Shown piece after piece: positions 1 to 64,000 of a stretch of DNA of 64,000 bases; within the stretch, counting starts at the first letter, position 1; every line of letters starts with the position of its first letter. The DNA lies in contig JASANE010010120.1 in NCBI GenBank assembly GCA_030248225.1, positions 1 through 64,000 of the forward strand, read 5' to 3'. A program made the position numbers and the translations under genes. Under the pieces are notes generated by a model. It made no database searches, had not been told where the DNA came from, and saw only the letters and a program-made list of their open reading frames with translations. The stretch comes from Trileptium ribeirensis. Taxonomy: Eukaryota; Nematoda; Enoplea; Enoplida; Thoracostomopsidae.

Positions 1-2362
1 TTTCCCGTAGAGAGCAACAATTGATGCTTTACCTTAAGAGATCGTAATACTAATGTGGCAGGATTGCACCAGAACGATAAAGCTATAATTATTTACAAGT
101 TGTCTGAAAATAGATAAAAGATATAACACATTAGCATTCAGAATCTAGCAGTCTTTTGAAACAGGCGACGTCTACGCTAACCATTTAACCAATAGTACCA
201 CATACGTGCCGAATGATTAAGTGCTAGAAAAACATGGTGTGGCCCTGCCACCCTAAGTACTTTGCAACGTGGCCTGCACCATCGAGTCATATATAAGTAA
301 CTCCAAGTAACCTACAAGTAAAGTAAAGAAAAACAACACCATCAGCTCCTGCTGGCTTGGTAACACACAAAATCATGTAGTAGAAATTTTATTACTTGAC
401 GTTAGCTGGAAATTTTTAAACATTATATAGGTACACTATTAGCACATAACAAAAGATTATATAGCAAAAACTTAACAAGAAAACCCGTGGCCTTATGCAC
501 CAGGTATAACATGGATAGCATATTTCTCACATAGTGATGTCTTAGCCTCGATCCAAAAGCTTCGCACTGCGTAACGAATTTACCTGTAACAATTTTTATA
601 AATTTTTGGATTTTTAACCAGTTTGGGACAATAGCGTGCGATCATGCATTATAGGATACATGTACCTTAAATCGTACTACCTGAAGTGTTTGTGTGTTTC
701 GTGAACCTGAAAAACTAAAGAATTTTATGTGTTAGTGTTAGGGACAAGTGACACAGGATTTTCCCTAAATAGAACGTGGGTGTTGGCCCATAGCTGCCAA
801 GCCCCCTAAGCGTGTAATTTCCCCGGCCTGTGCATTGGACCACCCCTAGGCGAGGCTTACGCTAAGACATAGTTCCGACAACTATGTCCCACCCTAAGGA
901 AGGTTTACAACGTCACAGCCTTCGACGATAGAGCAGCCCATGGTGTGGCAACCTGGGGTCCAACGGGTGGTAAAAGGTGCCGGAAAGGTAGAAAGACCAA
1001 TCCCACCCAGAGGTTCCCGTTTAAGGAATGGGCTGCCCCTTTTTCTGGTCTGCCTTATAACCCGGCTAGGGCTTACTATGCCTAGCACACCCGCCTCCTC
1101 GGCAGGGTCCAGAAATGCAGGTAACCTCCTGCAAAGTCACCGTGAGTGAACCTACATGTACTATATAATATGCGTGTGTAGGAAAAAGGAAAACATGAAT
1201 ACCGGGCGTGTGAGATGGGGCAACTATTAGGTAGTTCTAACAGGATGAGGCTAGCAACCCTATAGACCGTTTTAATTCGTGCGGACTGCTAAGTTCCTTG
1301 GGAATTTCCATCAACGTAACTTTGAAATTAGAAAAAAACAAAAACAAAAACAAAAAAACGTAGAAAAGGTCCAAATGCCAAAGCAGAAAAGAAACTTCGA
1401 ATCGAGCAGTCCTTAACAATACACGTTATATCCTCAATAAAAGCAATGTCGCAACTCCACCGAAGAAAAACGCTGCTTAACACGTAGAAGAAAATAATGA
1501 TAATAATAAAAAAAACACTAATAATACACCAAAACAAAATTCGCATCAGCAACATGCGTCGAATAACAAAACATAGTAATAATAATCTGCAACACATGTA
1601 CGTCGACTAATAATGATGAAACTAACAAAGTAGCTAGCCGTACACAACAGTAACCAATATTAGCTAACTAATTTTATTCATTAAACTTATCTTAGTATTA
1701 TTATTATATATTAAGAAATTCGGATGTCAGTTTTAGATTAAGAAAAAGGGTTATTTAGGGACAAATTAAAGGTATCCGTAGGAATTAAGTAGATTTTCGG
1801 GTGAGGAAAGTGTGGGTAGGACCCCAATGGATAATCCGAGAGGTTTCGCCACCATATAAAGTTGATAAAAGTCGAGTATTGGTATATTTGATCTTAGGAT
1901 AAAAATAGTGAAAATTAGGGAATTTTAAACCCGATGAAAATGGAATAATGGTGCGATTAAAGTGTTTTCAGCATAGGGAGAAGATAAAATGTAATCCCGC
2001 AATAAGGAAAAGTTGTACCCAAGTGGGGAAAATTTTGTAAATTTGATAGCAAAGTGAAAATATTGTAGTAAGTAAAATAGAGTGTCAAATCAGAGCATAG
2101 GGACATTATACTCCGACATAGGAGTAAATAGTGGGTTCACCCGAGTGGGGATAAGTGTGAACGTACCCATTATGGACTATAACCCACCCCACCGGGAGGA
2201 AATAATAATAAAACCAAGAGAAAGGTGTTATTTGAGTAAAAATGAATATCCCCCAGGGAAGGATAAGTAAGTTGACTATAATTTTGGAAATTTGGTCAAA
2301 ACCTATGAAATATTGTCTAGGAGGGAGGGAAATACAAGGTTGGACCTGCCCAAAAGTTGACA
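1..2362 (-). repeat. 3' LTR of element 1 (outer end cut by window start)
   Basis: Matches 17905-20267 base for base over long stretches. Differences seen are a 7-base loss in an A/C-rich run near 1331-1357, one A in a run near 1510, two substitutions near 1897-1902, one each near 2113, 2297 and 2323, and a ~10-base indel near 2257. Similarity stops after 2362, at the TG/CA end. The short ORFs inside are identical in both LTRs and show no domain; I do not consider them genes. Confidence 0.92.
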
Positions 2363-2380
2363 TCCCCCGGACCCGACTCC
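2363..2380 (-). promoter_or_regulatory. Polypurine tract next to the 3' LTR of element 1
   Basis: Read on the minus strand, the bases just before the LTR start TGTCAAC are GGGTCCGGGGGA. A G/A-rich tract in this place primes plus-strand DNA synthesis in LTR elements. It appears only beside the left LTR copy, as expected for a minus-oriented element. Confidence 0.7.
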
Positions 2381-3720
2381 TCAACGTCCCTGTTGAGTAT
2401 GTGATCTAAGGAGCAGGTTAATCTTGTATTTGAAATTTTTATTTCTATTCGATAGAAATTCATCTTATAGTAAACCCATATATATTAGAAACAAAGAATA
2501 ATCACCTGTTATACATTTTGAAAAACAATTAACAACGTCAGATATATAAAGCATCAACGAAATGATTATAATGAAACATAACATATTATGTGAACAAAAG
2601 TAAAATATTATGGCAGTAAAGGATTAATACTGAGCAAACATATTATACACCGTAAACAATTAATTAGCAAAGTTATTTAGACATAATGTTACATCAAACA
2701 TTGAATTACACAAAATAGTTACCCGAATCAATGATACAAAGCAATATGAAATTGGGTGAATTAGAAATTTTTAGTTCGTACTAGTTTAAAAACCCTTTTA
2801 GTTGAAATATAGAGAATGCTCTTATAGCCATAAAAATTTGTTACAAAGTTGTATTGATTAGTAAAATAAAGAAATTGGTTCTGTAAACCTAGATATAATT
2901 TATGAATGAAACTTAGTTGAAAACTGATATCGTGATTTTGGCTCTGCCTAGCCTGAAATTTATACAAGTTAATATTTAACCAAGATTGTATTATAACATA
3001 TTACAATATTGAATGCAAATAACACAACGAATTAGACATAAAATACGACATACCCTGATAATCGAGCTCGACACAATATTATAGAGGTAGGTACTTAGCG
3101 AAATTTACCACGAGTATATTGGAAATTCTTATAAGTTCTATAACTTTATGAGAACCAGTAGGTTTAGAAATAATTTTAACATAAATTTTCCTGAAAAATC
3201 AATTAATCCAAGTTGATGTTAAGTTAAAATTCCGTATTATCCCGAATAAAAGTTTGATTTTTATTCCCCCCAAAGCGGAACCGGATGTTGGGCTTTAGGT
3301 TATTTTGAAATAAAAAGATGACCCAATGACTTTTCTGATAAGAAAAATGAAATTTGTTATAAATTCTGTTTCAAAAATTCAGTTTTACGTAAATTTTATC
3401 TCAGTTTAGATGATCTCATAGTAAGCATTTTCCTATTACCACGCAATTATCAAATTATATATACCCATTCTATTTGTACAAAAGAAACATGAGTAACGTT
3501 AATGATGACTATATAAAAAAATATAAGCTTGATTCATCACAATTAATGTCCATTTCTTCATTCTTCTTTTGGCACATCGTGAAGAAATGAAGTGTTAACA
3601 ACACAGTGTTCATTGGTGATATAAAGCAAATTGTCGATAATTGTTACTACAGTAAAAAGTCGAATCCGGAACATAATCACTAATAGTTACAAATTATTAT
3701 TGCTATTAAGATTTTATCAA
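2363..3720. other. Non-coding 3' region of element 1
   Basis: AT-rich stretch of about 1.36 kb between the end of the last ORF and the 3' LTR. The only structure I see is a short inverted repeat (CTCAAC/GTTGAG) near 2381-2397 beside the purine tract. No coding potential. Confidence 0.6.
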
Positions 3721-5430
3721 TTATTGATGATTGTAGACGCCCCATTCAGCATTTGGCATTTCCGGTAGCGGTTGATCCAGAGAGGCGAATATACCGAAAT
3801 CGTTCTGATTGATACGCCGAATCTGCTCAGGTAGATAACTAATCGGCCGCAAATAGTGTTCAGGCGCCAAATAAGGTGGAGCGCCGAAGCTCGATAAACA
3901 AGATCGATATCCCGCGTATAGACGACGCATACGATTGTCCGCACCATCGACCTGTGCCGCAAAAAAACGATGAAATTGACGTTGATGTTGCTGCCAGAAT
4001 GGCTCAATGCGCGCACGTCGACGATTAGCAGTATTCAGCCATTGATTTCGCTCCGGATGAGTATGCATCACGGGTTCCTGCAAAAGACGAATTTGAATGT
4101 CCAGCTTCTCTAGTGTGCTACGAACCCTTTCCAAAGCATCCCCGAGTTGTGGTCCGAATCGTTCATACCAAGCTCGAACCTTTCGTCTAATGCGAGATTT
4201 ATACACGTTTTTCGGATGTTGCTCTAACGCCGTCATCTGTCGATTCATTTCGCTGAGATTGAACAGCAATAAGATTGGAAACGGGGTCCGATGCATGACT
4301 TTGGTAATGTTCAATGTTTTACTATAAAAATTAAACCGAATTTGACTCGCGAGCGCTTGTAGAACGACTTGGTAGATTTGATTCGCTCCCGGTTTCGTTA
4401 GTTTCGTTTGGAAATATTGAAACGCTGTAAGCCCTACTCGCTCGATAACCTCGATGTAGTCGATAGTTCTGACTGGTTGTGGCAACTCCGCTGCCAATTG
4501 GAAGAAACGCACTTGAAGCTGATTGAAGTACTCCCTTTCCGTCCGTATAAAAGCATTTGGAGTATACCTTGGTCGCCACTGTATTAACTCCGGTAGCAGT
4601 GGTTGATACCGTAATTCTTCTGCGCCAGGTTGTTCTGTATAATCCGATAACCAGATAGCATCAGAGGCTGCAACGGTGACCATATCAGTACCCGAATCCT
4701 CTTCCGGCAATGCAAATCCTCGTATTTCCTCCTCCGGTGATGAACAAGGCGCTGACGTCGGAGAACCGTAGAAACTATAGACACGTTGTTGTGTCCCTGG
4801 TTCGGCCACCCTTTGAGGAATTGTGATTTTTCCGAGGTGAGTTCGCAACGTCGATGCTGGTCGTTGTGTAGTGAACGGTTGCGTACCTCGAGAAACTTGC
4901 GAATCTTCGCGGATAGTCGTTCGTCGTTCCCGTTTTCCGAATTCCACACGTGCAAGAATCCGCTTAGCTCGTTCCACCGGATCAGTTGTTTTACCGACTA
5001 CCATTATGTCCGGACGTGCTGGCTGTTTGCCTGAAGCGGACGGAGCACCGACAGCATCTTCATCCGAAGTAGAAGTCGATTCATCCCGAGATTCAGAGGA
5101 AGACTGACGTCGTCGCTTGACTTCCCTAGATCGTTTTTGCTTTTCAGCTCCGGTAACAGCTGAAATTTCATCGCACTGCACCATCATGTCTGCAGTGACA
5201 GGTCGCGCCTGTAGAGTAAAAATTTGCGTTGCTTGATCTTGAATACGCTCTTCCAGCGTCGTGATGCGAGCGCGATACTGATATATACTCTCTTGCATTG
5301 TTTCGTTTTGACGCTGCAAACGCGTCATTCCTTGTTGAGAGTGCGTATTCTCCGTTTGTGAATCGCGCAAAGCTTGTTCCAGTTCCGCGTTACGTCGCTC
5401 ATTTACAGCATTGACTTGCTGTAGCTGTAC
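3721..5430 (-). CDS. Element 1 last ORF: coiled-coil protein of unknown function (C-terminal part of the post-pol reading frame)
   Basis: Open frame of about 570 codons on the minus strand ending with TGA/TAA-type termination at 3721, in the same frame as the pieces at 5431-5814, 5815-6102 and 6103-6696. It directly follows an in-frame TAA (5433-5431) and has no convincing ATG of its own, so it is probably the C-terminal part of a longer protein. The first ~80 residues are Gln/Glu/Arg-rich with heptad spacing (coiled coil); a Lys/Arg/Ser-rich linker (KQKRSREVKRRRQSSSESRD) could be a nuclear localisation signal; the last ~270 residues are helical, rich in Gln, Arg and aromatic residues, and match no family I recognise. 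No signal peptide or membrane segment, so it does not look like an envelope protein. Composition matches the element's other ORFs. Confidence 0.7.
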   Translation of the reverse strand, partial: VQLQQVNAVNERRNAELEQALRDSQTENTHSQQGMTRLQRQNETMQESIYQYRARITTLEERIQDQATQIFTLQARPVTADMMVQCDEISAVTGAEKQKRSREVKRRRQSSSESRDESTSTSDEDAVGAPSASGKQPARPDIMVVGKTTDPVERAKRILARVEFGKRERRTTIREDSQVSRGTQPFTTQRPASTLRTHLGKITIPQRVAEPGTQQRVYSFYGSPTSAPCSSPEEEIRGFALPEEDSGTDMVTVAASDAIWLSDYTEQPGAEELRYQPLLPELIQWRPRYTPNAFIRTEREYFNQLQVRFFQLAAELPQPVRTIDYIEVIERVGLTAFQYFQTKLTKPGANQIYQVVLQALASQIRFNFYSKTLNITKVMHRTPFPILLLFNLSEMNRQMTALEQHPKNVYKSRIRRKVRAWYERFGPQLGDALERVRSTLEKLDIQIRLLQEPVMHTHPERNQWLNTANRRRARIEPFWQQHQRQFHRFFAAQVDGADNRMRRLYAGYRSCLSSFGAPPYLAPEHYLRPISYLPEQIRRINQNDFGIFASLDQPLPEMPNAEWGVYNHQ

Positions 5431-5814
5431 TTATTCCGCTTGTACGCGAATCATTTGTTCTTCATCACTGCGACATATCGTCGGTACTGTTCGAATGGCA
5501 TTATCAGGCATGGTCCAAGTAGTAGGTCTTGTGCACTCTGGCATATCTGCTTGAAGTCGAAATTTAGCAAAACCTTGTTGTCGACGTGATCGAAAAGTAC
5601 GACTGATCGGTATATCGACATTGTCTATCTCCGGAGTTCCCGCATGGATTTCCGTATGACCATCATCGTTCAGCATACGTCGTATCGGAATAGATAACTC
5701 CAACGCAGTTGAACAGCCGGTATGGTAATCTTGTCCACCGCAACAATCGGTGGTAGCGTGATCTGGGCATAACAGTTTATGACAATGTAAACACTGTACG
5801 TATGGCACAGCCAC
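5431..5814 (-). pseudogene. Element 1 Cys/His-rich segment 2 (same frame, between two in-frame stops)
   Basis: A 127-codon open stretch between an in-frame TGA (5817-5815) and TAA (5433-5431). It starts with a Cys/His cluster, C-x2-C-x4-C-x2-H (residues QCLHCHKLLCPDH) followed by CC and H-x3-C, very like the cluster in the preceding segment, so it looks like the second of two tandem zinc-binding units. The rest is Arg/Pro/Thr-rich. The start used by a six-frame translation is GTG right after a stop, so this is not an independent gene. The simplest reading is one long ORF interrupted by point stops; readthrough is possible but unsupported. Confidence 0.6.
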
Positions 5815-6102
5815 TCAGATATCACGCAAAATGTGCTTCGCTTTACTCCATACCCATCGCCCGAAAACACAATGCCCAATCGCTGTTGATCGAGAATGGC
5901 ATCCATGTTCTGTGATATGCCCACGACAAAAATTCAACCGACAATGTGCACACGTGAAAATAGACATTCGTTGGCAAGTGACCGTTTGACATCTTATATT
6001 GGTTTCCACCGGCCACGTCGGCTGCCGTCTAATAACGAACAAAGGTTCGTATTGACCATGATCGCCAATAAAGTCCTGTAACCCACTTCGCTGGAAATTC
6101 AT
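5815..6102 (-). pseudogene. Element 1 Cys/His-rich segment 1
   Basis: A 95-codon stretch in the same frame as 6103-6696, 5431-5814 and 3721-5430, beginning at ATG just after a TAG. It holds a compact Cys/His cluster: C-x4-C, then FTCAHCRLNFCRGH (C-x2-C-x4-C-x2-H), x3-H-x-C. This spacing resembles small zinc-binding modules of the B-box/AN1/UBP type, but I cannot assign a family. An alternative frame (6238-6029) looks coding just upstream, so the transition near 6080 is probably a frameshift in one long post-pol protein. Confidence 0.55.
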
Positions 6103-6696
6103 CTAAATATTCGATGACTGGCCAACAACGGTATCTCCCATCGGAACTTGCCCGGACGAATAAGTAGTTGGTGCACAGAGTGGCATTATCCAATCCGAAG
6201 TTGTAGTGAGGCACGTTGTTGCCGTCGACTGTGTCCAAGTATGCACAGGTGGTGGAACTGTAAACGCCAAAGTAGTACCCAATGGTCCCACTATCGAAGG
6301 CACTAATGTAGTAACATCAGCCGAAGGTAACGACGGTTGTTGCACCGATATCGTTAAGGGTTCCCAGATTGGGTTCAATTGCTCGGGTTGAATGCTAGTT
6401 GCTACCACCGTTTCCGTAACCGCGACAGCGTGGCCGGATGCGGAGCTAGTCGCCGGTTCCAAATACGTTTGGTAATCTGCAGCCAACGTCTCTGTCTCAA
6501 ACCACCGATCAATGTAAGCTGGTGAATTCATTGCGCTGACTGACGTCGGTGTCGTATCTTTTGCCGAAATGATGTGGCCCATCTGTTGTGATGGTGGCAC
6601 CATTTGAGGTATTGGCTGACTGAGTAACCTCAGCTTCCGTAATCTGCTCCGTAATACGTACTGCCGCAATAGCGTCTTGTAATTGTTCAGCCCCAA
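6103..6696 (-). pseudogene. Element 1 Ser/Thr/Pro-rich linker segment
   Basis: About 197 codons in the frame shared with the downstream Cys/His-rich and coiled-coil segments; it overlaps the 3' end of the exonuclease ORF in a different frame. The exonuclease ORF's low-complexity tail and this segment have the same Ser/Thr/Pro/Val composition, and good coding character appears to pass from one frame to the other near 6590. I infer that exonuclease, linker, zinc-like modules and coiled coil once formed one polyprotein of about 1500 residues. From ~6240 to 6080 the third frame (ORF 6238-6029, with residues GRYRCWPVIEYLDEFP) looks better. No recognisable domain. Confidence 0.5.
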
Positions 6697-8344
6697 CGAT
6701 CGTAGTTCCCATTGTATCAGCCAGCGGCGACTGAACGGTCACATCGCTTGACTGCACTGTCACTGAGGGTACAACCGTCGACGTGGGAGTAACTGATGGC
6801 TCCGATAAATTCGGTTGGGTTGCCGCAGATGTACTTTCCTCGACCGACTCGTCTTGCCCTATCACCTCGTCCACAATCTCCACATCGGGACTAGATTCCT
6901 CCGAAAAAGTTTGCTGTTGCGCACGTTGCTGCACTCGTTCTCGTTGTTCTTCTACATGATAGGCATAATCCGATAAAATTGTCGGTACTACGCCAAAACG
7001 TCGTCGCTGATCCTCGATTACTCCGTATCGTAGCGATGCATTGATGATATTGCTTTTCTCTTTCGTTAAGCGAACACCGTGCAGGTTGAAATCAGGTCGT
7101 GGCAACTCCCAAGCATTCCGATATTTAGCAGCTACGGCGCTCCAACGTATCTGTTCTGAAGTATCCAACGCCGAATACATATATTTGATGTCCAGTTCAT
7201 CTGGATCACGGACATAAATCATCGGATAGGATTGATGAAAATTTAAATCCTTGCAGGTCCGTTGACATAGCTCGAAAAATTTTGGCATAAAACCTGCTTC
7301 CACATCTGGATACTGTTTCGCTTTTTGAAAACTGAATTCGATTTGTGGCATTTTCAAATAATCCATCGGCAAAAATGTCCATATCAAATCTTTCATCCAT
7401 TCCTGCACATCTTCGACTGTTCTTATTCCTCCATCCATAGTTGAACGTTCTTCGGCTGCCATGATCGCTAAATCAGGTATTAAGGCATCCATTGCAGCGT
7501 ATACTATGAATTCACGATACGATACTCGTTTTCGTGGAGCCGTCTGCCGATATTCCTTAACTTTCCTTTTGTATTCCTTAGGTGGTGGCGGAAAATAGTT
7601 GTAGATAGTTTCACCAAACGATCGCATTGCTATTTCTCCCCAGGGAGTCATTGCAGGTCGTTCCTGGTACAGCGTTTGTCGAAACTGTTCATCCAGTCGA
7701 TTGCTTTTCGGCGCATACTGCTCGTGTTCATACTCCATCTTCAAAGCTTGAAGATCGAGCCAATGATCCGCTTTCAGTGGTAGCTTCCCACGCAGCACTT
7801 CGAGACGTGACAAATAATGCCGATCGCAATGGCCAGCCCACGTAATAATATACAGGGTTTCGTCTTCCAGAAACTGACGCAAGGAGTGCGATATGGTAAG
7901 GTAAAAAGCAATCAAGTCGATGAAGACAACTAAGCCTTCCATCGTAGCCAACTGGATTGTGGCAGCAAAACCCTGCTTTACTCCGAGTCGAGTCATATTT
8001 CGGACGTTAAACCAAGACTTGGATAAAAACGGTGCCACACGTCCGTAACGCGAACGTCGTGGATAACGTGTTGCCAATGTTACTCCGATACCGAGATCAT
8101 CCTGGCTTAGCAAATCCCGTGCGTTTTCATCCTTCAACCACTGTGGTATTTGGAACGCTTCACTGTCTAGACCGAAGATATTCCAGCTAGATTCCCTCAG
8201 CAATGCCAATGCCATGTCCAACTGAGGTTGAGTGCGTACACAGATGACCATCCGTGCCAAACCAAGTCGACGATAGAACAGTCGAGCGTACGTAATAATC
8301 TCGATTTGATTTTTGGTGCGCTCTTTGATAGTTGTATCCACCAA
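6509..8344 (-). CDS. Element 1 ORF3: DEDDy-type 3'-5' exonuclease (RNase D/WRN-like)
   Basis: 611 residues. The exonuclease domain spans about residues 30-295 and has all signature motifs: Exo I in IFGLDSEAF (D60, E62), Exo II in ITWAGHCDRHYL (D174) after a typical IQLAT...FIDL strand, a following WLDLQAL segment, and Exo III in VYAAMDALIPDL (Y282, D286; the Y-x3-D form that defines DEDDy enzymes). Family knowledge: two-metal-ion 3'-5' hydrolysis of RNA or single-stranded DNA. The region 300-470 is helical and unassigned; 470-611 is Gln/Ser/Thr/Glu-rich and runs into a frameshift. The start taken here is TTG; the frame is open to 8373, with no ATG before residue 32, and begins just after an AG that could be a splice acceptor. 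It lies where retroviruses carry env. Analogous ORF3s are described in bdelloid rotifer LTR and Athena elements. Confidence 0.85.
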   Translation of the reverse strand: MVDTTIKERTKNQIEIITYARLFYRRLGLARMVICVRTQPQLDMALALLRESSWNIFGLDSEAFQIPQWLKDENARDLLSQDDLGIGVTLATRYPRRSRYGRVAPFLSKSWFNVRNMTRLGVKQGFAATIQLATMEGLVVFIDLIAFYLTISHSLRQFLEDETLYIITWAGHCDRHYLSRLEVLRGKLPLKADHWLDLQALKMEYEHEQYAPKSNRLDEQFRQTLYQERPAMTPWGEIAMRSFGETIYNYFPPPPKEYKRKVKEYRQTAPRKRVSYREFIVYAAMDALIPDLAIMAAEERSTMDGGIRTVEDVQEWMKDLIWTFLPMDYLKMPQIEFSFQKAKQYPDVEAGFMPKFFELCQRTCKDLNFHQSYPMIYVRDPDELDIKYMYSALDTSEQIRWSAVAAKYRNAWELPRPDFNLHGVRLTKEKSNIINASLRYGVIEDQRRRFGVVPTILSDYAYHVEEQRERVQQRAQQQTFSEESSPDVEIVDEVIGQDESVEESTSAATQPNLSEPSVTPTSTVVPSVTVQSSDVTVQSPLADTMGTTIVGAEQLQDAIAAVRITEQITEAEVTQSANTSNGATITTDGPHHFGKRYDTDVSQRNEFTSLH

Positions 8345-8373
8345 CTCCGCCGATCTAGAACAAATATACGCCT

Positions 8374-8933
8374 ATGATTATACAAATTACAGCATTTCGC
8401 TTGGCACGAGGCATAATAAATAAAAATATTACTTCAAATGAGCATTTCAAGTGCAATTTACGTAGAACATCGCTAATTTAATATATAAATTTGAAACAGC
8501 CACAATCGAAATTATAGCGTTTGGACAAATCTTGTCTAAGAGTTCATTTTATAATGTTGAAGGAAGGACTCCTGAATCAAGTGACCAGTATTTGTAATAT
8601 AGAATGTTCCGAATTGGCTTTAGTAATGGGGATACCCAATATCACATATTAAATCAACCGTAGTAAAAATTGAGAAGCGATATCAATGGTTACAAAATTT
8701 GTCATTCCGCATGACTTTACACTTGTTGTAATACCATGTCTCATATAATTTGTCTCAAAATCCAAATATGTCATAGCATAACTCCATTATAACAACTGCC
8801 GTGGTCACAATCATAGCAACTTTAAATCCTGAATTTGGCTAAACAAAAATTTACCAAATACCATTTAGCAAAATTTAAAAAGTTATTAGAATACCTATTA
8901 CGAATAAATGCGAAAATTATATCAACAAAGTCG
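8374..8933 (-). other. Spacer between integrase/PHD tail and exonuclease ORF, with candidate splice acceptor
   Basis: 560 AT-rich bases without coding potential. On the minus strand it ends ...TATAATCATAG directly before the exonuclease frame opens (8373). An AG at that place, and the lack of an early ATG, fit a spliced subgenomic message as used for retroviral env. The pyrimidine tract is poor, so this is tentative. Confidence 0.3.
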
Positions 8934-9130
8934 CTACAATTGTGTTCCCACACTACACTCAGCACAAAACCATTGTTCGGATACCGTTGGTAATTTATTA
9001 AGCCCTACACAATCTAAATGAAACCAATGAGGTTCGGAATGAGCCCCATCGCAAGCTACCCATTCATTTAGACGCCGTGGTTTATTTTTACCAGGTACTT
9101 TAGTGCATTAACTTGATGACAAACCCTACA
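8934..9130 (-). CDS. PHD finger at the C terminus of element 1 integrase (frame-shifted)
   Basis: Minus strand. The first pair of zinc ligands (LCRVCHQ, codons 9130-9119) lies in the frame of the 9307-9068 ORF; a shift near 9100 moves to the frame that encodes RRLNEWVACDGAHSE, PHWFHLDCVGL, and finally WFCAEC, ending at TAG 8934. The order C-x2-C, CD, WFH-x2-CVGL, W-x-C-x2-C is the PHD-finger signature, with the invariant Trp before the His. The fourth ligand, normally Cys, is absent; a His (in GAH or PH) may replace it. PHD fingers read histone H3 tails, so this is probably a chromatin tether in the place where chromoviruses have a chromodomain. A decayed PHD also follows the integrase of element 2. 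Confidence 0.78.
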
Positions 9131-9307
9131 AAGATCTCTAATTTTAGGGTTGGTAGGCATTTTACCTTGTAAATAACTTAGGTATTGTTCTATATTACCT
9201 AGATATAATTTCACCATATCCTTGTGGACTAGTAAATCCCGACCCCGTGGTTGATTAATTTCCCGAATTTCTAGATTATGACCATCCACCCGTTCTACCC
9301 TATACAA
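9068..9307 (-). CDS. Element 1 integrase C-terminal segment (GPY/F-like) in shifted frame
   Basis: Continues the integrase after a +1 shift at an A7 run (plus strand T7, 9358-9364). The sequence LYRVERVDGHNLEIREINQPR...LLVHKDMVKLYLG is the usual end of a gypsy integrase, the small beta-barrel/GPY-F region that binds DNA, followed by a linker and the first two PHD cysteines. The stop at 9068 is reached only because of a second, opposite shift near 9100; together the two shifts restore the original pol frame. Either two recent indels or assembly errors in a homopolymer explain this; a programmed shift is less likely. Confidence 0.7.
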   Translation of the reverse strand: MYRVERVDGHNLEIREINQPRGRDLLVHKDMVKLYLGNIEQYLSYLQGKMPTNPKIRDLCRVCHQVNALKYLVKINHGV

Positions 9308-12300
9308 AGTACGGAATAGAGGTTCTAATTTTGGACGAAATCCCCGTCCACGAGCAGTTTTTTTCCAATAGGAATACTAAGCTGCCCTCGACGATGTCCG
9401 CTCGATTTGCCGAGACACGTCGATCATATTGTTTGCAGTATTGTTCCTGAGTCCGTTGTAATTGGTCTTTACATTCGGTCCATATTGCCTGTAATTCAGT
9501 GTACAAACCGTGTACATATTTTTGTACCGAATCCGAATGTACTTGCAGTCGCCGTGGTTCCTCTGCAAGATCCATATCGCGTCCATAATTCATACGATAA
9601 GGCGTTTCACCAGTAGCTACGTTGGGTGTAATACGATACGCCATGCAGACAAGTGGTACATATTCATCCCAACAATCCGGATTCTCGTCGGCAATTTTAC
9701 GTAAGACACGAATAAGCGTCTGATTCCAGCGTTCCACCAATCCGTTGGATTGATGATGATCTGCTACGACAAAATTGAGTTTCACTCCACGAGAACTCAA
9801 AGCCTTTTGATGTGTCTCTGCCATAAATCCAGCACCCCGGTCAACGATGACAGTTTTCGGATGACCATGTCGACTAGAGACACCCTGAATAAATGTAGCC
9901 ACAATTGATTTTGCCGTCGTATCTGGTACCGGAAACGCTTCTGGCCATTTCGTCAGATAGTCTATCCATGAAATAATATATTTATTGCCGTTTTCCGTAG
10001 CAGGTAGTGGACCGACGATATCTACACCTACTGTTTCCCAAGGTGCATACGGTATAGCATTAGGATGTAGCGGAACTTTACGACTTCCACCTGGGTTGAA
10101 GCGATTGCAAACAATACAATCTCGTATAAACAAATGTACATCCGCTGCCATGGTTTGCCAATAATAGCATTTCGCAAGTAACGGATAGGTTCGCTCCCAA
10201 GCGAGATGACCGGCAAAGTCCTCATGGTATCTTTGCAGTAATTCCTGTCGAAAGACGTTTGGTACAACCAACTGGGTGAATGCTACAGCACGCCGCTGAT
10301 GCCGATAGCGCCAGTGTAGATGGAACAATAACTGATCGCGTAAAAAGAAATCGCCCTGATTCCGACATAGCCACCGATATCGTTCGTTCGGTAGCCCCGC
10401 TACTTCGCCCTTGGCTAGCTTGAAAGCCCGAATTTCCTCGATTTCTGGATCCAATTGCTGTTCCCGAAGGATTTGCGCTTGCGGCCACGGCCATTCTTGG
10501 TCGACAATATGACGCAAGTTTACCACATCACGATTTCTTGCTTGTTGATCCTTCTGATCGACAACTTCAGCATCTACTACATACGCTACCGCGTCGTCGC
10601 GTTCATAGGCGGCAGGCGAATAGGCTTTCTCGATATCTTCCTTGGAAATTTGAAGCAAAGGTGGTCGACTCATACCATCGGCATTCGTTAACTTAAGCCC
10701 TGGCATATACTTTACCTCAAAGGAATATTCTTGCAACTTGATAGTCCATCTAAAAAGTCTACCTGTAAGCCCATCTAAATTCCGACGGCCGTTCAGTATA
10801 TACGTTAAACATTGATGATCAGTATACACTGTAACGTAATTACCTATGAAATATGGTCGATATTCCTTAAATGCACGTACTATAGCCAAACATTCCTTCT
10901 CAGGTATGCTATAGTGCATTTGAGCAGGTGAAAATTTCTGCCCTCCATAAGCAATTACACGAAGTCGACCGTTTTCATCTTCCTGTTCTAATACATTGCC
11001 GACACCGTAATCACTAGCGTCCGTAAACAAAACAAAAGGTTTGGTATAATCCGGATAGGCTAAAATTGGCGTCGTAGTGAGCGCTTCCTTCAGCTGCTCA
11101 AAAGCTGCATCACATGCTTCCGTCCATCCGGACGAAAACTTGACTCCTCTAGGACGCTCCTTCGTAGTTTCATACAGCGGTGCCGCAACAGTAGCGTAGT
11201 TGGGTACAAACCGTCGATAATAATTGGTAAGACCAAGGAAACTACGTACTTCCTTCACACTAGTAGGTTTAGTACATTTTTGCACCTTTTCGATCTTACT
11301 AGGATCCGTACTTATTCCGTCACGTGAAACAACGTGTCCAAGGAATTGCACCTTTTCCTGCGCAAAATGACACTTTTTCCCTTTGACTTTAAGACCGGTA
11401 TCACGTAATCGTTGCCAAACTTGATGTAAATAAAAAAAATGCTGCCAAAAATTTGCTGAAAATACAATTATATCGTCGATAAAGCACAGACAACTGATTC
11501 CCAGCAACCCCAGCAACACAGTCTGCATCGTACGCTGGAACGTAGCAGGTGCGTTGGTTAACCCAAACGGCATACGTTCCCATTCGTATAACCCTTCGTG
11601 GGTAACAAAAGCCGTTTTAGGTTTACTTTCTTCATCCATACGAATCTGCCAATAACCCGATTGTAAATCCATGGTGGAGAAGTAACGTGTTCCACGAAGT
11701 GATTCCAATTGTTCGTTGGTACGTGGCAATGGAAACGCATCTTTCACCGTTAAAGCATTCACCTTACGATAGTCAATACAAAATCGTAACGTACCATCCT
11801 TCTTGTGCACCATCACTACTGGACTGGCCCATGGACTGTTTGATGGTTGTATCGCTCCAGTAGCTTTCATTTGCCCAATTTGTCGCTCAATTTCCTGTCG
11901 CATTGCGTGCGGCGCAGGATATGCTTTTTGCCGAATAGGTGGCGCAGAACCCGTGTTGATTGTATGCAACGCAACACTACAGTCGCCGAGTTCTTCATTC
12001 GACTTAGCGAAAATATCACGATGTTCATCCATTAGTAGTTGCAGATAGCGTTTTTCCACATCATCCAATACTGATGACGATAAATCAACACCAGGTATTG
12101 GTTCCAGTTGATCTTTACGGTTATTTTGAGCTTCGAGGTATTGCTGTAACTGCTCCGGGTTCATCCAATGCCGCTGCATTGGCTCAGGCACCGAGCCCAA
12201 CTCGATGTCACTAGTTTGTACCTGACCGATTTCCTCTATCTCCTCGTCTGGTGGATAAATATTATAGTTGGCTATAGGCTCGATCCTAACGCAAACGAGT

Positions 12301-12437
12301 CCTTTTGGAACAATTAATGTTGAATTAGTGGTATTGACGATAGGCACCCAGAGTTGACCACTAGATTGGACAACTCCTACAGATCTCGCGACCAGCACCA
12401 TTTGGAAAATGGCCGCGCCATCTTCTGTTGCTTCCAT
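9300..12437 (-). CDS. pol: Element 1 pol: reverse transcriptase, RNase H and integrase
   Basis: 1045 residues. Residues ~165-370: RT, with LP-type fingers, motif A D257 (STMDLQSGYWQI), and motif C FIDD (D321, D322) in place of the more usual Y-x-DD. Residues ~465-590: RNase H with D473, E515, D540, D587. Residues ~730-780: zinc-binding H738, H744, C774, C777. Residues ~800-905: integrase core with D806, D866 and E902, exactly 35 residues between the last two (DD35E). All catalytic residues are present, so the core looks functional. The ATG overlaps the protease stop as TAATG, but the frame is open upstream to about 12510, so pol is likely made by a frameshift or reinitiation from protease. 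It ends out of frame after the A7 run; see the tail entries. Confidence 0.95.
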   Translation of the reverse strand: MEATEDGAAIFQMVLVARSVGVVQSSGQLWVPIVNTTNSTLIVPKGLVCVRIEPIANYNIYPPDEEIEEIGQVQTSDIELGSVPEPMQRHWMNPEQLQQYLEAQNNRKDQLEPIPGVDLSSSVLDDVEKRYLQLLMDEHRDIFAKSNEELGDCSVALHTINTGSAPPIRQKAYPAPHAMRQEIERQIGQMKATGAIQPSNSPWASPVVMVHKKDGTLRFCIDYRKVNALTVKDAFPLPRTNEQLESLRGTRYFSTMDLQSGYWQIRMDEESKPKTAFVTHEGLYEWERMPFGLTNAPATFQRTMQTVLLGLLGISCLCFIDDIIVFSANFWQHFFYLHQVWQRLRDTGLKVKGKKCHFAQEKVQFLGHVVSRDGISTDPSKIEKVQKCTKPTSVKEVRSFLGLTNYYRRFVPNYATVAAPLYETTKERPRGVKFSSGWTEACDAAFEQLKEALTTTPILAYPDYTKPFVLFTDASDYGVGNVLEQEDENGRLRVIAYGGQKFSPAQMHYSIPEKECLAIVRAFKEYRPYFIGNYVTVYTDHQCLTYILNGRRNLDGLTGRLFRWTIKLQEYSFEVKYMPGLKLTNADGMSRPPLLQISKEDIEKAYSPAAYERDDAVAYVVDAEVVDQKDQQARNRDVVNLRHIVDQEWPWPQAQILREQQLDPEIEEIRAFKLAKGEVAGLPNERYRWLCRNQGDFFLRDQLLFHLHWRYRHQRRAVAFTQLVVPNVFRQELLQRYHEDFAGHLAWERTYPLLAKCYYWQTMAADVHLFIRDCIVCNRFNPGGSRKVPLHPNAIPYAPWETVGVDIVGPLPATENGNKYIISWIDYLTKWPEAFPVPDTTAKSIVATFIQGVSSRHGHPKTVIVDRGAGFMAETHQKALSSRGVKLNFVVADHHQSNGLVERWNQTLIRVLRKIADENPDCWDEYVPLVCMAYRITPNVATGETPYRMNYGRDMDLAEEPRRLQVHSDSVQKYVHGLYTELQAIWTECKDQLQRTQEQYCKQYDRRVSANRADIVEGSLVFLLEKNCSWTGISSKIRTSIPYFV

Positions 12438-13033
12438 TACAACCTGGGTGCCAGACGGAAAACCTGTGGATCCGCCTGTATCTCCAGTACAGCTACCGTT
12501 CGTCCGTCAATTTCTTGTTGCTTGGCAGTAAATCCACAATTCCGATTCACCTTTTGGTAATCGGCAGCCCTGAAATTCCACGTAAATACCTCTATCGGTA
12601 TACCCGCAATAGAGACATCGGGTCCCGGATAAGCGATTGTAACCTGATATTGTTCGAAGAATTGATGATCCAAAATAACTGGATATTTCAGTGCCTTGAC
12701 TACATAAAAAGGATGAAATTCCACCGTAGTCAAACCCACATTGACCGGTATTCGTGCAATTCCCACGCATGGTAATTCGCTTCCATTAATTGCACGAAGT
12801 CGCTTTGCACCACTAACACATGGCCAAGCATTCCAAGACGTTTCGTATAAGTCTGCATTAACTAAGCTAACGTCTGCGCCGGTATCGACAAATGCCCGAG
12901 CAATAACGCCATCCAACACTACATCGATAAAGACTCGTCCAGTTTGCCATCGCTCTTCCAGCGGCTGCGCAATAACGATCCGATGATCATCGCTGGATTC
13001 CAACGAATTTGCTTGGGTAATTATTCCCAACAT
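12437..13033 (-). CDS. Element 1 aspartic protease
   Basis: 198 residues with the retropepsin signature AFVDTGADVSLVN (catalytic D50) and a later hydrophobic strand with VILDHQFF, as in gypsy proteases. The enzyme would act as a dimer to cut Gag and Pol. It overlaps the Gag zinc-knuckle ORF at its start by 47 bases and pol at its end by the TAATG sequence, so three consecutive genes lie in different frames. Family proteases are ~100-130 residues; the extra length is an N-terminal linker and a C-terminal extension towards RT. Confidence 0.88.
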   Translation of the reverse strand: MLGIITQANSLESSDDHRIVIAQPLEERWQTGRVFIDVVLDGVIARAFVDTGADVSLVNADLYETSWNAWPCVSGAKRLRAINGSELPCVGIARIPVNVGLTTVEFHPFYVVKALKYPVILDHQFFEQYQVTIAYPGPDVSIAGIPIEVFTWNFRAADYQKVNRNCGFTAKQQEIDGRTVAVLEIQADPQVFRLAPRL

Positions 13034-13769
13034 GGAAAATATCGGCTTCGATTAGACCGAAATCCCAAACCACTTCGTCATCGGTGTTTGTTCCCGTAGA
13101 TTCCACATTTGCTTCCTCATCTACGTCTACCGCATCCATCCACTCTGCGATTTCCGCTACATGTGGAACAGATCGGTCTGTCGAAACTCCAGTTCGATTT
13201 GGATCCGTAGCCTGCCCTGCCGTTGTTGTCGGTAACGAAGGACAATTAGTCGAAATATGACCAAAACCAGTACAGGCAAAACACCGTCGTCGCGTATTCA
13301 CCAATGGATTAACGCGCAAATTGGTTCCCGTACTCAACAGAGTACCGCCTCCAATGCGTTGTGGTCGTCGTATTCCTTCCGAAGCAACGTTACCATTACG
13401 TTCACTAATCCACTGTCTCTGTGCAGTTGTACTCTCCGATCCCGCATTAGCCCTCGGTGTTGTTTGTAATTTCATCTGCTCCAAGAATTGTTTCATCATT
13501 TGTTGCAATTCCGTTGTAGATGATTCATGATTCTCAGCTTCAGTGCTCTTCACCCTCGTTTCGTTCACAGTTGTTGACTGGGTAGTGACCGGAAACGTCG
13601 ATACACCTGTCGAACGAACTGGAGCCGCAGTAGCACGAGGCACAAATCCACTACGCGTGACCGTCTGTGCTACCGCTACTTGTGGATTCTCATTGTCGCT
13701 ATCTTGCGAATCGGCAGCCATTTCCATTTCAGCTGCGGAAACATCCTTCATCCTAACCGTTTTTCGCAA
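12987..13769 (-). CDS. gag: Element 1 Gag C-terminal part with CCHC zinc knuckle (nucleocapsid)
   Basis: 260 residues, mostly low-complexity (Thr/Ser/Gln-rich) with a zinc knuckle CFACTGFGHISTNC (C-x2-C-x4-H-x4-C) around residue 165, preceded by basic Arg-rich sequence (NTRRRC). This is the RNA-packaging nucleocapsid of Gag. An acidic region follows the knuckle. It lies directly upstream of protease and is separated from the capsid-like pieces by frame changes. Confidence 0.85.
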   Translation of the reverse strand: MRKTVRMKDVSAAEMEMAADSQDSDNENPQVAVAQTVTRSGFVPRATAAPVRSTGVSTFPVTTQSTTVNETRVKSTEAENHESSTTELQQMMKQFLEQMKLQTTPRANAGSESTTAQRQWISERNGNVASEGIRRPQRIGGGTLLSTGTNLRVNPLVNTRRRCFACTGFGHISTNCPSLPTTTAGQATDPNRTGVSTDRSVPHVAEIAEWMDAVDVDEEANVESTGTNTDDEVVWDFGLIEADIFHVGNNYPSKFVGIQR

Positions 13770-13987
13770 AATTCCCGGTCGAACATTTCCATCCGTTCCC
13801 TCCTCACGGGAATGCGTATCACAACGTCGTAGGAAATCATAGCGTTCCCTGCTTCGAGCAGCTCCTCCACATCATGTCGATCTCCCATCGGTTTGTATAT
13901 CTGCTCCATCCCATGACGTAAGCCTTTAGGAACGTAAAGAAGCATTCCGATAGTTATGCTGTTGTTCGATAAGCTCTTTCGTACCAT
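13748..13987 (-). pseudogene. Element 1 Gag fragment (end of capsid region)
   Basis: 80 codons in a third frame between the capsid-like piece and the nucleocapsid piece. Residues VPKGLRHGMEQI and the acidic/Arg-rich end fit the C-terminal half of a gypsy capsid, but the call rests mainly on position. It ends 21 bases inside the nucleocapsid ORF, consistent with a single-base shift there. Confidence 0.45.
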
Positions 13988-14078
13988 GTGGCTTGCAATC
14001 TTGCTTTAACGCCATAACGTTTCCTCCGACCTTGCACCTACTGGCTTTGAATCGTTCAGCCGCCCAAGATTTCGAAGA

Positions 14079-14603
14079 TCATAGACGATCCTCGTACGTA
14101 TCCTCATTCTCAGGTTCCGGTAGCGTCGACTCGACCGCTCGTAGTACGTATCTAGCTGATTCCCCAGCCATTGCTAAGGTAAATAATGTTACCTTATGCG
14201 TATCCAATCGCACATGGAAGCTACGCAACGTTCGTTCAAAACCTTCTAACCAGCCAGGAAAATCATCACCTTTGAATTTTTCCCACGGATGTCGCAACAC
14301 ATACGCCGGTATTTCTGGCATACCAGAAAAAGTCGACCAAGCCGAAGCTCGACCAGTGGCGTTCGCATCAGTCCCGCTATGTAGCTGCCTTCGTAATTGT
14401 TCTCGTGCAGCAGGTTCTTGAACTGACCTTTTTGGCCGGGTTGGCCTGCGAAAGTGCTGGACCTCGCCGCCGTCGATCGTCTTCCTCCTGCATAGTAGTA
14501 CGCAAGATATCCAATTCAGTAGGTCTGATATCCGGAACTGGTCGCCGCGTTTCCTGTTGAATTTCGCCAACCCAATCCCGATAGCGAGATTGCGTGTGTT
14601 CAC
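14079..14603 (-). pseudogene. gag: Element 1 Gag capsid-like fragment
   Basis: The useful part is the last ~85 residues: WEKFKGDDFPGWLEGFERTL and then HKVTLFTLAMAGESARYVL. This is the pattern of the retrotransposon Gag/capsid domain (an F-x-G-[DE] start, W-L-x-x-F-E helix, and a hydrophobic helix after a short linker). The N-terminal part of the open frame overlaps the previous Gag piece in another frame and is probably not translated. No natural start; reached by frameshift from 14985-14377. Confidence 0.6.
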
Positions 14604-14985
14604 ACACCGGTTCCTTCACTATCGCTTCGCTCCGTACCGGTAATCGAACGTCCCACCCGTGCAGACGAGTGATCCGCTTAATTGTGTCGGAAGACCCCAC
14701 AACCTTTTCCAACGCTTGATACAATACATTCTCAGCCTCACGAACCTCAAACTCATCTGCAGAAGAGTGCCGACTGATGACGCTGCGGTAGTGTTCGATC
14801 TCCTGGGCCAACGATTGCATACGCCGTTCCGCAGTGTCAACACCTTGACTTATTCGTTTTACCCGAGTACTGGTTTCACCTGGCTCCCTATAAACAGACT
14901 CTGCACGACTTCGAGATCGCTCAATCGCGACGCGATCTTCGGATCCCAACACATCAAGTCCCCGCTGAGGTTCATCCTGACCCAA
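14377..14985 (-). pseudogene. Element 1 Gag coiled-coil fragment
   Basis: 202 codons, strongly charged and helical (ERMRQSLAQEIEHYRSVISRH-type heptads around residues 50-100), with GWDVRLPVRSEAI later. It overlaps the N-terminal piece (14859-15509) by 127 bases in a different frame and the capsid-like piece by 227 bases. I read it as the middle of Gag, between N-terminal region and capsid. The frame changes suggest two indels. Confidence 0.5.
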
Positions 14986-15509
14986 TGGATAAGGAGGTGA
15001 ATATATGGTGTTGGTCTCACTGCACCCACTGTTCTTTCATATTCCGACCGCTCAGCAATTACAGGTTGTCTACGCCGACCTCCATTATCACTAGTATCAG
15101 TACTACTCTGTTTTGCTCCTCGCCATTTATCTGCCATTTTCCGACAATGGTCCTGAGCTCGCGTTATCTCATCATCCAGTTCCGCGAAATAACGGCGTCG
15201 TCTTGTAGTTGAAGACAATTCCGATGGAATATCTTTTTCCACACCGGGATTCGTAGCTATTACTGTGACATCTGGTTCAAGCGGGATAGGTTGCCGCCGC
15301 ACTTCTGGACGCCAGCCCGTAGAAGCTATAACTCTGGGTCGTCGTGGTATCCGAGAAGTTGTTCCGCCTCCCGTCGTAGCAGCAAACGTAAAAATAGGTG
15401 GTGCCACTGTGGAAACCATCGCCCGTTCAGTGGTTGTGGTTGATATAGTTCGTTCAACCTGGTCGTCACATTCAACAAACACACTATTTGGATCCCTATC
15501 AGATTCCAT
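14859..15509 (-). CDS. Element 1 Gag N-terminal part
   Basis: 216 residues starting at a good ATG (MESDRDPNSVFVE), the first ATG in the Gag region. Thr/Arg-rich and acidic N-terminus, an RRRRYFAELDDEITRAQDH helix, then RGAKQSSTDTSDNGGRRR. Coding character fades in the last ~50 residues, where the next frame takes over. It probably starts the Gag protein. A possible splice acceptor (GGTATCAG) lies ~12 bases before the ATG. Confidence 0.55.
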   Translation of the reverse strand: MESDRDPNSVFVECDDQVERTISTTTTERAMVSTVAPPIFTFAATTGGGTTSRIPRRPRVIASTGWRPEVRRQPIPLEPDVTVIATNPGVEKDIPSELSSTTRRRRYFAELDDEITRAQDHCRKMADKWRGAKQSSTDTSDNGGRRRQPVIAERSEYERTVGAVRPTPYIHLLIHWVRMNLSGDLMCWDPKIASRLSDLEVVQSLFIGSQVKPVLG

Positions 15510-15860
15510 TATTATTACTCTGATACCTACTAGAAGTACGTATTATAAATTCACTGAAATTTTCAACACCACATTCCTCACTTTTCCAGAAATTATACCT
15601 CCTTACCAACAATTTCCAACGGCTAAAATAAAACACAATTCATTATCAAGTTATCAAAGTTATCATTATGTACAGATACCGCATTCCCACTCAACCCCGC
15701 CCAGTCCAGCCCGGGGGTAAGGGATGAGTACGCTTCTCTCAAGACGTAGTCTCCTGTGTCACATTACAAATTATTAGTGCATAAGCGAGTGCAACAAGAT
15801 CAATTATATATAAAGAAATTTTACCAATTACCAACAAAAGCCTTGTATTTAAATACTTAC

Positions 15861-16164
15861 ACAAGCGGTGGAGGCACATCGTTGGCTCTCGTTAGCGCTT
15901 GTCGCAAGTACCGTTGAGCACGTTCCGCATGCCGTTGTCGCGTTTCAGCCTCGGTAAGCGAGGTCGTCTCCAGGATCGTCAGCCGGAGCAGTCGATGCCC
16001 GTGAGGGTTGCGCCGATTTACCCCGCTGTCGGTGTCGCCGTCTTACGCCGCTTGCGTGAACGCCGTTTCGGGGGTGCTCCAATCGCCTCTCGCTATAGTC
16101 GCCCTCGGATGCGTGTGTTTGGTATTCCGCTAATAGTTACCTCCTTGGATGTAGAAGCCATGCC
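15861..16164 (-). other. GC-rich candidate leader exon of element 1
   Basis: This ~300-base block is much richer in GC than its surroundings. On the minus strand it starts ATGGCTTCTACATCC and runs into Arg-rich sequence with stops in each single frame. It ends with a strong splice-donor match, CTTGT|GTAAGTATT, at 15860. With acceptors before Gag (~15522) and before the exonuclease ORF (~8374) it could be a shared spliced leader that supplies an ATG. No protein domain; purely sequence-signal evidence. On the plus strand it also holds a 92-codon ORF that I take as a shadow. Confidence 0.3.
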
Positions 16165-17904
16165 TGCAATTTAGTAAATTTTACAACATTACTTTCTTAT
16201 TACAATATTTCCATGCAAACCACCATATATAGGTTCCTTTCCATTAAATATTAACACGAACAAATTCTATCACAGCAACGAACAAGTCGTGCTGGTAACG
16301 TGCAATAAGCAGATATAAAATTAAAAATTAACAATTACCAATAACCTTTTAGAGAATTTATTCCAGGTTAAACTACCTTTCTACCTGCCAGCAGTACTTT
16401 TACAATGAAGATGTCCAGCATCACAGTCTTTCCATATAACAAAATAGCTAACCCTGTGTCTGACAAATTGAATTCTAACCAACTTTACCAAAGTATGTGT
16501 AACCTAAACTTCGACAATGACAGGCCTCGTCATGGCCACAATGTGAGTTTATCGGCCTTCTCCGCGGCACGTTTCTTACCAAAACGTAACCGACATCTCC
16601 AATGGTGGCCAAAGGGAAAAGGGGTAGAGATATAGAGCGAGTTCGTGAGTTACCCGAAAATATAAGTAAAATCAAGAATACAGGGAATGGAGCCACCAGA
16701 GGGGATGGACCGGTCTACCAGCGGTCGGAGATACCCTTTATCACTGGATGAAAGTTGCGCGAGTTTCCGGCGGTAGACATGTCATTGTCCCGGGCAGGGA
16801 TATCAAGTTTAGGCCAATGTCTGGTGCTTGATAATGAGCTAAGCTGGATAGGCCGTGTGAACGTATATACACGAGAATAAATTGTAGTTAAACCAATTAT
16901 GCCCTGCAACCTGAACAGACCTAGGCCATTGATTGTACTAAAAAGTAAATCACTATGGGATAACAATTGTAAGTTTAGGTAAGGATAGGATTGATGAGTT
17001 CGGCATCCTTTTAGGTATGGCCTTTTCCGCATTAAGCTAAGACTAAATTGAATTTTGGTTAGCAAAACTGCATATTCGTGCTAATGCTGCCTAAACCCTG
17101 GCGAGTCCGGAGAACGTGCCGTGGGTAGTTAATTTATACTAAAAATGTTTAAATAGAATTGGTGAACTGCAAAATTTAACATGAAAATAGTGACTAACGT
17201 TATTGAATATGAACACTTAGCTCTTCAACGATTGTACCCTGGCTAGTCCGACTGACAGGCCGTGGGACATTGATAACATTTTGGAAAAGAGTAAGTTACG
17301 ACATTACGTAAAACTTTGTAAAAGTTTGAATTGTAAAACCGGATAAATTTAAGACCTGATTTAAAAAGTTTTAAAGAGAAACTGTAAAGTTAAAATGAAC
17401 AGTCCAGAAAACAACGTTTGAATATTGCGAATTAAAACAATAATTTATTTAGAGATTTCTCAAATAGTTTTGCATGGCGGTGCCGTGTCCGTTTAGACCA
17501 CACGCACCCCTAAGTTTAGAATTGACCAGAACGTGTCCGAGATCACAGGTTCTGAATGTGATACCTATAAATTTCATGCAAAATACTTTAGACAAAATGT
17601 CACTACGGCGAAGAGTCCGCATAACAGTCCCGTAGTGCGTAGTAAAAATTTTGAATAAGTTTTGGCATACTTTTTTAAAAAGTAAAATTGAAAAATTTGA
17701 ATCAGAAAATCTGTACTCAGGAATTTTATCATGGGTGGTGGAATCAAAGTGGGAGTGAACTACGTTAGTTCTGAAGGCATCCAAGCTTTATCTCAGCTCG
17801 ACAAGCGGCCAGAGTTGAGGTACAGATTGGAGCTAGAAAGGTATTTCCATAAGTTTGTTTGCTTATGGGTGCACAGTAGCGTTTTCCATTACTGAGGATA
17901 GCTA
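16165..17904 (-). other. 5' untranslated region of element 1, primer-binding site not identified
   Basis: About 1.7 kb between the 5' LTR and the leader block, with no coding potential. Two stretches near 17098 and 17229 share CCCTGG-C-AGTCCG followed by CCGTGGG. I looked for a tRNA 3'-end match ending in CCA next to the LTR and found none I trust. Since the window cuts the other LTR, the inner LTR border may lie left of 17905 inside this stretch. Confidence 0.5.
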
Positions 17905-20267
17905 TTTCCCGTAGAGAGCAACAATTGATGCTTTACCTTAAGAGATCGTAATACTAATGTGGCAGGATTGCACCAGAACGATAAAGCTATAATTATTTAC
18001 AAGTTGTCTGAAAATAGATAAAAGATATAACACATTAGCATTCAGAATCTAGCAGTCTTTTGAAACAGGCGACGTCTACGCTAACCATTTAACCAATAGT
18101 ACCACATACGTGCCGAATGATTAAGTGCTAGAAAAACATGGTGTGGCCCTGCCACCCTAAGTACTTTGCAACGTGGCCTGCACCATCGAGTCATATATAA
18201 GTAACTCCAAGTAACCTACAAGTAAAGTAAAGAAAAACAACACCATCAGCTCCTGCTGGCTTGGTAACACACAAAATCATGTAGTAGAAATTTTATTACT
18301 TGACGTTAGCTGGAAATTTTTAAACATTATATAGGTACACTATTAGCACATAACAAAAGATTATATAGCAAAAACTTAACAAGAAAACCCGTGGCCTTAT
18401 GCACCAGGTATAACATGGATAGCATATTTCTCACATAGTGATGTCTTAGCCTCGATCCAAAAGCTTCGCACTGCGTAACGAATTTACCTGTAACAATTTT
18501 TATAAATTTTTGGATTTTTAACCAGTTTGGGACAATAGCGTGCGATCATGCATTATAGGATACATGTACCTTAAATCGTACTACCTGAAGTGTTTGTGTG
18601 TTTCGTGAACCTGAAAAACTAAAGAATTTTATGTGTTAGTGTTAGGGACAAGTGACACAGGATTTTCCCTAAATAGAACGTGGGTGTTGGCCCATAGCTG
18701 CCAAGCCCCCTAAGCGTGTAATTTCCCCGGCCTGTGCATTGGACCACCCCTAGGCGAGGCTTACGCTAAGACATAGTTCCGACAACTATGTCCCACCCTA
18801 AGGAAGGTTTACAACGTCACAGCCTTCGACGATAGAGCAGCCCATGGTGTGGCAACCTGGGGTCCAACGGGTGGTAAAAGGTGCCGGAAAGGTAGAAAGA
18901 CCAATCCCACCCAGAGGTTCCCGTTTAAGGAATGGGCTGCCCCTTTTTCTGGTCTGCCTTATAACCCGGCTAGGGCTTACTATGCCTAGCACACCCGCCT
19001 CCTCGGCAGGGTCCAGAAATGCAGGTAACCTCCTGCAAAGTCACCGTGAGTGAACCTACATGTACTATATAATATGCGTGTGTAGGAAAAAGGAAAACAT
19101 GAATACCGGGCGTGTGAGATGGGGCAACTATTAGGTAGTTCTAACAGGATGAGGCTAGCAACCCTATAGACCGTTTTAATTCGTGCGGACTGCTAAGTTC
19201 CTTGGGAATTTCCATCAACGTAACTTTGAAATTAGAAAAAAACAAAAACAAAAAACGTAGAAAAGGTCCAAATGCCAAAGCAGAAAAGAAACTTCGAATC
19301 GAGCAGTCCTTAACAATACACGTTATATCCTCAATAAAAGCAATGTCGCAACTCCACCGAAGAAAAACGCTGCTTAACACGTAGAAGAAAATAATGATAA
19401 TAATAAAAAAACACTAATAATACACCAAAACAAAATTCGCATCAGCAACATGCGTCGAATAACAAAACATAGTAATAATAATCTGCAACACATGTACGTC
19501 GACTAATAATGATGAAACTAACAAAGTAGCTAGCCGTACACAACAGTAACCAATATTAGCTAACTAATTTTATTCATTAAACTTATCTTAGTATTATTAT
19601 TATATATTAAGAAATTCGGATGTCAGTTTTAGATTAAGAAAAAGGGTTATTTAGGGACAAATTAAAGGTATCCGTAGGAATTAAGTAGATTTTCGGGTGA
19701 GGAAAGTGTGGGTAGGACCCCAATGGATAATCCGAGAGGTTTCGCCACCATATAAAGTTGATAAAAGTCGAGTATTGGTATATTTGATCTTATGAGAAAA
19801 ATAGTGAAAATTAGGGAATTTTAAACCCGATGAAAATGGAATAATGGTGCGATTAAAGTGTTTTCAGCATAGGGAGAAGATAAAATGTAATCCCGCAATA
19901 AGGAAAAGTTGTACCCAAGTGGGGAAAATTTTGTAAATTTGATAGCAAAGTGAAAATATTGTAGTAAGTAAAATAGAGTGTCAAATCAGAGCATAGGGAC
20001 ATTATACCCCGACATAGGAGTAAATAGTGGGTTCACCCGAGTGGGGATAAGTGTGAACGTACCCATTATGGACTATAACCCACCCCACCGGGAGGAAATA
20101 ATAATAAAACCAAGAGAAAGGTGTTATTTGAGTAAAAATGAATATCCCCCAGGATATTAGGATAAGGATAAGTAAGTTGACTATAATTTTGGAAATTAGG
20201 TCAAAACCTATGAAATATTGTCTAGGAGTGAGGGAAATACAAGGTTGGACCTGCCCAAAAGTTGACA
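17905..20267 (-). repeat. 5' LTR of element 1
   Basis: Right-hand copy of the long terminal repeat, read on the minus strand from TGTCAAC at 20267. It should contain the element's promoter. Very long for a gypsy LTR (typical 0.2-1.5 kb). It differs from the 3' LTR only at a handful of bases plus four small indels, so the insertion is recent. The flank beginning AACTA at 20268 would be the target-site duplication; the other copy is outside the window. Confidence 0.92.
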
Positions 20268-21689
20268 AACTAGAGGTTATCGTGTTGGGAAAGGCCTATA
20301 CTCGGCTTTCTGAAATATTGTTATAGCTTAAAGGAAACACCTATACTAAGCTTTCTAGGCTACGACTCAGAGACTTTCACGAAACTGCATGCTTATTTTT
20401 ATCGAACCGGAGTGGCATATTCGGAATTCTATTGCGTAATTGATACTTGGTTAAGAATTATCTTCACACATAGGTATCTTAGGAAGAATAGTAATTATGT
20501 TAATAATATTAATTTTCCCAAATAAAAATTTAGGTCTATAAACTAGGTACTAAGAGTGAAATTGCATTAAATATATTAGTTAATAATACGTAAAAACTTC
20601 GGCCCCAATTGTCGGGAGACAAAAGCCAGGGTAAATAGAACAGACGGGTCCGGGGATAGTAGCATTGCTTGTTGGCATTCGGGGGCGACTCAGCAAGTAG
20701 TGTTATTCTTGAGAAGATTGGGCGAGTAAGGGGAACGGATTCGGACGGTCAAAATCTCCAGAAGACTATACCTAATAACCAGCCAGTTGGTCAGGAATTC
20801 GGGGGCCTAGGGATTGAGTAAAACTTCCAACTAAATATTAGTCGACCGCTACTATCTAGTTTACATAAGTAGCCAGTCAGCCATTCTGGGGCGACTACAA
20901 ACATAATATAACCGGTACTTTATTAACGTAAATCTAATGCTCAGGTTGAGGTAATTAATTAACCCTGCAATCGTGCCAGCTATTCAGGTGTCGATTGTAT
21001 GAACTCACAAGAGCTTTAGTAACCGGTGATCGCTCAAACCTTAACCCTTAACTAAGGACCGTATTAGTGTAAATCTAGGTCCTAGGCTCAGATGCTTAGA
21101 CAAACGTGTGTCGTCAGCCATTCGTGGACGGTCGTATAAATCCCACAAGAGGCATACTAGATTAGCATATACTGTAACCTGAACTAATAGGATCTAGGGT
21201 CGAAATAGCGGGGTGTTTTAGTATCGAACAGTGACAATATTTAGAGGCAGGCTAAGGTATCCGGTGCTTTTAAAAGCTTGATAGACCAGATTATCAGTAC
21301 TAAAGAATAGCACAGCGTATAGTAACCTTCGAGTGAACTCTAATTGCTCAGATAGCCAAAGCATGTCGCAACCTACGATGTTAAGTGCTCACCTACCGTT
21401 CCGTAATCGTTTTACCCGGTGTTATAATAAACATTATTCCCTGCGTGTTTGATGTTCAAGTATTTGAACTCTAGCGCTCGAGCTGAGCAGAAGCAAGCCG
21501 CAACGCAAAATATAGGGCACGAATATTTATCACGCAAAGAAGGACGCGCGCCAACTTATCCTCCCACCGGCATACTATTTGCAACACCTCGGACCGCACA
21601 ATCGTCCTGCGACGAATCGCGTCCCCTATTTAATACAGATAGCCGTCATGAGGAAAAGTACCCAGCGACCCCTATTCCTGGGAAAACCA
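20268..21689 (+). repeat. 5' LTR remnant of element 2
   Basis: Aligns in order with ~35600-37014. Shared blocks are: the TTAATAATATTAAT area, the CTTCGGCCCC box, TTGAGAAGA-x4-GCGAGTAAGG, TAAATCTAA..GGTAATTAAT, and a final ~150-base block with ACCGGCAT.CTA, ACACCTCGG, AATC.TCC, GATAGCCGTCAT, ending ...ACCA. A motif close to CATTCGGGGGCGAC recurs about five times (near 20677, 20797, 20879, 20979, 21119). The LTR may extend left of 20268 if element 1 inserted into it. Confidence 0.65.
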
Positions 21690-21902
21690 TGAAATATGAC
21701 ATAGTGACCACGATTTTGTGTAAAAGTGGAACAAATTGCTGTCAAAAATAAAAGTGGTCAAAAATTTTCGAAAACCCAAAACTTAACCCCTAGCCGAAAT
21801 ATGGCAAAAGTCAAAATAGAAAATTGTTATACGGTCGGACCAATTAATTGGCTACGTAACCAGGACGTTCTACGCAAGCCTGTCTAAATTTTAAATATTA
21901 AA

Positions 21903-22504
21903 ATGCCACTTCAGAGAACGCCACCTAGTACAACAATCGACAAAGAATCGACGACGAAACTAAAGAAAGTCCAGATGGAAGAATCATCAAGCGAAAAAGG
22001 GCAAGAAACAATGAAAAATTTGAATGTGACAAAAGAACTCGAAGATATAATTTGAGAATGCGATTCAAGATTTTGGAACCAAGAATACAACAACAATCGC
22101 AAGACAAAAGAAGGTTGCAAGAAACGTATACCGAAACGTTTCCAGAAGAAGCAAGCAACGATCGACTATTCGTAACAACAGAAGACCGCGAAAAAGAAAT
22201 ACGGGAAGCGATACAAAAACTGCAGCGACAAAAAGAAAAGCAATTGTTGCAATTTATAAAGAAGCATGCAACCCTGACCAAAGAGTTGCAGCAATTATGC
22301 CAAAATTTCGACAAAGACGAACCAGAAATTCCGCCATCACAACCAAGGAAAGAATCACAAAACACTGATGAAGATGGAGGAATCGAAATACGAAGTTTCT
22401 TCGATCTAGATCAAGTAAAAATGGTGCCGAACAACGAGAATAAATCGGAGCAAGTACAACCGATAATAATTACGATCAACGACCAAGAAGCAACCGGTGC
22501 ATAA
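21903..22504 (+). pseudogene. Element 2 Gag N-terminal region (broken)
   Basis: An ATG at 21903 opens 49 codons (MPLQRTPPSTT...) to a TGA; the coding character then continues in another frame as ORF 22052-22504. This is 150 residues of Glu/Gln/Lys-rich helical sequence with heptad spacing (REKEIREAIQKLQRQKEKQ), then an acidic tail. Coiled-coil N-terminal Gag region, similar in kind to that of element 1. The minus-strand ORFs here are shadows. Confidence 0.55.
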
Positions 22505-23258
22505 AGAAGCAGAGTTGAGATTTACAAGCAAGAACAAAAACTGAGCAAATCGACAAAAACAAACCAACAATCGGTGAATATCGCAAACAATTCGGTGCGA
22601 GTAAAAGCGATCCAACATAAACCAAGACCAACCCGACGCAAACGACGATCATTTCGGTGCAAAACCAATGTAAAATAACGGAAACCGAAACCAAGTCGAG
22701 ACAAGCGGTGATCAATTCAGTGCAAAGAAAGACCTATTCGGTGCAATCCAAACACGACTCAGTACGAACCGAGATCAAGCCGAGACAAACTACAATCAAA
22801 CCGGTACAAATAAAGAACTAAGCGGTGCACAGCAAAGCCGGTTCAACATAAAGGGTGATCAAGCCAGCATAAATTATGATCAATTCGGAGCAATTCAAAT
22901 GCAATCCAGTGCAAACCCGGCACAATTCGGTGCAAATTGCAATAAATTCGGTGCAAACAAATACCGATTTGGCATGAACCAAATGCGACACAACACAATC
23001 CGAAATCAAGTTTATACGCACCAGCAATTCAAGATCGACCCGGTGAAAGTCAAATAATGAATACATGGAAACAAGCACAGATCCCGAACGCGACAGCGAA
23101 TTTCGGCGCAATGCAAAGCGGGAATGGATACAATCAGATGTAAACTCCGTACATAACGACGAACAGCGGGACGTTTCAAACGACGAGCACATGGAACCAA
23201 GTACAAACAGCAGCAACCGGTGCAATACAAAACATAAACGACTCATACGGATACTACG
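22505..23258 (+). pseudogene. Element 2 Gag low-complexity region with TTCGGTGCAA repeats
   Basis: Between two Gag pieces lies a run with about ten variants of the decamer TTCGGTGCAA (e.g. near 22580, 22651, 22737, 22930, 22950) spaced 15-45 bases. Translated on the plus strand it gives (F/I)RCK/N-type units with several stops, then Asn/Gln/Thr-rich sequence (FGAMQSGNGYNQM). I read it as a decayed repeat array inside Gag. Confidence 0.4.
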
Positions 23259-24176
23259 GTGCATCTCTATCGGTGCCGCAATCACATCCCACTCGGGGGG
23301 CGCAATTCGATGATCAATCCCGGAGTACCATTAGCAACAGCAACACCATACGTCTGTCAATCCCATCAACCCCAACAAAGAACGACGAAGAGTCAAATCA
23401 ATGATTTGATGACAATGAATCAACAACTGGTCGAAGTATTGTCCAAGGTAGTGACCAATGAAACGCCGCAAGTACCGAATGCAACGCAACAATCAATTGG
23501 CCAAGCGATCATGGTGAAGATGGAGAACGAGGTTCGAAACTTACAATCGTACAAAGGCGACACAAGTTTCGAGAAGTTCCCGAAAGAACTCGAAAAAGCG
23601 CTGGCTCAAGATGGAATTGACGACGAACAAGAGGAGTTGCGAGTCCTGAAACCAAAAATGAGCAGGAAAGCAGAAGAATACATGGAAGTCCTGACTCTCG
23701 CAAAGGCCAAAGAACTCAGCAACTACAACGAATTGGTCAAGAAGTTCAAGGAAAGATTCAATATACCGAAGATGTTGACGAATCACATGAACAAGTTCCA
23801 AAGTTTACTGCAAACGGGAACTGTCAAAGATTTCGCAGATGGTCTACGAGTGTACGCAGCACGACACCTTACCGCGAAAGGTATACCCTAATCAATCGTT
23901 GAAGAAGTCCTCAATTCCGCGTTGATCACAGGGTTAAAGAACGAAACCCGAAGTCGATTGTGCGTGACAAAGGTAGAAACCTTCGCAACGCCGACGGAGA
24001 AAGCCGAAGCGGTGAAAAACCTCCATCTACAAATGTCTCAAGGGTTGCAAAGCACAAGCGAGCAACGATCAAGATATCGAGAGATTCAATCCAACCGACC
24101 GAGTCAACCGAACGTCAATCAAACGAGACCGACTATGGGTCAACAGATTTGGCGACCGAGGGTACAAAGACCATAG
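23259..24176 (+). pseudogene. gag: Element 2 Gag capsid region (one in-frame stop)
   Basis: Two open stretches in the same frame, 23259-23891 and 23922-24176, separated by a TAA. Capsid-type helices: SYKGDTSFEKFPKELEKAL, then ELSNYNELVKKFKERFN, the arrangement of the retrotransposon Gag domain (G-D-x..F..L..., later YxELxxxFxxRF). A Gln-rich tail follows. The stop and the further broken ends make it non-functional. Confidence 0.7.
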
Positions 24177-24336
24177 ATGCAATGGCGACCGCAGCGATAG
24201 AAAACCGACAGATACAAGTACGTCAACCACAACAGCAACAAGTAATGCAACCGTGGACAACACCGATACAGATGATGCCAACACAAACTGACATGAATTA
24301 CCAAAGCCGATGCGACCGTACTATGGACAGATGTAA

Positions 24337-24669
24337 ATGCTACAAACGATGCAACCGGTGCAAGTACCACAACAACCAACGCAACCGCAAATGAAACGTC
24401 AACAACAACAAAGAATGCCAGTACCGGTAACAAACCAACAGCAACAGAACCGGCAAACGGCGATGAACCAAACGCCACCTAGGTGCAACAACTGCAGAAG
24501 GTTGGGTCATAGAACGGAGCAACGCGCCCCGAGAAACATGGGACAAAGTACAAAAGAAGCCCGATCGGAAAGTCAGCAACAAAGTCAAAATCGATACAGG
24601 ATCCTACCAAACCGACCGAATCAATCAAACGAAATGGCGAACAATTTACCACCAAAATATAGCGGGTAG
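24337..24669 (+). pseudogene. Element 2 nucleocapsid with degenerate zinc knuckle
   Basis: Gln/Pro-rich, then RCNNCRRLGHRTEQR: C-x2-C-x4-H-x4 with Arg where the last Cys should be. So this is a CCHC knuckle that has lost its fourth ligand. In a different frame from the capsid region. Confidence 0.6.
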
Positions 24670-24703
24670 AAAGAAAAGAGAACAAAAGATCGAGGACATA
24701 TCG

Positions 24704-25200
24704 GTGTACGAAAAGAAAGAAACGTTCGTAGAAGTAAACCAAGTGGACCAGTCGAAAGAACACGAAGCATGCAGCGATCCAACAAATCTATCACGATATT
24801 ACATTAGTGCGTTTCAGGAAGGAAACAAGAAATTACGAGGCTTAGTCGATACTGCATCTCAAATAACGATCATCAGTGAAGAATAATATGAAAGACATTT
24901 CAAACACCTGCCGCTCAAAGAAATTGCGTTATTGCGCAGTTGGATTCAACGGGGATCTAACAGAAAGAGCAGTGGGCTACTTCTTCGTACAAGTCCACTT
25001 GGAAAAGAAAGTACGAAAAATCCGGTTCATAGTAATCAAAGACTTTTCCAAAATTCAATATATGGACATGATTTTTGGCAGCTGTCGACCTGGTGATCGA
25101 CTATCAACAACTACGAATCAAAATGAATGGTCAACCGATACCTCATAGTTGGCGAACCAACGAAATGCGATCAGTTAGCATACAAGATGACAATCATATC
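24704..25200 (+). pseudogene. Element 2 aspartic protease remnant
   Basis: The stretch KLRGLVDTASQITIISEE shows the protease active-site strand, with Ala in place of the Gly of D-T/S-G. A stop follows at 24884. The next frame (24876-25148) holds strands like VGYFFVQVHLEKKVRKIRFIVIKDF that fit the rest of a retropepsin fold. Broken by a frameshift. Confidence 0.5.
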
Positions 25201-25979
25201 GAAATTTGAAAGTGTTCGTACAAACAAGTGATCCCACCATGGTCGGCGAAATTCATAGAAGTAAAGACCCAGAAAGGAACAAAAGACGGCGATACAATAG
25301 TGGTGGAACCCTTGACGAAAACCAACAACGGTTTGGCGATCCCAAACAGTATTGTCAAAGTGGAAAAGGGCAACATCATGATACCGGTGTGTAATCTGAA
25401 CACGGTCGAAATGGAAATAATGGAAGATCAACCACTGGTACAGAAGGTCCAAGAAGCCATCGTAAGAACAGTAATCGACGAAAAAGCTTAAAGAGCAATG
25501 GATCGGTTTGAAAAGAAACAAGGGAAGAATCAAATGGAAAAGAAAGAAAAAGACACAGAATGGGTCAAAGTCGGAAAAAGAGGAAAACCGATCATCAAAT
25601 CCTGAACAGGCAACATCCAAATAAAGAATCCACAACTGATGTCAGTGGTATAGACGGGAATACACGAAAAAAAGAAAGAACAGTGAAGAATTAACATCGA
25701 ACAGTTTCAGGAACAAGTAATACGCCAAACCGAGCTTATCAACAGTATTGAACTTTCAGCCGAAGTCGACTTGGAAAAGCTGATAGCGACGAAGCAGGAA
25801 AGGCGTACCTGGCAACCGTACTCCACAATTATCAAGATGTCTTTTCGAAATCGGACTTAGATATCGGGATCAATATGCAAACAGAACATTACGTCGAAAC
25901 TACAGTCTAGAAACCGGTGCAACAACCGTTGTGACGCCTACCATATGCAGATCGGAATCATACGAGCAAACAAGTACAA
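25201..25979 (+). pseudogene. Element 2 protease-RT linker (decayed)
   Basis: ORF 25228-25491 (TKTNNGLAIPNSIVKVEKGN, then VCNLNTVEMEI) resembles the strand-rich spacer between protease and RT in gypsy pols. It is followed by ~490 bases with stops in all frames, including a stretch near 25820-25900 that resembles the start of RT (DVFSKSDLD-type residues). Confidence 0.4.
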
Positions 25980-26306
25980 GTGATAGTCGATCAAAGAATA
26001 ATCAGAAGATCCCATAGTCCGTGGGCATCACTGATCGTACTAACCAACAAGAATGATGGATCAACCAAGATGACAAAGCCTCCAGTGTTGGGATATCCAG
26101 ATCCGTACTGGCCGTTTATTCTGTACACCGACGCAACCAAACATGGTATCGGATACATCCTATCCCAAGAAGACGAAGCGGGGATCGAACATGTGATCCA
26201 TTATGGTAGCAACAGGTACCGCGATGAAGACACTCGATACTCGATTACAGAACAGCAATGTTTGGCGGTAATGCGTGCGGTTCAACATTTCCGGATGTAC
26301 TTATAG
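25980..26306 (+). pseudogene. Element 2 RT-RNase H remnant with internal deletion of the RT palm
   Basis: The first ~30 residues (IIRRSHSPWASLIVLTNKND) match the RT fingers, where a normal pol continues with the FCVDYR...YxDD palm. Here the frame passes directly to PPVLGYPDPYWPFILYTDAT, the start of RNase H (D of TDA), followed by YSITEQQCLAVMRA (catalytic E). About 270 residues of RT, including both catalytic motifs, are missing with the frame kept. Compare element 1, where SPWASPVV and LAYPDYTKPFVLFTDAS are ~270 residues apart. A stop follows FRMYL. Confidence 0.8.
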
Positions 26307-26447
26307 GGTAACCGCACGACGATCATCATGGAGCAAGCTACCGAATTACAGCGCGAATAGCTCGAATGGCGAACAAGATTCTCGAATACGAATATACAAT
26401 CGTATATAATCCGGGATGACATCACCAAAACGTGGATTGTATGATAC

Positions 26448-27380
26448 GTGCGCAAAACGAAGACCCGTGTATCCATTCATTCAAATACTACATCGAAACT
26501 AGTGAATTTTTGGATACGACCCCGGTATTTCGAAAATAAATGTATCGTAGCGCATGAACATCAATTCGTCATCTTTTTCGACATCTTGTACCGATTACGA
26601 AGAAAGGATCGACCGCAACAAACCGAACCATGGGAATTTCCGATTGTGGTACCTCCTAATTTCCGGCCACCGTTATTCGAAATTACCACACATCGAAGTA
26701 CTGAGGACATTTGGGATTTGAAAAAGTATGGTCGAAAATGACTAGAAAGTTCTTTTGGCCGTGTATGACCCGTGAGTTGCGACAATACATCGAAGAATGT
26801 ATTCGCTGCACCCCATTTCGACAAAGACCAAAACGAAGGAACCCGCTACAACCGATCAAAGCACTAGCACCGTTTCACATGCTAGGCAGCGATATCATTG
26901 GTCCCTTACCACCGTCCCAATCCGGCAACAAGTGCATTATTTGCTTCATGGATTACTTCTCAAAATGGCCCGAAGCGTTTGCACTATCAGACCAAACAAC
27001 TAACACGATCACCAAACTTTTCATCGAAAGAATCGTGTGCCGACATGGAGTCCCTGGAGTAGTACTAAACGACCATGGTCCCTGCTTCACCGCTTAGAAT
27101 TTCACGAAAGCATTGGCGTTAATCGGAACAAAGAAAGTATGTTCGGCACCATACCGTCATCAAGTGAATTGATTGGTTGAAAGATGGAACCAAATGCTTA
27201 AAGCGATGCTGAACCATAGAGTGGGCCCCTGACAAATGGAATGAATTCCTCGAATCGCTATGTTTCGCGCACAGAACGGCGGTTCACGCTTCAGCCGGTC
27301 AAACCACATTTTTTCTACTACATGGCCGCGACCCCGATTTACCAGGAAAAAACCCAATCCATGGGTATTTAACTGCAACT
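26448..27380 (+). pseudogene. Element 2 integrase (broken)
   Basis: ORF 26711-27097 holds the zinc-domain end (YIEECIRCTPFRQRP) and the core: MLGSDIIGPLPPS (first D), YFSKWPEAFALSD, VVLNDHGPCF (second D). A stop (27097) and a frameshift follow; the E-containing helix is recognisable as HQVNXLVERWN-like sequence near 27160-27195 in another frame, interrupted by a stop. The upstream ORF (26448-26741) carries the N-terminal HH part with decay. Confidence 0.75.
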
Positions 27381-27780
27381 ACGGATGAGGGATACGCCCC
27401 TAGATAAACTAATAGATAAATTAATAGTAGCAAGTCCGAAAAATGATTCTTAGCACAGAAACAATATAAGCAATATTTTGACCGAAGGGCTAGAAAAAGA
27501 CCATTTAACATTGGTGATTTAGTATTAATGAAAAACCCGAACAAATCTTCAATGGGCCCTTACAATAGCGTATACCAACCGGAATTCGATAGAATCTCTC
27601 GGTCGTCTAAGTCAAATTTCCGAACATTCTATTAGTAAAAATCGGTAGCGCAACCCAACGCCCAAAATGGTGCAATTGCACAGAATTCAAGCATTTGGTG
27701 GTGATGCAGAAGATTACGCTGGTTATGAAGCCAAATTAAGGCACATTCAAAAAGAATCACGCCAACGATTAGCTCCGGAA

Positions 27781-29098
27781 GATTATTATTGCAGAAAAAA
27801 GTAAAGGGTCATGGAAAGAAGATAATGAAACAGGACTAGTTATAAAATGTGTGCAATGCGATATGTGCTTTCCAGGGAATAACCGGAACCGGAACCAGCA
27901 ACCGGAACCGTCCATTTAAACCGGATCCGGAACCGGAACCTGGTCTTCGAAATTTATATATAGTAAAACAGATGATGGAACAAATGAAGGTATATATAGT
28001 GGATTTAAAACGCATTAAAATAACTTTTACATTAAACTTAATATATTGCGATGGTATTATTGCCTTTCTCAATCTATAAAGAGACTGAGGAAGCTAATAA
28101 TGTTTATTTATCGATCAAATATGTCGGTTTTGGGACATTCAGAGCAAAAAATATCTTCCACTATACGTATACTGCGTCAAATCGAATGTGCTTACAAAGC
28201 TTGGAGCGTAGAATACACACTTTCGCTCTGTCTCCGGTCGCCTCCCTTTACTACACATACGTTTGTTGCACGTTCTGCTGTAGGAAACTTGAAATTATGG
28301 ATTTATATGATTCTAAGAGAAAATAATAGATAGAAGGTAATTTTCTGATCATTGGTCAGAGACACTGTTTAGGCTAGCGTTGGACAAACAGTGCCCGTCA
28401 GTTAGATCATAATGATGATAACTTTCTAATCAGAATGCTATAAATGAGACACACTGTGATGCTGCTCGCACAGTTTCAATAAATACAGTTCATTGCCAAG
28501 AAAGCCGTTTCTAGCTGCGTTGCAGATAACGTTAGTTTACTTTAATTTAGAGTGATTTACCAAGTTTACAAGCGCACTGGCGGTGCTTGACGCAATTTAT
28601 GTTAGCCAAGCATACCCTAAGTGCTTCTGCGTAAGCCATACTCTGTTTTCGAGTTGGACCGGTTTAATTCAAACGTATCCCACAGACTTCTGGATGTGCA
28701 AAATAGCTGCTACAAGCATCGACCTGGCTTTGATTTAACAAACTCCTGCAGGTTATTATGAAAAATTCCTGCTCAAATTATGTGCCCTACTTACGTTTCA
28801 CACGGCAAATCGGTTAGTTAAGCTTTTCTTTTGCTTGGTTGTATTGGAGCTTGATCATTGTATAATATATATTACATATGTTTGGATTACAGGACGAAGC
28901 AAAAAACGTGGAAAATTTCTAATAAAATTTTTAAACCGGAATTCCGGTTCCGGTATGGTTTTTGCCCTTTGCCGGAACCGCAACCGGAACACTATTTTCG
29001 CCGGAACCGGAATTCCGGTTACTCCCTGGTGCTTTCTATGGTTCCACCAAGCATGCGTAGGGTTAGAGGACGATCCTCAGGAAGCTCCCCTTGCATAA
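27781..29098 (+). pseudogene. Element 2 PHD-finger tail split by the hAT-type insertion
   Basis: Left piece, before the insertion: EDYYC (27781-27792), then after a small shift GSWKEDNETG and IKCVQCDMCF up to 27872. Right piece, after the insertion (29037 on): LWFHQACVGLEDDPQEAP, to a stop at 29098. The C, C-D-x-C, WFH-x2-CVGL order is that of a PHD finger close to the PHF8/SPP1 type (YC..C, IxCDxCxxWFHxxCVG). The second ligand and the last Cys pair appear lost (GYILQEI near 29127). Position, right after integrase, is the same as in element 1. Confidence 0.68.
27873..29028 (+). mobile_element. hAT-type non-autonomous DNA element, copy 1
   Basis: 1156 bp, starting CAGGGAATAACCGGAA and ending TTCCGGTTACTCCCTG (imperfect terminal inverted repeats), flanked by a perfect 8-bp duplication GTGCTTTC (27865-27872 and 29029-29036). 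CAGGG ends with 8-bp duplications are diagnostic of hAT elements. Both ends are packed with CCGGAACC/GGTTCC units. No transposase ORF, so it must be moved in trans. Related copies at 49937 and 62492. Confidence 0.88.
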
Positions 29099-29651
29099 AA
29101 ATTTACACGACGCAAGGGTACATTTTACAAGAAATAGCGCTTGACCACACATGTTGAGCCAGGGCCATATAAAAGAAGAATTGCTTAAATAATTTGAAAA
29201 GTATAGTTTTATATAGATTAATTTTTGTATGATCTCAAAGAAAATACTTGATCGTAATAACTATGTCTATTGTATTTTTATTAATTATAGTAAACTGCAA
29301 TTATAATCGGTGCAAAATACGTATTAGAAATATTAACCGCGATGCGGGGTGCAAAGAGAAAGCGGTGACGGGCAAACAGATACACATGTCAAGCGATACG
29401 AAACGGGTAAAACGACAGGGCTACGACGACATTTGACCGACCAAACGGTGTCTAAGACCAAAAAGACCGTTCGAATAAATCGGTGACGTAAACAACGTTG
29501 TATACAATCGGTGAACAACGACCTAACGGGCGAACCTAAAAGAACGTTCGACTCAATCGGGGACCGAGCAATATAACCAAACAAACGGTGACCGATCGAA
29601 CAACCAGAAACCAACAATCGATACGAAATCGACGATCAAAAAGAACGGTGG

Positions 29652-30125
29652 GTGAATGTCCAGATGGCACGAACGAATATCCTGTCGATCGCAACGGTGG
29701 TGGCAAAACTTCCAACATACAAACTCAAGACGTTAACGATAGAAAGAATCGCAGGATTCTGCGAAAGAAACGGTATTCATCCGGATTGCTTTCACTGGAT
29801 CATCGAAGGATTCTGGGACGATACAAGTACAACAGCGGCGAAATACGTCCGACACGTGACAATACAAACCAGTGATGGCGAATTGGGACTCATCGATATT
29901 TCACGATTCGAAGGTCGAATACCCGGAGTACTCTATAAAGAATTAGAGACAGAAAGCGGGAACATCATATTATGGAACGACATCGATTACGAAAGACAGA
30001 TATGGGATGCAACATTTAAAGAACCACCGTATCCAGCAGTATTGTCGACGATCTATGTGAATAAATTCCAAAGATTCCTGGGTGAACAAGAAAAGATGAC
30101 AACCCAACAATTAGTTAAACGTTGA
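29652..30125 (+). CDS. Element 2 post-pol ORF, first part (unknown protein)
   Basis: About 157 codons with good coding composition: TIERIAGFCERNGIHPDCFHWIIEGFWDD, then a strand-rich region (VRHVTIQTSDGELGLIDISR) and RQIWDATFKEPPYPAVL. I do not recognise the fold. It is not an exonuclease and has no membrane segment. It lies ~500 bases after the PHD tail, where element 1 has its exonuclease. Ends at TGA; the coding character continues in other frames. Confidence 0.45.
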   Translation: MNVQMARTNILSIATVVAKLPTYKLKTLTIERIAGFCERNGIHPDCFHWIIEGFWDDTSTTAAKYVRHVTIQTSDGELGLIDISRFEGRIPGVLYKELETESGNIILWNDIDYERQIWDATFKEPPYPAVLSTIYVNKFQRFLGEQEKMTTQQLVKR

Positions 30126-30221
30126 CTTCAAAAGAGGAGGCGCAATAGTCGAATACTGCGAGAAAATATGCGATTCCAATAAACTGTTCGCACCAACCCG
30201 ATTGAGATATCAGGGCGGAAA

Positions 30222-30611
30222 ATGGAAGAAAGTGTGTGGACGATCACGCAAGTGGTACAATACAGTGGCGACGCAACGCTGCTCCCCGTGTGTCGATCCA
30301 ACGAAACGGCAATAAACAGAAAAGACCACGAAGAAGTATGGAACTTAATTGGGAAGATCATAAAGAAGTACCCATGGTACCGATCGCCAAATATACGAGT
30401 CGAGGCGAGACCACAAACGATAGAAGAAGAACGAAGGAAGGTCGATGTGTTCACAACGATACAACGAGAATTCGACGAAAAGATCAAACCGTACCTAAAC
30501 GAACAACGACAAATCGCGAGAATTATGTACGAGTTGTGTCCAAATCGAACAATTAAACAAAAGATTTTGACGTCAACAACTTCCGATTATGGCAAATCGA
30601 CGAGAAAGTAG
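30222..30611 (+). CDS. Element 2 post-pol ORF, second part (unknown)
   Basis: 130 codons: VWTITQVVQYSGDATLLPVC, then helical EEVWNLIGKIIKKYPWYR and KVDVFTTIQREFDEKIKPYL. Charged, helical, cytoplasmic or nuclear in character. No family recognised. Probably the same original protein as 29652-30125, separated by a frame change. Confidence 0.4.
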   Translation: MEESVWTITQVVQYSGDATLLPVCRSNETAINRKDHEEVWNLIGKIIKKYPWYRSPNIRVEARPQTIEEERRKVDVFTTIQREFDEKIKPYLNEQRQIARIMYELCPNRTIKQKILTSTTSDYGKSTRK

Positions 30612-33433
30612 CAGAAGAACAAGAAAGAGACAAGCATATCCGGGAAGATGTCAACTAAAGAGAAGACGATATTTCTGCGAGATATACTAACGACATACCT
30701 TGGACGAGAACGAACCAAGAAACCGTAAACGAGTTAACAAAACAACGTGTCATAATTGTAGCACAAACGGGTGACATCGGATTCAATCGCGGTGGATTTT
30801 CCGAAACCGACAGAATCCATAAATTACGGATCGAAATAAGAAGAGAAAAGACACAAGAACAAATGGCGTTACGGATCAAGGAATACAAACAAATATACGC
30901 TAACAAAGAATCACGACTACAAAACATGAAAGAAGAACGCCAAAAAGAGGCAGAAGGAACCGAGAGTTCTGGGTAGCATTAAAAGATCCGGCGATAGATA
31001 TTCCAAAAAGCGGAGATGTGCAGGAAGTGCGAACTGGTGAGCTTGCCTGGCAGCCGAAGGCAGTTCATCAGCAAGCATAAATGCAGAAAGCCGCGACGGA
31101 ACAAGAAACGATACCGAAAGGAAGTGCAGAACAGGAGGTGCGACTCGGTGAGCTTGGCAGCCAACCGGAGCAGTCCATCGAGAAGCACAGTCTGGAGAAT
31201 GTATATACACCTAACAATCAAGAACCAATGGAAGTCAACCCAGAACCATCTAAAAAATCGAACCGCGGGAGAAAAATTTGGATTACCACGAAGATGGGGA
31301 CAATGAATCAGTAGCAGAATGGTTACGAAAAATGAAAGAACAAAAGTTCGAAAGATCAACAGGTGGATTGTATGAAACTGTCCAACGAATGACGGAAAAA
31401 CAACAAGAAAGAACAAGGTATATACAAAAAGAAGATCTATATCTCCGAAAGCAGGATCACAAGAAGCGAAACAAGGCCGATCGAGATCATCACGACGTGA
31501 GTACAGAAAGTATACGCAATTACTCAGAATCGTCTGAGCGCCGAGAAGAGAAGTTTTCAAAACGAAAACACCAATCAAGTCGACCAGAATCGCGAGACTC
31601 ATGGAGTAGGAGTCGGAGAAAGAACCAAAGTGCTATTACCCGTCATCAAAACGATACGAAACCGAGAACCAGTGCTGAGAGGAAGACGGCGATACCAATA
31701 TGAAAGAAAACCGCAAGAAACAGATTCAGCACCGAGCGAAAACGGAGCACCGTGGTTACGGAAATGGAAAGCGATTGACGAACGATGTAAAGAAAGCAGC
31801 AAAATACGGATTAGACATAAAAATCGTCGAAAGAATGAACTTCGAGAAGAAAACAGAATTCGTTTATGGTATAATGGGCTGGTCAATAAAATACTTTGTC
31901 GATAAAGAAAGAAGTGTTAGACAGACAACACAAGAAGAGAAAAAGCAAGTTCAACAAGACTACGCAGATAAAAAAAGATGAGAACGACAAGAAGACACGT
32001 CGACCTCAAGAACAAATAGTTCGAGCGTTGCCTACGTGAAGGAGCGATCCGGAAAAGAATGCAGGACAAACAAAAAGAATGTCCAGCAGAAATAAAAGAG
32101 AAACACAAAGAAACAATACCGGCAAGCGAACCAAAATCAGTTGATCAAAGCAAAGCAGCAATTCCGCGACGATACGCCGCACCGAAACCAGTACAATAGC
32201 CGGGAGCGTAAAAGAAGTTCCAAAAAGCAGAGATCCTCGAATTATATAAGGACCAAAGCCATCACAAGAACAGCTCGAACACGAATGTGACACCAAAAGA
32301 TTGGTGGAAACAGTACCAGTAACAAAAGTCTAACGAGAAGCGTTAAAGCAAACGACAACCACAATACTCGGGACACCAAAACCAGTAATGGCCCACCAAT
32401 TGGTACACCAAGTCAATGGTCCTCAAGCGAACAATTAAACGTACAGTACTCGTGGGTTTTCAACTAATTATAGGAGGAAATAGGAGGAACAGAAACTGAA
32501 AGAACGAAAACAGCGGGAATAGCAGAACAACAACAACGATTACAGCCTCACAGTCGTGGAAGTATAGCATCGACCGATTCGATACAATCACTGTTCAAGT
32601 CCGATATAATAATGATCGGCGAAAAAGTGGTAGAAGCACTAATCGAACCAGAAAGGTTTGCAACATATGAAACAAAATCGGAAATACCGAAGCAACAAGT
32701 ATTTGCAAAATTCCGAACGATTCAAAACGTTCTCAAGGAAAAGATAGAAAAAAGCAAACGATACAATCGAAGCAAGAGAAAAAGTATGGGCTGAAAAGTA
32801 CGAGATAGAACATGAAAAGCGAGAGTACAAGAAGTCCACACGAAAGAAGTAAAAAGATTCAAAGAACATTGGGAAATACGGAAGAAAGAATCGGCAGGTA
32901 AAGTCCAAGAAATAATACGACTACAAAGCCAAATACCGACCCTAGTTCCAGAACAAGGACTGCCACAATCCCTTCGAATCACAAAACAATCGTCGGAACG
33001 GACACAAAAACTTCAACAACAAGTTCAAGAGAAAGAAGATGTGAATTGGGAATGGTCTAAATTATACAATCAAAGCCAATATCAAATCGTCTAACAAGAT
33101 CGAACGATCAAGGGAAAAGAAGAAAAGTTATAAACAGCTATGATCGAACTGAAGAACGCTCAAGAATTGCTCAGCCTGTCACAACAACGCGAAAAAGTAA
33201 AGGAACAAGCATAGAACAACGTTCAAGGGCAATTACAAAAGACACGCGAAGAAGTGACATTGGCACACGAGGAAATAATGGGACTACAGACTAAGCTGAG
33301 CGAAATACAGGGGAAGACTAAAGAATTGCAACCTCAGGAGGAACCAAGTCGAACCGGACAAGTGGAAAAAGAACCACATGGTCAAAGAATCGAGCACCGA
33401 GATGTAGCAGTGTGAACAGAATTTCCACAAATA
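30612..33433 (+). pseudogene. Element 2 post-pol region, decayed coiled-coil coding sequence
   Basis: Nearly 2.8 kb rich in GAA/AAA/CAA codons on the plus strand with short open pieces in changing frames (e.g. 31081-31314, 31278-31703, 31700-31981, 32612-32794). Translations are Glu/Lys/Gln/Arg-rich, with stretches such as KIWITTKMGTMNQ and ERFATYETKSEIPKQQ. The stretch 33120-33330 reads as heptad-like Leu/Glu/Gln sequence. I see a long, decayed coiled-coil protein, comparable in kind to the coiled-coil ORF of element 1. Minus-strand ORFs here are Leu/Phe/Ser-rich shadows. Confidence 0.45.
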
Positions 33434-34192
33434 GTGCACGATATTCCTGACAGATATCCGAATGAAAAAGTATTTCGATGGAAAGAAATACTCGGCGAAG
33501 AATTGCCGTTACAAGGAGATCAATTATGGAGCGAATTGTGTTATTTCGAAAGACAAATCAATATTCCACAAATAAAGATCATATTGGAAATAACGATGGA
33601 AAAGGACGAAGTACAAGACAAATGGAATGAAATCTTACCGCAGGACGATTGGACCGACGAAGGAAGAACAATACAGATGCTGAAGGCATTACGAGACCAA
33701 GAGACAAAGATCCGAGCGAAATGTTGAACACTGAAGATTACGGTAAAAGAATACCAACAAGTGATTCGGCAATATGTAAAGAACGTCCAAGAATGCTGAA
33801 AAACAAACTCGGAGAAGTACAGAATTTACCCCGAAGTGATGGCGATTCCACTCTATGCCGACATCTTAAACAAACACATGGAATATACGGCATCACTAAT
33901 GGCGCCAATTCAAAGAATAGATGTGCTGAAAACGCTGGGAAAGATAACGAAAGGGATATTCCAAGAAGGCGAAACATGGGTTAGCAACGGAATAGCCTTC
34001 GGATATATCAAAGGAAGAACGCATAATACAAAGGTGATCACGGAGGACGAATATAAAGAGGCAAAAACAAGAATCCGTTCGTTCGTAGGAAATAAGAAAC
34101 AACAAATCCTGCAAGGAATTCATATGGCGCAAGAACAGTCCCCGGACGCGCAAAGTCGACGGGGCAGGTTCCCGAAAATCGAACAATTATAA
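33434..34192 (+). CDS. Element 2 post-pol ORFs, last part (unknown, helical)
   Basis: Two open pieces in different frames: 33434-33727 (VFRWKEILGEELPLQGDQLW, DKWNEILPQDDW) and 33836-34192 (ADILNKHMEYTASLMAPIQR, then TWVSNGIAFGYIKGR and KTRIRSFVGNKKQQIL). Helical with aromatic residues, similar in character to the C-terminal domain of the element 1 coiled-coil ORF, but I cannot show homology by eye. The coding character fades by ~34600. Confidence 0.42.
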
Positions 34193-35599
34193 CTACGCGA
34201 TGGGTGGAGGAGGTGGTAAGCCAGCCGGGTGTCACTTCCTCACCATACCTTAGTTGATCAGGAAGGCAGAAAATGGGGGAAGAAAGGACCAGTTGTCAGC
34301 CAGCCGCGGGCATTGGGACTTTCGGAACTCATGCCGAATAAAAATGGTCAGTAAGAACCGGAAAAGGCAACCGATAACAGAATCAACAAACGATGATGGG
34401 CAATGAATTCGGAAGAAACGGCGACGGAATTGGACAAAGAATCGATTCGAAAACGGTACGAGATTGACAACCAAGAATCGAATCGAAACCGAAAGAATTC
34501 GGTACAATCTGGACGACCGACGACCAAAGAACCGGTACATTACGAAACCGGTGACAAATTGCCCAATGACGTCGAGGTCCGTCGAGCCGAAGAAACCACG
34601 GTGATCTAAACAACTAAATCTCAACCCACGAAGGACAGAGACGATCATTATTGCGATGGACCCCAAACAGTACGATCACCAAAAAGACGATATAATATTA
34701 GTAATAACATTGCCAAAAATAATCCCATCTTGTCCCAAACAAAGAAGAAGTTTTTAAAAACTGTCAAATAAAATAGTGTCTTATTTTGTGATTAATAATT
34801 GTTGTTTATTAACTTGTATTGTACTAATCATATTTTATGTTTTCAGGCTTTTTAGTATTATGTTTGGGGGAACCCCACAGGTCCGAAGAAACCCTCGATA
34901 ACATAGAAAGAAGGATATAAAAGTAAAAATATAAAACGGGAAGGTAGTCAAAAGCAGAAAATTTAATCGGTATGTATTTTACTAAAATAAATCGGGAAAG
35001 AAAACAGGAACCAGTTAATAGAAGAAATAAAATCGGGAATAGGAGCGTCAGTGGTAGACACAATCTCAACGAAGGGGGTAAAAGGTAAATGAAAGAATCG
35101 AACCGGGTACGGTAAGGTAACAGGTGCAAAGAATAGCATCAGTGGTAGATGCTACACCGACACCCAGAGATGGCTGGAGTTTAGTAGGCTACCAGAGGTC
35201 CCAGGGCTTAATTTTTACAAAAGTTGGTTTTAAAAACTTTTTCATTAAAGCTTATTATACGGGTTTCTGAATTTTAGTTCTCCTAAAACTTTAAATTTTA
35301 TAAATTTTAGTTCTTACTTCCTAAACTAATTTGCATAAATTGATTTAATTTCATTGTGTAGCTAACCTGTATTTAGAAAGTGACTTTCTTCTTATTCAGT
35401 TTTGGTTTTAGAGTGGTGAAAGTAGTCGAGCGCCAAATTTATTATGTTTTATATAATAATGAATTAATTTTCTGATGTTTTGGAATAGTAGCTAGGCGTC
35501 TTCGTTACGTATCAAAGTGGCGGTTATTCGTTTTATCATCCGGTATTGTGTTTGAAGTTGGAAATCAGCACGGATGTTATTCCTTAGCTTTTAGACCTG
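34193..35599. other. 3' untranslated part of element 2 and uncertain start of its 3' LTR
   Basis: A 69-codon ORF at 34403-34609 is Glu/Arg/Asn-rich and may be the end of the coding region. The rest shows no coding potential. A G-rich tract at 34863-34869 (TGTTTGGGGGAACC) could be the polypurine tract and LTR start, but the matching 5' LTR sequence is not in the window, so this cannot be tested here. Confidence 0.35.
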
Positions 35600-37014
35600 G
35601 GATTATTGAATTTTGACTGGAATTTGATACGGTCTAACGCAAAGAATTGCGTATTATCGCTATTTAGACTTCTTGGTTTAATTCTCAGTTTGGTGTACAC
35701 TTAAAGAACGAGCGTGTTGTTGATTTCAAGGTGGTTCCTACAACTGGGTAGGAGAAGCGTTAGAGCATTAATGCTGCATAAATAGGGTACTTAAAGTTGT
35801 TAATAGTTAGTAATATTAATATCTGAAATAATATCTAAGTGGACGAAGTGGCGATAAGAATATTAGGAGCGATAGAATAGTATAATTTAGGTTTAGTAAT
35901 ACGCTAAAATTTCGGCCCCCGAATCGAGTTGGCAAATCCACGGCTACAGAGCATGTGGGTCTAAATAAATCAAGTAGTTCTAATTGGGAAGTATGGCAGC
36001 AATCCGGGGTCGGCAGAGTAAGTAGTACTATTTTTGAGAAGACCGGACGAGTAAGGTGCGAGGAATCGATTATCCCCTCGAGTCGCCGTTAGATCCCACT
36101 AACTATTCTTGACCATCCTGGCGGGGGGGGGCACGGATCTCCCCATATGAACAGCCAGCGGGGATTCGTATGGAGTAAGAAAGTATAAAACTTCAACTGC
36201 ACAGTAGTCGACCGCTACAGTACAGTTTTAGTAACGTAGCTCGGCATCCAGCCGGGGTCGGCTTGTGTGGCACTATTAGCGTAAATCTAAGGATTATGAA
36301 TTATGTTAAGGTAATTAATACTCGTACGGTGCGTCAGCCAGCCGGGGGCGTGTTGTGTCAGCCCACAAGGGTTGTAATAGAGTATATAATAGATAACCTA
36401 ATCTAAAATCACTATCGCTCAACCATACTTCTTAAACAATAGCTGTCATAACGTAAAGCTAAGAACTTAGGCTCGAATACTAGGAAGTCGTAACATAACG
36501 TAAACTGAAAAGTAATAGAAACTGAATAGTAATAGAAAAGTAAGTCAAAGCTGAAACGAGTGGCCAAATATTGTGGAAAAGCCCAGCGTCACACTATGCA
36601 AGAGTTGAAGGTCAGACTGTGCAAGAGTGACCGGTGCAAGCTAACGCGATCTAAAATACGGTACCAAAGAATAGTGCCGCGGCTTTTCAATACAGTTACT
36701 AAAGAATAGCGTTGCTAGCGATCTACGGGTGTGACATCAGTGCCTGAATATTTTATATCACTTTGCAATAAACATTCTTTATACGTATGTTTTGCTCAAC
36801 TATGTGGAACCGGAAGACTTAGAGCCGAATAAACATCACGCCGTGTTGCAAAAATATAGGTCACCAATACCGATTAGGAAAAGCGTCTCTACCGGCATTC
36901 TACTGACCACACCTCGGTCCACACAATCTTCCGGTGATGAATCTCGTCCCTTTTTATAACCGATAGCCGTCATAAGGAAAAATACCATCCAACCCCTACC
37001 CTGTTAAAACAACA
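35600..37014 (+). repeat. 3' LTR of element 2 (start approximate)
   Basis: Counterpart of 20268-21689; see the shared boxes listed there. Ends ...AAAACAACA at 37014, aligned with ...AAAACCA at 21689. It repeats the GGGGTCGGC-type motif (near 35992, 36255, 36335) seen in the 5' LTR. The true start may be several hundred bases further left. Confidence 0.6.
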
Positions 37015-37769
37015 TAGACTAACTAAGGGGATCCTGGGGTCTAAATTCCCTTAAACTTCCAAAATTTGGGTTTTTACATTTTTTACTCATTAATTGGGCC
37101 CTAAATTCTGGCCTGTCCACAGCCCTCCGAATGGTGTGGGGGGAACTTCGGGGGGCCCCAATGTTCATTCTCGGGGGAAATTTCAAAGTGGGGATAAATT
37201 TTGCTTAAACATGCAAAATATTTCCATATTTTCATGCATTTTTACTACTGTGAACGTACTTTCAAGCTAAAAACAATATTTTAGCATTATAAATAGTGGT
37301 AATTAATGTTTAAAAAACAATTTGCAAACAAAGAACATAAATTTTCAGACATAAAAAAATTTTTGGAATTAGTTGAACATGGGGGGTTTCGGCCGAGTGG
37401 GGGTGGGACGGACATGGGTGAAAATCTCACGAACATGGGGGGATTTAGAAAATGGGGGTCCCGATAACGTTTACCATATTAGCGAAATGTCGATTTCCTG
37501 CGATGTACTTAAACTGTTAAATCGGTAATGTTTATTCGCCAGAAGCTCCCAAGAGTTGAATCTAGCATCCGACCGGTAAGCTATGATCAGAACGTAGTGA
37601 AGATTGTGTGTTGCAGGGGTAATCTTTCTTCTGGAGTGTGATCGCCCATAACTCGGGAACGGCTTAACCGAAACCGATTTTCATCATCTTGGGCTTATTC
37701 GAACCGGCATAGTCGATTTTCCGTGTAATCCCCTAGCGTTTTTTGATTTGGGGTCTGGTTCCGATGTCA
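37015..37769. other. Non-coding stretch with G-rich patches
   Basis: Contains several runs of five or six G on the plus strand: 37137-37160 (TGTGGGGGGAACTTCGGGGGGCCCC), 37381-37412 and 37434-37460. These could form G-quadruplexes. No ORF of interest. Confidence 0.4.
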
Positions 37770-38785
37770 GGGATCAAAACGTGGGTTTTTGCCCCATTTT
37801 AGCACCTTTCACGGAAGCAAGGTTATGTTTATCTTAACTTTCGAATTTTTTCTATGGATGGTTTTATTTCATAGTAAAATGATAAATGCCAATGCCTCTT
37901 TATTTGTTTTTCGATTACGGCTCCGGTTCTAGAGTTATGGGGTTTGAGGTACTGGGGATATGGCGTCCCAATGGTTGCTCAACCCAAAATTAGGAAATTT
38001 GTTTTGACGTCTTGTTCGGCTGATAAGTTTCACCTGGGTGTTTTCGGGCATGGGAAACTCATTGCCGGTGCTGGTTTTGCTCTGCGACCCATGGCTCCAT
38101 AGGTACAGGGGTATGACGCCCATGATTCGGGGTCAGAGATCAAAGTGAGAGTTTTAGTACCCTTCACGGAAGCAAGGTTATTTTTATCTTAACTTTCGAA
38201 TATTTTTCTCTTGTTGGTTTTATTTCATAGCAAAACGATAAATGCCAATGCCTCGTTATTTGTTTTTCGATTACGGCTCCGGTTCTAGAGTTATGGGGTT
38301 TGAGGTGTATTGCCCCAATGGTTCCTCGACCTTAAAATTGAAAGTTTGTTGTGACGTCCTCGGCGGCTGAAAAATTTCACTTGGGGATTTCCGGACATGG
38401 GAAACTTATTGCCGGTGTTGGTTTTGCTTTGTGACCCATGGTTCCGTGTGTACGGGGTATGGCTCCCTCAAGGTTCGGGGTCAGAGGGCAAAATGAGAGT
38501 TTTTTACCCCATTTTAGAACCCTTCACGGAAGCAAGGTTATTTTTATCTTAACTTTCGAATATTTTTCCCTCTTTGGTTTTATTTCATAGTAAAACGATA
38601 AATGCCGATGCCTCTTTTTTGTGTTTCGATTACGGCTCCGGTTTTAGAGTTATGGCGTTTGAGGTGTGATGCGCCAATGGTTCCTCGACCTTAAAATCCG
38701 AAAATTTGTTGTGACGTCCTGGGCGGCTGAAAAGTTTCACCTGGGGGTTTTCGGGTATGGAAAACTTAATACCGGTGTTAGATTT
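37770..38785 (+). repeat. Tandem repeat, ~357-bp unit, about 2.9 copies
   Basis: The string GGAAGCAAGGTTAT recurs at 37813, 38168 and 38528 (spacings 355 and 360). Other markers recur in step: CGATTACGGCTCCGGTT and TTTCACCTGGG(T/G)GTTTTCGG. Units differ by about 10%. The minus-strand ORFs at 37935-38123 and 38630-38827 are similar to each other only because they lie in the same part of the repeat. Confidence 0.85.
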
Positions 38786-40192
38786 GTTCCAACTTGTGCG
38801 GTATTGTGTGATATCCACATATTGCATATCGACGTATGCTATCGAGAGCTGATTGTCTGTGCATGCAAAAGGCGTAGGTGTACCTATGCTTACCTACGTT
38901 CTGCAATCTCGATAGGGATACTAGTTATAGAGTTTCAGCGTAGATTTGAAAGTCACGGCACTTCGGGATGTTTATATTTATATAGCAGTTCCATGCGACC
39001 CATCAATAATATACATCAAAACAGAAACCAATACGTAACGATAACACAAATCTACATCAATGGTCCCTCGCTAGGCTAGGCACAAACTATCATAGTGATT
39101 TCCGCACAAGTTTGTACTATGAAAAGCGTGTAGCACTCGTTTTAGACATTCTTTGCACTATGACACAAAATGAACATTCTAGCTTAGCGAAAGCAACAAA
39201 GCCGCGGGAATATTCCGAATAGCAATAAATCAGTAATGTTTACGATTCATTAACTATTTACTATGACAAGAAGATTCGCTACCAGAAGCTACAGCAAGTT
39301 TTTGTTTTACTATTTTATCAGTATTGTCATAACTTGTAGTATATACCACGCAATTAACATTAACCAACATTTGATATTACTGTTAAAAGTTATCTAACTC
39401 GAGTGTAGATGTTGATACATGTGACTGGCGCCTGTCGAGAGACCATCGTAAACGAGATTGAGCGGGCAGCACATTTAGAATTTATTGAAATAGGATACTT
39501 ATATTATGCGTAATTTACCTTAAAATGTGTGCACCTAAGTCATTCAAAAACCAAGTGAACATACATAGCTACTAGCATACACGTTACCATGAGTAAAACT
39601 AAAAGGACAAGATATTATGACCGAACAAAAATAAACGAGAAATAAGTGAAAAATGAACATTTTTGGATTTTATAATTTTTATTGTTTTTGGGTTTTTAAG
39701 ATTATTTAAATTTTTATGAATTTTGTGACTTTGTTAAGAAAAAAATGGAATATTTTGCATAAAGCACACCATATAATGTACAAGTAATAAAGGTATATAA
39801 CTCAGGCACGGTTTACGGCACTTCCATGTCTTTGACAGCTTCTTCGACATTCAGAAACCGGCTTCATAACTATACAAATACAATATAACAAATACATACA
39901 AAAGTTTGTTGTTATGCATACAAAATACAAGAAAATCAATACGTGAATACCACGGTTTATCAATCGACGGGAATACCGTGATTACACAACCGAATTATTC
40001 AAATCTTGGAAAATCTATATAGATTTGAAGGAGAAAATCACGATAAACGGTAGAAATGGTGCCATCATAATAATTATAAATAATGTTGTTGTTTTAATAT
40101 TCCATCATGACGAGGCAAATTATTCGTGCATAATTGTGTAAAATATGACGAAATGTATATTATACCATATAGCGGCCCAATAAAGTATATAA
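38786..40192. other. AT-rich non-coding DNA
   Basis: The ORF at 38666-39079 starts inside the tandem repeat and has no recognisable content. Nothing else seen. Confidence 0.5.
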
Positions 40193-41400
40193 GTGATATC
40201 TGCTTCATTGGCTAGGTTCAATTTATCCATTCGAACAGGCTTGTTTGCTGCCAAATCGCGGAACTCAAAGGTGGTTCCAGTGTATAAAAGCAAAGGTGAT
40301 CGTAGTAAATGTAGTGGCTATCGACCGATTAGTTTAACTTCGTTCTTGATCAAAGTGTTGGAATTATCGTCAGGGATCGCTTAGTAAATCGTTTGTCCAT
40401 TAACAATCTTATATACGGTACTCAACACGGCTTTCGAGCTAACCGCTCTACCACAACTCAGTTGATTGAGTATTTCAATTTTGCGACAAGGTGCCTTGGT
40501 CAAAATGATTAGTTGGGGTTGTATATGTAGACTTTCAAAAAGCCTTTGATACTGTTAATCTTCAGACCTTAATTCACAAACTTGAAATTTATGGTGTGAG
40601 TGGTAGCCTCCTTTGTTTGTTCGTTAGCTACTTGACACAGCGTAGACAGATGGTATCAGTGAATGGTTCATGTTCAGAGTGGTTTTCCGTTTCAAGCGGT
40701 GTACCCCAGGGATTCGTCCTTGGACCAGTTACTTTTCTTGTTCTTTATAAATGGTGTTGACGTCTACCTGTCATGCTCCGTCTTCAAGTTTGCTGGTGAT
40801 CTTCGTCTAGCAAGGCGTGTTCTACGATACTATTGCGACATCGGCTACAATTCATTTCAACTTGACCTTGATAATTTGTCGTCCTTATGTTTTGAATGGG
40901 GGGTAACAGCAAAAGTGTTTCGTAATGCAGTCGTGATAATCTATGTGCAGCATATGCCCTCATGAACAATTGCTTACCCATCACTACTCGTGATAAGGAT
41001 CTAGGAGTCGTTGTTACGAGCGAAATGAAGTCTTGAACACTTTGCAGCAGTGACAAACAAGGCCCGAAGGGTTATTTTACTTCTGCGTCGTACTATTAGC
41101 TGTTGGACCAAATATATTTGGATCCAGTTATATCGAGCCCTGGTGCGGCCACACGTCGAGTAGGCCGTAAACGTTTGGTGTACGCACTATGTTCGGGATA
41201 TACAAATATTCGGTCATGCTACGCCGTTCGCTAAGTAACGTCATTTGACTGGAACCGCGTCGTTCTAATGGTGCGCATTGCTCTGCTTGTTCCGGTACGA
41301 CTGGAACGGTCGTGTTTCGAGTATCGGACGCTCATGAAACCGTTTAATCGGCGTTAAAGACGATGCTTCCTCGAAAATTTTCACCTCGCTCGTCTTCCGT
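40193..41400 (+). pseudogene. CR1/L2-type LINE reverse transcriptase remnant
   Basis: RT motifs in order, in changing frames: VPVYKSKGDRSKCSGYRPISLTS (40268-40350), TQHGFRANRSTTTQLIEYF (40420-40480), a FQKAFDTVN-type motif (~40535), SGVPQGF (40697-40720), FAGDL at ~40790 where active elements have FADDL, then LGVVVTSEMK (~41002) and a conserved RALVRPHVE-type 3' segment (~41128). Several frameshifts and stops; the first catalytic Asp of the Y/FADD box is Gly. 5'-truncated: no endonuclease domain upstream. The RT order and C-terminal segment fit the CR1/L2/Rex group; the exact clade is open. Confidence 0.8.
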
Positions 41401-41658
41401 TGCGTTTCCTTGTCCAGTGTTAATGTGGAAGCGGCTAGTATTGATGCGCAAAACTACCGTTCTTTTTTTACCGTTAATCTTTTGGTTGTTGTCTTGTAAC
41501 TAGCATATTTTTTTGGAATTATTTTCGACCATTCTACCCACATAGTGCGCAGTTCAGCGTGATTAACGTGGAATCTAACTGTATCAAAGAGTTCATAATT
41601 GATATTGGTGCCATCCCCAAAAGGCTGACCTGAAATGTGAACCAATTCAGACACAAAA

Positions 41659-41720
41659 ACCTGAAAGCTCCCGTTCTGTACCTGAAAGCTCCCGTTCTGT
41701 ACCTGAAAGCTCCCGTTCTA
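41659..41720 (+). repeat. 21-bp tandem repeat, three copies
   Basis: ACCTGAAAGCTCCCGTTCT(GT) starts at 41659, 41680 and 41701; the first two copies are identical. Confidence 0.9.
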
Positions 41721-42554
41721 GAAAGGCTGAAGACTGCCTAGCGGCTGGGACATTTGGATGAGGTAGTGCACCACTGACCGTGAATTTTGTTTCAGGAAAC
41801 CGTGAGGCTACCCTAATGAGGGCAGACCCTATCGATTGCCATAGTTTGTCTTAAGAGGCAAAATTACGTTCAGCGTTACTTGCGCCTACGTTGACTATAA
41901 CAGTATCGTATTTCTGAAGATTGAGATTTTATTGAATTTTTTTGCTAAGCTTTGACAAGTCGCTTTCGAGACAGAAATATCGTGTCCACCCGAAACTGGT
42001 GTGATTTGACGGCACTATAATCGCATAACCCAACGCCAACAAACAAGAGTATCATAAATATAAATACTTCCTATTAATTGACCTTATTCATAAAACAAGG
42101 TATTGGTTCTGGGTAGAAATTGCAGTTCAAGTTTCGGCTAATTTGGATTCCGTCCGATTAATCACTGATATCTATATATCCGGCCCAGTGAAATATAGCA
42201 CACGTTTTCGGCTACACACAGAACAAATAAACTCATGGCACCAAAGTATCGACTAACGTCAAAAAGTTTTCAAACTTTAACGATTATACTAATCATTCAA
42301 TCAACCTCTGGCTGAACGTCTCAGCACATCGATGAGTTAGAGCAAATGATGAAAGCAAAGACATACCATTGAAGTCTTATCGAAATATTTTCGATTTGGG
42401 AGCACATATGCGAGTACAAACCAAATTTAGAGGAGTATATATAGTAGTATTGGGGCGGGACACTCGTGGCTCCTCCATAATCTGCTGGCGAATATATATA
42501 TTTACTTAAGTTTGCACTATTATATTTTAGTTATATGCGTGGAATTTTTGCAGG
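41721..42554. other. Non-coding DNA upstream of a short ORF
   Basis: No coding potential seen. Ends with a good splice acceptor, GGAATTTTTGCAG, at 42553. Confidence 0.4.
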
Positions 42555-42581
42555 TTAATAATTTGTCACGCAATTGGTAAA

Positions 42582-42824
42582 ATGAGATCGTTAGTGGAAG
42601 TTTTATGGAAATATGAACCATATGTTGGTAAAGTTGATAAAATTGATCGATCTTTGATTCCGGCTACTGCTGTACCCGGAGATGATGTTAAAGTTCAGTG
42701 GCCTAAAGGAAAAGGCAAGAACAGACGATTAGTGCCGTTGGATGCTAAAGTTCTTCGGTTTATAGGTAAGTACGGTTATTTAGATCACAACACCATTCTT
42801 CGTACGATGAATGCTGGTTTTTGA
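42582..42824 (+). CDS. Short ORF, possible terminal exon of an unknown gene (80 aa)
   Basis: Starts at ATG 28 bases after a splice acceptor (TTTTTGCAG) and ends in TGA, with AATAAA five bases later (42829-42834), so it looks like a complete small transcript end. The translation has proper protein composition: SLVEVLWKYEPYVGKVDKID, DVKVQWPKGKGKNRRLVPLD, and a basic Gly/Lys patch. No family recognised. Alternatively the exon ends at a strong donor inside it (ATAG|GTAAGT at 42764), which would leave a 60-codon coding part. It could also be a piece of an old transposon. Confidence 0.4.
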   Translation: MRSLVEVLWKYEPYVGKVDKIDRSLIPATAVPGDDVKVQWPKGKGKNRRLVPLDAKVLRFIGKYGYLDHNTILRTMNAGF

Positions 42825-42828
42825 GTTG

Positions 42829-42834
42829 AATAAA
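42829..42834 (+). terminator. Poly(A) signal AATAAA after the short ORF
   Basis: Canonical hexamer directly downstream of the TGA. AT-rich sequence makes chance matches common, so the position is the main argument. Confidence 0.35.
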
Positions 42835-45800
42835 ATGACAAAAATATTATGTTATATATTTGGTGTAAAAAACGACCTGTTTAAGCATGCGTGACAACTA
42901 ACCAGTAACCCAAGGTACGTAGTCAACTGAAGCGTAAGTGCCGTAGGTTCATAGCCTGAGGCAAATTTATTCATATATACTAAGATCGACTGCATGATGC
43001 GCATTATCTTTCGAAAAGATCATAGAGGTCATCGTTCGCTGTAAACTGTTTCTTCTCTGCAGCCTTTAACCAAGAGTCTGTGACATTCTTACTTAATATT
43101 TAAATATTACAATTGGATATACGGAATGCGATGTCAGGACATTTGGTTTTTCACGTGTCGCGGATAATCTGTACACGGAATCCTTTATATCCGGATATTC
43201 GTGCCTATCTTTAATAATCAGTTATATAATGCATGAACTGAAGATGTGCCCACAGCAATGTCAAGCAGTCTTGACATGGTTACTGAACTAAAGATAGTTT
43301 AAAATAGACGTTGTTCTCAAATGTATATATATTCCAGCCGAACCAGGCTACCTAAATTTGTCTAAAAGTGGTCGTTTTGAAATTAACGTTTAATTATTCT
43401 GCATTACTAATTCGATCGTGATCCGCGAGAGGGTCTCGATATGTTTTGTATTAAATCCAGGGGAGAAATTTTTTCGAAATGTGATCTAAACCATTATTTT
43501 TCTTATTTCCCGATATATCCCAAAAACCCTGTCTGATGGAGCCCAGATCAGCTTTTGTGCCGAAATTATTTGTATGGATGCAGCTTGATGCTGTGCTCTA
43601 GTGTTGTTTCGTTGCTAAAATTCCGAATAGGTGTTGATTAAAGATCTCAGGGTGCACTTTGAAATAGGGCGTTTTCTCTGTGTGTGGCATGGAATCTCGG
43701 GGATAAACTCGCTCACCTCCAGGTTGGCTCACAGTTAATAGATTCAAAACTGTATATATTGTTTATATAAACTTTTTTGTCGAACTATGATAGTGGCACT
43801 CTTCTAGTTTATCTATCTCCAGTATTTTTAGTGGTACAAATTATTACTCTATAGGTAAGCTCAAACCTAATATAATAATGGAATAATATATGCGTGCCCT
43901 TTAAAATGGTAAACTGGAATAGTTCCATACATTTGGCTGAGTGCCATGTCTAGCCTTAAATTAGAAGTAGACAGACATCCATAAGCAACACCAGGAATCT
44001 CAACCGAAATGTTTGTAGCAGGTAAACTAGTTTACGTGCTCGAAAGTTGAGACAAGTGTGGAGATTGTGTTTATCAAAACATCACATTAGAATACGTAAG
44101 TAATCTTGCGCAACGATATATATATATAATATGTTGTTACTAGTGATCACAATCATAAGTATCATTTTATGCACTAAATCTGATCTTATTTATGCAACTC
44201 CGGTCTTCATATTGCTTATGTTATATCTTTAAGACGTAATGTGAGGTATATAGATTTACTTACTTCAAGATAAAATGACACTTTACATTTTAACATCAAC
44301 TAATTCACGGCAGTCTTTATTAACAATTAGACAATTAGAGATAATAATTAACTATTTCTACGTATTTCTTTTTGAAATATCTACATATTTATACTCTGGG
44401 CAAGTCTATAACAGTACTATCTAAGTATTTGCACCACGAACTTATGATGTGTATGGTTTGTTATCATAGCGATGGAGCGATTAAATGCACGGCGACTTAA
44501 AGTTTTGACAGGGTGTCGGCATGCTATTTGTGCCAAAATGCTTATTTATGACCAATTTGATTTTGAGAAGAGATGGTGAGGCTGCCTGATGACGTTTTTT
44601 TTTCTTGCGGATGCTTTTGATACAGTCTCATGTAAAAACGTTCTCTACTATTTTGCTAAGCGCGTCAGGCAAATTTTGTGTTTATTAAACATGAATAGTG
44701 TTTCTTTAACATGATTATGGTTTCTCTAAAATCAAAACCAAGAATATGATAGCATAATGTGGACATCACGGGGTTCCGACGACGAGGCACTCCTACGTAG
44801 CATTGCCCCGCTGATTTCGGCGCCGCAGTTTTAAACATTGGTCCAGGGTTTGCTTCCTACTACTGTTAACGTTGAATTTTCCGTCAAAATCTAGACAAAT
44901 TTAGGTTATATTCCGCTAGCAAATCTCAAGTCTGTATTCTATCTGTAGTTATGTATATATTAATCACAATAATTGCTAAAACAAAATATGTTAATTGAAC
45001 TTCGTACATGCTTGAGGGTTTTTCAAAATGGACATTGGCTCAAGACTTGGGTCCGATTGCTTTTTCAGTGAATCAGATTAGCGCATTTCTGGGTTTGTAG
45101 AACGAATATGGATGTATGTGCATACAATTTTTGAGATAATAATTACACGTTTACGGATCTATGTCATATCGCACCGAAGGTGATTAGTAATTAGAAGCCA
45201 AAATTACAAAATTATGCGGCAAAATAAGTAATATGAAACTAAAATTACTTTGGTAGAAATACTGGGTTCTCCATTCGCCGAAAATTTTGCCAGGGCTCCT
45301 TGGCTCCGAACCGGTGGGCGCCCGATTTTGCCAGGGGGCATTTTGCCAAAACAAAAACGGTAAAAAAATTGTGTCAGAAACACTGTCAAAGCGCTTTTCA
45401 TGGAGAGAAAAAGCGATTTTAAGCAAATTTTTACAAAATTTCCGAAATTTTTGGCTTTAGAACAGAATTTCAGTACACATTTTGATCAAATTTACTTTGG
45501 ACCGATTGGAAACAAGAATTTTTTCCTAGGGGCGGTGAACCGGGGAAGACCAAAATTTTGCCAGGGGGCTGTTCTGAATCAAGGGGAACCGAAAATGCCA
45601 GGGCCTCCCACTTTGGAGATCCCAGGAGAATTTTGTCAAAATGTGGTAATTTTAAATCAAAATTTGCGAAAAAATCATATATATATACTGGGTCCAAAGT
45701 GGATCTGATTACAAAATAACTGGGTATTATTACAAAATTTTGGGCCTGGACAGACTCAAGGACCCAACAAACGCAGTTCCTGACCTTGACTTGGACACTG

Positions 45801-48800
45801 CTCTCCAGGCACCGGATCGGTCAGATATGAACATAGTTGTTGCAGGAGTTTCGAAACCATGATAAGTATATATATCTAACTGTAATGCAACTCGCATGTG
45901 TAATAGCCTTGGAAGCTGTTTGTTAATTATTTAGCAGTGCATTGGTGTCGAGCATTGTGCCGATTTTACTATTTTTATCAGTAATAAAAATAACTACACT
46001 GATTTTAAGAGTTGATAACGATTCAAAATCTAGAGAATAGATGTGTGTGAGATCGACAATATAATGTGTCGTATTTTTCGCAAAAAATTTGATATCAATA
46101 CCGCAATCCGTTTTAGACTAAAATTAGCATTAATGTTGCTTTAAGTATTTTTATTTAAATACTTACAAGGTAAGTTTTTCTGTGTTGCATTGACAAAAAA
46201 CTAAATTGAAAATTACACTATTTTTTCGATTTTTGCTACACTAATCGAAAAGAAAATCAAATGTCCAACCAGTTTTACTCAACAAATTTTGTTGTAACGA
46301 CATGAAACGCTCTACAACCCTTTACTCGACCAACGATAGCGAAATCGAGAGTGCTTAATTTTTTTGCAACATTTCTAAATGTAATTGGACCTGAAAATCA
46401 CACGCTGTTAAAAATAAGCATAGGGATGGAGGATAGCTGGCTTCTTCAAACAACGCGGAGGGGGCAAAGTTATATAGACTTCTCCCAGGTTACTTAAGTT
46501 CATGCCCTGAGGTAAATTTTGGTTTCTCTAGTTCATGCCCCTCAGATACCCAGGTACTTTGCTGTGAGATTAATTACGGAATTTTTCTTAATAATATGTG
46601 TCTTTCACTACGTTGGCTAAAAATCTCCAAATTTTTCACTGCGTGACCAGAAATAACTTAAACCTTCCTTCCCTTGTTACGTGTTCATAATAATAATAAT
46701 TACAGTCAATCATCATATTACACATATTTGGTATTTTCTGACAGTTAAATTACTTTGTGGTCCCCCCGGTTCAACTTGGGGGTTCCCAGACGAACTGCAA
46801 GAATTATCGCACGCGCATTTCAGCTATTTTCAGGTATCCCAGTTCCGAACTGGAAGATCTCCAGTTCATCCCCCAGATATAATTTTGGTAGTGCGGTAAT
46901 AATGAAATTTAGAGATATTGTTATACTATTGAAATGCTTCATGCAACGATTTATTTTGCTTTGGGATTTAGGCGCTATTAGTTGGTTGGGATAGCCAAAA
47001 TCATAGTTTAATTACAATTAAGGTCTTCGACATTGTACTTGTCAGCCAGAATAGCAAGCTGCCTTTCAGAATTATATTTAAGGGCTCCAAACAAAAACGA
47101 ACTTCAAAATTTGGCTATTTGATAAACGGGGCTAACAAGTGTTACCATTTGAGTACATACTTAATAGGATCTTATGGACGCTTGGAAAGCTATATACATC
47201 TTTTGTAAGACCATTGAAAAACTACGCTTAACATCTATATAATGACCTGGTATTTGTTACCGAAATATATACATGTTTGCTGCATAGAATTTTGGTCTAC
47301 TATGACGCTATTAACCTGAGCGTAGTGGTTTTAGATACTTCAAAACGATTGTCTTCCACAGAGTTAAGTTAGATCTGTGACAAAATGGGGGTCTGTACAG
47401 TTGTACCGTCTAATCCAGTCGGCCGTACGAACATGTCCGTGTTATTATTATTATTATTATTTGGTCGTTGTGGTATCGCTGCTGTTGTTGAGTTTCCGTA
47501 TGTGGGTTGTTAAGGCATACAGTCTTCTAAAATGTTATTTTGACTGCAAATATTGTTGTAGTAGAGCGAAGAAGATCTGGGTTCTGGAAATGTCAGCGCT
47601 TAAGTTTGCAACATATAGTAACATTTTTTCTCTAGCATGTCATAAAGGAATACGTATATATATTCATGTTCTTGAGTCTTTGTCAGTGTGTAATTTTGAG
47701 TTCGCTATATCGTGTGGTATCATTGGGATTAATAAATAATCAGGACATAGTTAGGTTTAGCATTGGTATTAGCTCAGAACATGTTTTATGCTGTGCAACT
47801 GTTAGCGTACGGGCATACGGCGCTGCAGTTACTATGGGTGTGTAAGCTTAGAACATCTCTAAATATAACATCCGTGTGAATATAGTCTGGAGCGTCTGGT
47901 CAGACGGGCACTCAGATTCTGTTCACAATCGCAGCAGAGCCTGTCGGACCACAACGCCAACGTTACAGATCTACAAAATCTGGTATATGCGTAAAATGTT
48001 GCATAAGTGACGTAGTTAACTTAATGTTTGCATGTTTTATTTTTTACTTTAAAGTTATAACTATGATTTCAAAACCAAGCAAAATTTACGTTTCTGACCT
48101 TAAACAATTTGGTATGTGACATGCACGATGGCCCTGCTGTGTTAGCTTTAAAGATAATGCCACCGAACTGCATATAAATACCCAAAACTATGTGCCTGTG
48201 TTGTGTTATGCATTAAACTCTAGCAAAAATTATTTTCAATCAACACCTCTACACACCATACACATTATAGCACATCTTGCAAAACACATGTGTTTTACGT
48301 TCAATTTTTTAGTAGCATTATGATTGGCGTCTCCAAAGTCCGCTAACAAGCAATGATTTTGCTTTTTGTACGCAAACTGGTAGTGATTTTCATGGTCACT
48401 ATATTACGGTTCAGCATCGCAATTTACTGACCACGTACACCGGAAAACGATATTCAGCATGTTTTTATCACGTATGCTAATACACTCATAGACTGTAAAC
48501 GCAGCAGTGCGATTCAGCATGTCATTCTACGAACACGACAAAACGTGCTTAATCAGCAAAGATACGTATACGCAGTAATTGCAGTGGTACATCGTAGAGC
48601 CGCAGTGGGTTATCACACTGTTAGGTAATCTTGGATTCATTTTAAGAGCTTTTTGTAGAACTCATTTCATAAGGATACATTATGTTGCCTGTATCCTTTA
48701 TATCGAGAGGCCCTGCTCCCGATTACAAACAGGCCGTGCCGAAATATTGCAGCTCTGGTACGGGTCGACCTCGATTTCTATCGGGCGGGGCCGGGCCGAA

Positions 48801-49936
48801 ATTTTTTGGCCGATTCTCACCTTTACTACGTATGTACCTTAAAACCGGAACCAAGACTTATACCCGATATTGTTTCGAATTGAATCTCCTCAATACTCTT
48901 GATTTCATGCAGAATAACCCGTTTAGCACTATTTATATTAGAGATTGGCGATGTTTTTGTCAGACTTTTATCATACATGTATTGTAATTTAGAAAAAAAA
49001 CTGCTATTCAAAACCGGTATGCTAAATTTTTATCTTTTCATAAATCTGATTGATGTCAAAATGAAGTTGTCAAATAATTTGTTATGTAATTTGATCAAAC
49101 TACTTGCTTCACATTTGGATTTTGGAAAAATATTGTTAGTTTTGTGTCAACTACTCAGATGTTGCTACGGTGGATGGTGGATTGCCTCGGTCATTGAACT
49201 CGGGCAGTCTAAAATTTCGCATCGCCGTTCTATTATGATCAGAGGAGCCGAAGATGTTTGAAAATACCAGAGCGCCACCTGCTTTCATCATTTTGGAAAA
49301 ACCAGTCTTACAAAATGACTAAAAATTTTAATGCGTATACACTTTAACCGCTTATTTTGAACTCGGACGTGCAGGGATTTGAATTGTAATTTTGTTTTTC
49401 ATTAAGCGAAAAATTTAAGAGTTCAATAGTGTGGTTTGAGTAAGCGGTATAACGAAACGCTGTGTGTAAAAATATTATAGAAAAATGTATTGATCATAAG
49501 TAAAATCGACGCGATTTTTTTTGAACATTAACCCCAATTTTAGCAAATTTACGGTTATATATCGCTGCATTTGACAACAGGTTTTCACTGTGGTTGTATG
49601 ATCTGGGTGTGTGAAACTTAATTCAAGTCCAATTATTTATTGATCCAGATTTCTTCGTTATTGACTTGTTTCATTCTTATTTTTGGGATTTGTTGAGCTA
49701 TGTGATTCGTCGAACAACAAGTGTAGAGAAATAGATATAGCTCAGAGCTACAGCGTGCTCGGATCGACGCGTGGATGTTTTTAAATATTTTGCAAAAGCA
49801 ATTGTTTCTTTGTTCTTTGTATACTGTTGTACATGTAACATGTTCTGTGTTACTTGTATATAAACATGTTGTACATATATGCACGTAGACAAATACCTAC
49901 ATGTATATAACAGATAGGAACATATTATATATATTT
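42835..49936. other. Gene-poor AT-rich region
   Basis: About 7 kb in which I see no convincing gene on either strand. Local structure: AT dinucleotide runs (~44116), four copies of a TTTTGCCAGGG motif (45285, 45335, 45556, 45595) in a low-complexity patch, a (TTA)n microsatellite at 47442-47461, and a G/C-rich patch at 48705-48815. ORFs listed by frame analysis here (up to 120 codons) have no protein-like composition. Confidence 0.5.
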
Positions 49937-51108
49937 CAGGGAGTAACCGGAATTCCGGTTCCGGCTAAAATCGTGTTCCAGTAAGGGTTCCGGCAAAGGG
50001 CAAAAACCATACCGGAACCGGAATTCAGGTTTAAAAAATTTTGTAAGAAATTTTCCACATTTTTGCTTTATCTGTGGTTCAAACATTACGAAATGTATAC
50101 ACTATGATCAAATTCCAATACAACCAAGCAAAACAAAAGATTAACTCAGCAATTTACAGTGTGAAACGTAAGTGGGACACATAATTTCAGCTGGAATTTT
50201 TATGTTAACCTGAATGAGTTTGTTAACAAAATGAAGCCAGGTCGATGCTTGTAGCAGCTATTTTAAACATTCAGAAGTCTGCTGGGTATGTTAGATTTAA
50301 ACCGGTGCAACTCGGTAATAGAGTATGGATTATGTAGAAGTACTTAGATGTAAGCTTGGCTAACGAAAATGGCGTCAAGCACAAGCCAGTGCACTTGCAA
50401 GCTTAGTAAATCAGTCTACATTGAAGTAAAGTAACGTTATCTGCAACGCAGCCAAAAACTGCGTCCTTTGCAATGAACTGTATTCATTGAAACTGTGCGA
50501 GCAGTATGACAGTTGGTCTCATTTATAGCATTGTGATTAGAAAGTTGCCCAACTATAGCCTAAACAGTGTCCCTGATCACTAATTAGAAAATTATAGTAT
50601 ATGTCCCAGAACCTTCTATTATTATATCCCAGAACCATATAAACCAATAATGGCAAGTTTCCTACAGAATAACATGTAACAAACGTGTGTGTTGTAAAGG
50701 GAGGCGACTGGAAACAGAGCGAAAGTGTTTATTCTACGCTCCATGCGTTATAAGCACATTCATTTTGACGCAATATACGCAAGGATGTATAGTGGAAAGC
50801 ATTTTTTGCTTTGGGGGTCCAAAAACTGATATATTGATTGATAAATAAACATTATTTTGCTTCCTCAGTCTCTTTAAAGTTCCAGAAAGGTAATAATGCC
50901 ATCACAATACGTACATTAAGTTTAATGTAAAAGTTATTTTTTACACATTTTAAATCCACTGTACCTGCATTTCTTCCTTCATCTGTTTTACTATATATAA
51001 ACATGTATATATAGATTTCGAAGACCAGGTTCCGGATCCGGTTTAAATGGACGGTTCCGGATCCTGTTTAAATGGACGGTTCCGGTTACTGATTCCGGTT
51101 ATTCCCTG
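49937..51108 (-). mobile_element. hAT-type non-autonomous DNA element, copy 2 (inverted relative to copy 1)
   Basis: 1172 bp, CAGGGAGTAACCGGAATTCC to ...GGTTATTCCCTG. Flanks ATATATTT (49929-49936) and ATATATAT (51109-51116) match at 7 of 8 positions. Its left end matches the right end of copy 1 in reverse complement, and internal blocks agree (for example GCATTGTGATTAGAAAGTT and the CAAGC(A/G)CCAG block). No ORF for a transposase. Confidence 0.87.
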
Positions 51109-51693
51109 ATATATATACTGTAATATACCACGATTTTTTAAGAGAAGGGCGGCCGATCTCTCACTGGTCCTGCTGGGCAACTAAACGACACCCCTTAACT
51201 AGTGAATTGTTTATTTTTGGCCACCACGAGCTTTGCTTCACCGAATTTTTCTCAATTGTAAAATGTAGTCTAATTTTTAAAAATTTGCTCAATTTTTGCT
51301 GATTGCCTCCAGTTTTTTCTAACATTTTGTCTAATTTTTGCAAAAATCATGGTTTTGACCTTTAGTTTTAGAGACATAAAAACCACCATACAATGATGAT
51401 CCTTCAGCAATCTACTCGTTTTGCCTTCTACAAAATCCATGGCTAGGCTTCTAAATACAAATTTAACCTCGTAAATTCATCTAGTCTACGAGATTTCGTT
51501 TGAATCGCAATATAAAACTTACAAAAACACCTTGTACAAAACACCAATGTTGCATGTCCGCTAAAAAGTTGTTTTTATGTACATTTTCTGGTTGTTTTAA
51601 AGTTATGAATTGAGATACATGCTGGGTATAAATAATTGCAATAATCGATTGTTGACTGTAGTACTTAAAAGAGATTGGTCAACAAATATTTAT
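51109..51693. other. Intergenic DNA
   Basis: No gene or repeat recognised in this stretch. Confidence 0.4.
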
Positions 51694-52120
51694 TGAGCGG
51701 AGCGAAGCGAAGCGTTTTTATTTTCTATCTGGGATTAAAAAGGTCGATGTCCGTCCGTTCGTTAGTTCGTTCGGTCCGGCGAATCTCAAGAACCACTGAA
51801 CCGATTTTAAAAAACTTTTTTTTTTGAAAGTCTATCATGTCAGAGTGTGCACATGATATTTGGGATTTAAAAATTTTGAGTGGTTAATTAGTAATTAGCT
51901 AATTAGTTAAGCTTATGCAGCTAAAATAGAGAATTTTGCAATATTTGTGTTATTTATTGAAATAGAATCGTTTCGATCAAACCATTATAGCGTTTTTTGG
52001 GTCGAAGAATTCAAATATAATATTTTTACCAATGATAAAGCCCTATGCCTTATGCAATGTAGTTATTTGAAGAACATAAAATTGAGTACATTCGTAATGC
52101 CACAGCCCAAGCTCCGCTCA
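51694..52120. mobile_element. Possible MITE with TGAGCGGAGC ends
   Basis: 427 bp between TGAGCGGAGC (51694-51703) and its exact reverse complement GCTCCGCTCA (52111-52120). Inside, a CGTCCGTTCGTTAGTTCG stretch and AGAACCACTGAACCGATTTT resemble short repeats found in many invertebrate genomes. No clear target duplication. Confidence 0.35.
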
Positions 52121-52901
52121 CCAATGTAGTTCCACTAATAACTAGTTATTGATATTGGCAATTAGTTTTTTACAGTCTCTGCATGAGGGCAACATTTGGT
52201 GGCTGAATTAACATAAAGCATTGATTGCTAAGGCTAGAAACAAAAGCATTCCTCTTCATTATTAATAAGGCTTTAGCTATGTTCATTTTTAATATAAAAT
52301 CATTTTGCAGAAACGAATTATGAAAAATTATTTACATCGTTTAACCACGTAGGATTCATCGTTATTTACACTCAAAATCATGTTTAGGCTAATTTTTAAA
52401 ATATATATATAAAATTAACATTCCTGTTTAATTCCAAATTTCTCTTTAAGTAAATATTCCATAAAATTGTAAAATTAATCATTAACCTTTGTACACCATA
52501 CCGGGTATAGTATACACTTTTTGGTTTGTTAGATCTCCACATTTTATTGCAATAAAACAGGGCATTTTCCTTACCGTTTGTTTCTTAGGTTATGTATCAG
52601 GGTGTTTTTTCAAAATTTCAGCTGTGCTACTTTTGTACATTTTTAAATTTCGTTTTGCATTTTTGCGAGATACCACGCAATTTAGCCGAAACACTTAACT
52701 TACAAGCATATAATTTTAAATTTTTTCTATTAGTTGCGCCTTGATAACACCTATACGCCCATCTATATGACCAAAAATGAGCTACTCATGAAACACACCA
52801 GTGCAGTTACATTTATACAAACACAAAGACTTGCGACTAGCACCCTGTGTATTTTGTACAAAAACAAACCCTGTGTAATATTTTATTATAAATAATTTCA
52901 G
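52121..52901. other. Upstream intron or 5' flank of the duplicated-exon gene
   Basis: The next exon begins in phase 1, so an upstream coding exon must exist, but I could not identify it here. The stretch ends with the acceptor ATAATTTCAG. Confidence 0.4.
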
Positions 52902-53654
52902 AAGACAACGGATCCGCGACGTGTAACGCATCTGTCCGTGACAACGAAACAAAACCTGATTGCGAAAGTGAAGAAGTTTGCGATGAAGCATCAGTGTCGA
53001 ATTTTTTAGACCGCCAAGAATTCGATAAAGTTGCTGAAGTAAATGACCAAGTCAGCCAAGAAGAACATAAAACCGTTAAGTTTGACTCTAACGGAGTTGC
53101 AGCGTCACCCACAAATGTAGATATTCCGCAGAAATGCCGGAAAATTATAACAGTAAATGGATTGAATGATCCTAAACTGAGGGAACTTCTGCGCAACGTA
53201 AAGGCGTTTAATCGAAATACTACTAGTGAAGCTCCTGTAGCAAACAGGTCTTACATTGCCAATGCTTCTTCTTCCAGCTTGAAACCATCTGAAAGCTGTG
53301 TGGTGTATTCTAAAGATGATGCATGTGGTGTGCCCTCTTTGACTAGTCGTGTTCGTGAAAAAGGTAATTTGTGTTCAAATGAAGAAGATTCTGACGAAAC
53401 TCACGTGAAGTCGCCACACGTGGCTGCAAGTGGCGTCGACTCTGGCACAGTTGCAGATTCCTTGAATGGTCAGATAATTCCAAGGCAAGAAAATGTAGCA
53501 TCGGTGTGTGGTGAGCTTGACGATGGGGAAAATGATTGCGACAGTCTATGGGATAAGTTTCGTCCGAAACCAAAAGAAAGTTCAGTTTCACATGGAATAA
53601 GTCTGCAGATGGACATATATCCTTTGATGAGAGATGCACTAAAACTCAGGACAG
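52902..53654 (+). CDS. Host gene exon A: first of two homologous ~250-codon exons (unknown, acidic/Ser-rich protein)
   Basis: Bounded by acceptor ATAATTTCAG and donor ACAG|GTTAGC; 753 bases, open throughout in one frame (phase 1 at both ends, so it can be duplicated without frame loss). Two conserved blocks are shared with exon B: DIPQKCRKIITVNGLNDPKL with the following KAFNRNTT, and near the end LWDKFRPKPKESSVSHGI. The rest is Ser/Asp/Glu-rich and poorly conserved, as in disordered linkers. The blocks look like short peptide docking motifs. No catalytic domain recognised. The 5' flanking sequence of the exon (NGSATC.ASVRDN) is also similar to exon B (GSRSQISSVSVRDS). Confidence 0.8.
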
Positions 53655-53853
53655 GTTAGCACAAGAGTTTTAATAATATATTTCATCTGGCCTTTCCACA
53701 GATCCAAAATCTTAGCTGGGGCGACCAGCTGCGTTTTTCGTGCATTTGCAAAATTATATCGTTTTTTGCAAATTTTTATATAAAGTACTGAAACTGTAAA
53801 TTTATGCAGGCCGCACTTCATTTTACATAGGTTTTTGTTGTAAATTATCGAAA

Positions 53854-54073
53854 TACAGTACTCGCCAGAAATGAGTGCTGTTCGTTCGAAGTTTGTTCGA
53901 TGTTCGCTCGATAAATTCAAAATTTTGTTCGAAATGTGGTCGAATTTTGCTCGAGATGTGTTCGAAATTTTGGCGCATTTTTTAAATTTGTTCGAAAGCT
54001 GTTCGAGAATAAATAAATTTTGTTCGATGTTCGTTCGTTCGAAATGTGACACTCATTTCTGGCGAGTACTGTA
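53854..54073. mobile_element. Tc1/mariner-type MITE with TCGAA-rich interior
   Basis: Perfect 24-base inverted repeats TACAGTACTCGCCAGAAATGAGTG (53854-53877) and its complement (54050-54073), including TA at both ends as the target duplication; element proper 53856-54071 (216 bp). The interior repeats (G)TTCGAA/TTCGAT/CTCGA words on both arms. CAGT ends plus TA duplication indicate mobilisation by a Tc1/mariner transposase. Confidence 0.85.
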
Positions 54074-55174
54074 TATGTAGTAGTATTGAGTTTTGTTGTT
54101 CTTGTTAGGACGGTCATTTTTGGTGTCGCCTCGAACACATTGGGAGGTCCAAAATCCTGGGGGCATTTCACCCCCCTCTGAGGGGAGGCTAGTTTAAAGC
54201 TTCATAGTGTGACCTGTGCAAGAGAAGCGAAGTGGTTATGGTTCTACTCTTTAATCGTTACGCCCGGTATTATAGGGATGTTGATCCAAGTCCTTTTAAG
54301 AATTTTATCTTTTAAACGTTGGAAGTGTTTTTCCCAGCTGGGTTTTTCACATTTTCAAACTTAGATTTTTTGGTCGCTCACAGATTTTTGATCCTTTTCA
54401 TTTTCATTTGGTTTTTGAATTTTGTACATATATTTCTGAATCCGCTTTTTGATGTTTGTAGGCATAGTGGAATAAATGAAAATCTCACATGGAAGTGAAT
54501 ATAAACATGCCAACTCTAACCACACCCTGTGTCTCGTGTTTGTAGTTAAACTCAGAAATCTCTTTGACACTTTTTGGATTCTAATCGGTTCACTGGTATT
54601 AATTCAGGATCGTCCGGCACCCCAAATACCCTCAAATATTTCTTTTTGAACTAAATTCACACTCGGCTTTTTCTTCGAAGAACTCGCCAAAAATAACTAT
54701 TTTTCGACCACATCTCGCTGGCAGCTCGCCCACAACTCTCGCAAATCGCTGGAAAAAGATTGGTTCTAAGATTAGAATTTTATTATTAATTTCAATACTA
54801 ACGAATGTCGACCAAGTCACATTGAGCGAGAGATTTCCTGCGAATACTATAATTTGCGATATTTTGGTTAAATTTTGATTACTTTTTCCGTCTGTAGCCA
54901 CTAGTCCGGCCTTCGATGGACCTCTGGCACCACCGTCAATATCCTCAGGATACCATAAATCACCCTAAATTTTCACTGTAGTAACGAATAAATATATATA
55001 TAGTGTTTACAATCACTATAAAGTTAAATAGTGCCCATTATAAATTTTATACTTACTGTTCATCAATTTTGGCTTAGTCACTGACTTAGTGTAAAGTTAC
55101 ACCGCATATATAGGTATGTTCAGCTGCGGTAGTGGATAGCAAAGTCTAATATGCGGTCTTTGAAGTTTGAAACT

Positions 55175-55348
55175 TACAGTATTCCCCAAAAGTGACCGAG
55201 CATTTCGAGCGATTCTCGAGTGAGCAGCGGAGCAAGTGGGTCGCTCGAGATTTTGAAACTGTTTAAATTAATAGCAAATTCTATTTTTAGAACAAATTTA
55301 CTTCGAGCGAGTCGCGAGCGAGCGAGAGTTATTTTGACGGGTACTGTA
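55175..55348. mobile_element. Second, diverged mariner-type MITE
   Basis: TACAGTATTCCCCAAAAGTGAC at the left (55175) and, in reverse, TACAGTACCCGTCAAAATAAC at the right (to 55348): imperfect inverted repeats with TA flanks, 170 bp inside. Interior rich in GAGCGA/TCGCGAG words. Same general type as the element at 53854, different family. Confidence 0.6.
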
Positions 55349-56883
55349 GGACATGGTATGTAATTGTAGTGTGTATATCCGGATATTTGGAATATATCTT
55401 GATATCCGCATTATGGTAAAACATATTATGTGCCCGCCGCAAATCGCAGCTTTGAAGAAAAATTACTGCTACAACCGTCATTTTTCATATTGGACACCCC
55501 TATCTCTTGGCGCAATAGATGTATTGCCCGCAAATACATCTACTTTTACATATAGAACTGAATAGCTGAGGAAATCTGTAAACCAATCCCGCTCTATGCA
55601 CCTAAGTTTAAAACACTCTCGCACGTGGTCAACATGTTAGAACATTTAATATTTTTAATCCTGTACGGAACACTGCGACTGCAGGCATATAGCAAATGTT
55701 AGTTTCCACCAGTGAAACCAACGTACAAAACTGGTTAAATTACACAACAAGGTCACACTACTCACGCTCAGTAAACAATAGACTTACAACTTAATAAAAA
55801 CGCTGAACTTTTCACTTTAAACCTTGCCTCATAATTCGAAAATGACAGCTCTGACAAACAGTGTTGTAGAGCATTGTTATAAGTCATGACGAGATCGTAA
55901 TGATTTACTTTATCATAAAACAAAATAGTTAAAATAGACGAGTATGGATCCATAATGAACACAATCAAAGTTTCCAAACGTGTCGGTTTGTAAGGATTTA
56001 TGTTGAAAATCATTGCAACAGTATAAACAGGATGTGCACAACTAGGTTCTGTGACGCGCTGTGCAAAAAATTGCTAATATCCATGAATCCCAGTTGTGCG
56101 TTACATCGATACACAAAAATTTCCTATTACATTTGATCATTATTTAGACATAAGCTAGATTAGCACCGTTTCAATTAGTAGTATAATGACTGATGTTAAC
56201 ACTTGATGGCGATGAGTGTAAAGATTTTTGCTGCTGCAGCATACAAAATTCAAGGTCTCTTGTACGACATCACGATAAAAAGTTCTACAGTGATGACATG
56301 CAGCACTCTCCAATAACTGTACATAATTCAATGATATTCGCTTTGCATTCTACATAGGTGACGCTGTTGTAGGTCAATGTATATCTAGTTGAACTTTGGC
56401 TGAGGTGTAGTAATAAAATGTAGATTTAAAATTGTTTATGAATTCATTATTGCTAAATTTCAAGTCAAACGTGTACGATGCGTTGTGACGCTCAACATAT
56501 TTTGAGATTATACTTGAGAAAGTAATATTATTTTCTTTCGGTTTCAAAATTGGATACATCTTGACAGGTAATTGTTATGATGTACATTTATAAAATTAAA
56601 TATAGTTAAACTTGAGTAAAATGCGCTATTTTTCGGTTTTGCGTTGACGATTTTTTTACATAAAATTATTACTAAATAGCAGCTGGTGGATAGAAGCACG
56701 ATGATTTCGCGCATGTAATGGTACGCTAATTAATTGCAAATATGCACCATTACGTATATGCTGAGTTTGTATATGAGTGCATTTTGCAGAGGTCGACCAG
56801 TAATGAATGTGCTACGTTGGTGTAAAAACTGACATTTTAATATTGTTTCCGTCTTCTGAAATATCAATTAAAAATAATTTCAG

Positions 56884-57642
56884 ATGGCAGTCGATCCCAA
56901 ATTTCTAGCGTCAGCGTCCGTGACAGCATAAAAATAGCCGATAACTCATGTACAGAAACGGTGAATACTACTTCACTGTCTAATCTGGACCGCTTGATGC
57001 CCGGCAAAACCTCTAGCTTAAATGATCAAACCAATCAAGAAGAAGTCAAAAACGACCAAACAAGCACTAGTGTAGGAAGTGTGGTATCATCTTTAAATGT
57101 GGATATTCCACAGAACTGCCGAAAAATTATAACTGTGACTGGATTAAAAGATCCGAAGCTGAAAGAACTTTTTCGTAACGTAAAGGCTTTTAATCGAAAT
57201 AGTACTAATGAAGCACCTTCGCCAGGCAGTACTTTCGCAACCGATGCGTTGTCTTCATGCGGAAAATTATCTGGACAATACGTTCCATGCTTTCAAGCTG
57301 ATGATGGGTCGTCGCTGACTTCTTACGATCGTTCAAAATGTGGCTTAAATATAAATGAGCAAGTTTCGGATAAAACTTACTCTGAGTTGCCACATATGGC
57401 TGATAGCGACGTTGAGAGCATTGATTCTGGCACAATTGATAGCTCCTTAAATGAGAATATAACTTCAAAACAAAAAAATTTAGCGCCGAAGAGTGACGAG
57501 CTGGACGATGATCTAAACGATGGTGACACATTATGGGATAAATTTCGTCCAAAACCAACTAAATCTTCAGCGTCACATGGAATATGTCGGCATGGTGCCG
57601 TGAGTCCTCCAATAAGTCCACATGATTTAGAATTTAATACAG
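56884..57642 (+). CDS. Host gene exon B: second homologous ~250-codon exon
   Basis: 759 bases between acceptor ATAATTTCAG and donor ACAG|GTTAGC, one open frame, phase 1 at both ends. Conserved with exon A: DIPQNCRKIITVTGLKDPKL with KELFRNVKAFNRNST, DSGTI..SLN, ELDD..NDGDTLWDKFRPKP, and SSASHGI. Overall similarity is concentrated in these blocks, which points to old duplication and selection on the motifs. Evidence that it is translated: the open frame is kept over 250 codons in AT-rich DNA with the same splice phases as its twin. Function unknown. Confidence 0.82.
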
Positions 57643-59755
57643 GTTAGCACTAGACGTTAAATGTTATTAAGAATTTTTAACGATATTTATTCTATGGAAG
57701 CGAAGAACTCGTCGAGTAAAAATCCTTCGCACAAAACAGTACATAGTGATGGTGCTCCACTGACCGTTAAGGGTGAAGATTCTTAGGTGTGTTCTGTATG
57801 ATATGGAAATATATAGTTAATATTTCATATCATGATGCATTAGGCAAAGGTTCGCTACTCAAAGGCACCTAATATATCTAGGGACATGCCGAGGCTAAGT
57901 TTTTTAGTTCTGCGTGTATTCCACCATGATTCAACTTTGATCTTGTTTAACCTGATACATTTGACAGGTTGTGGCAGCTCTAGTCAAAAATTACCGTTGC
58001 TTCTTTCATTATTCTTGTTCGACCTACATTCGAGGATTTGTTAGACATTTTTCTTCATTTTCTACATAGTCAAATACATAGCTTGTGTTCTGAATACTTT
58101 CAACAATTTTAGAATATTGTGTACGTTGGTATTTAGGTTAACAATGGTTAATACTTGAATTAAAAATGAATAATTTGTTGATGTTTTATTTACTGTAGGA
58201 TTTTTCTATTCGCGTCATGTCATTGCATTCTGAGTGTCAGCAAAGAATTCTCACATTTCGAGGAGACTGTTAGTTTGTAGACTTTTTTGTAGTATTCAAT
58301 TTGTAGATTTTTCTTACGACATCCATACCTAAAATTTCCAGGTCCGGTCTTCTCCTGCTGTATATAGTAGTTCAAAGACATCTTGTTTCTGCATTTTAGT
58401 TAGGCTTGAATAATAGTTCCGAGTACATAAACCCATAAAAGCTGTCAGAATAGACTCAGGTGGGGTTAAAAGGGGTTAGTCAAAAAGTTCTCGGCAAGAT
58501 TATGACAAACAGAACAGATATTTCAGCTAAAAATCAGATTTATTTTACAGAGCGCTTAAATTTCCACACAGAATTAAGTGTCTATATTAAGCTTTTCCAA
58601 AAACGCATTTTATTATAATGATTGAATGTATGTAAACCGATAAAACGAAGTGATAAAACTGACAAATTAAAATATTTTTCTGGGCTAACTATACCCCCAC
58701 GCTTAGAAACAAACGCATTTTTTTCGCTAATGGCGCGCATCACAATTCGCGAATAGCAATTGAACAACAGTTAACTGTCGCGAAAACATTTTGCTTTTAT
58801 TTCTGAGCGTGACTGTATAGTTTTGGAAATGCTATTCTTTTTAGTCCTATGTTAGGTACTATTTTGCAATTTGCTTTTAATATTCTTTTCGTAGTTGTAG
58901 AAAAATTGTATTTTATCATTCGAAAGAAATTCGAATGCTTTGGAAGGGAAACCATTGCATTCGTTGTACTCATGTTCGAATTTCCATTCATTGTAACATT
59001 CTGTAAGTCTTCGTATACTATAGTTTGCAGCGATGATTTGCCATCAGGGAATTTGTTTTTATTTAAAAACCAAGTTCACGTTTGAAATTGAGCGCTGTAT
59101 GTACGAAGGGTTCCTACCACAGTTTATCCATTTGATGATGCTTTTGCTATAGGGTTTTTGTCTTTTTGCTAATTGCCGATATGAAGGATTAGGACAATAA
59201 GGTTATGATTGAATGGCAACAATTATAATTATTAATAGTACAATTATTGTTACTCCAAATTATTTGGAGGAACAATAGTAGGGTCCCATGGTTGGATATT
59301 TCGTGCTGAAAAATGGCCGTCACATTACGGATAATACATTGAAGATGTATTATTGTTATTCTTGAACGCTAAAGGAGGCTCAGGAAGCGCAATTTTCAAA
59401 TTTGCAGTACTGACTGAACGCAGATTAGACGAATTTGCTTCTTTTCCTCTCGGTGCGCGAGTAAATAGCTTATACTTATCTATTTCAGCGAACACAATCA
59501 TTGTATGCAGTTATATGTTATAAGTGCTTTATTTTTGACAATACCATTAAATATAACATGGCGATGCAGATGTTTTCGAGCACTAGGGATCTTACTATTG
59601 CTTTGCTAGCCGGTGAGAATTTTCAAATTTTACACCAGTTTAACAATGTTGTCTGAAACCATGTATGAATTGATGCTTTACGAGCACCTATACCGTAGCA
59701 GCTTTTTTAGCACGGTTCTTTTGTTATGACTGTAATGACACTTTTACTTTTCTAG
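57643..59755 (+). other. Intron between exons B and C
   Basis: 2.1 kb, GTTAGC...TTTTCTAG. AT-rich; nothing coding recognised. A sequence near 58795-58818 (TTTATTTCTGAGCGTGACTGTA) resembles one MITE end, but no partner was found. Confidence 0.5.
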
Positions 59756-60049
59756 TGGATATTGACGAACCTTCAGCTTATCGTCGCAAACAAAGACGCG
59801 CGATACGGGAACTGGTAATCCCCCCGGCTTATATGGAAGCGTGGAAGTTTGTCTTTATTGGTTGCCACAGCAAGATTTGTCACGCTGTATTCGTGTTTCG
59901 CAAATCATTCCACCGTCTTATTGCAACCAAACCCGAGTACTGGCGTCGAATCCACATCAAGCGCAGGAATGCAGACAATCAAAGAACTTCTTTCACTCGT
60001 GCTGAATATGAACGTATAACGATTCGGCAACCGTCAGAATTAATTTTAG
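59756..60049 (+). CDS. Host gene exon C: F-box-like segment
   Basis: 294 bases between acceptor TTTTCTAG and donor TTAG|GTAAGT, phase 1 at both ends, so it joins exon B in frame. The translation has a basic start (YRRKQRRAIRELVIPPAY), then WKFVFIGCHSKICHAVFVFR, SFHRLIATKPEYWRRIHIKR. The spacing of hydrophobics, the F-x-x-L and the W-R-R-I-x-I end match the second half of an F-box, where the motif reads VC+.W..L......W..L.L. If right, the protein would be a substrate adaptor of an SCF ubiquitin ligase and the repeated motifs of exons A and B could be docking segments. The call is inference from one motif. Confidence 0.6.
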
Positions 60050-60455
60050 GTAAGTTTCTTTAAATGCATCGCACTAAGACCTTTCTAGATGTTGTTAACT
60101 GCATGTTTCGACGAAAGAAGTACATGCACTATCTTGGTGTATATTATTCAGTCCCGGTTAGAAATAATCGCTGCTCGTTCTACTACATACATTGGCTCCA
60201 TATTCTTCCCTTCTCGCTCGATGTTCGCTCACTGCGGACTCGATTTTCTAAATATAACACCACTTGCGTCCGGATGCTCGAAACATATTAAACACTGCTT
60301 GCTTGCTGATAAATTTTCATTCGGTTGAAAGACGACAGCCATTACTGTCGTGTACTAATACTTTCAGTACGGAAGTTATTTAAATTGTAAACGTTGTTGT
60401 TTGTTGGTCGTTGAATGAATAATCCGTAATCTGTTGACACAATCGTGGCCTTCAG

Positions 60456-60634
60456 AAACCTACCTAAGGCGATGCATTACAACGTCACCTTTAACTAACA
60501 ATAGTTACCCGTTCTACAGCACGCCGGACGGCAGCGATACAACGAATCTAATCATCATCGTTAGTCTTTTTGTGGTGTGCCTGCCCGCGGGGTCAAATAT
60601 GGTCAAAACCTGCTTGTCCACACAGATTATCTAA
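60456..60634 (+). CDS. Host gene probable last exon D
   Basis: Follows a 406-base intron (GTAAGT...TTCAG) in the same phase 1. It encodes TYLRRCITTSPLTNNSYPFY, then PDGSDTTNLIIIVSLFVVCLPAG and ends at TAA 60634, overlapping an AATAAA (60633-60638). More GC-rich than its surroundings. The hydrophobic run could be a membrane segment or a buried strand. The exon is short and weakly supported apart from phase, splice site and poly(A) signal. Confidence 0.45.
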
Positions 60635-60638
60635 TAAA
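60633..60638 (+). terminator. Poly(A) signal AATAAA of the host gene
   Basis: Canonical hexamer overlapping the stop codon of exon D. Supports the end of the transcript if exon D is real. Confidence 0.4.
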
Positions 60639-60826
60639 TTATTTTCTCAAGGTTTGATTCTTTTCGAGTATTAATGTAATGCTGATTTATATTTAAAAGT
60701 TTTTGGTGCTGTTAGAACTATATAATCAATACATGAACGTGGTTCTATTACTATTGAAGTCAATCTTCCTAAATTTGCTCGCAGTAGGAAAGTTTTTGTC
60801 TGTCGTGCTTATGTACATAACTGATC

Positions 60827-61018
60827 GCCAGAAATAAACGCACTCATATCTATCTAAATTTATCAAAGCCTATTGAAATTATATAGATAATTTTAACTTT
60901 GTTGAACTTTAGAAACATTGGAATTTACAGGAACTAATATATGTATTTAATATAAAATAATTGCATGAACGAAAATTCATTCGAATTCGATTGACTTTAT
61001 TTCATCTTTATTTCTGGC
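60827..61018. mobile_element. Possible third MITE related to the 53854 family
   Basis: GCCAGAAATAAA (60827-60838) and TTTATTTCTGGC (61007-61018) are exact inverted repeats about 170 bp apart; the outer bases match less well. The GCCAGAAAT core is the same as in the TIR of the element at 53854. Confidence 0.45.
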
Positions 61019-61360
61019 CTAAGTATATTTTGGAGTTACATGTATAATGACTGGTTCAAGTCCAACTACTGACGCGTTATACCGAAGACTGTAAAAATAG
61101 TACACGCCTTTCTAGCTTGGTGTTCAGCATTTATGGATGATATGTTTGGTAAAGTGATAGACCCAGTGACTTCGTGTCACATGGTCCTGAGACAGGAGTG
61201 GCGCCCACACACCCTCGTGGTGACTGCTAATGAAAGCATTATTTAGTGTTGTTTCAGACTCGACTACTTTACTTACACTATAATCGCACTTATTTCGGCA
61301 ATATTGTCAAGAAAGGTGTAAACCCTGCAAATCTAAGGCTTTAACCGTTATATCTAAAAT

Positions 61361-61911
61361 AACAGCTCTGTGTTATAATAATTGATAGGAAGCTGATTTA
61401 GACACCTTGGTCGTTGAGCACAGACAAGCCCAGATCGCTTTGTTTCCTCTTGCTGTTCGAGCAACTATTTTTGCAGCTGTGTTACGGTGTTTTTAATGCA
61501 ATCAAATTTGCACGGCAAGTGCTCTCTTTCATGTGTAGTTGTACGCAGCGTCGAACATGGATGACGCATGCTGTAAGAATACTGGGTTAAATTCACATAC
61601 CACGTGGTTTCGATTAATTGAGATAAGTTTAACTATATTAACCAATCTAAGCTCAAGAAACTGTTTTTTTGTCTCTTGAATTTTGAGGCTAACAGTTCTC
61701 TGTTATGATTGAGATAGGAAACTGAAGTTGAGACCTTAGATGCTGGGCGCAGACACGCCCAGATCGCTGCGTTTCCTCACGCTGTCTGAATAACTAGTTT
61801 TACAACTCTGTTATACCACGCGGTGTCGAATAATTGTGATAAGTTCAACTGAATTAATCAATGTAAGGTCGAGAAACTGTTATTTGTTTGTCTTTTGAAT
61901 TGTCAAGCTAG
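61361..61911 (+). repeat. Diverged tandem duplication, offset about 330 bp
   Basis: Landmarks occur twice in order: AACAG.TCT.TGTTAT (61361, 61691), CCCAGATCGCT (61430, 61758), CCACG.GGT.TCGA.TAATTG (61598, 61816), AGAAACTGTT (61657, 61873). The second unit lacks about 110 bases. A third, inverted copy is at 63848-64000. Confidence 0.7.
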
Positions 61912-62491
61912 CTACTTTTCTCTGTCTTTTATGGAAAAAGATCTTGGTTTATAGCCAGTCATTTACTTACGGCATTTCATTTCTAATGTAAAACATAATA
62001 TACAAATTTGGTTCACCCCATTCCACTACATCAGTGTCCGTGAATAAGTTATAATGTGGCGCAAAAAGTGCAATTTATTAGTAATCCAGCTGCGAGATGT
62101 TATAAGAAATTGGCAGCGCTTTATTTTAAAACACGCTGGGCTTTTTAATTTAGATGAAAAATTCATGCAATTTTAATTAATAATTACATTTTAGTTATTG
62201 AATCCTTTTGAGTAAATTTTGTAGGTCGTAACGAGTAAATATAGGAACATATTTCAGAAGATATCGATATATACAACGAAGATGGAGTTTACCTCATGAC
62301 GCATTTAAGTCATCTCGTCAGTTTATATTTTATTGAATGCTCATGGGAGTGCACTGCAGTTTTCCAAATGTCGAATTATGTGCCAAAGACGTTAGTTAAG
62401 ATCGGCTTCGTGAACATGAAAGGCTCTGCAGTGAGTTGATGGCTATTATTCGATGTTGTCATTAAAATGTTTTGCGATAATACCTACGGAC

Positions 62492-63828
62492 CAGGGAGTA
62501 ACCGGAATTCCGGTTCCGGCGAAAATCGTGTTGCGGTTTCGGCAAAGGCCAAAAACTATACCGGAACCGGTGTCACGGAAAAAAGTGTCCGGGGGAAAAA
62601 AGTGTCCGCCCGGACACATTTATCCGGAAAATAATGTCCGTCGGACACATTTATCCGGAAAATAGTGTCTGGCCGGGCATATTTTTCCGGAAAAAATTGT
62701 CCGCATCAGAAAAAGTTGTCCGGGTGCAAATTTACGATCCGATAAAATTCTACAGTTTTCATTGCTCAACACCGGTTTTAAGAGGAAAAATCCTTACTGA
62801 ACGACAGGTTTCTATGGATTCACGTTATAAGCCGTAACATTCGGGCCTCGATACGCTGAGCTATATGCCTATGTCTTAAAGTACACAGTTGTTCACGGCA
62901 GACAGATATAGAATTCATCACGTGCTTCTTTCTTTGAATTCACCTCCTCACCAGGAAATTCGCTTAGGATTTCAGGATACATGCATGTATTCTGGTCCCA
63001 GCAGAGTGTCATATAATCTGCACAAAGTCCTCTTCAACGCCTCCACTTTGCTAGGATTGCAACCGCTGGCGACCCACTTATCAACAGGATATGCTCCCGA
63101 TTTCAGGAAATTAAGCACGTCCACCAATTCCATAATAATAGACTGAAAATTAACCACAATTACATAGTCACTAAACTCTCGTGCAATACAAGGGCACTTG
63201 TTCCGCAATAAGTATTTCAATAAATTTTTGGACAGATACGGAGCGATGAAAATCATCGAAATCACCCGGACAACTTTTTCTGATGCGGACAATTTTTTCC
63301 GAAAAAATATGCCCGGCCGGACACTATTTTCCGGATAAATGTGTCCGACGGACATTATTTTCCGGATAAATGTGTCCGGGCGGACACTTTTTTCCCCGGA
63401 CACTTTTTTCCGTGACACCGGAATTCCAGTTTAAAAATTTTGTTTGAAATTTTCTACATTTTTTGCTTCATCTGTGAAAAACTCTTGCTAAACATAAATA
63501 TATGTTATACAATGATCAAGCTCTAATACAACCAAGCAAAAGAAAAGATTAACTAAGCAATTTTCCGTGTGAAACTTAAGTAGGGCACATAATTTCAGTA
63601 GGAATTTTTCATAATAACCTGTAGGAGTTGGTTAACAAATCAAAGCCAGGTCGATGCTTGTAGCAGCTATTTTACACATTCATAACAATGCTTGGCTAAC
63701 ATAAATTGCGTCAAGCACCAGCCAGTGCGCTTTCTAAACTTGGTAAATCAGTCTGCATTGAAGTATGCGAGCAGCATCGCAGTTTGTCTCATTTATAGCA
63801 TTCTGATTAGAACGTATCATCGTTATCG
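62492..63828 (-). mobile_element. hAT-type non-autonomous element, copy 3 (interrupted and truncated)
   Basis: Starts CAGGGAGTAACCGGAATTCC at 62492 (flank CTACGGAC) and has the same orientation as copy 2. After 79 bases it is interrupted by the nested element 62571-63417, then continues with blocks shared with copies 1 and 2 (e.g. CAGGTCGATGCTTGTAGCAGC, CATTCTGATTAGAA) until ~63828, where similarity ends abruptly at a C18 run. The second terminus is missing. Confidence 0.85.
62571..63417. mobile_element. Nested palindromic DNA element with ~160-bp inverted arms
   Basis: 847 bp from TGTCACGGAAAAAAGTGTCC to its complement GGACACTTTTTTCCGTGACA. The arms (about 62571-62730 and 63258-63417) are nearly perfect inverted repeats and are themselves built of short units (GTGTCCG..CGGACACATTTATCCGGAAAATA). 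CCGG flanks both sides (62567-62570 and 63418-63421), and the uninterrupted sequence in copy 2 has a single CCGG, so the target duplication is CCGG. The core of ~530 bp has no transposase ORF. Superfamily not assigned. Confidence 0.85.
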
Positions 63829-63846
63829 CCCCCCCCCCCCCCCCCC
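63829..63846 (+). repeat. C18 homopolymer at a rearrangement junction
   Basis: Eighteen C in a row exactly where hAT copy 3 stops and the inverted copy of 61.6 kb begins. Its exact length is uncertain, as for all long homopolymers. Confidence 0.8.
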
Positions 63847-63847
63847 T

Positions 63848-64000
63848 CTAACTTCAGTTTTCCTATCTCAATCATAACAGAGAACTGTTAGGGTCCAACA
63901 AAATTCAAAAAAGACAAAAAAAAACAGTTTCTTGAGCTTTCATTGGTTAATATAGTTCCAACCCCTGGTCAATTAATCGAAACCACGTGGTATGTAAATT
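63848..64000 (-). repeat. Inverted copy of 61595-61726
   Basis: Reverse complement reads AAACCACGTGGTTTCGATTAAT-like, then the TTAACCAAT, CTCAAGAAACTGTTT, AACAGTTCTCTGTTATGATTG and AGATAGGAAA blocks of 61595-61726, at roughly 90% identity by eye. It faces the direct units across hAT copy 3. It may continue beyond the window. Confidence 0.75.

What the first reader, a model, noticed from the sequence alone, without database searches (positions are those of the whole stretch)
6509..8373. LTR retrotransposon carrying a complete-looking DEDDy 3'-5' exonuclease in the env position
Seen: an ORF with D-x-E (IFGLDSEAF), the Exo II Asp (AGHCDRHYL) and the Y-x3-D Exo III motif (YAAMDALIPDL), downstream of an intact RT-RH-IN. 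Known: cellular RNase D/WRN-type enzymes trim RNA or ssDNA 3' ends, and DEDDy ORF3s are described in bdelloid rotifer LTR and Athena elements. New here is its combination with a PHD-bearing integrase, a zinc-like module and a coiled coil in a ~20 kb element outside an obvious bdelloid genome. Possible roles (inference): trimming of 3' ends during reverse transcription, proofreading, or countering host RNA defence.
Basis: partly seen in the sequence, partly recalled or inferred. Interest (0 to 1): 0.88.

Follow-up and report, generated by a model that had tools for sequence, protein, structure and literature searches.

The report
Giant retrotransposon carrying an exonuclease-like gene
A large virus-like jumping gene in an unidentified, probably animal, genome carries an extra protein that looks like a 3'-5' nucleic-acid-trimming enzyme, and many copies keep that protein intact under strong selection, so the element probably needs it in order to spread.

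Summary
The ORF is real, but the window copy is a broken piece of it. The window's own assembly (687 Mb) gave 76 match rows; 14 lie in open frames of 1,600-1,656 aa. The full ORF3 runs: exonuclease-like domain, S/T-rich linker, two CxxC..CxxH fingers, coiled coil, conserved C-terminal domain. It lies downstream of RT-RNase H-integrase-PHD in an estimated ~21.6-kb Ty3/gypsy-type element with ~3.7-kb LTRs, behind an acceptor-like site found in 16 of 16 copies examined.

The DEDDy assignment is probable, not proven. Pfam DNA_pol_A_exo1 matches below its cut-off (E 0.013 in the window; best trimmed relative 8.4e-5). Each catalytic residue is kept in 39-40 of 40 copies. Small-profile tests, PDB searches and two AlphaFold runs (pLDDT 33 and 36) did not confirm it.

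The clearest result is selection: dN/dS of the exonuclease domain is 0.04-0.08, like adjacent integrase-PHD (0.01-0.09) and below the linker (0.25-0.34). Published bdelloid DEDDy ORF3s are the precedent. New here are the domain combination, no dUTPase match, canonical DEDD, and evidence of selection. Mechanism is inferred: most likely 3'-end trimming of the element's own RNA or cDNA.

The parts
1..2361 (-). 3' LTR, cut off by the end of the contig (window = C6704:1-64000)
   Evidence: 99.07% identical to 17905-20267 over 2371 aligned bases; begins TGTCAAC after a purine-rich stretch; contig coordinates
2362..2374 (-). polypurine-like tract just before the 3' LTR (GGTCCGGGGGA...)
   Evidence: read directly; inference
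3724..5430 (-). ORF3, coiled-coil stretch and conserved C-terminal domain (569-codon open piece)
   Evidence: same frame as 6738-5434 with single stops between; collinear with residues 1027-1600 of the open ORF3 in L010
5434..5814 (-). ORF3, second CxxC..CxxH finger and following stretch (open piece)
   Evidence: pattern in L010 and L016; no Pfam match
5818..6102 (-). ORF3, first CxxC..CxxH finger (AN1-like, weak)
   Evidence: zf-AN1 E 0.0027, below cut-off; E 0.011 in L010 and 0.73 in L016, where Transp_Tc5_C (0.013) scores better
6106..6738 (-). ORF3, S/T-rich linker (open piece in the next frame)
6512..8371 (-). ORF3 N-terminal open piece with the DEDDy exonuclease-like domain; D69, E71, D183, Y291, D295 (620-residue numbering; D60, E62, D174, Y282, D286 in the 611-residue numbering)
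   Evidence: Pfam DNA_pol_A_exo1 E 0.013, residues 123-288 of 611 on profile 37-159; each residue kept in 39-40 of 40 fetched copies
8355..8360 (-). candidate splice acceptor TTCTAG; exon would start at 8354
   Evidence: TT(T/C)TAG at this place in 16 of 16 copies read (window included), while the sequence before it differs between families; no transcript seen, inference
8949..9080 (-). PHD finger at the integrase C-terminus (out of frame with the integrase core in this copy)
   Evidence: PF00628 E 4.2e-6, 27.1 bits vs cut-off 24; in frame with integrase in L004, E 1.9e-5, 25.0 bits
9300..12437 (-). pol open frame: RT, RNase H, integrase zinc and core domains
   Evidence: RVT_1 3.2e-36, RT_RNaseH_2 5.8e-35, Integrase_H2C2 1.7e-15, rve 1.8e-9
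12437..13033 (-). retropepsin-like protease frame (DTGAD)
   Evidence: gag-asp_proteas E 0.0025, below cut-off
12987..15509 (-). gag-like region in several overlapping frames, one CCHC knuckle
   Evidence: zf-CCHC E 0.026, below cut-off
16545..20265 (-). 5' LTR, about 3.7 kb (inner end set by comparison with one other copy)
   Evidence: 3'-side flank of the C18677 copy (L031) matches window 16545-19086 and 19515-20140

Best explanation
A large Ty3/gypsy-type LTR retrotransposon (LTR - gag - protease - RT - RNase H - integrase - PHD - ORF3 - LTR) encodes, in place of env, a probably spliced ORF3 of 1,600-1,656 aa. Its N-terminal domain is most likely a DEDDy (RNase D/DNA_pol_A_exo1-type) 3'-5' exonuclease with a ~55-residue insertion after Exo I, followed by a linker, two zinc-finger-like modules, a coiled coil and a conserved C-terminal domain. 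The element is selected to keep it about as strongly as integrase. Proposed mechanism (inference): fingers, coiled coil and C-terminal domain bring the exonuclease to the element's own ribonucleoprotein or particle, where it trims 3' ends of the element's RNA or cDNA.
For: Shown: order of genes and LTRs; 14 of 76 match rows in open frames of 1,600-1,656 aa with no stop; dN/dS of the exonuclease domain 0.05-0.08 in the 6 within-family pairs (9 pairs computed, of 66 possible among 12 copies) and 0.04-0.06 in all 15 pairs of six family-1 loci, against 0.01-0.09 for integrase-PHD in the same 15 pairs and 0.25-0.34 for the linker; D69 40 of 40, E71 39 of 40 (one G), D183 40 of 40, Y291 40 of 40, D295 39 of 40 with one not aligned; acceptor-like site in 16 of 16. 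Supportive: DNA_pol_A_exo1 listed for 12 of 12 members scanned at E <= 1, best 0.0016, and for 8 of 9 trimmed family pieces, best 8.4e-5, 22.9 bits vs cut-off 23.6; ORF3 residue 288 and E. coli RNase D residue 157 fall on the same profile position 159, which puts Y282/D286 on the columns of Y151/D155 (RNase D residue names recalled); hydropathy over 1.6 only inside the exonuclease domain in the two full ORF3s read. Inferred: splicing, targeting, substrate, and every step of the mechanism.
Against: No DNA_pol_A_exo1 score for ORF3 reaches the cut-off; on the full 1,600-aa ORF3 of L010 the match is E 0.18; the N-terminal piece of L022 (which ends before Exo III) has none, and L025 and L043 give only 0.027 and 0.083. 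Pfam hits of similar E-value that look spurious occurred elsewhere (LprI 0.0021, DUF5798 0.0023; Top1B_N_bact 0.0012). Direct alignment to RNase D: 495 of 500 shuffles score as high. Five-block PSSM from RNase D and four other PDB chains: 139 of 2000 shuffles and 55 of 531 control windows reach ORF3's score, and the best chain misses Exo I. hhalign to the same five: probability 0.5%, score 17.4 against a maximum of 27.6 in 100 column shuffles. Two-way HMM tests do not rank ORF3 or DEDDy chains above controls (best ORF3 rank 34). No DEDDy chain among PDB hits. AlphaFold models pLDDT 32.5 and 35.8, unusable. A PF01612 search of the genome gave nine matches, none of them ORF3.
Confidence: 0.45

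Rival explanations
1. The exonuclease is a counter-defence factor: it degrades or shortens host small RNAs (piRNA/siRNA) or their precursors, as host DEDDy proteins of the mut-7/Nibbler kind trim them.
For: DEDDy-type host proteins act in small-RNA pathways (Nibbler recalled; mut-7, Maelstrom and EXD1 are discussed in PMC5408684); the host genome holds several DEDDy-type exons.
Against: dN/dS 0.04-0.08 in the domain, about as strong as integrase; an arms-race factor would be expected to change faster (inference).
Confidence: 0.15
2. The N-terminal domain has the DEDDy residues by descent but works as an RNA-binding or structural module (as proposed for Maelstrom and EXD1), and ORF3 is mainly a second structural or targeting protein.
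For: The fingers, coiled coil with its linker, and C-terminal domain are also under selection (0.07-0.09, 0.14-0.23 and 0.04-0.12); a similar-looking ORF in a second element of the window lacks the Exo I acids, though its homology to ORF3 is not established.
Against: Each catalytic residue is kept in 39-40 of 40 copies, which a dead enzyme need not do.
Confidence: 0.18
3. The N-terminal domain is not a DEDDy exonuclease at all; the motifs and the sub-threshold Pfam match are coincidence in an unknown conserved domain.
For: Sub-threshold score, failed small-profile tests, no PDB hit, no usable model.
Against: The Pfam match covers 123 of 173 profile positions and places Exo III on the right columns, and Exo I lies upstream in the right order; best trimmed E 8.4e-5. 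The weak best placement of a separate DEDDy profile also sets its Exo II Asp on D183 (-2.6 bits, not significant).
Confidence: 0.2
4. ORF3 is an env protein.
For: Position downstream of pol and acceptor-like site.
Against: In the two full ORF3s read (families 1 and 2) all 19-residue windows over 1.6 (Kyte-Doolittle) lie in the exonuclease domain, and the best in the last 400 residues is 0.82 and 1.03; no env family in Pfam.
Confidence: 0.02

Closest known systems
DEDDy ORF3 of bdelloid rotifer LTR retrotransposons Juno and Vesta (Rodriguez, Kenefick & Arkhipova 2017, PMC5408684)
   Same: LTR retrotransposon with an RNase D-like DEDDy ORF in the env position; the paper says ORF3s are typically expressed from spliced messages
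   Different: Published: LTRs 159-551 bp, dUTPase between protease and RT in Juno, Vesta and TelKA, DEDD changed to DEED, DEDDy ORFs without coiled coil; ORF3 variation mostly neutral, measured there on env-like and GDSL-like ORF3s, not on DEDDy. Here: LTR ~3.7 kb, no dUTPase match, DEDD, coiled coil plus paired fingers, 1,600-1,656 aa, purifying selection, PHD on integrase
Terminons / Athena Penelope-like elements of bdelloids (PMC5408684, PMC6431247)
   Same: Retroelement with DEDDy ORF and coiled-coil ORFs
   Different: Telomeric Penelope-type elements lacking the endonuclease; here an LTR element with integrase
Dada DNA transposons with DEDDy exonuclease domain (PMC3706591, passages seen)
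   Same: Mobile element carrying a DEDDy 3'-5' exonuclease with all four catalytic residues
   Different: DDE DNA transposon, exonuclease inside the transposase; proposed to process cleaved 3' ends
Burro giant gypsy elements of planarians (review PMC6431247, passages seen)
   Same: Very large gypsy-type element with many extra domains
   Different: Over 30 kb with LTRs, extra domains inside one huge polyprotein, dUTPase-like domain, env between gag and pol; no DEDDy mentioned for it in the passages seen

Membership tests
LTR retrotransposon, Ty3/gypsy type | Two near-identical LTRs starting TG with polypurine tract before the 3' copy | tested here: met
   99.07% over 2371; TGTCAAC start and purine-rich tract; 3' LTR cut by contig end
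LTR retrotransposon, Ty3/gypsy type | Order protease - RT - RNase H - integrase | tested here: met
   protease match below cut-off (E 0.0025)
DEDDy exonuclease (PF01612 DNA_pol_A_exo1) | Profile score above the curated cut-off of 23.6 bits | tested here: not met
   15.8 bits in the window ORF; best trimmed piece of a relative 22.9 bits
DEDDy exonuclease (PF01612 DNA_pol_A_exo1) | Four acidic residues and Tyr in order D-x-E ... D ... Y-x3-D | tested here: met
   Present in the window and each in 39-40 of 40 copies; Exo III column check against RNase D; Exo II placed by eye only
DEDDy exonuclease (PF01612 DNA_pol_A_exo1) | RNase H-like exonuclease fold | tested here: inconclusive
   AlphaFold pLDDT 32.5 and 35.8
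DEDDy exonuclease (PF01612 DNA_pol_A_exo1) | Metal-dependent 3'-5' exonuclease activity | not testable with these tools
   needs protein
Bdelloid Juno/Vesta LTR elements | dUTPase domain between protease and RT | tested here: not met
   no dUTPase match at E <= 1 in the protease and pol frames
Bdelloid Juno/Vesta LTR elements | LTR length 159-551 bp | tested here: not met
   at least 2361 bp in the window, ~3.7 kb by comparison
Bdelloid Juno/Vesta LTR elements | DEDDy ORF3 groups with bdelloid ORF3s in a tree | not tested
   no bdelloid sequence was obtained
Retroviral/errantivirus env | C-terminal transmembrane anchor | tested here: not met
   hydropathy of the two full ORF3s read, L010 and L016

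The most novel reading that the evidence does not exclude
ORF3 supplies a 3'-5' exonuclease that works with reverse transcriptase, removing wrong or blocked cDNA 3' ends and so allowing a ~21-kb reverse-transcribed genome: a retroelement counterpart of the nidovirus ExoN proofreader. No retroelement proofreading of this kind is known to me (recalled; not searched for as such).
Probability: 0.08. Interest if true: 0.9.

Novelty: new variant of a known kind. Interest (0 to 1): 0.55.

Why it matters
Enzyme-like ORFs in the env position were described in bdelloid rotifers, where it was left open whether they help the element, and where the ORF3s tested (env-like and GDSL-like) varied mostly neutrally (PMC5408684). 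Here a DEDDy-like ORF3 in a much larger element is kept open in at least 14 genomic copies and constrained about as tightly as integrase. That makes 'does the element need it' a directly testable question and offers natural open proteins for biochemistry. If the enzyme acts on cDNA it would bear on how retroelements copy very long genomes; if on small RNA, on how they evade silencing.

Tried and rejected
NCBIfam, PHROGs and PADLOC gave nothing relevant. PDB sequence searches gave no exonuclease and nothing for the finger region of L010. Alignment to RNase D, five-block PSSM, hhalign and two-way HMM tests were not significant. Fold search was not run because both models are below pLDDT 40. The idea that the second element of the window (about 22-34.7 kb, + strand) carries a homologous ORF3 was tested and not established: under three scoring schemes 31 to 176 of 1000 shuffles reach the score of one piece and 323 to 697 of 1000 that of the other; hhalign P 0.053, probability 1%. 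Host identity was not settled: no Rfam family at gathering score and no tRNA in the window, an 18S search failed (not repeated), and a search for nematode-type telomere repeats did not complete.
Full report
What is there. On the minus strand the window holds a large LTR retrotransposon. The two LTR copies match over 2,371 aligned bases at 99.07% (window 1-2362 and 17905-20267). The window begins at base 1 of its contig (C6704), so the 3' LTR is cut off. Comparison with the flanks of one other copy, on contig C18677, puts the inner end of the 5' LTR near 16545, giving an LTR of about 3.7 kb and an element of about 21.6 kb (estimate). Between them lie gag-like frames with a CCHC knuckle, a protease-like frame, and a 1,045-codon pol frame with RT, RNase H and integrase domains. 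The integrase continues into a PHD finger (window 8949-9080, E 4.2e-6), but in the window copy the tail and the finger are in different frames; in 6 of the 7 search loci L003-L009 (not L009) they are in one frame of 303-304 codons. PHD on integrase is not unique to this element: of the 120 relatives listed (7,663 passed E 1e-30), 3 carry a precomputed PHD domain (P0013, P0015, P0096), and P0006, 50% identical over 69% of the query, ends in a PHD-like stretch.

The finding itself. The reported ORF is present, with the three motifs in order. It is not a complete gene. The frame that follows it holds a linker, two CxxC..CxxH modules, a coiled-coil stretch and a C-terminal domain; relative to copies with one long open frame the window copy has at least one frame change and three in-frame stops. 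A search of the window's own assembly (687,459,628 bases, 20,229 contigs) gave 76 match rows at 60-100% identity; four copies give two rows each, so about 72 places. Only 72 of 364 first-look candidates were scored, so this is a lower bound. Of the 76 rows, 14 lie in open frames of 1,600-1,656 aa without a stop in the match, and 16 in such frames over 1,500 aa. There are at least two families, about 77% identical in the exonuclease domain.

Is it an exonuclease? For: Pfam DNA_pol_A_exo1 matches the window ORF at E 0.013, 15.8 bits, residues 123-288, and is listed for 12 of 12 members of alignment A2 at E <= 1, best 0.0016. Trimmed pieces give 0.0005 for the window and 8.4e-5, 22.9 bits, for L016 (8 of the 9 trimmed family pieces there match, L022 does not). 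E. coli RNase D cut at residue 157 ends at profile position 159, as does the ORF at residue 288, so Y282 and D286 fall on the columns of RNase D Y151 and D155 (names of those catalytic residues recalled). By eye, AGHCDRHYL lines up with RNase D AGSEDLEVF and the following WLDLQAL with LIDTQIL. Exo I lies upstream of the Pfam match, separated by an insertion of about 55 residues. In 40 copies fetched (chosen from the rows for diversity and for long or open matches, so not a random sample) D69 is kept in 40, E71 in 39 (one G), D183 in 40, Y291 in 40, D295 in 39 with one not aligned. Against: no score reaches the cut-off of 23.6; on the full 1,600-aa ORF3 of L010 the match is E 0.18; direct alignment to RNase D and small-profile and block tests do not separate ORF3 from shuffles and controls; no PDB exonuclease is found; a PF01612 search of the genome gives nine matches, none of them ORF3; and neither AlphaFold run is usable. 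Taken together I hold the DEDDy assignment at about 0.75-0.8.

Is it functional for the element? Nei-Gojobori counts on copies as encoded give, for the 6 within-family pairs of 9 pairs computed (66 are possible among the 12 copies), dN/dS of 0.05-0.08 (exonuclease domain), 0.07-0.09 (fingers), 0.04-0.12 (C-terminal domain), 0.14-0.23 (coiled coil with its linker) and 0.25-0.34 (S/T-rich linker). The other 3 pairs are between families, where dS is saturated in the exonuclease domain and over the whole gene; they are not used. In all 15 pairs of six family-1 loci the exonuclease domain gives 0.04-0.06 and integrase-PHD 0.01-0.09. The protein is therefore selected during the spread of the element about as strongly as integrase. 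The copies compared are related by descent and were picked partly for open frames, so these are not independent samples. An acceptor-like TT(T/C)TAG stands just before the conserved start of ORF3 in 16 of 16 copies read, while the sequence before it differs between families; ORF3 is probably made from a spliced message (inference; no transcript seen). No membrane anchor is seen in the two full ORF3s: every 19-residue window over 1.6 lies in the exonuclease domain.

How it most likely works. Inferred from anatomy: ORF3 is carried to the element's ribonucleoprotein or particle by its fingers, coiled coil and C-terminal domain, and its exonuclease trims 3' ends of element RNA or cDNA. Constraint like that on integrase speaks for a step of the replication cycle and against a fast-evolving counter-defence role, without excluding it. 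A proofreading role in copying a ~21-kb genome is the boldest reading not excluded; published DEDDy elements of bdelloids have LTRs of 159-551 bp, so a very long element does not seem to be a condition for having the domain.

What is known. The library of open papers was searched with eight answered searches. PMC5408684 (abstract, introduction, methods, results and discussion read) describes DEDDy ORF3s in bdelloid Juno and Vesta elements and in Athena/Terminon elements, with LTRs of 159-551 bp, dUTPase in Juno, Vesta and TelKA, DEDD changed to DEED, no coiled coil in DEDDy ORFs, and mostly neutral ORF3 variation (measured there on env-like and GDSL-like ORF3s, not on DEDDy). PMC6431247 (passages), PMC5718144 (passages), PMC6338049 (passages) and PMC3706591 (passages) were seen in part; other papers only as listings. 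In these searches I met no LTR element with a DEDDy ORF3 outside bdelloids; PMC6338049 cites a further 2017 work beside the bdelloid one for chromodomain and DnaQ-like accessory domains (Ustyantsev et al.) that I did not see. The present element shares the idea (DEDDy ORF3) and differs in LTR length, absence of a dUTPase match, canonical DEDD, added finger and coiled-coil parts, PHD-integrase and measured selection. I therefore file it as a new variant of a known kind. It was not placed in a tree with bdelloid sequences because none was obtained.

Host. The assembly is eukaryotic in its features; the exons found by PF01612 resemble RRP6/EXOSC10, mut-7/EXD2 and EXD1-type proteins (labels by eye, recalled), which fits an animal. 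The species was not identified, so 'outside bdelloids' rests on genome size (687 Mb against 218 Mb for the A. vaga assembly) and on the element's differences, and is likely but unproven.

Noticed in passing
window 22000-34700, + strand: A second, decayed gypsy-type element with gag-like (Retrotrans_gag E 0.0014, below cut-off), RNase H, integrase and a partial PHD (E 0.01), followed by a long ORF3-like region. The piece 29592-30122 has 154 match rows in the genome, with open frames of at most 417 aa in the rows listed; its RNase D-like look (TIQTSDGELGLIDI...NIILWND) comes without the Exo I acids, so it may be a dead paralogue. Homology to the finding's ORF3 not established.
   Followed up: partly
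P0013 (protein): A related pol polyprotein (38% identity) with a PHD finger and, after it, a domain annotated PF08719 (ribA/ribD-fused, NADAR; name recalled): another enzyme-like capture in a PHD-integrase polyprotein.
   Followed up: no
L038 and L040 (loci on C2404 and C18171): Two PF01612-type host genes whose Exo III reads Y-V-A-A-K and Y-V-A-K-E instead of Y-x3-D, so probably inactive, EXD1-like (by eye).
   Followed up: no
L030/L031 and L012 (contig C18677): A copy whose LTRs are only 87-93% identical in the aligned pieces still has an open 1,600-aa ORF3; LTR age and ORF state do not go together, perhaps through recombination.
   Followed up: no
window 52892-53656 and 56841-57644, + strand: Two similar open stretches (shared VDIPQ.CRKIIT..GL.DPKL.EL.RNVKAFNRN), perhaps exons of a duplicated host gene; no Pfam match at E <= 0.1.
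   Followed up: partly
window 28420-29028, 49937-50546, 63410-63682: Copies of one dispersed repeat (82-87% identical, both orientations); the first lies inside the second element.
   Followed up: no
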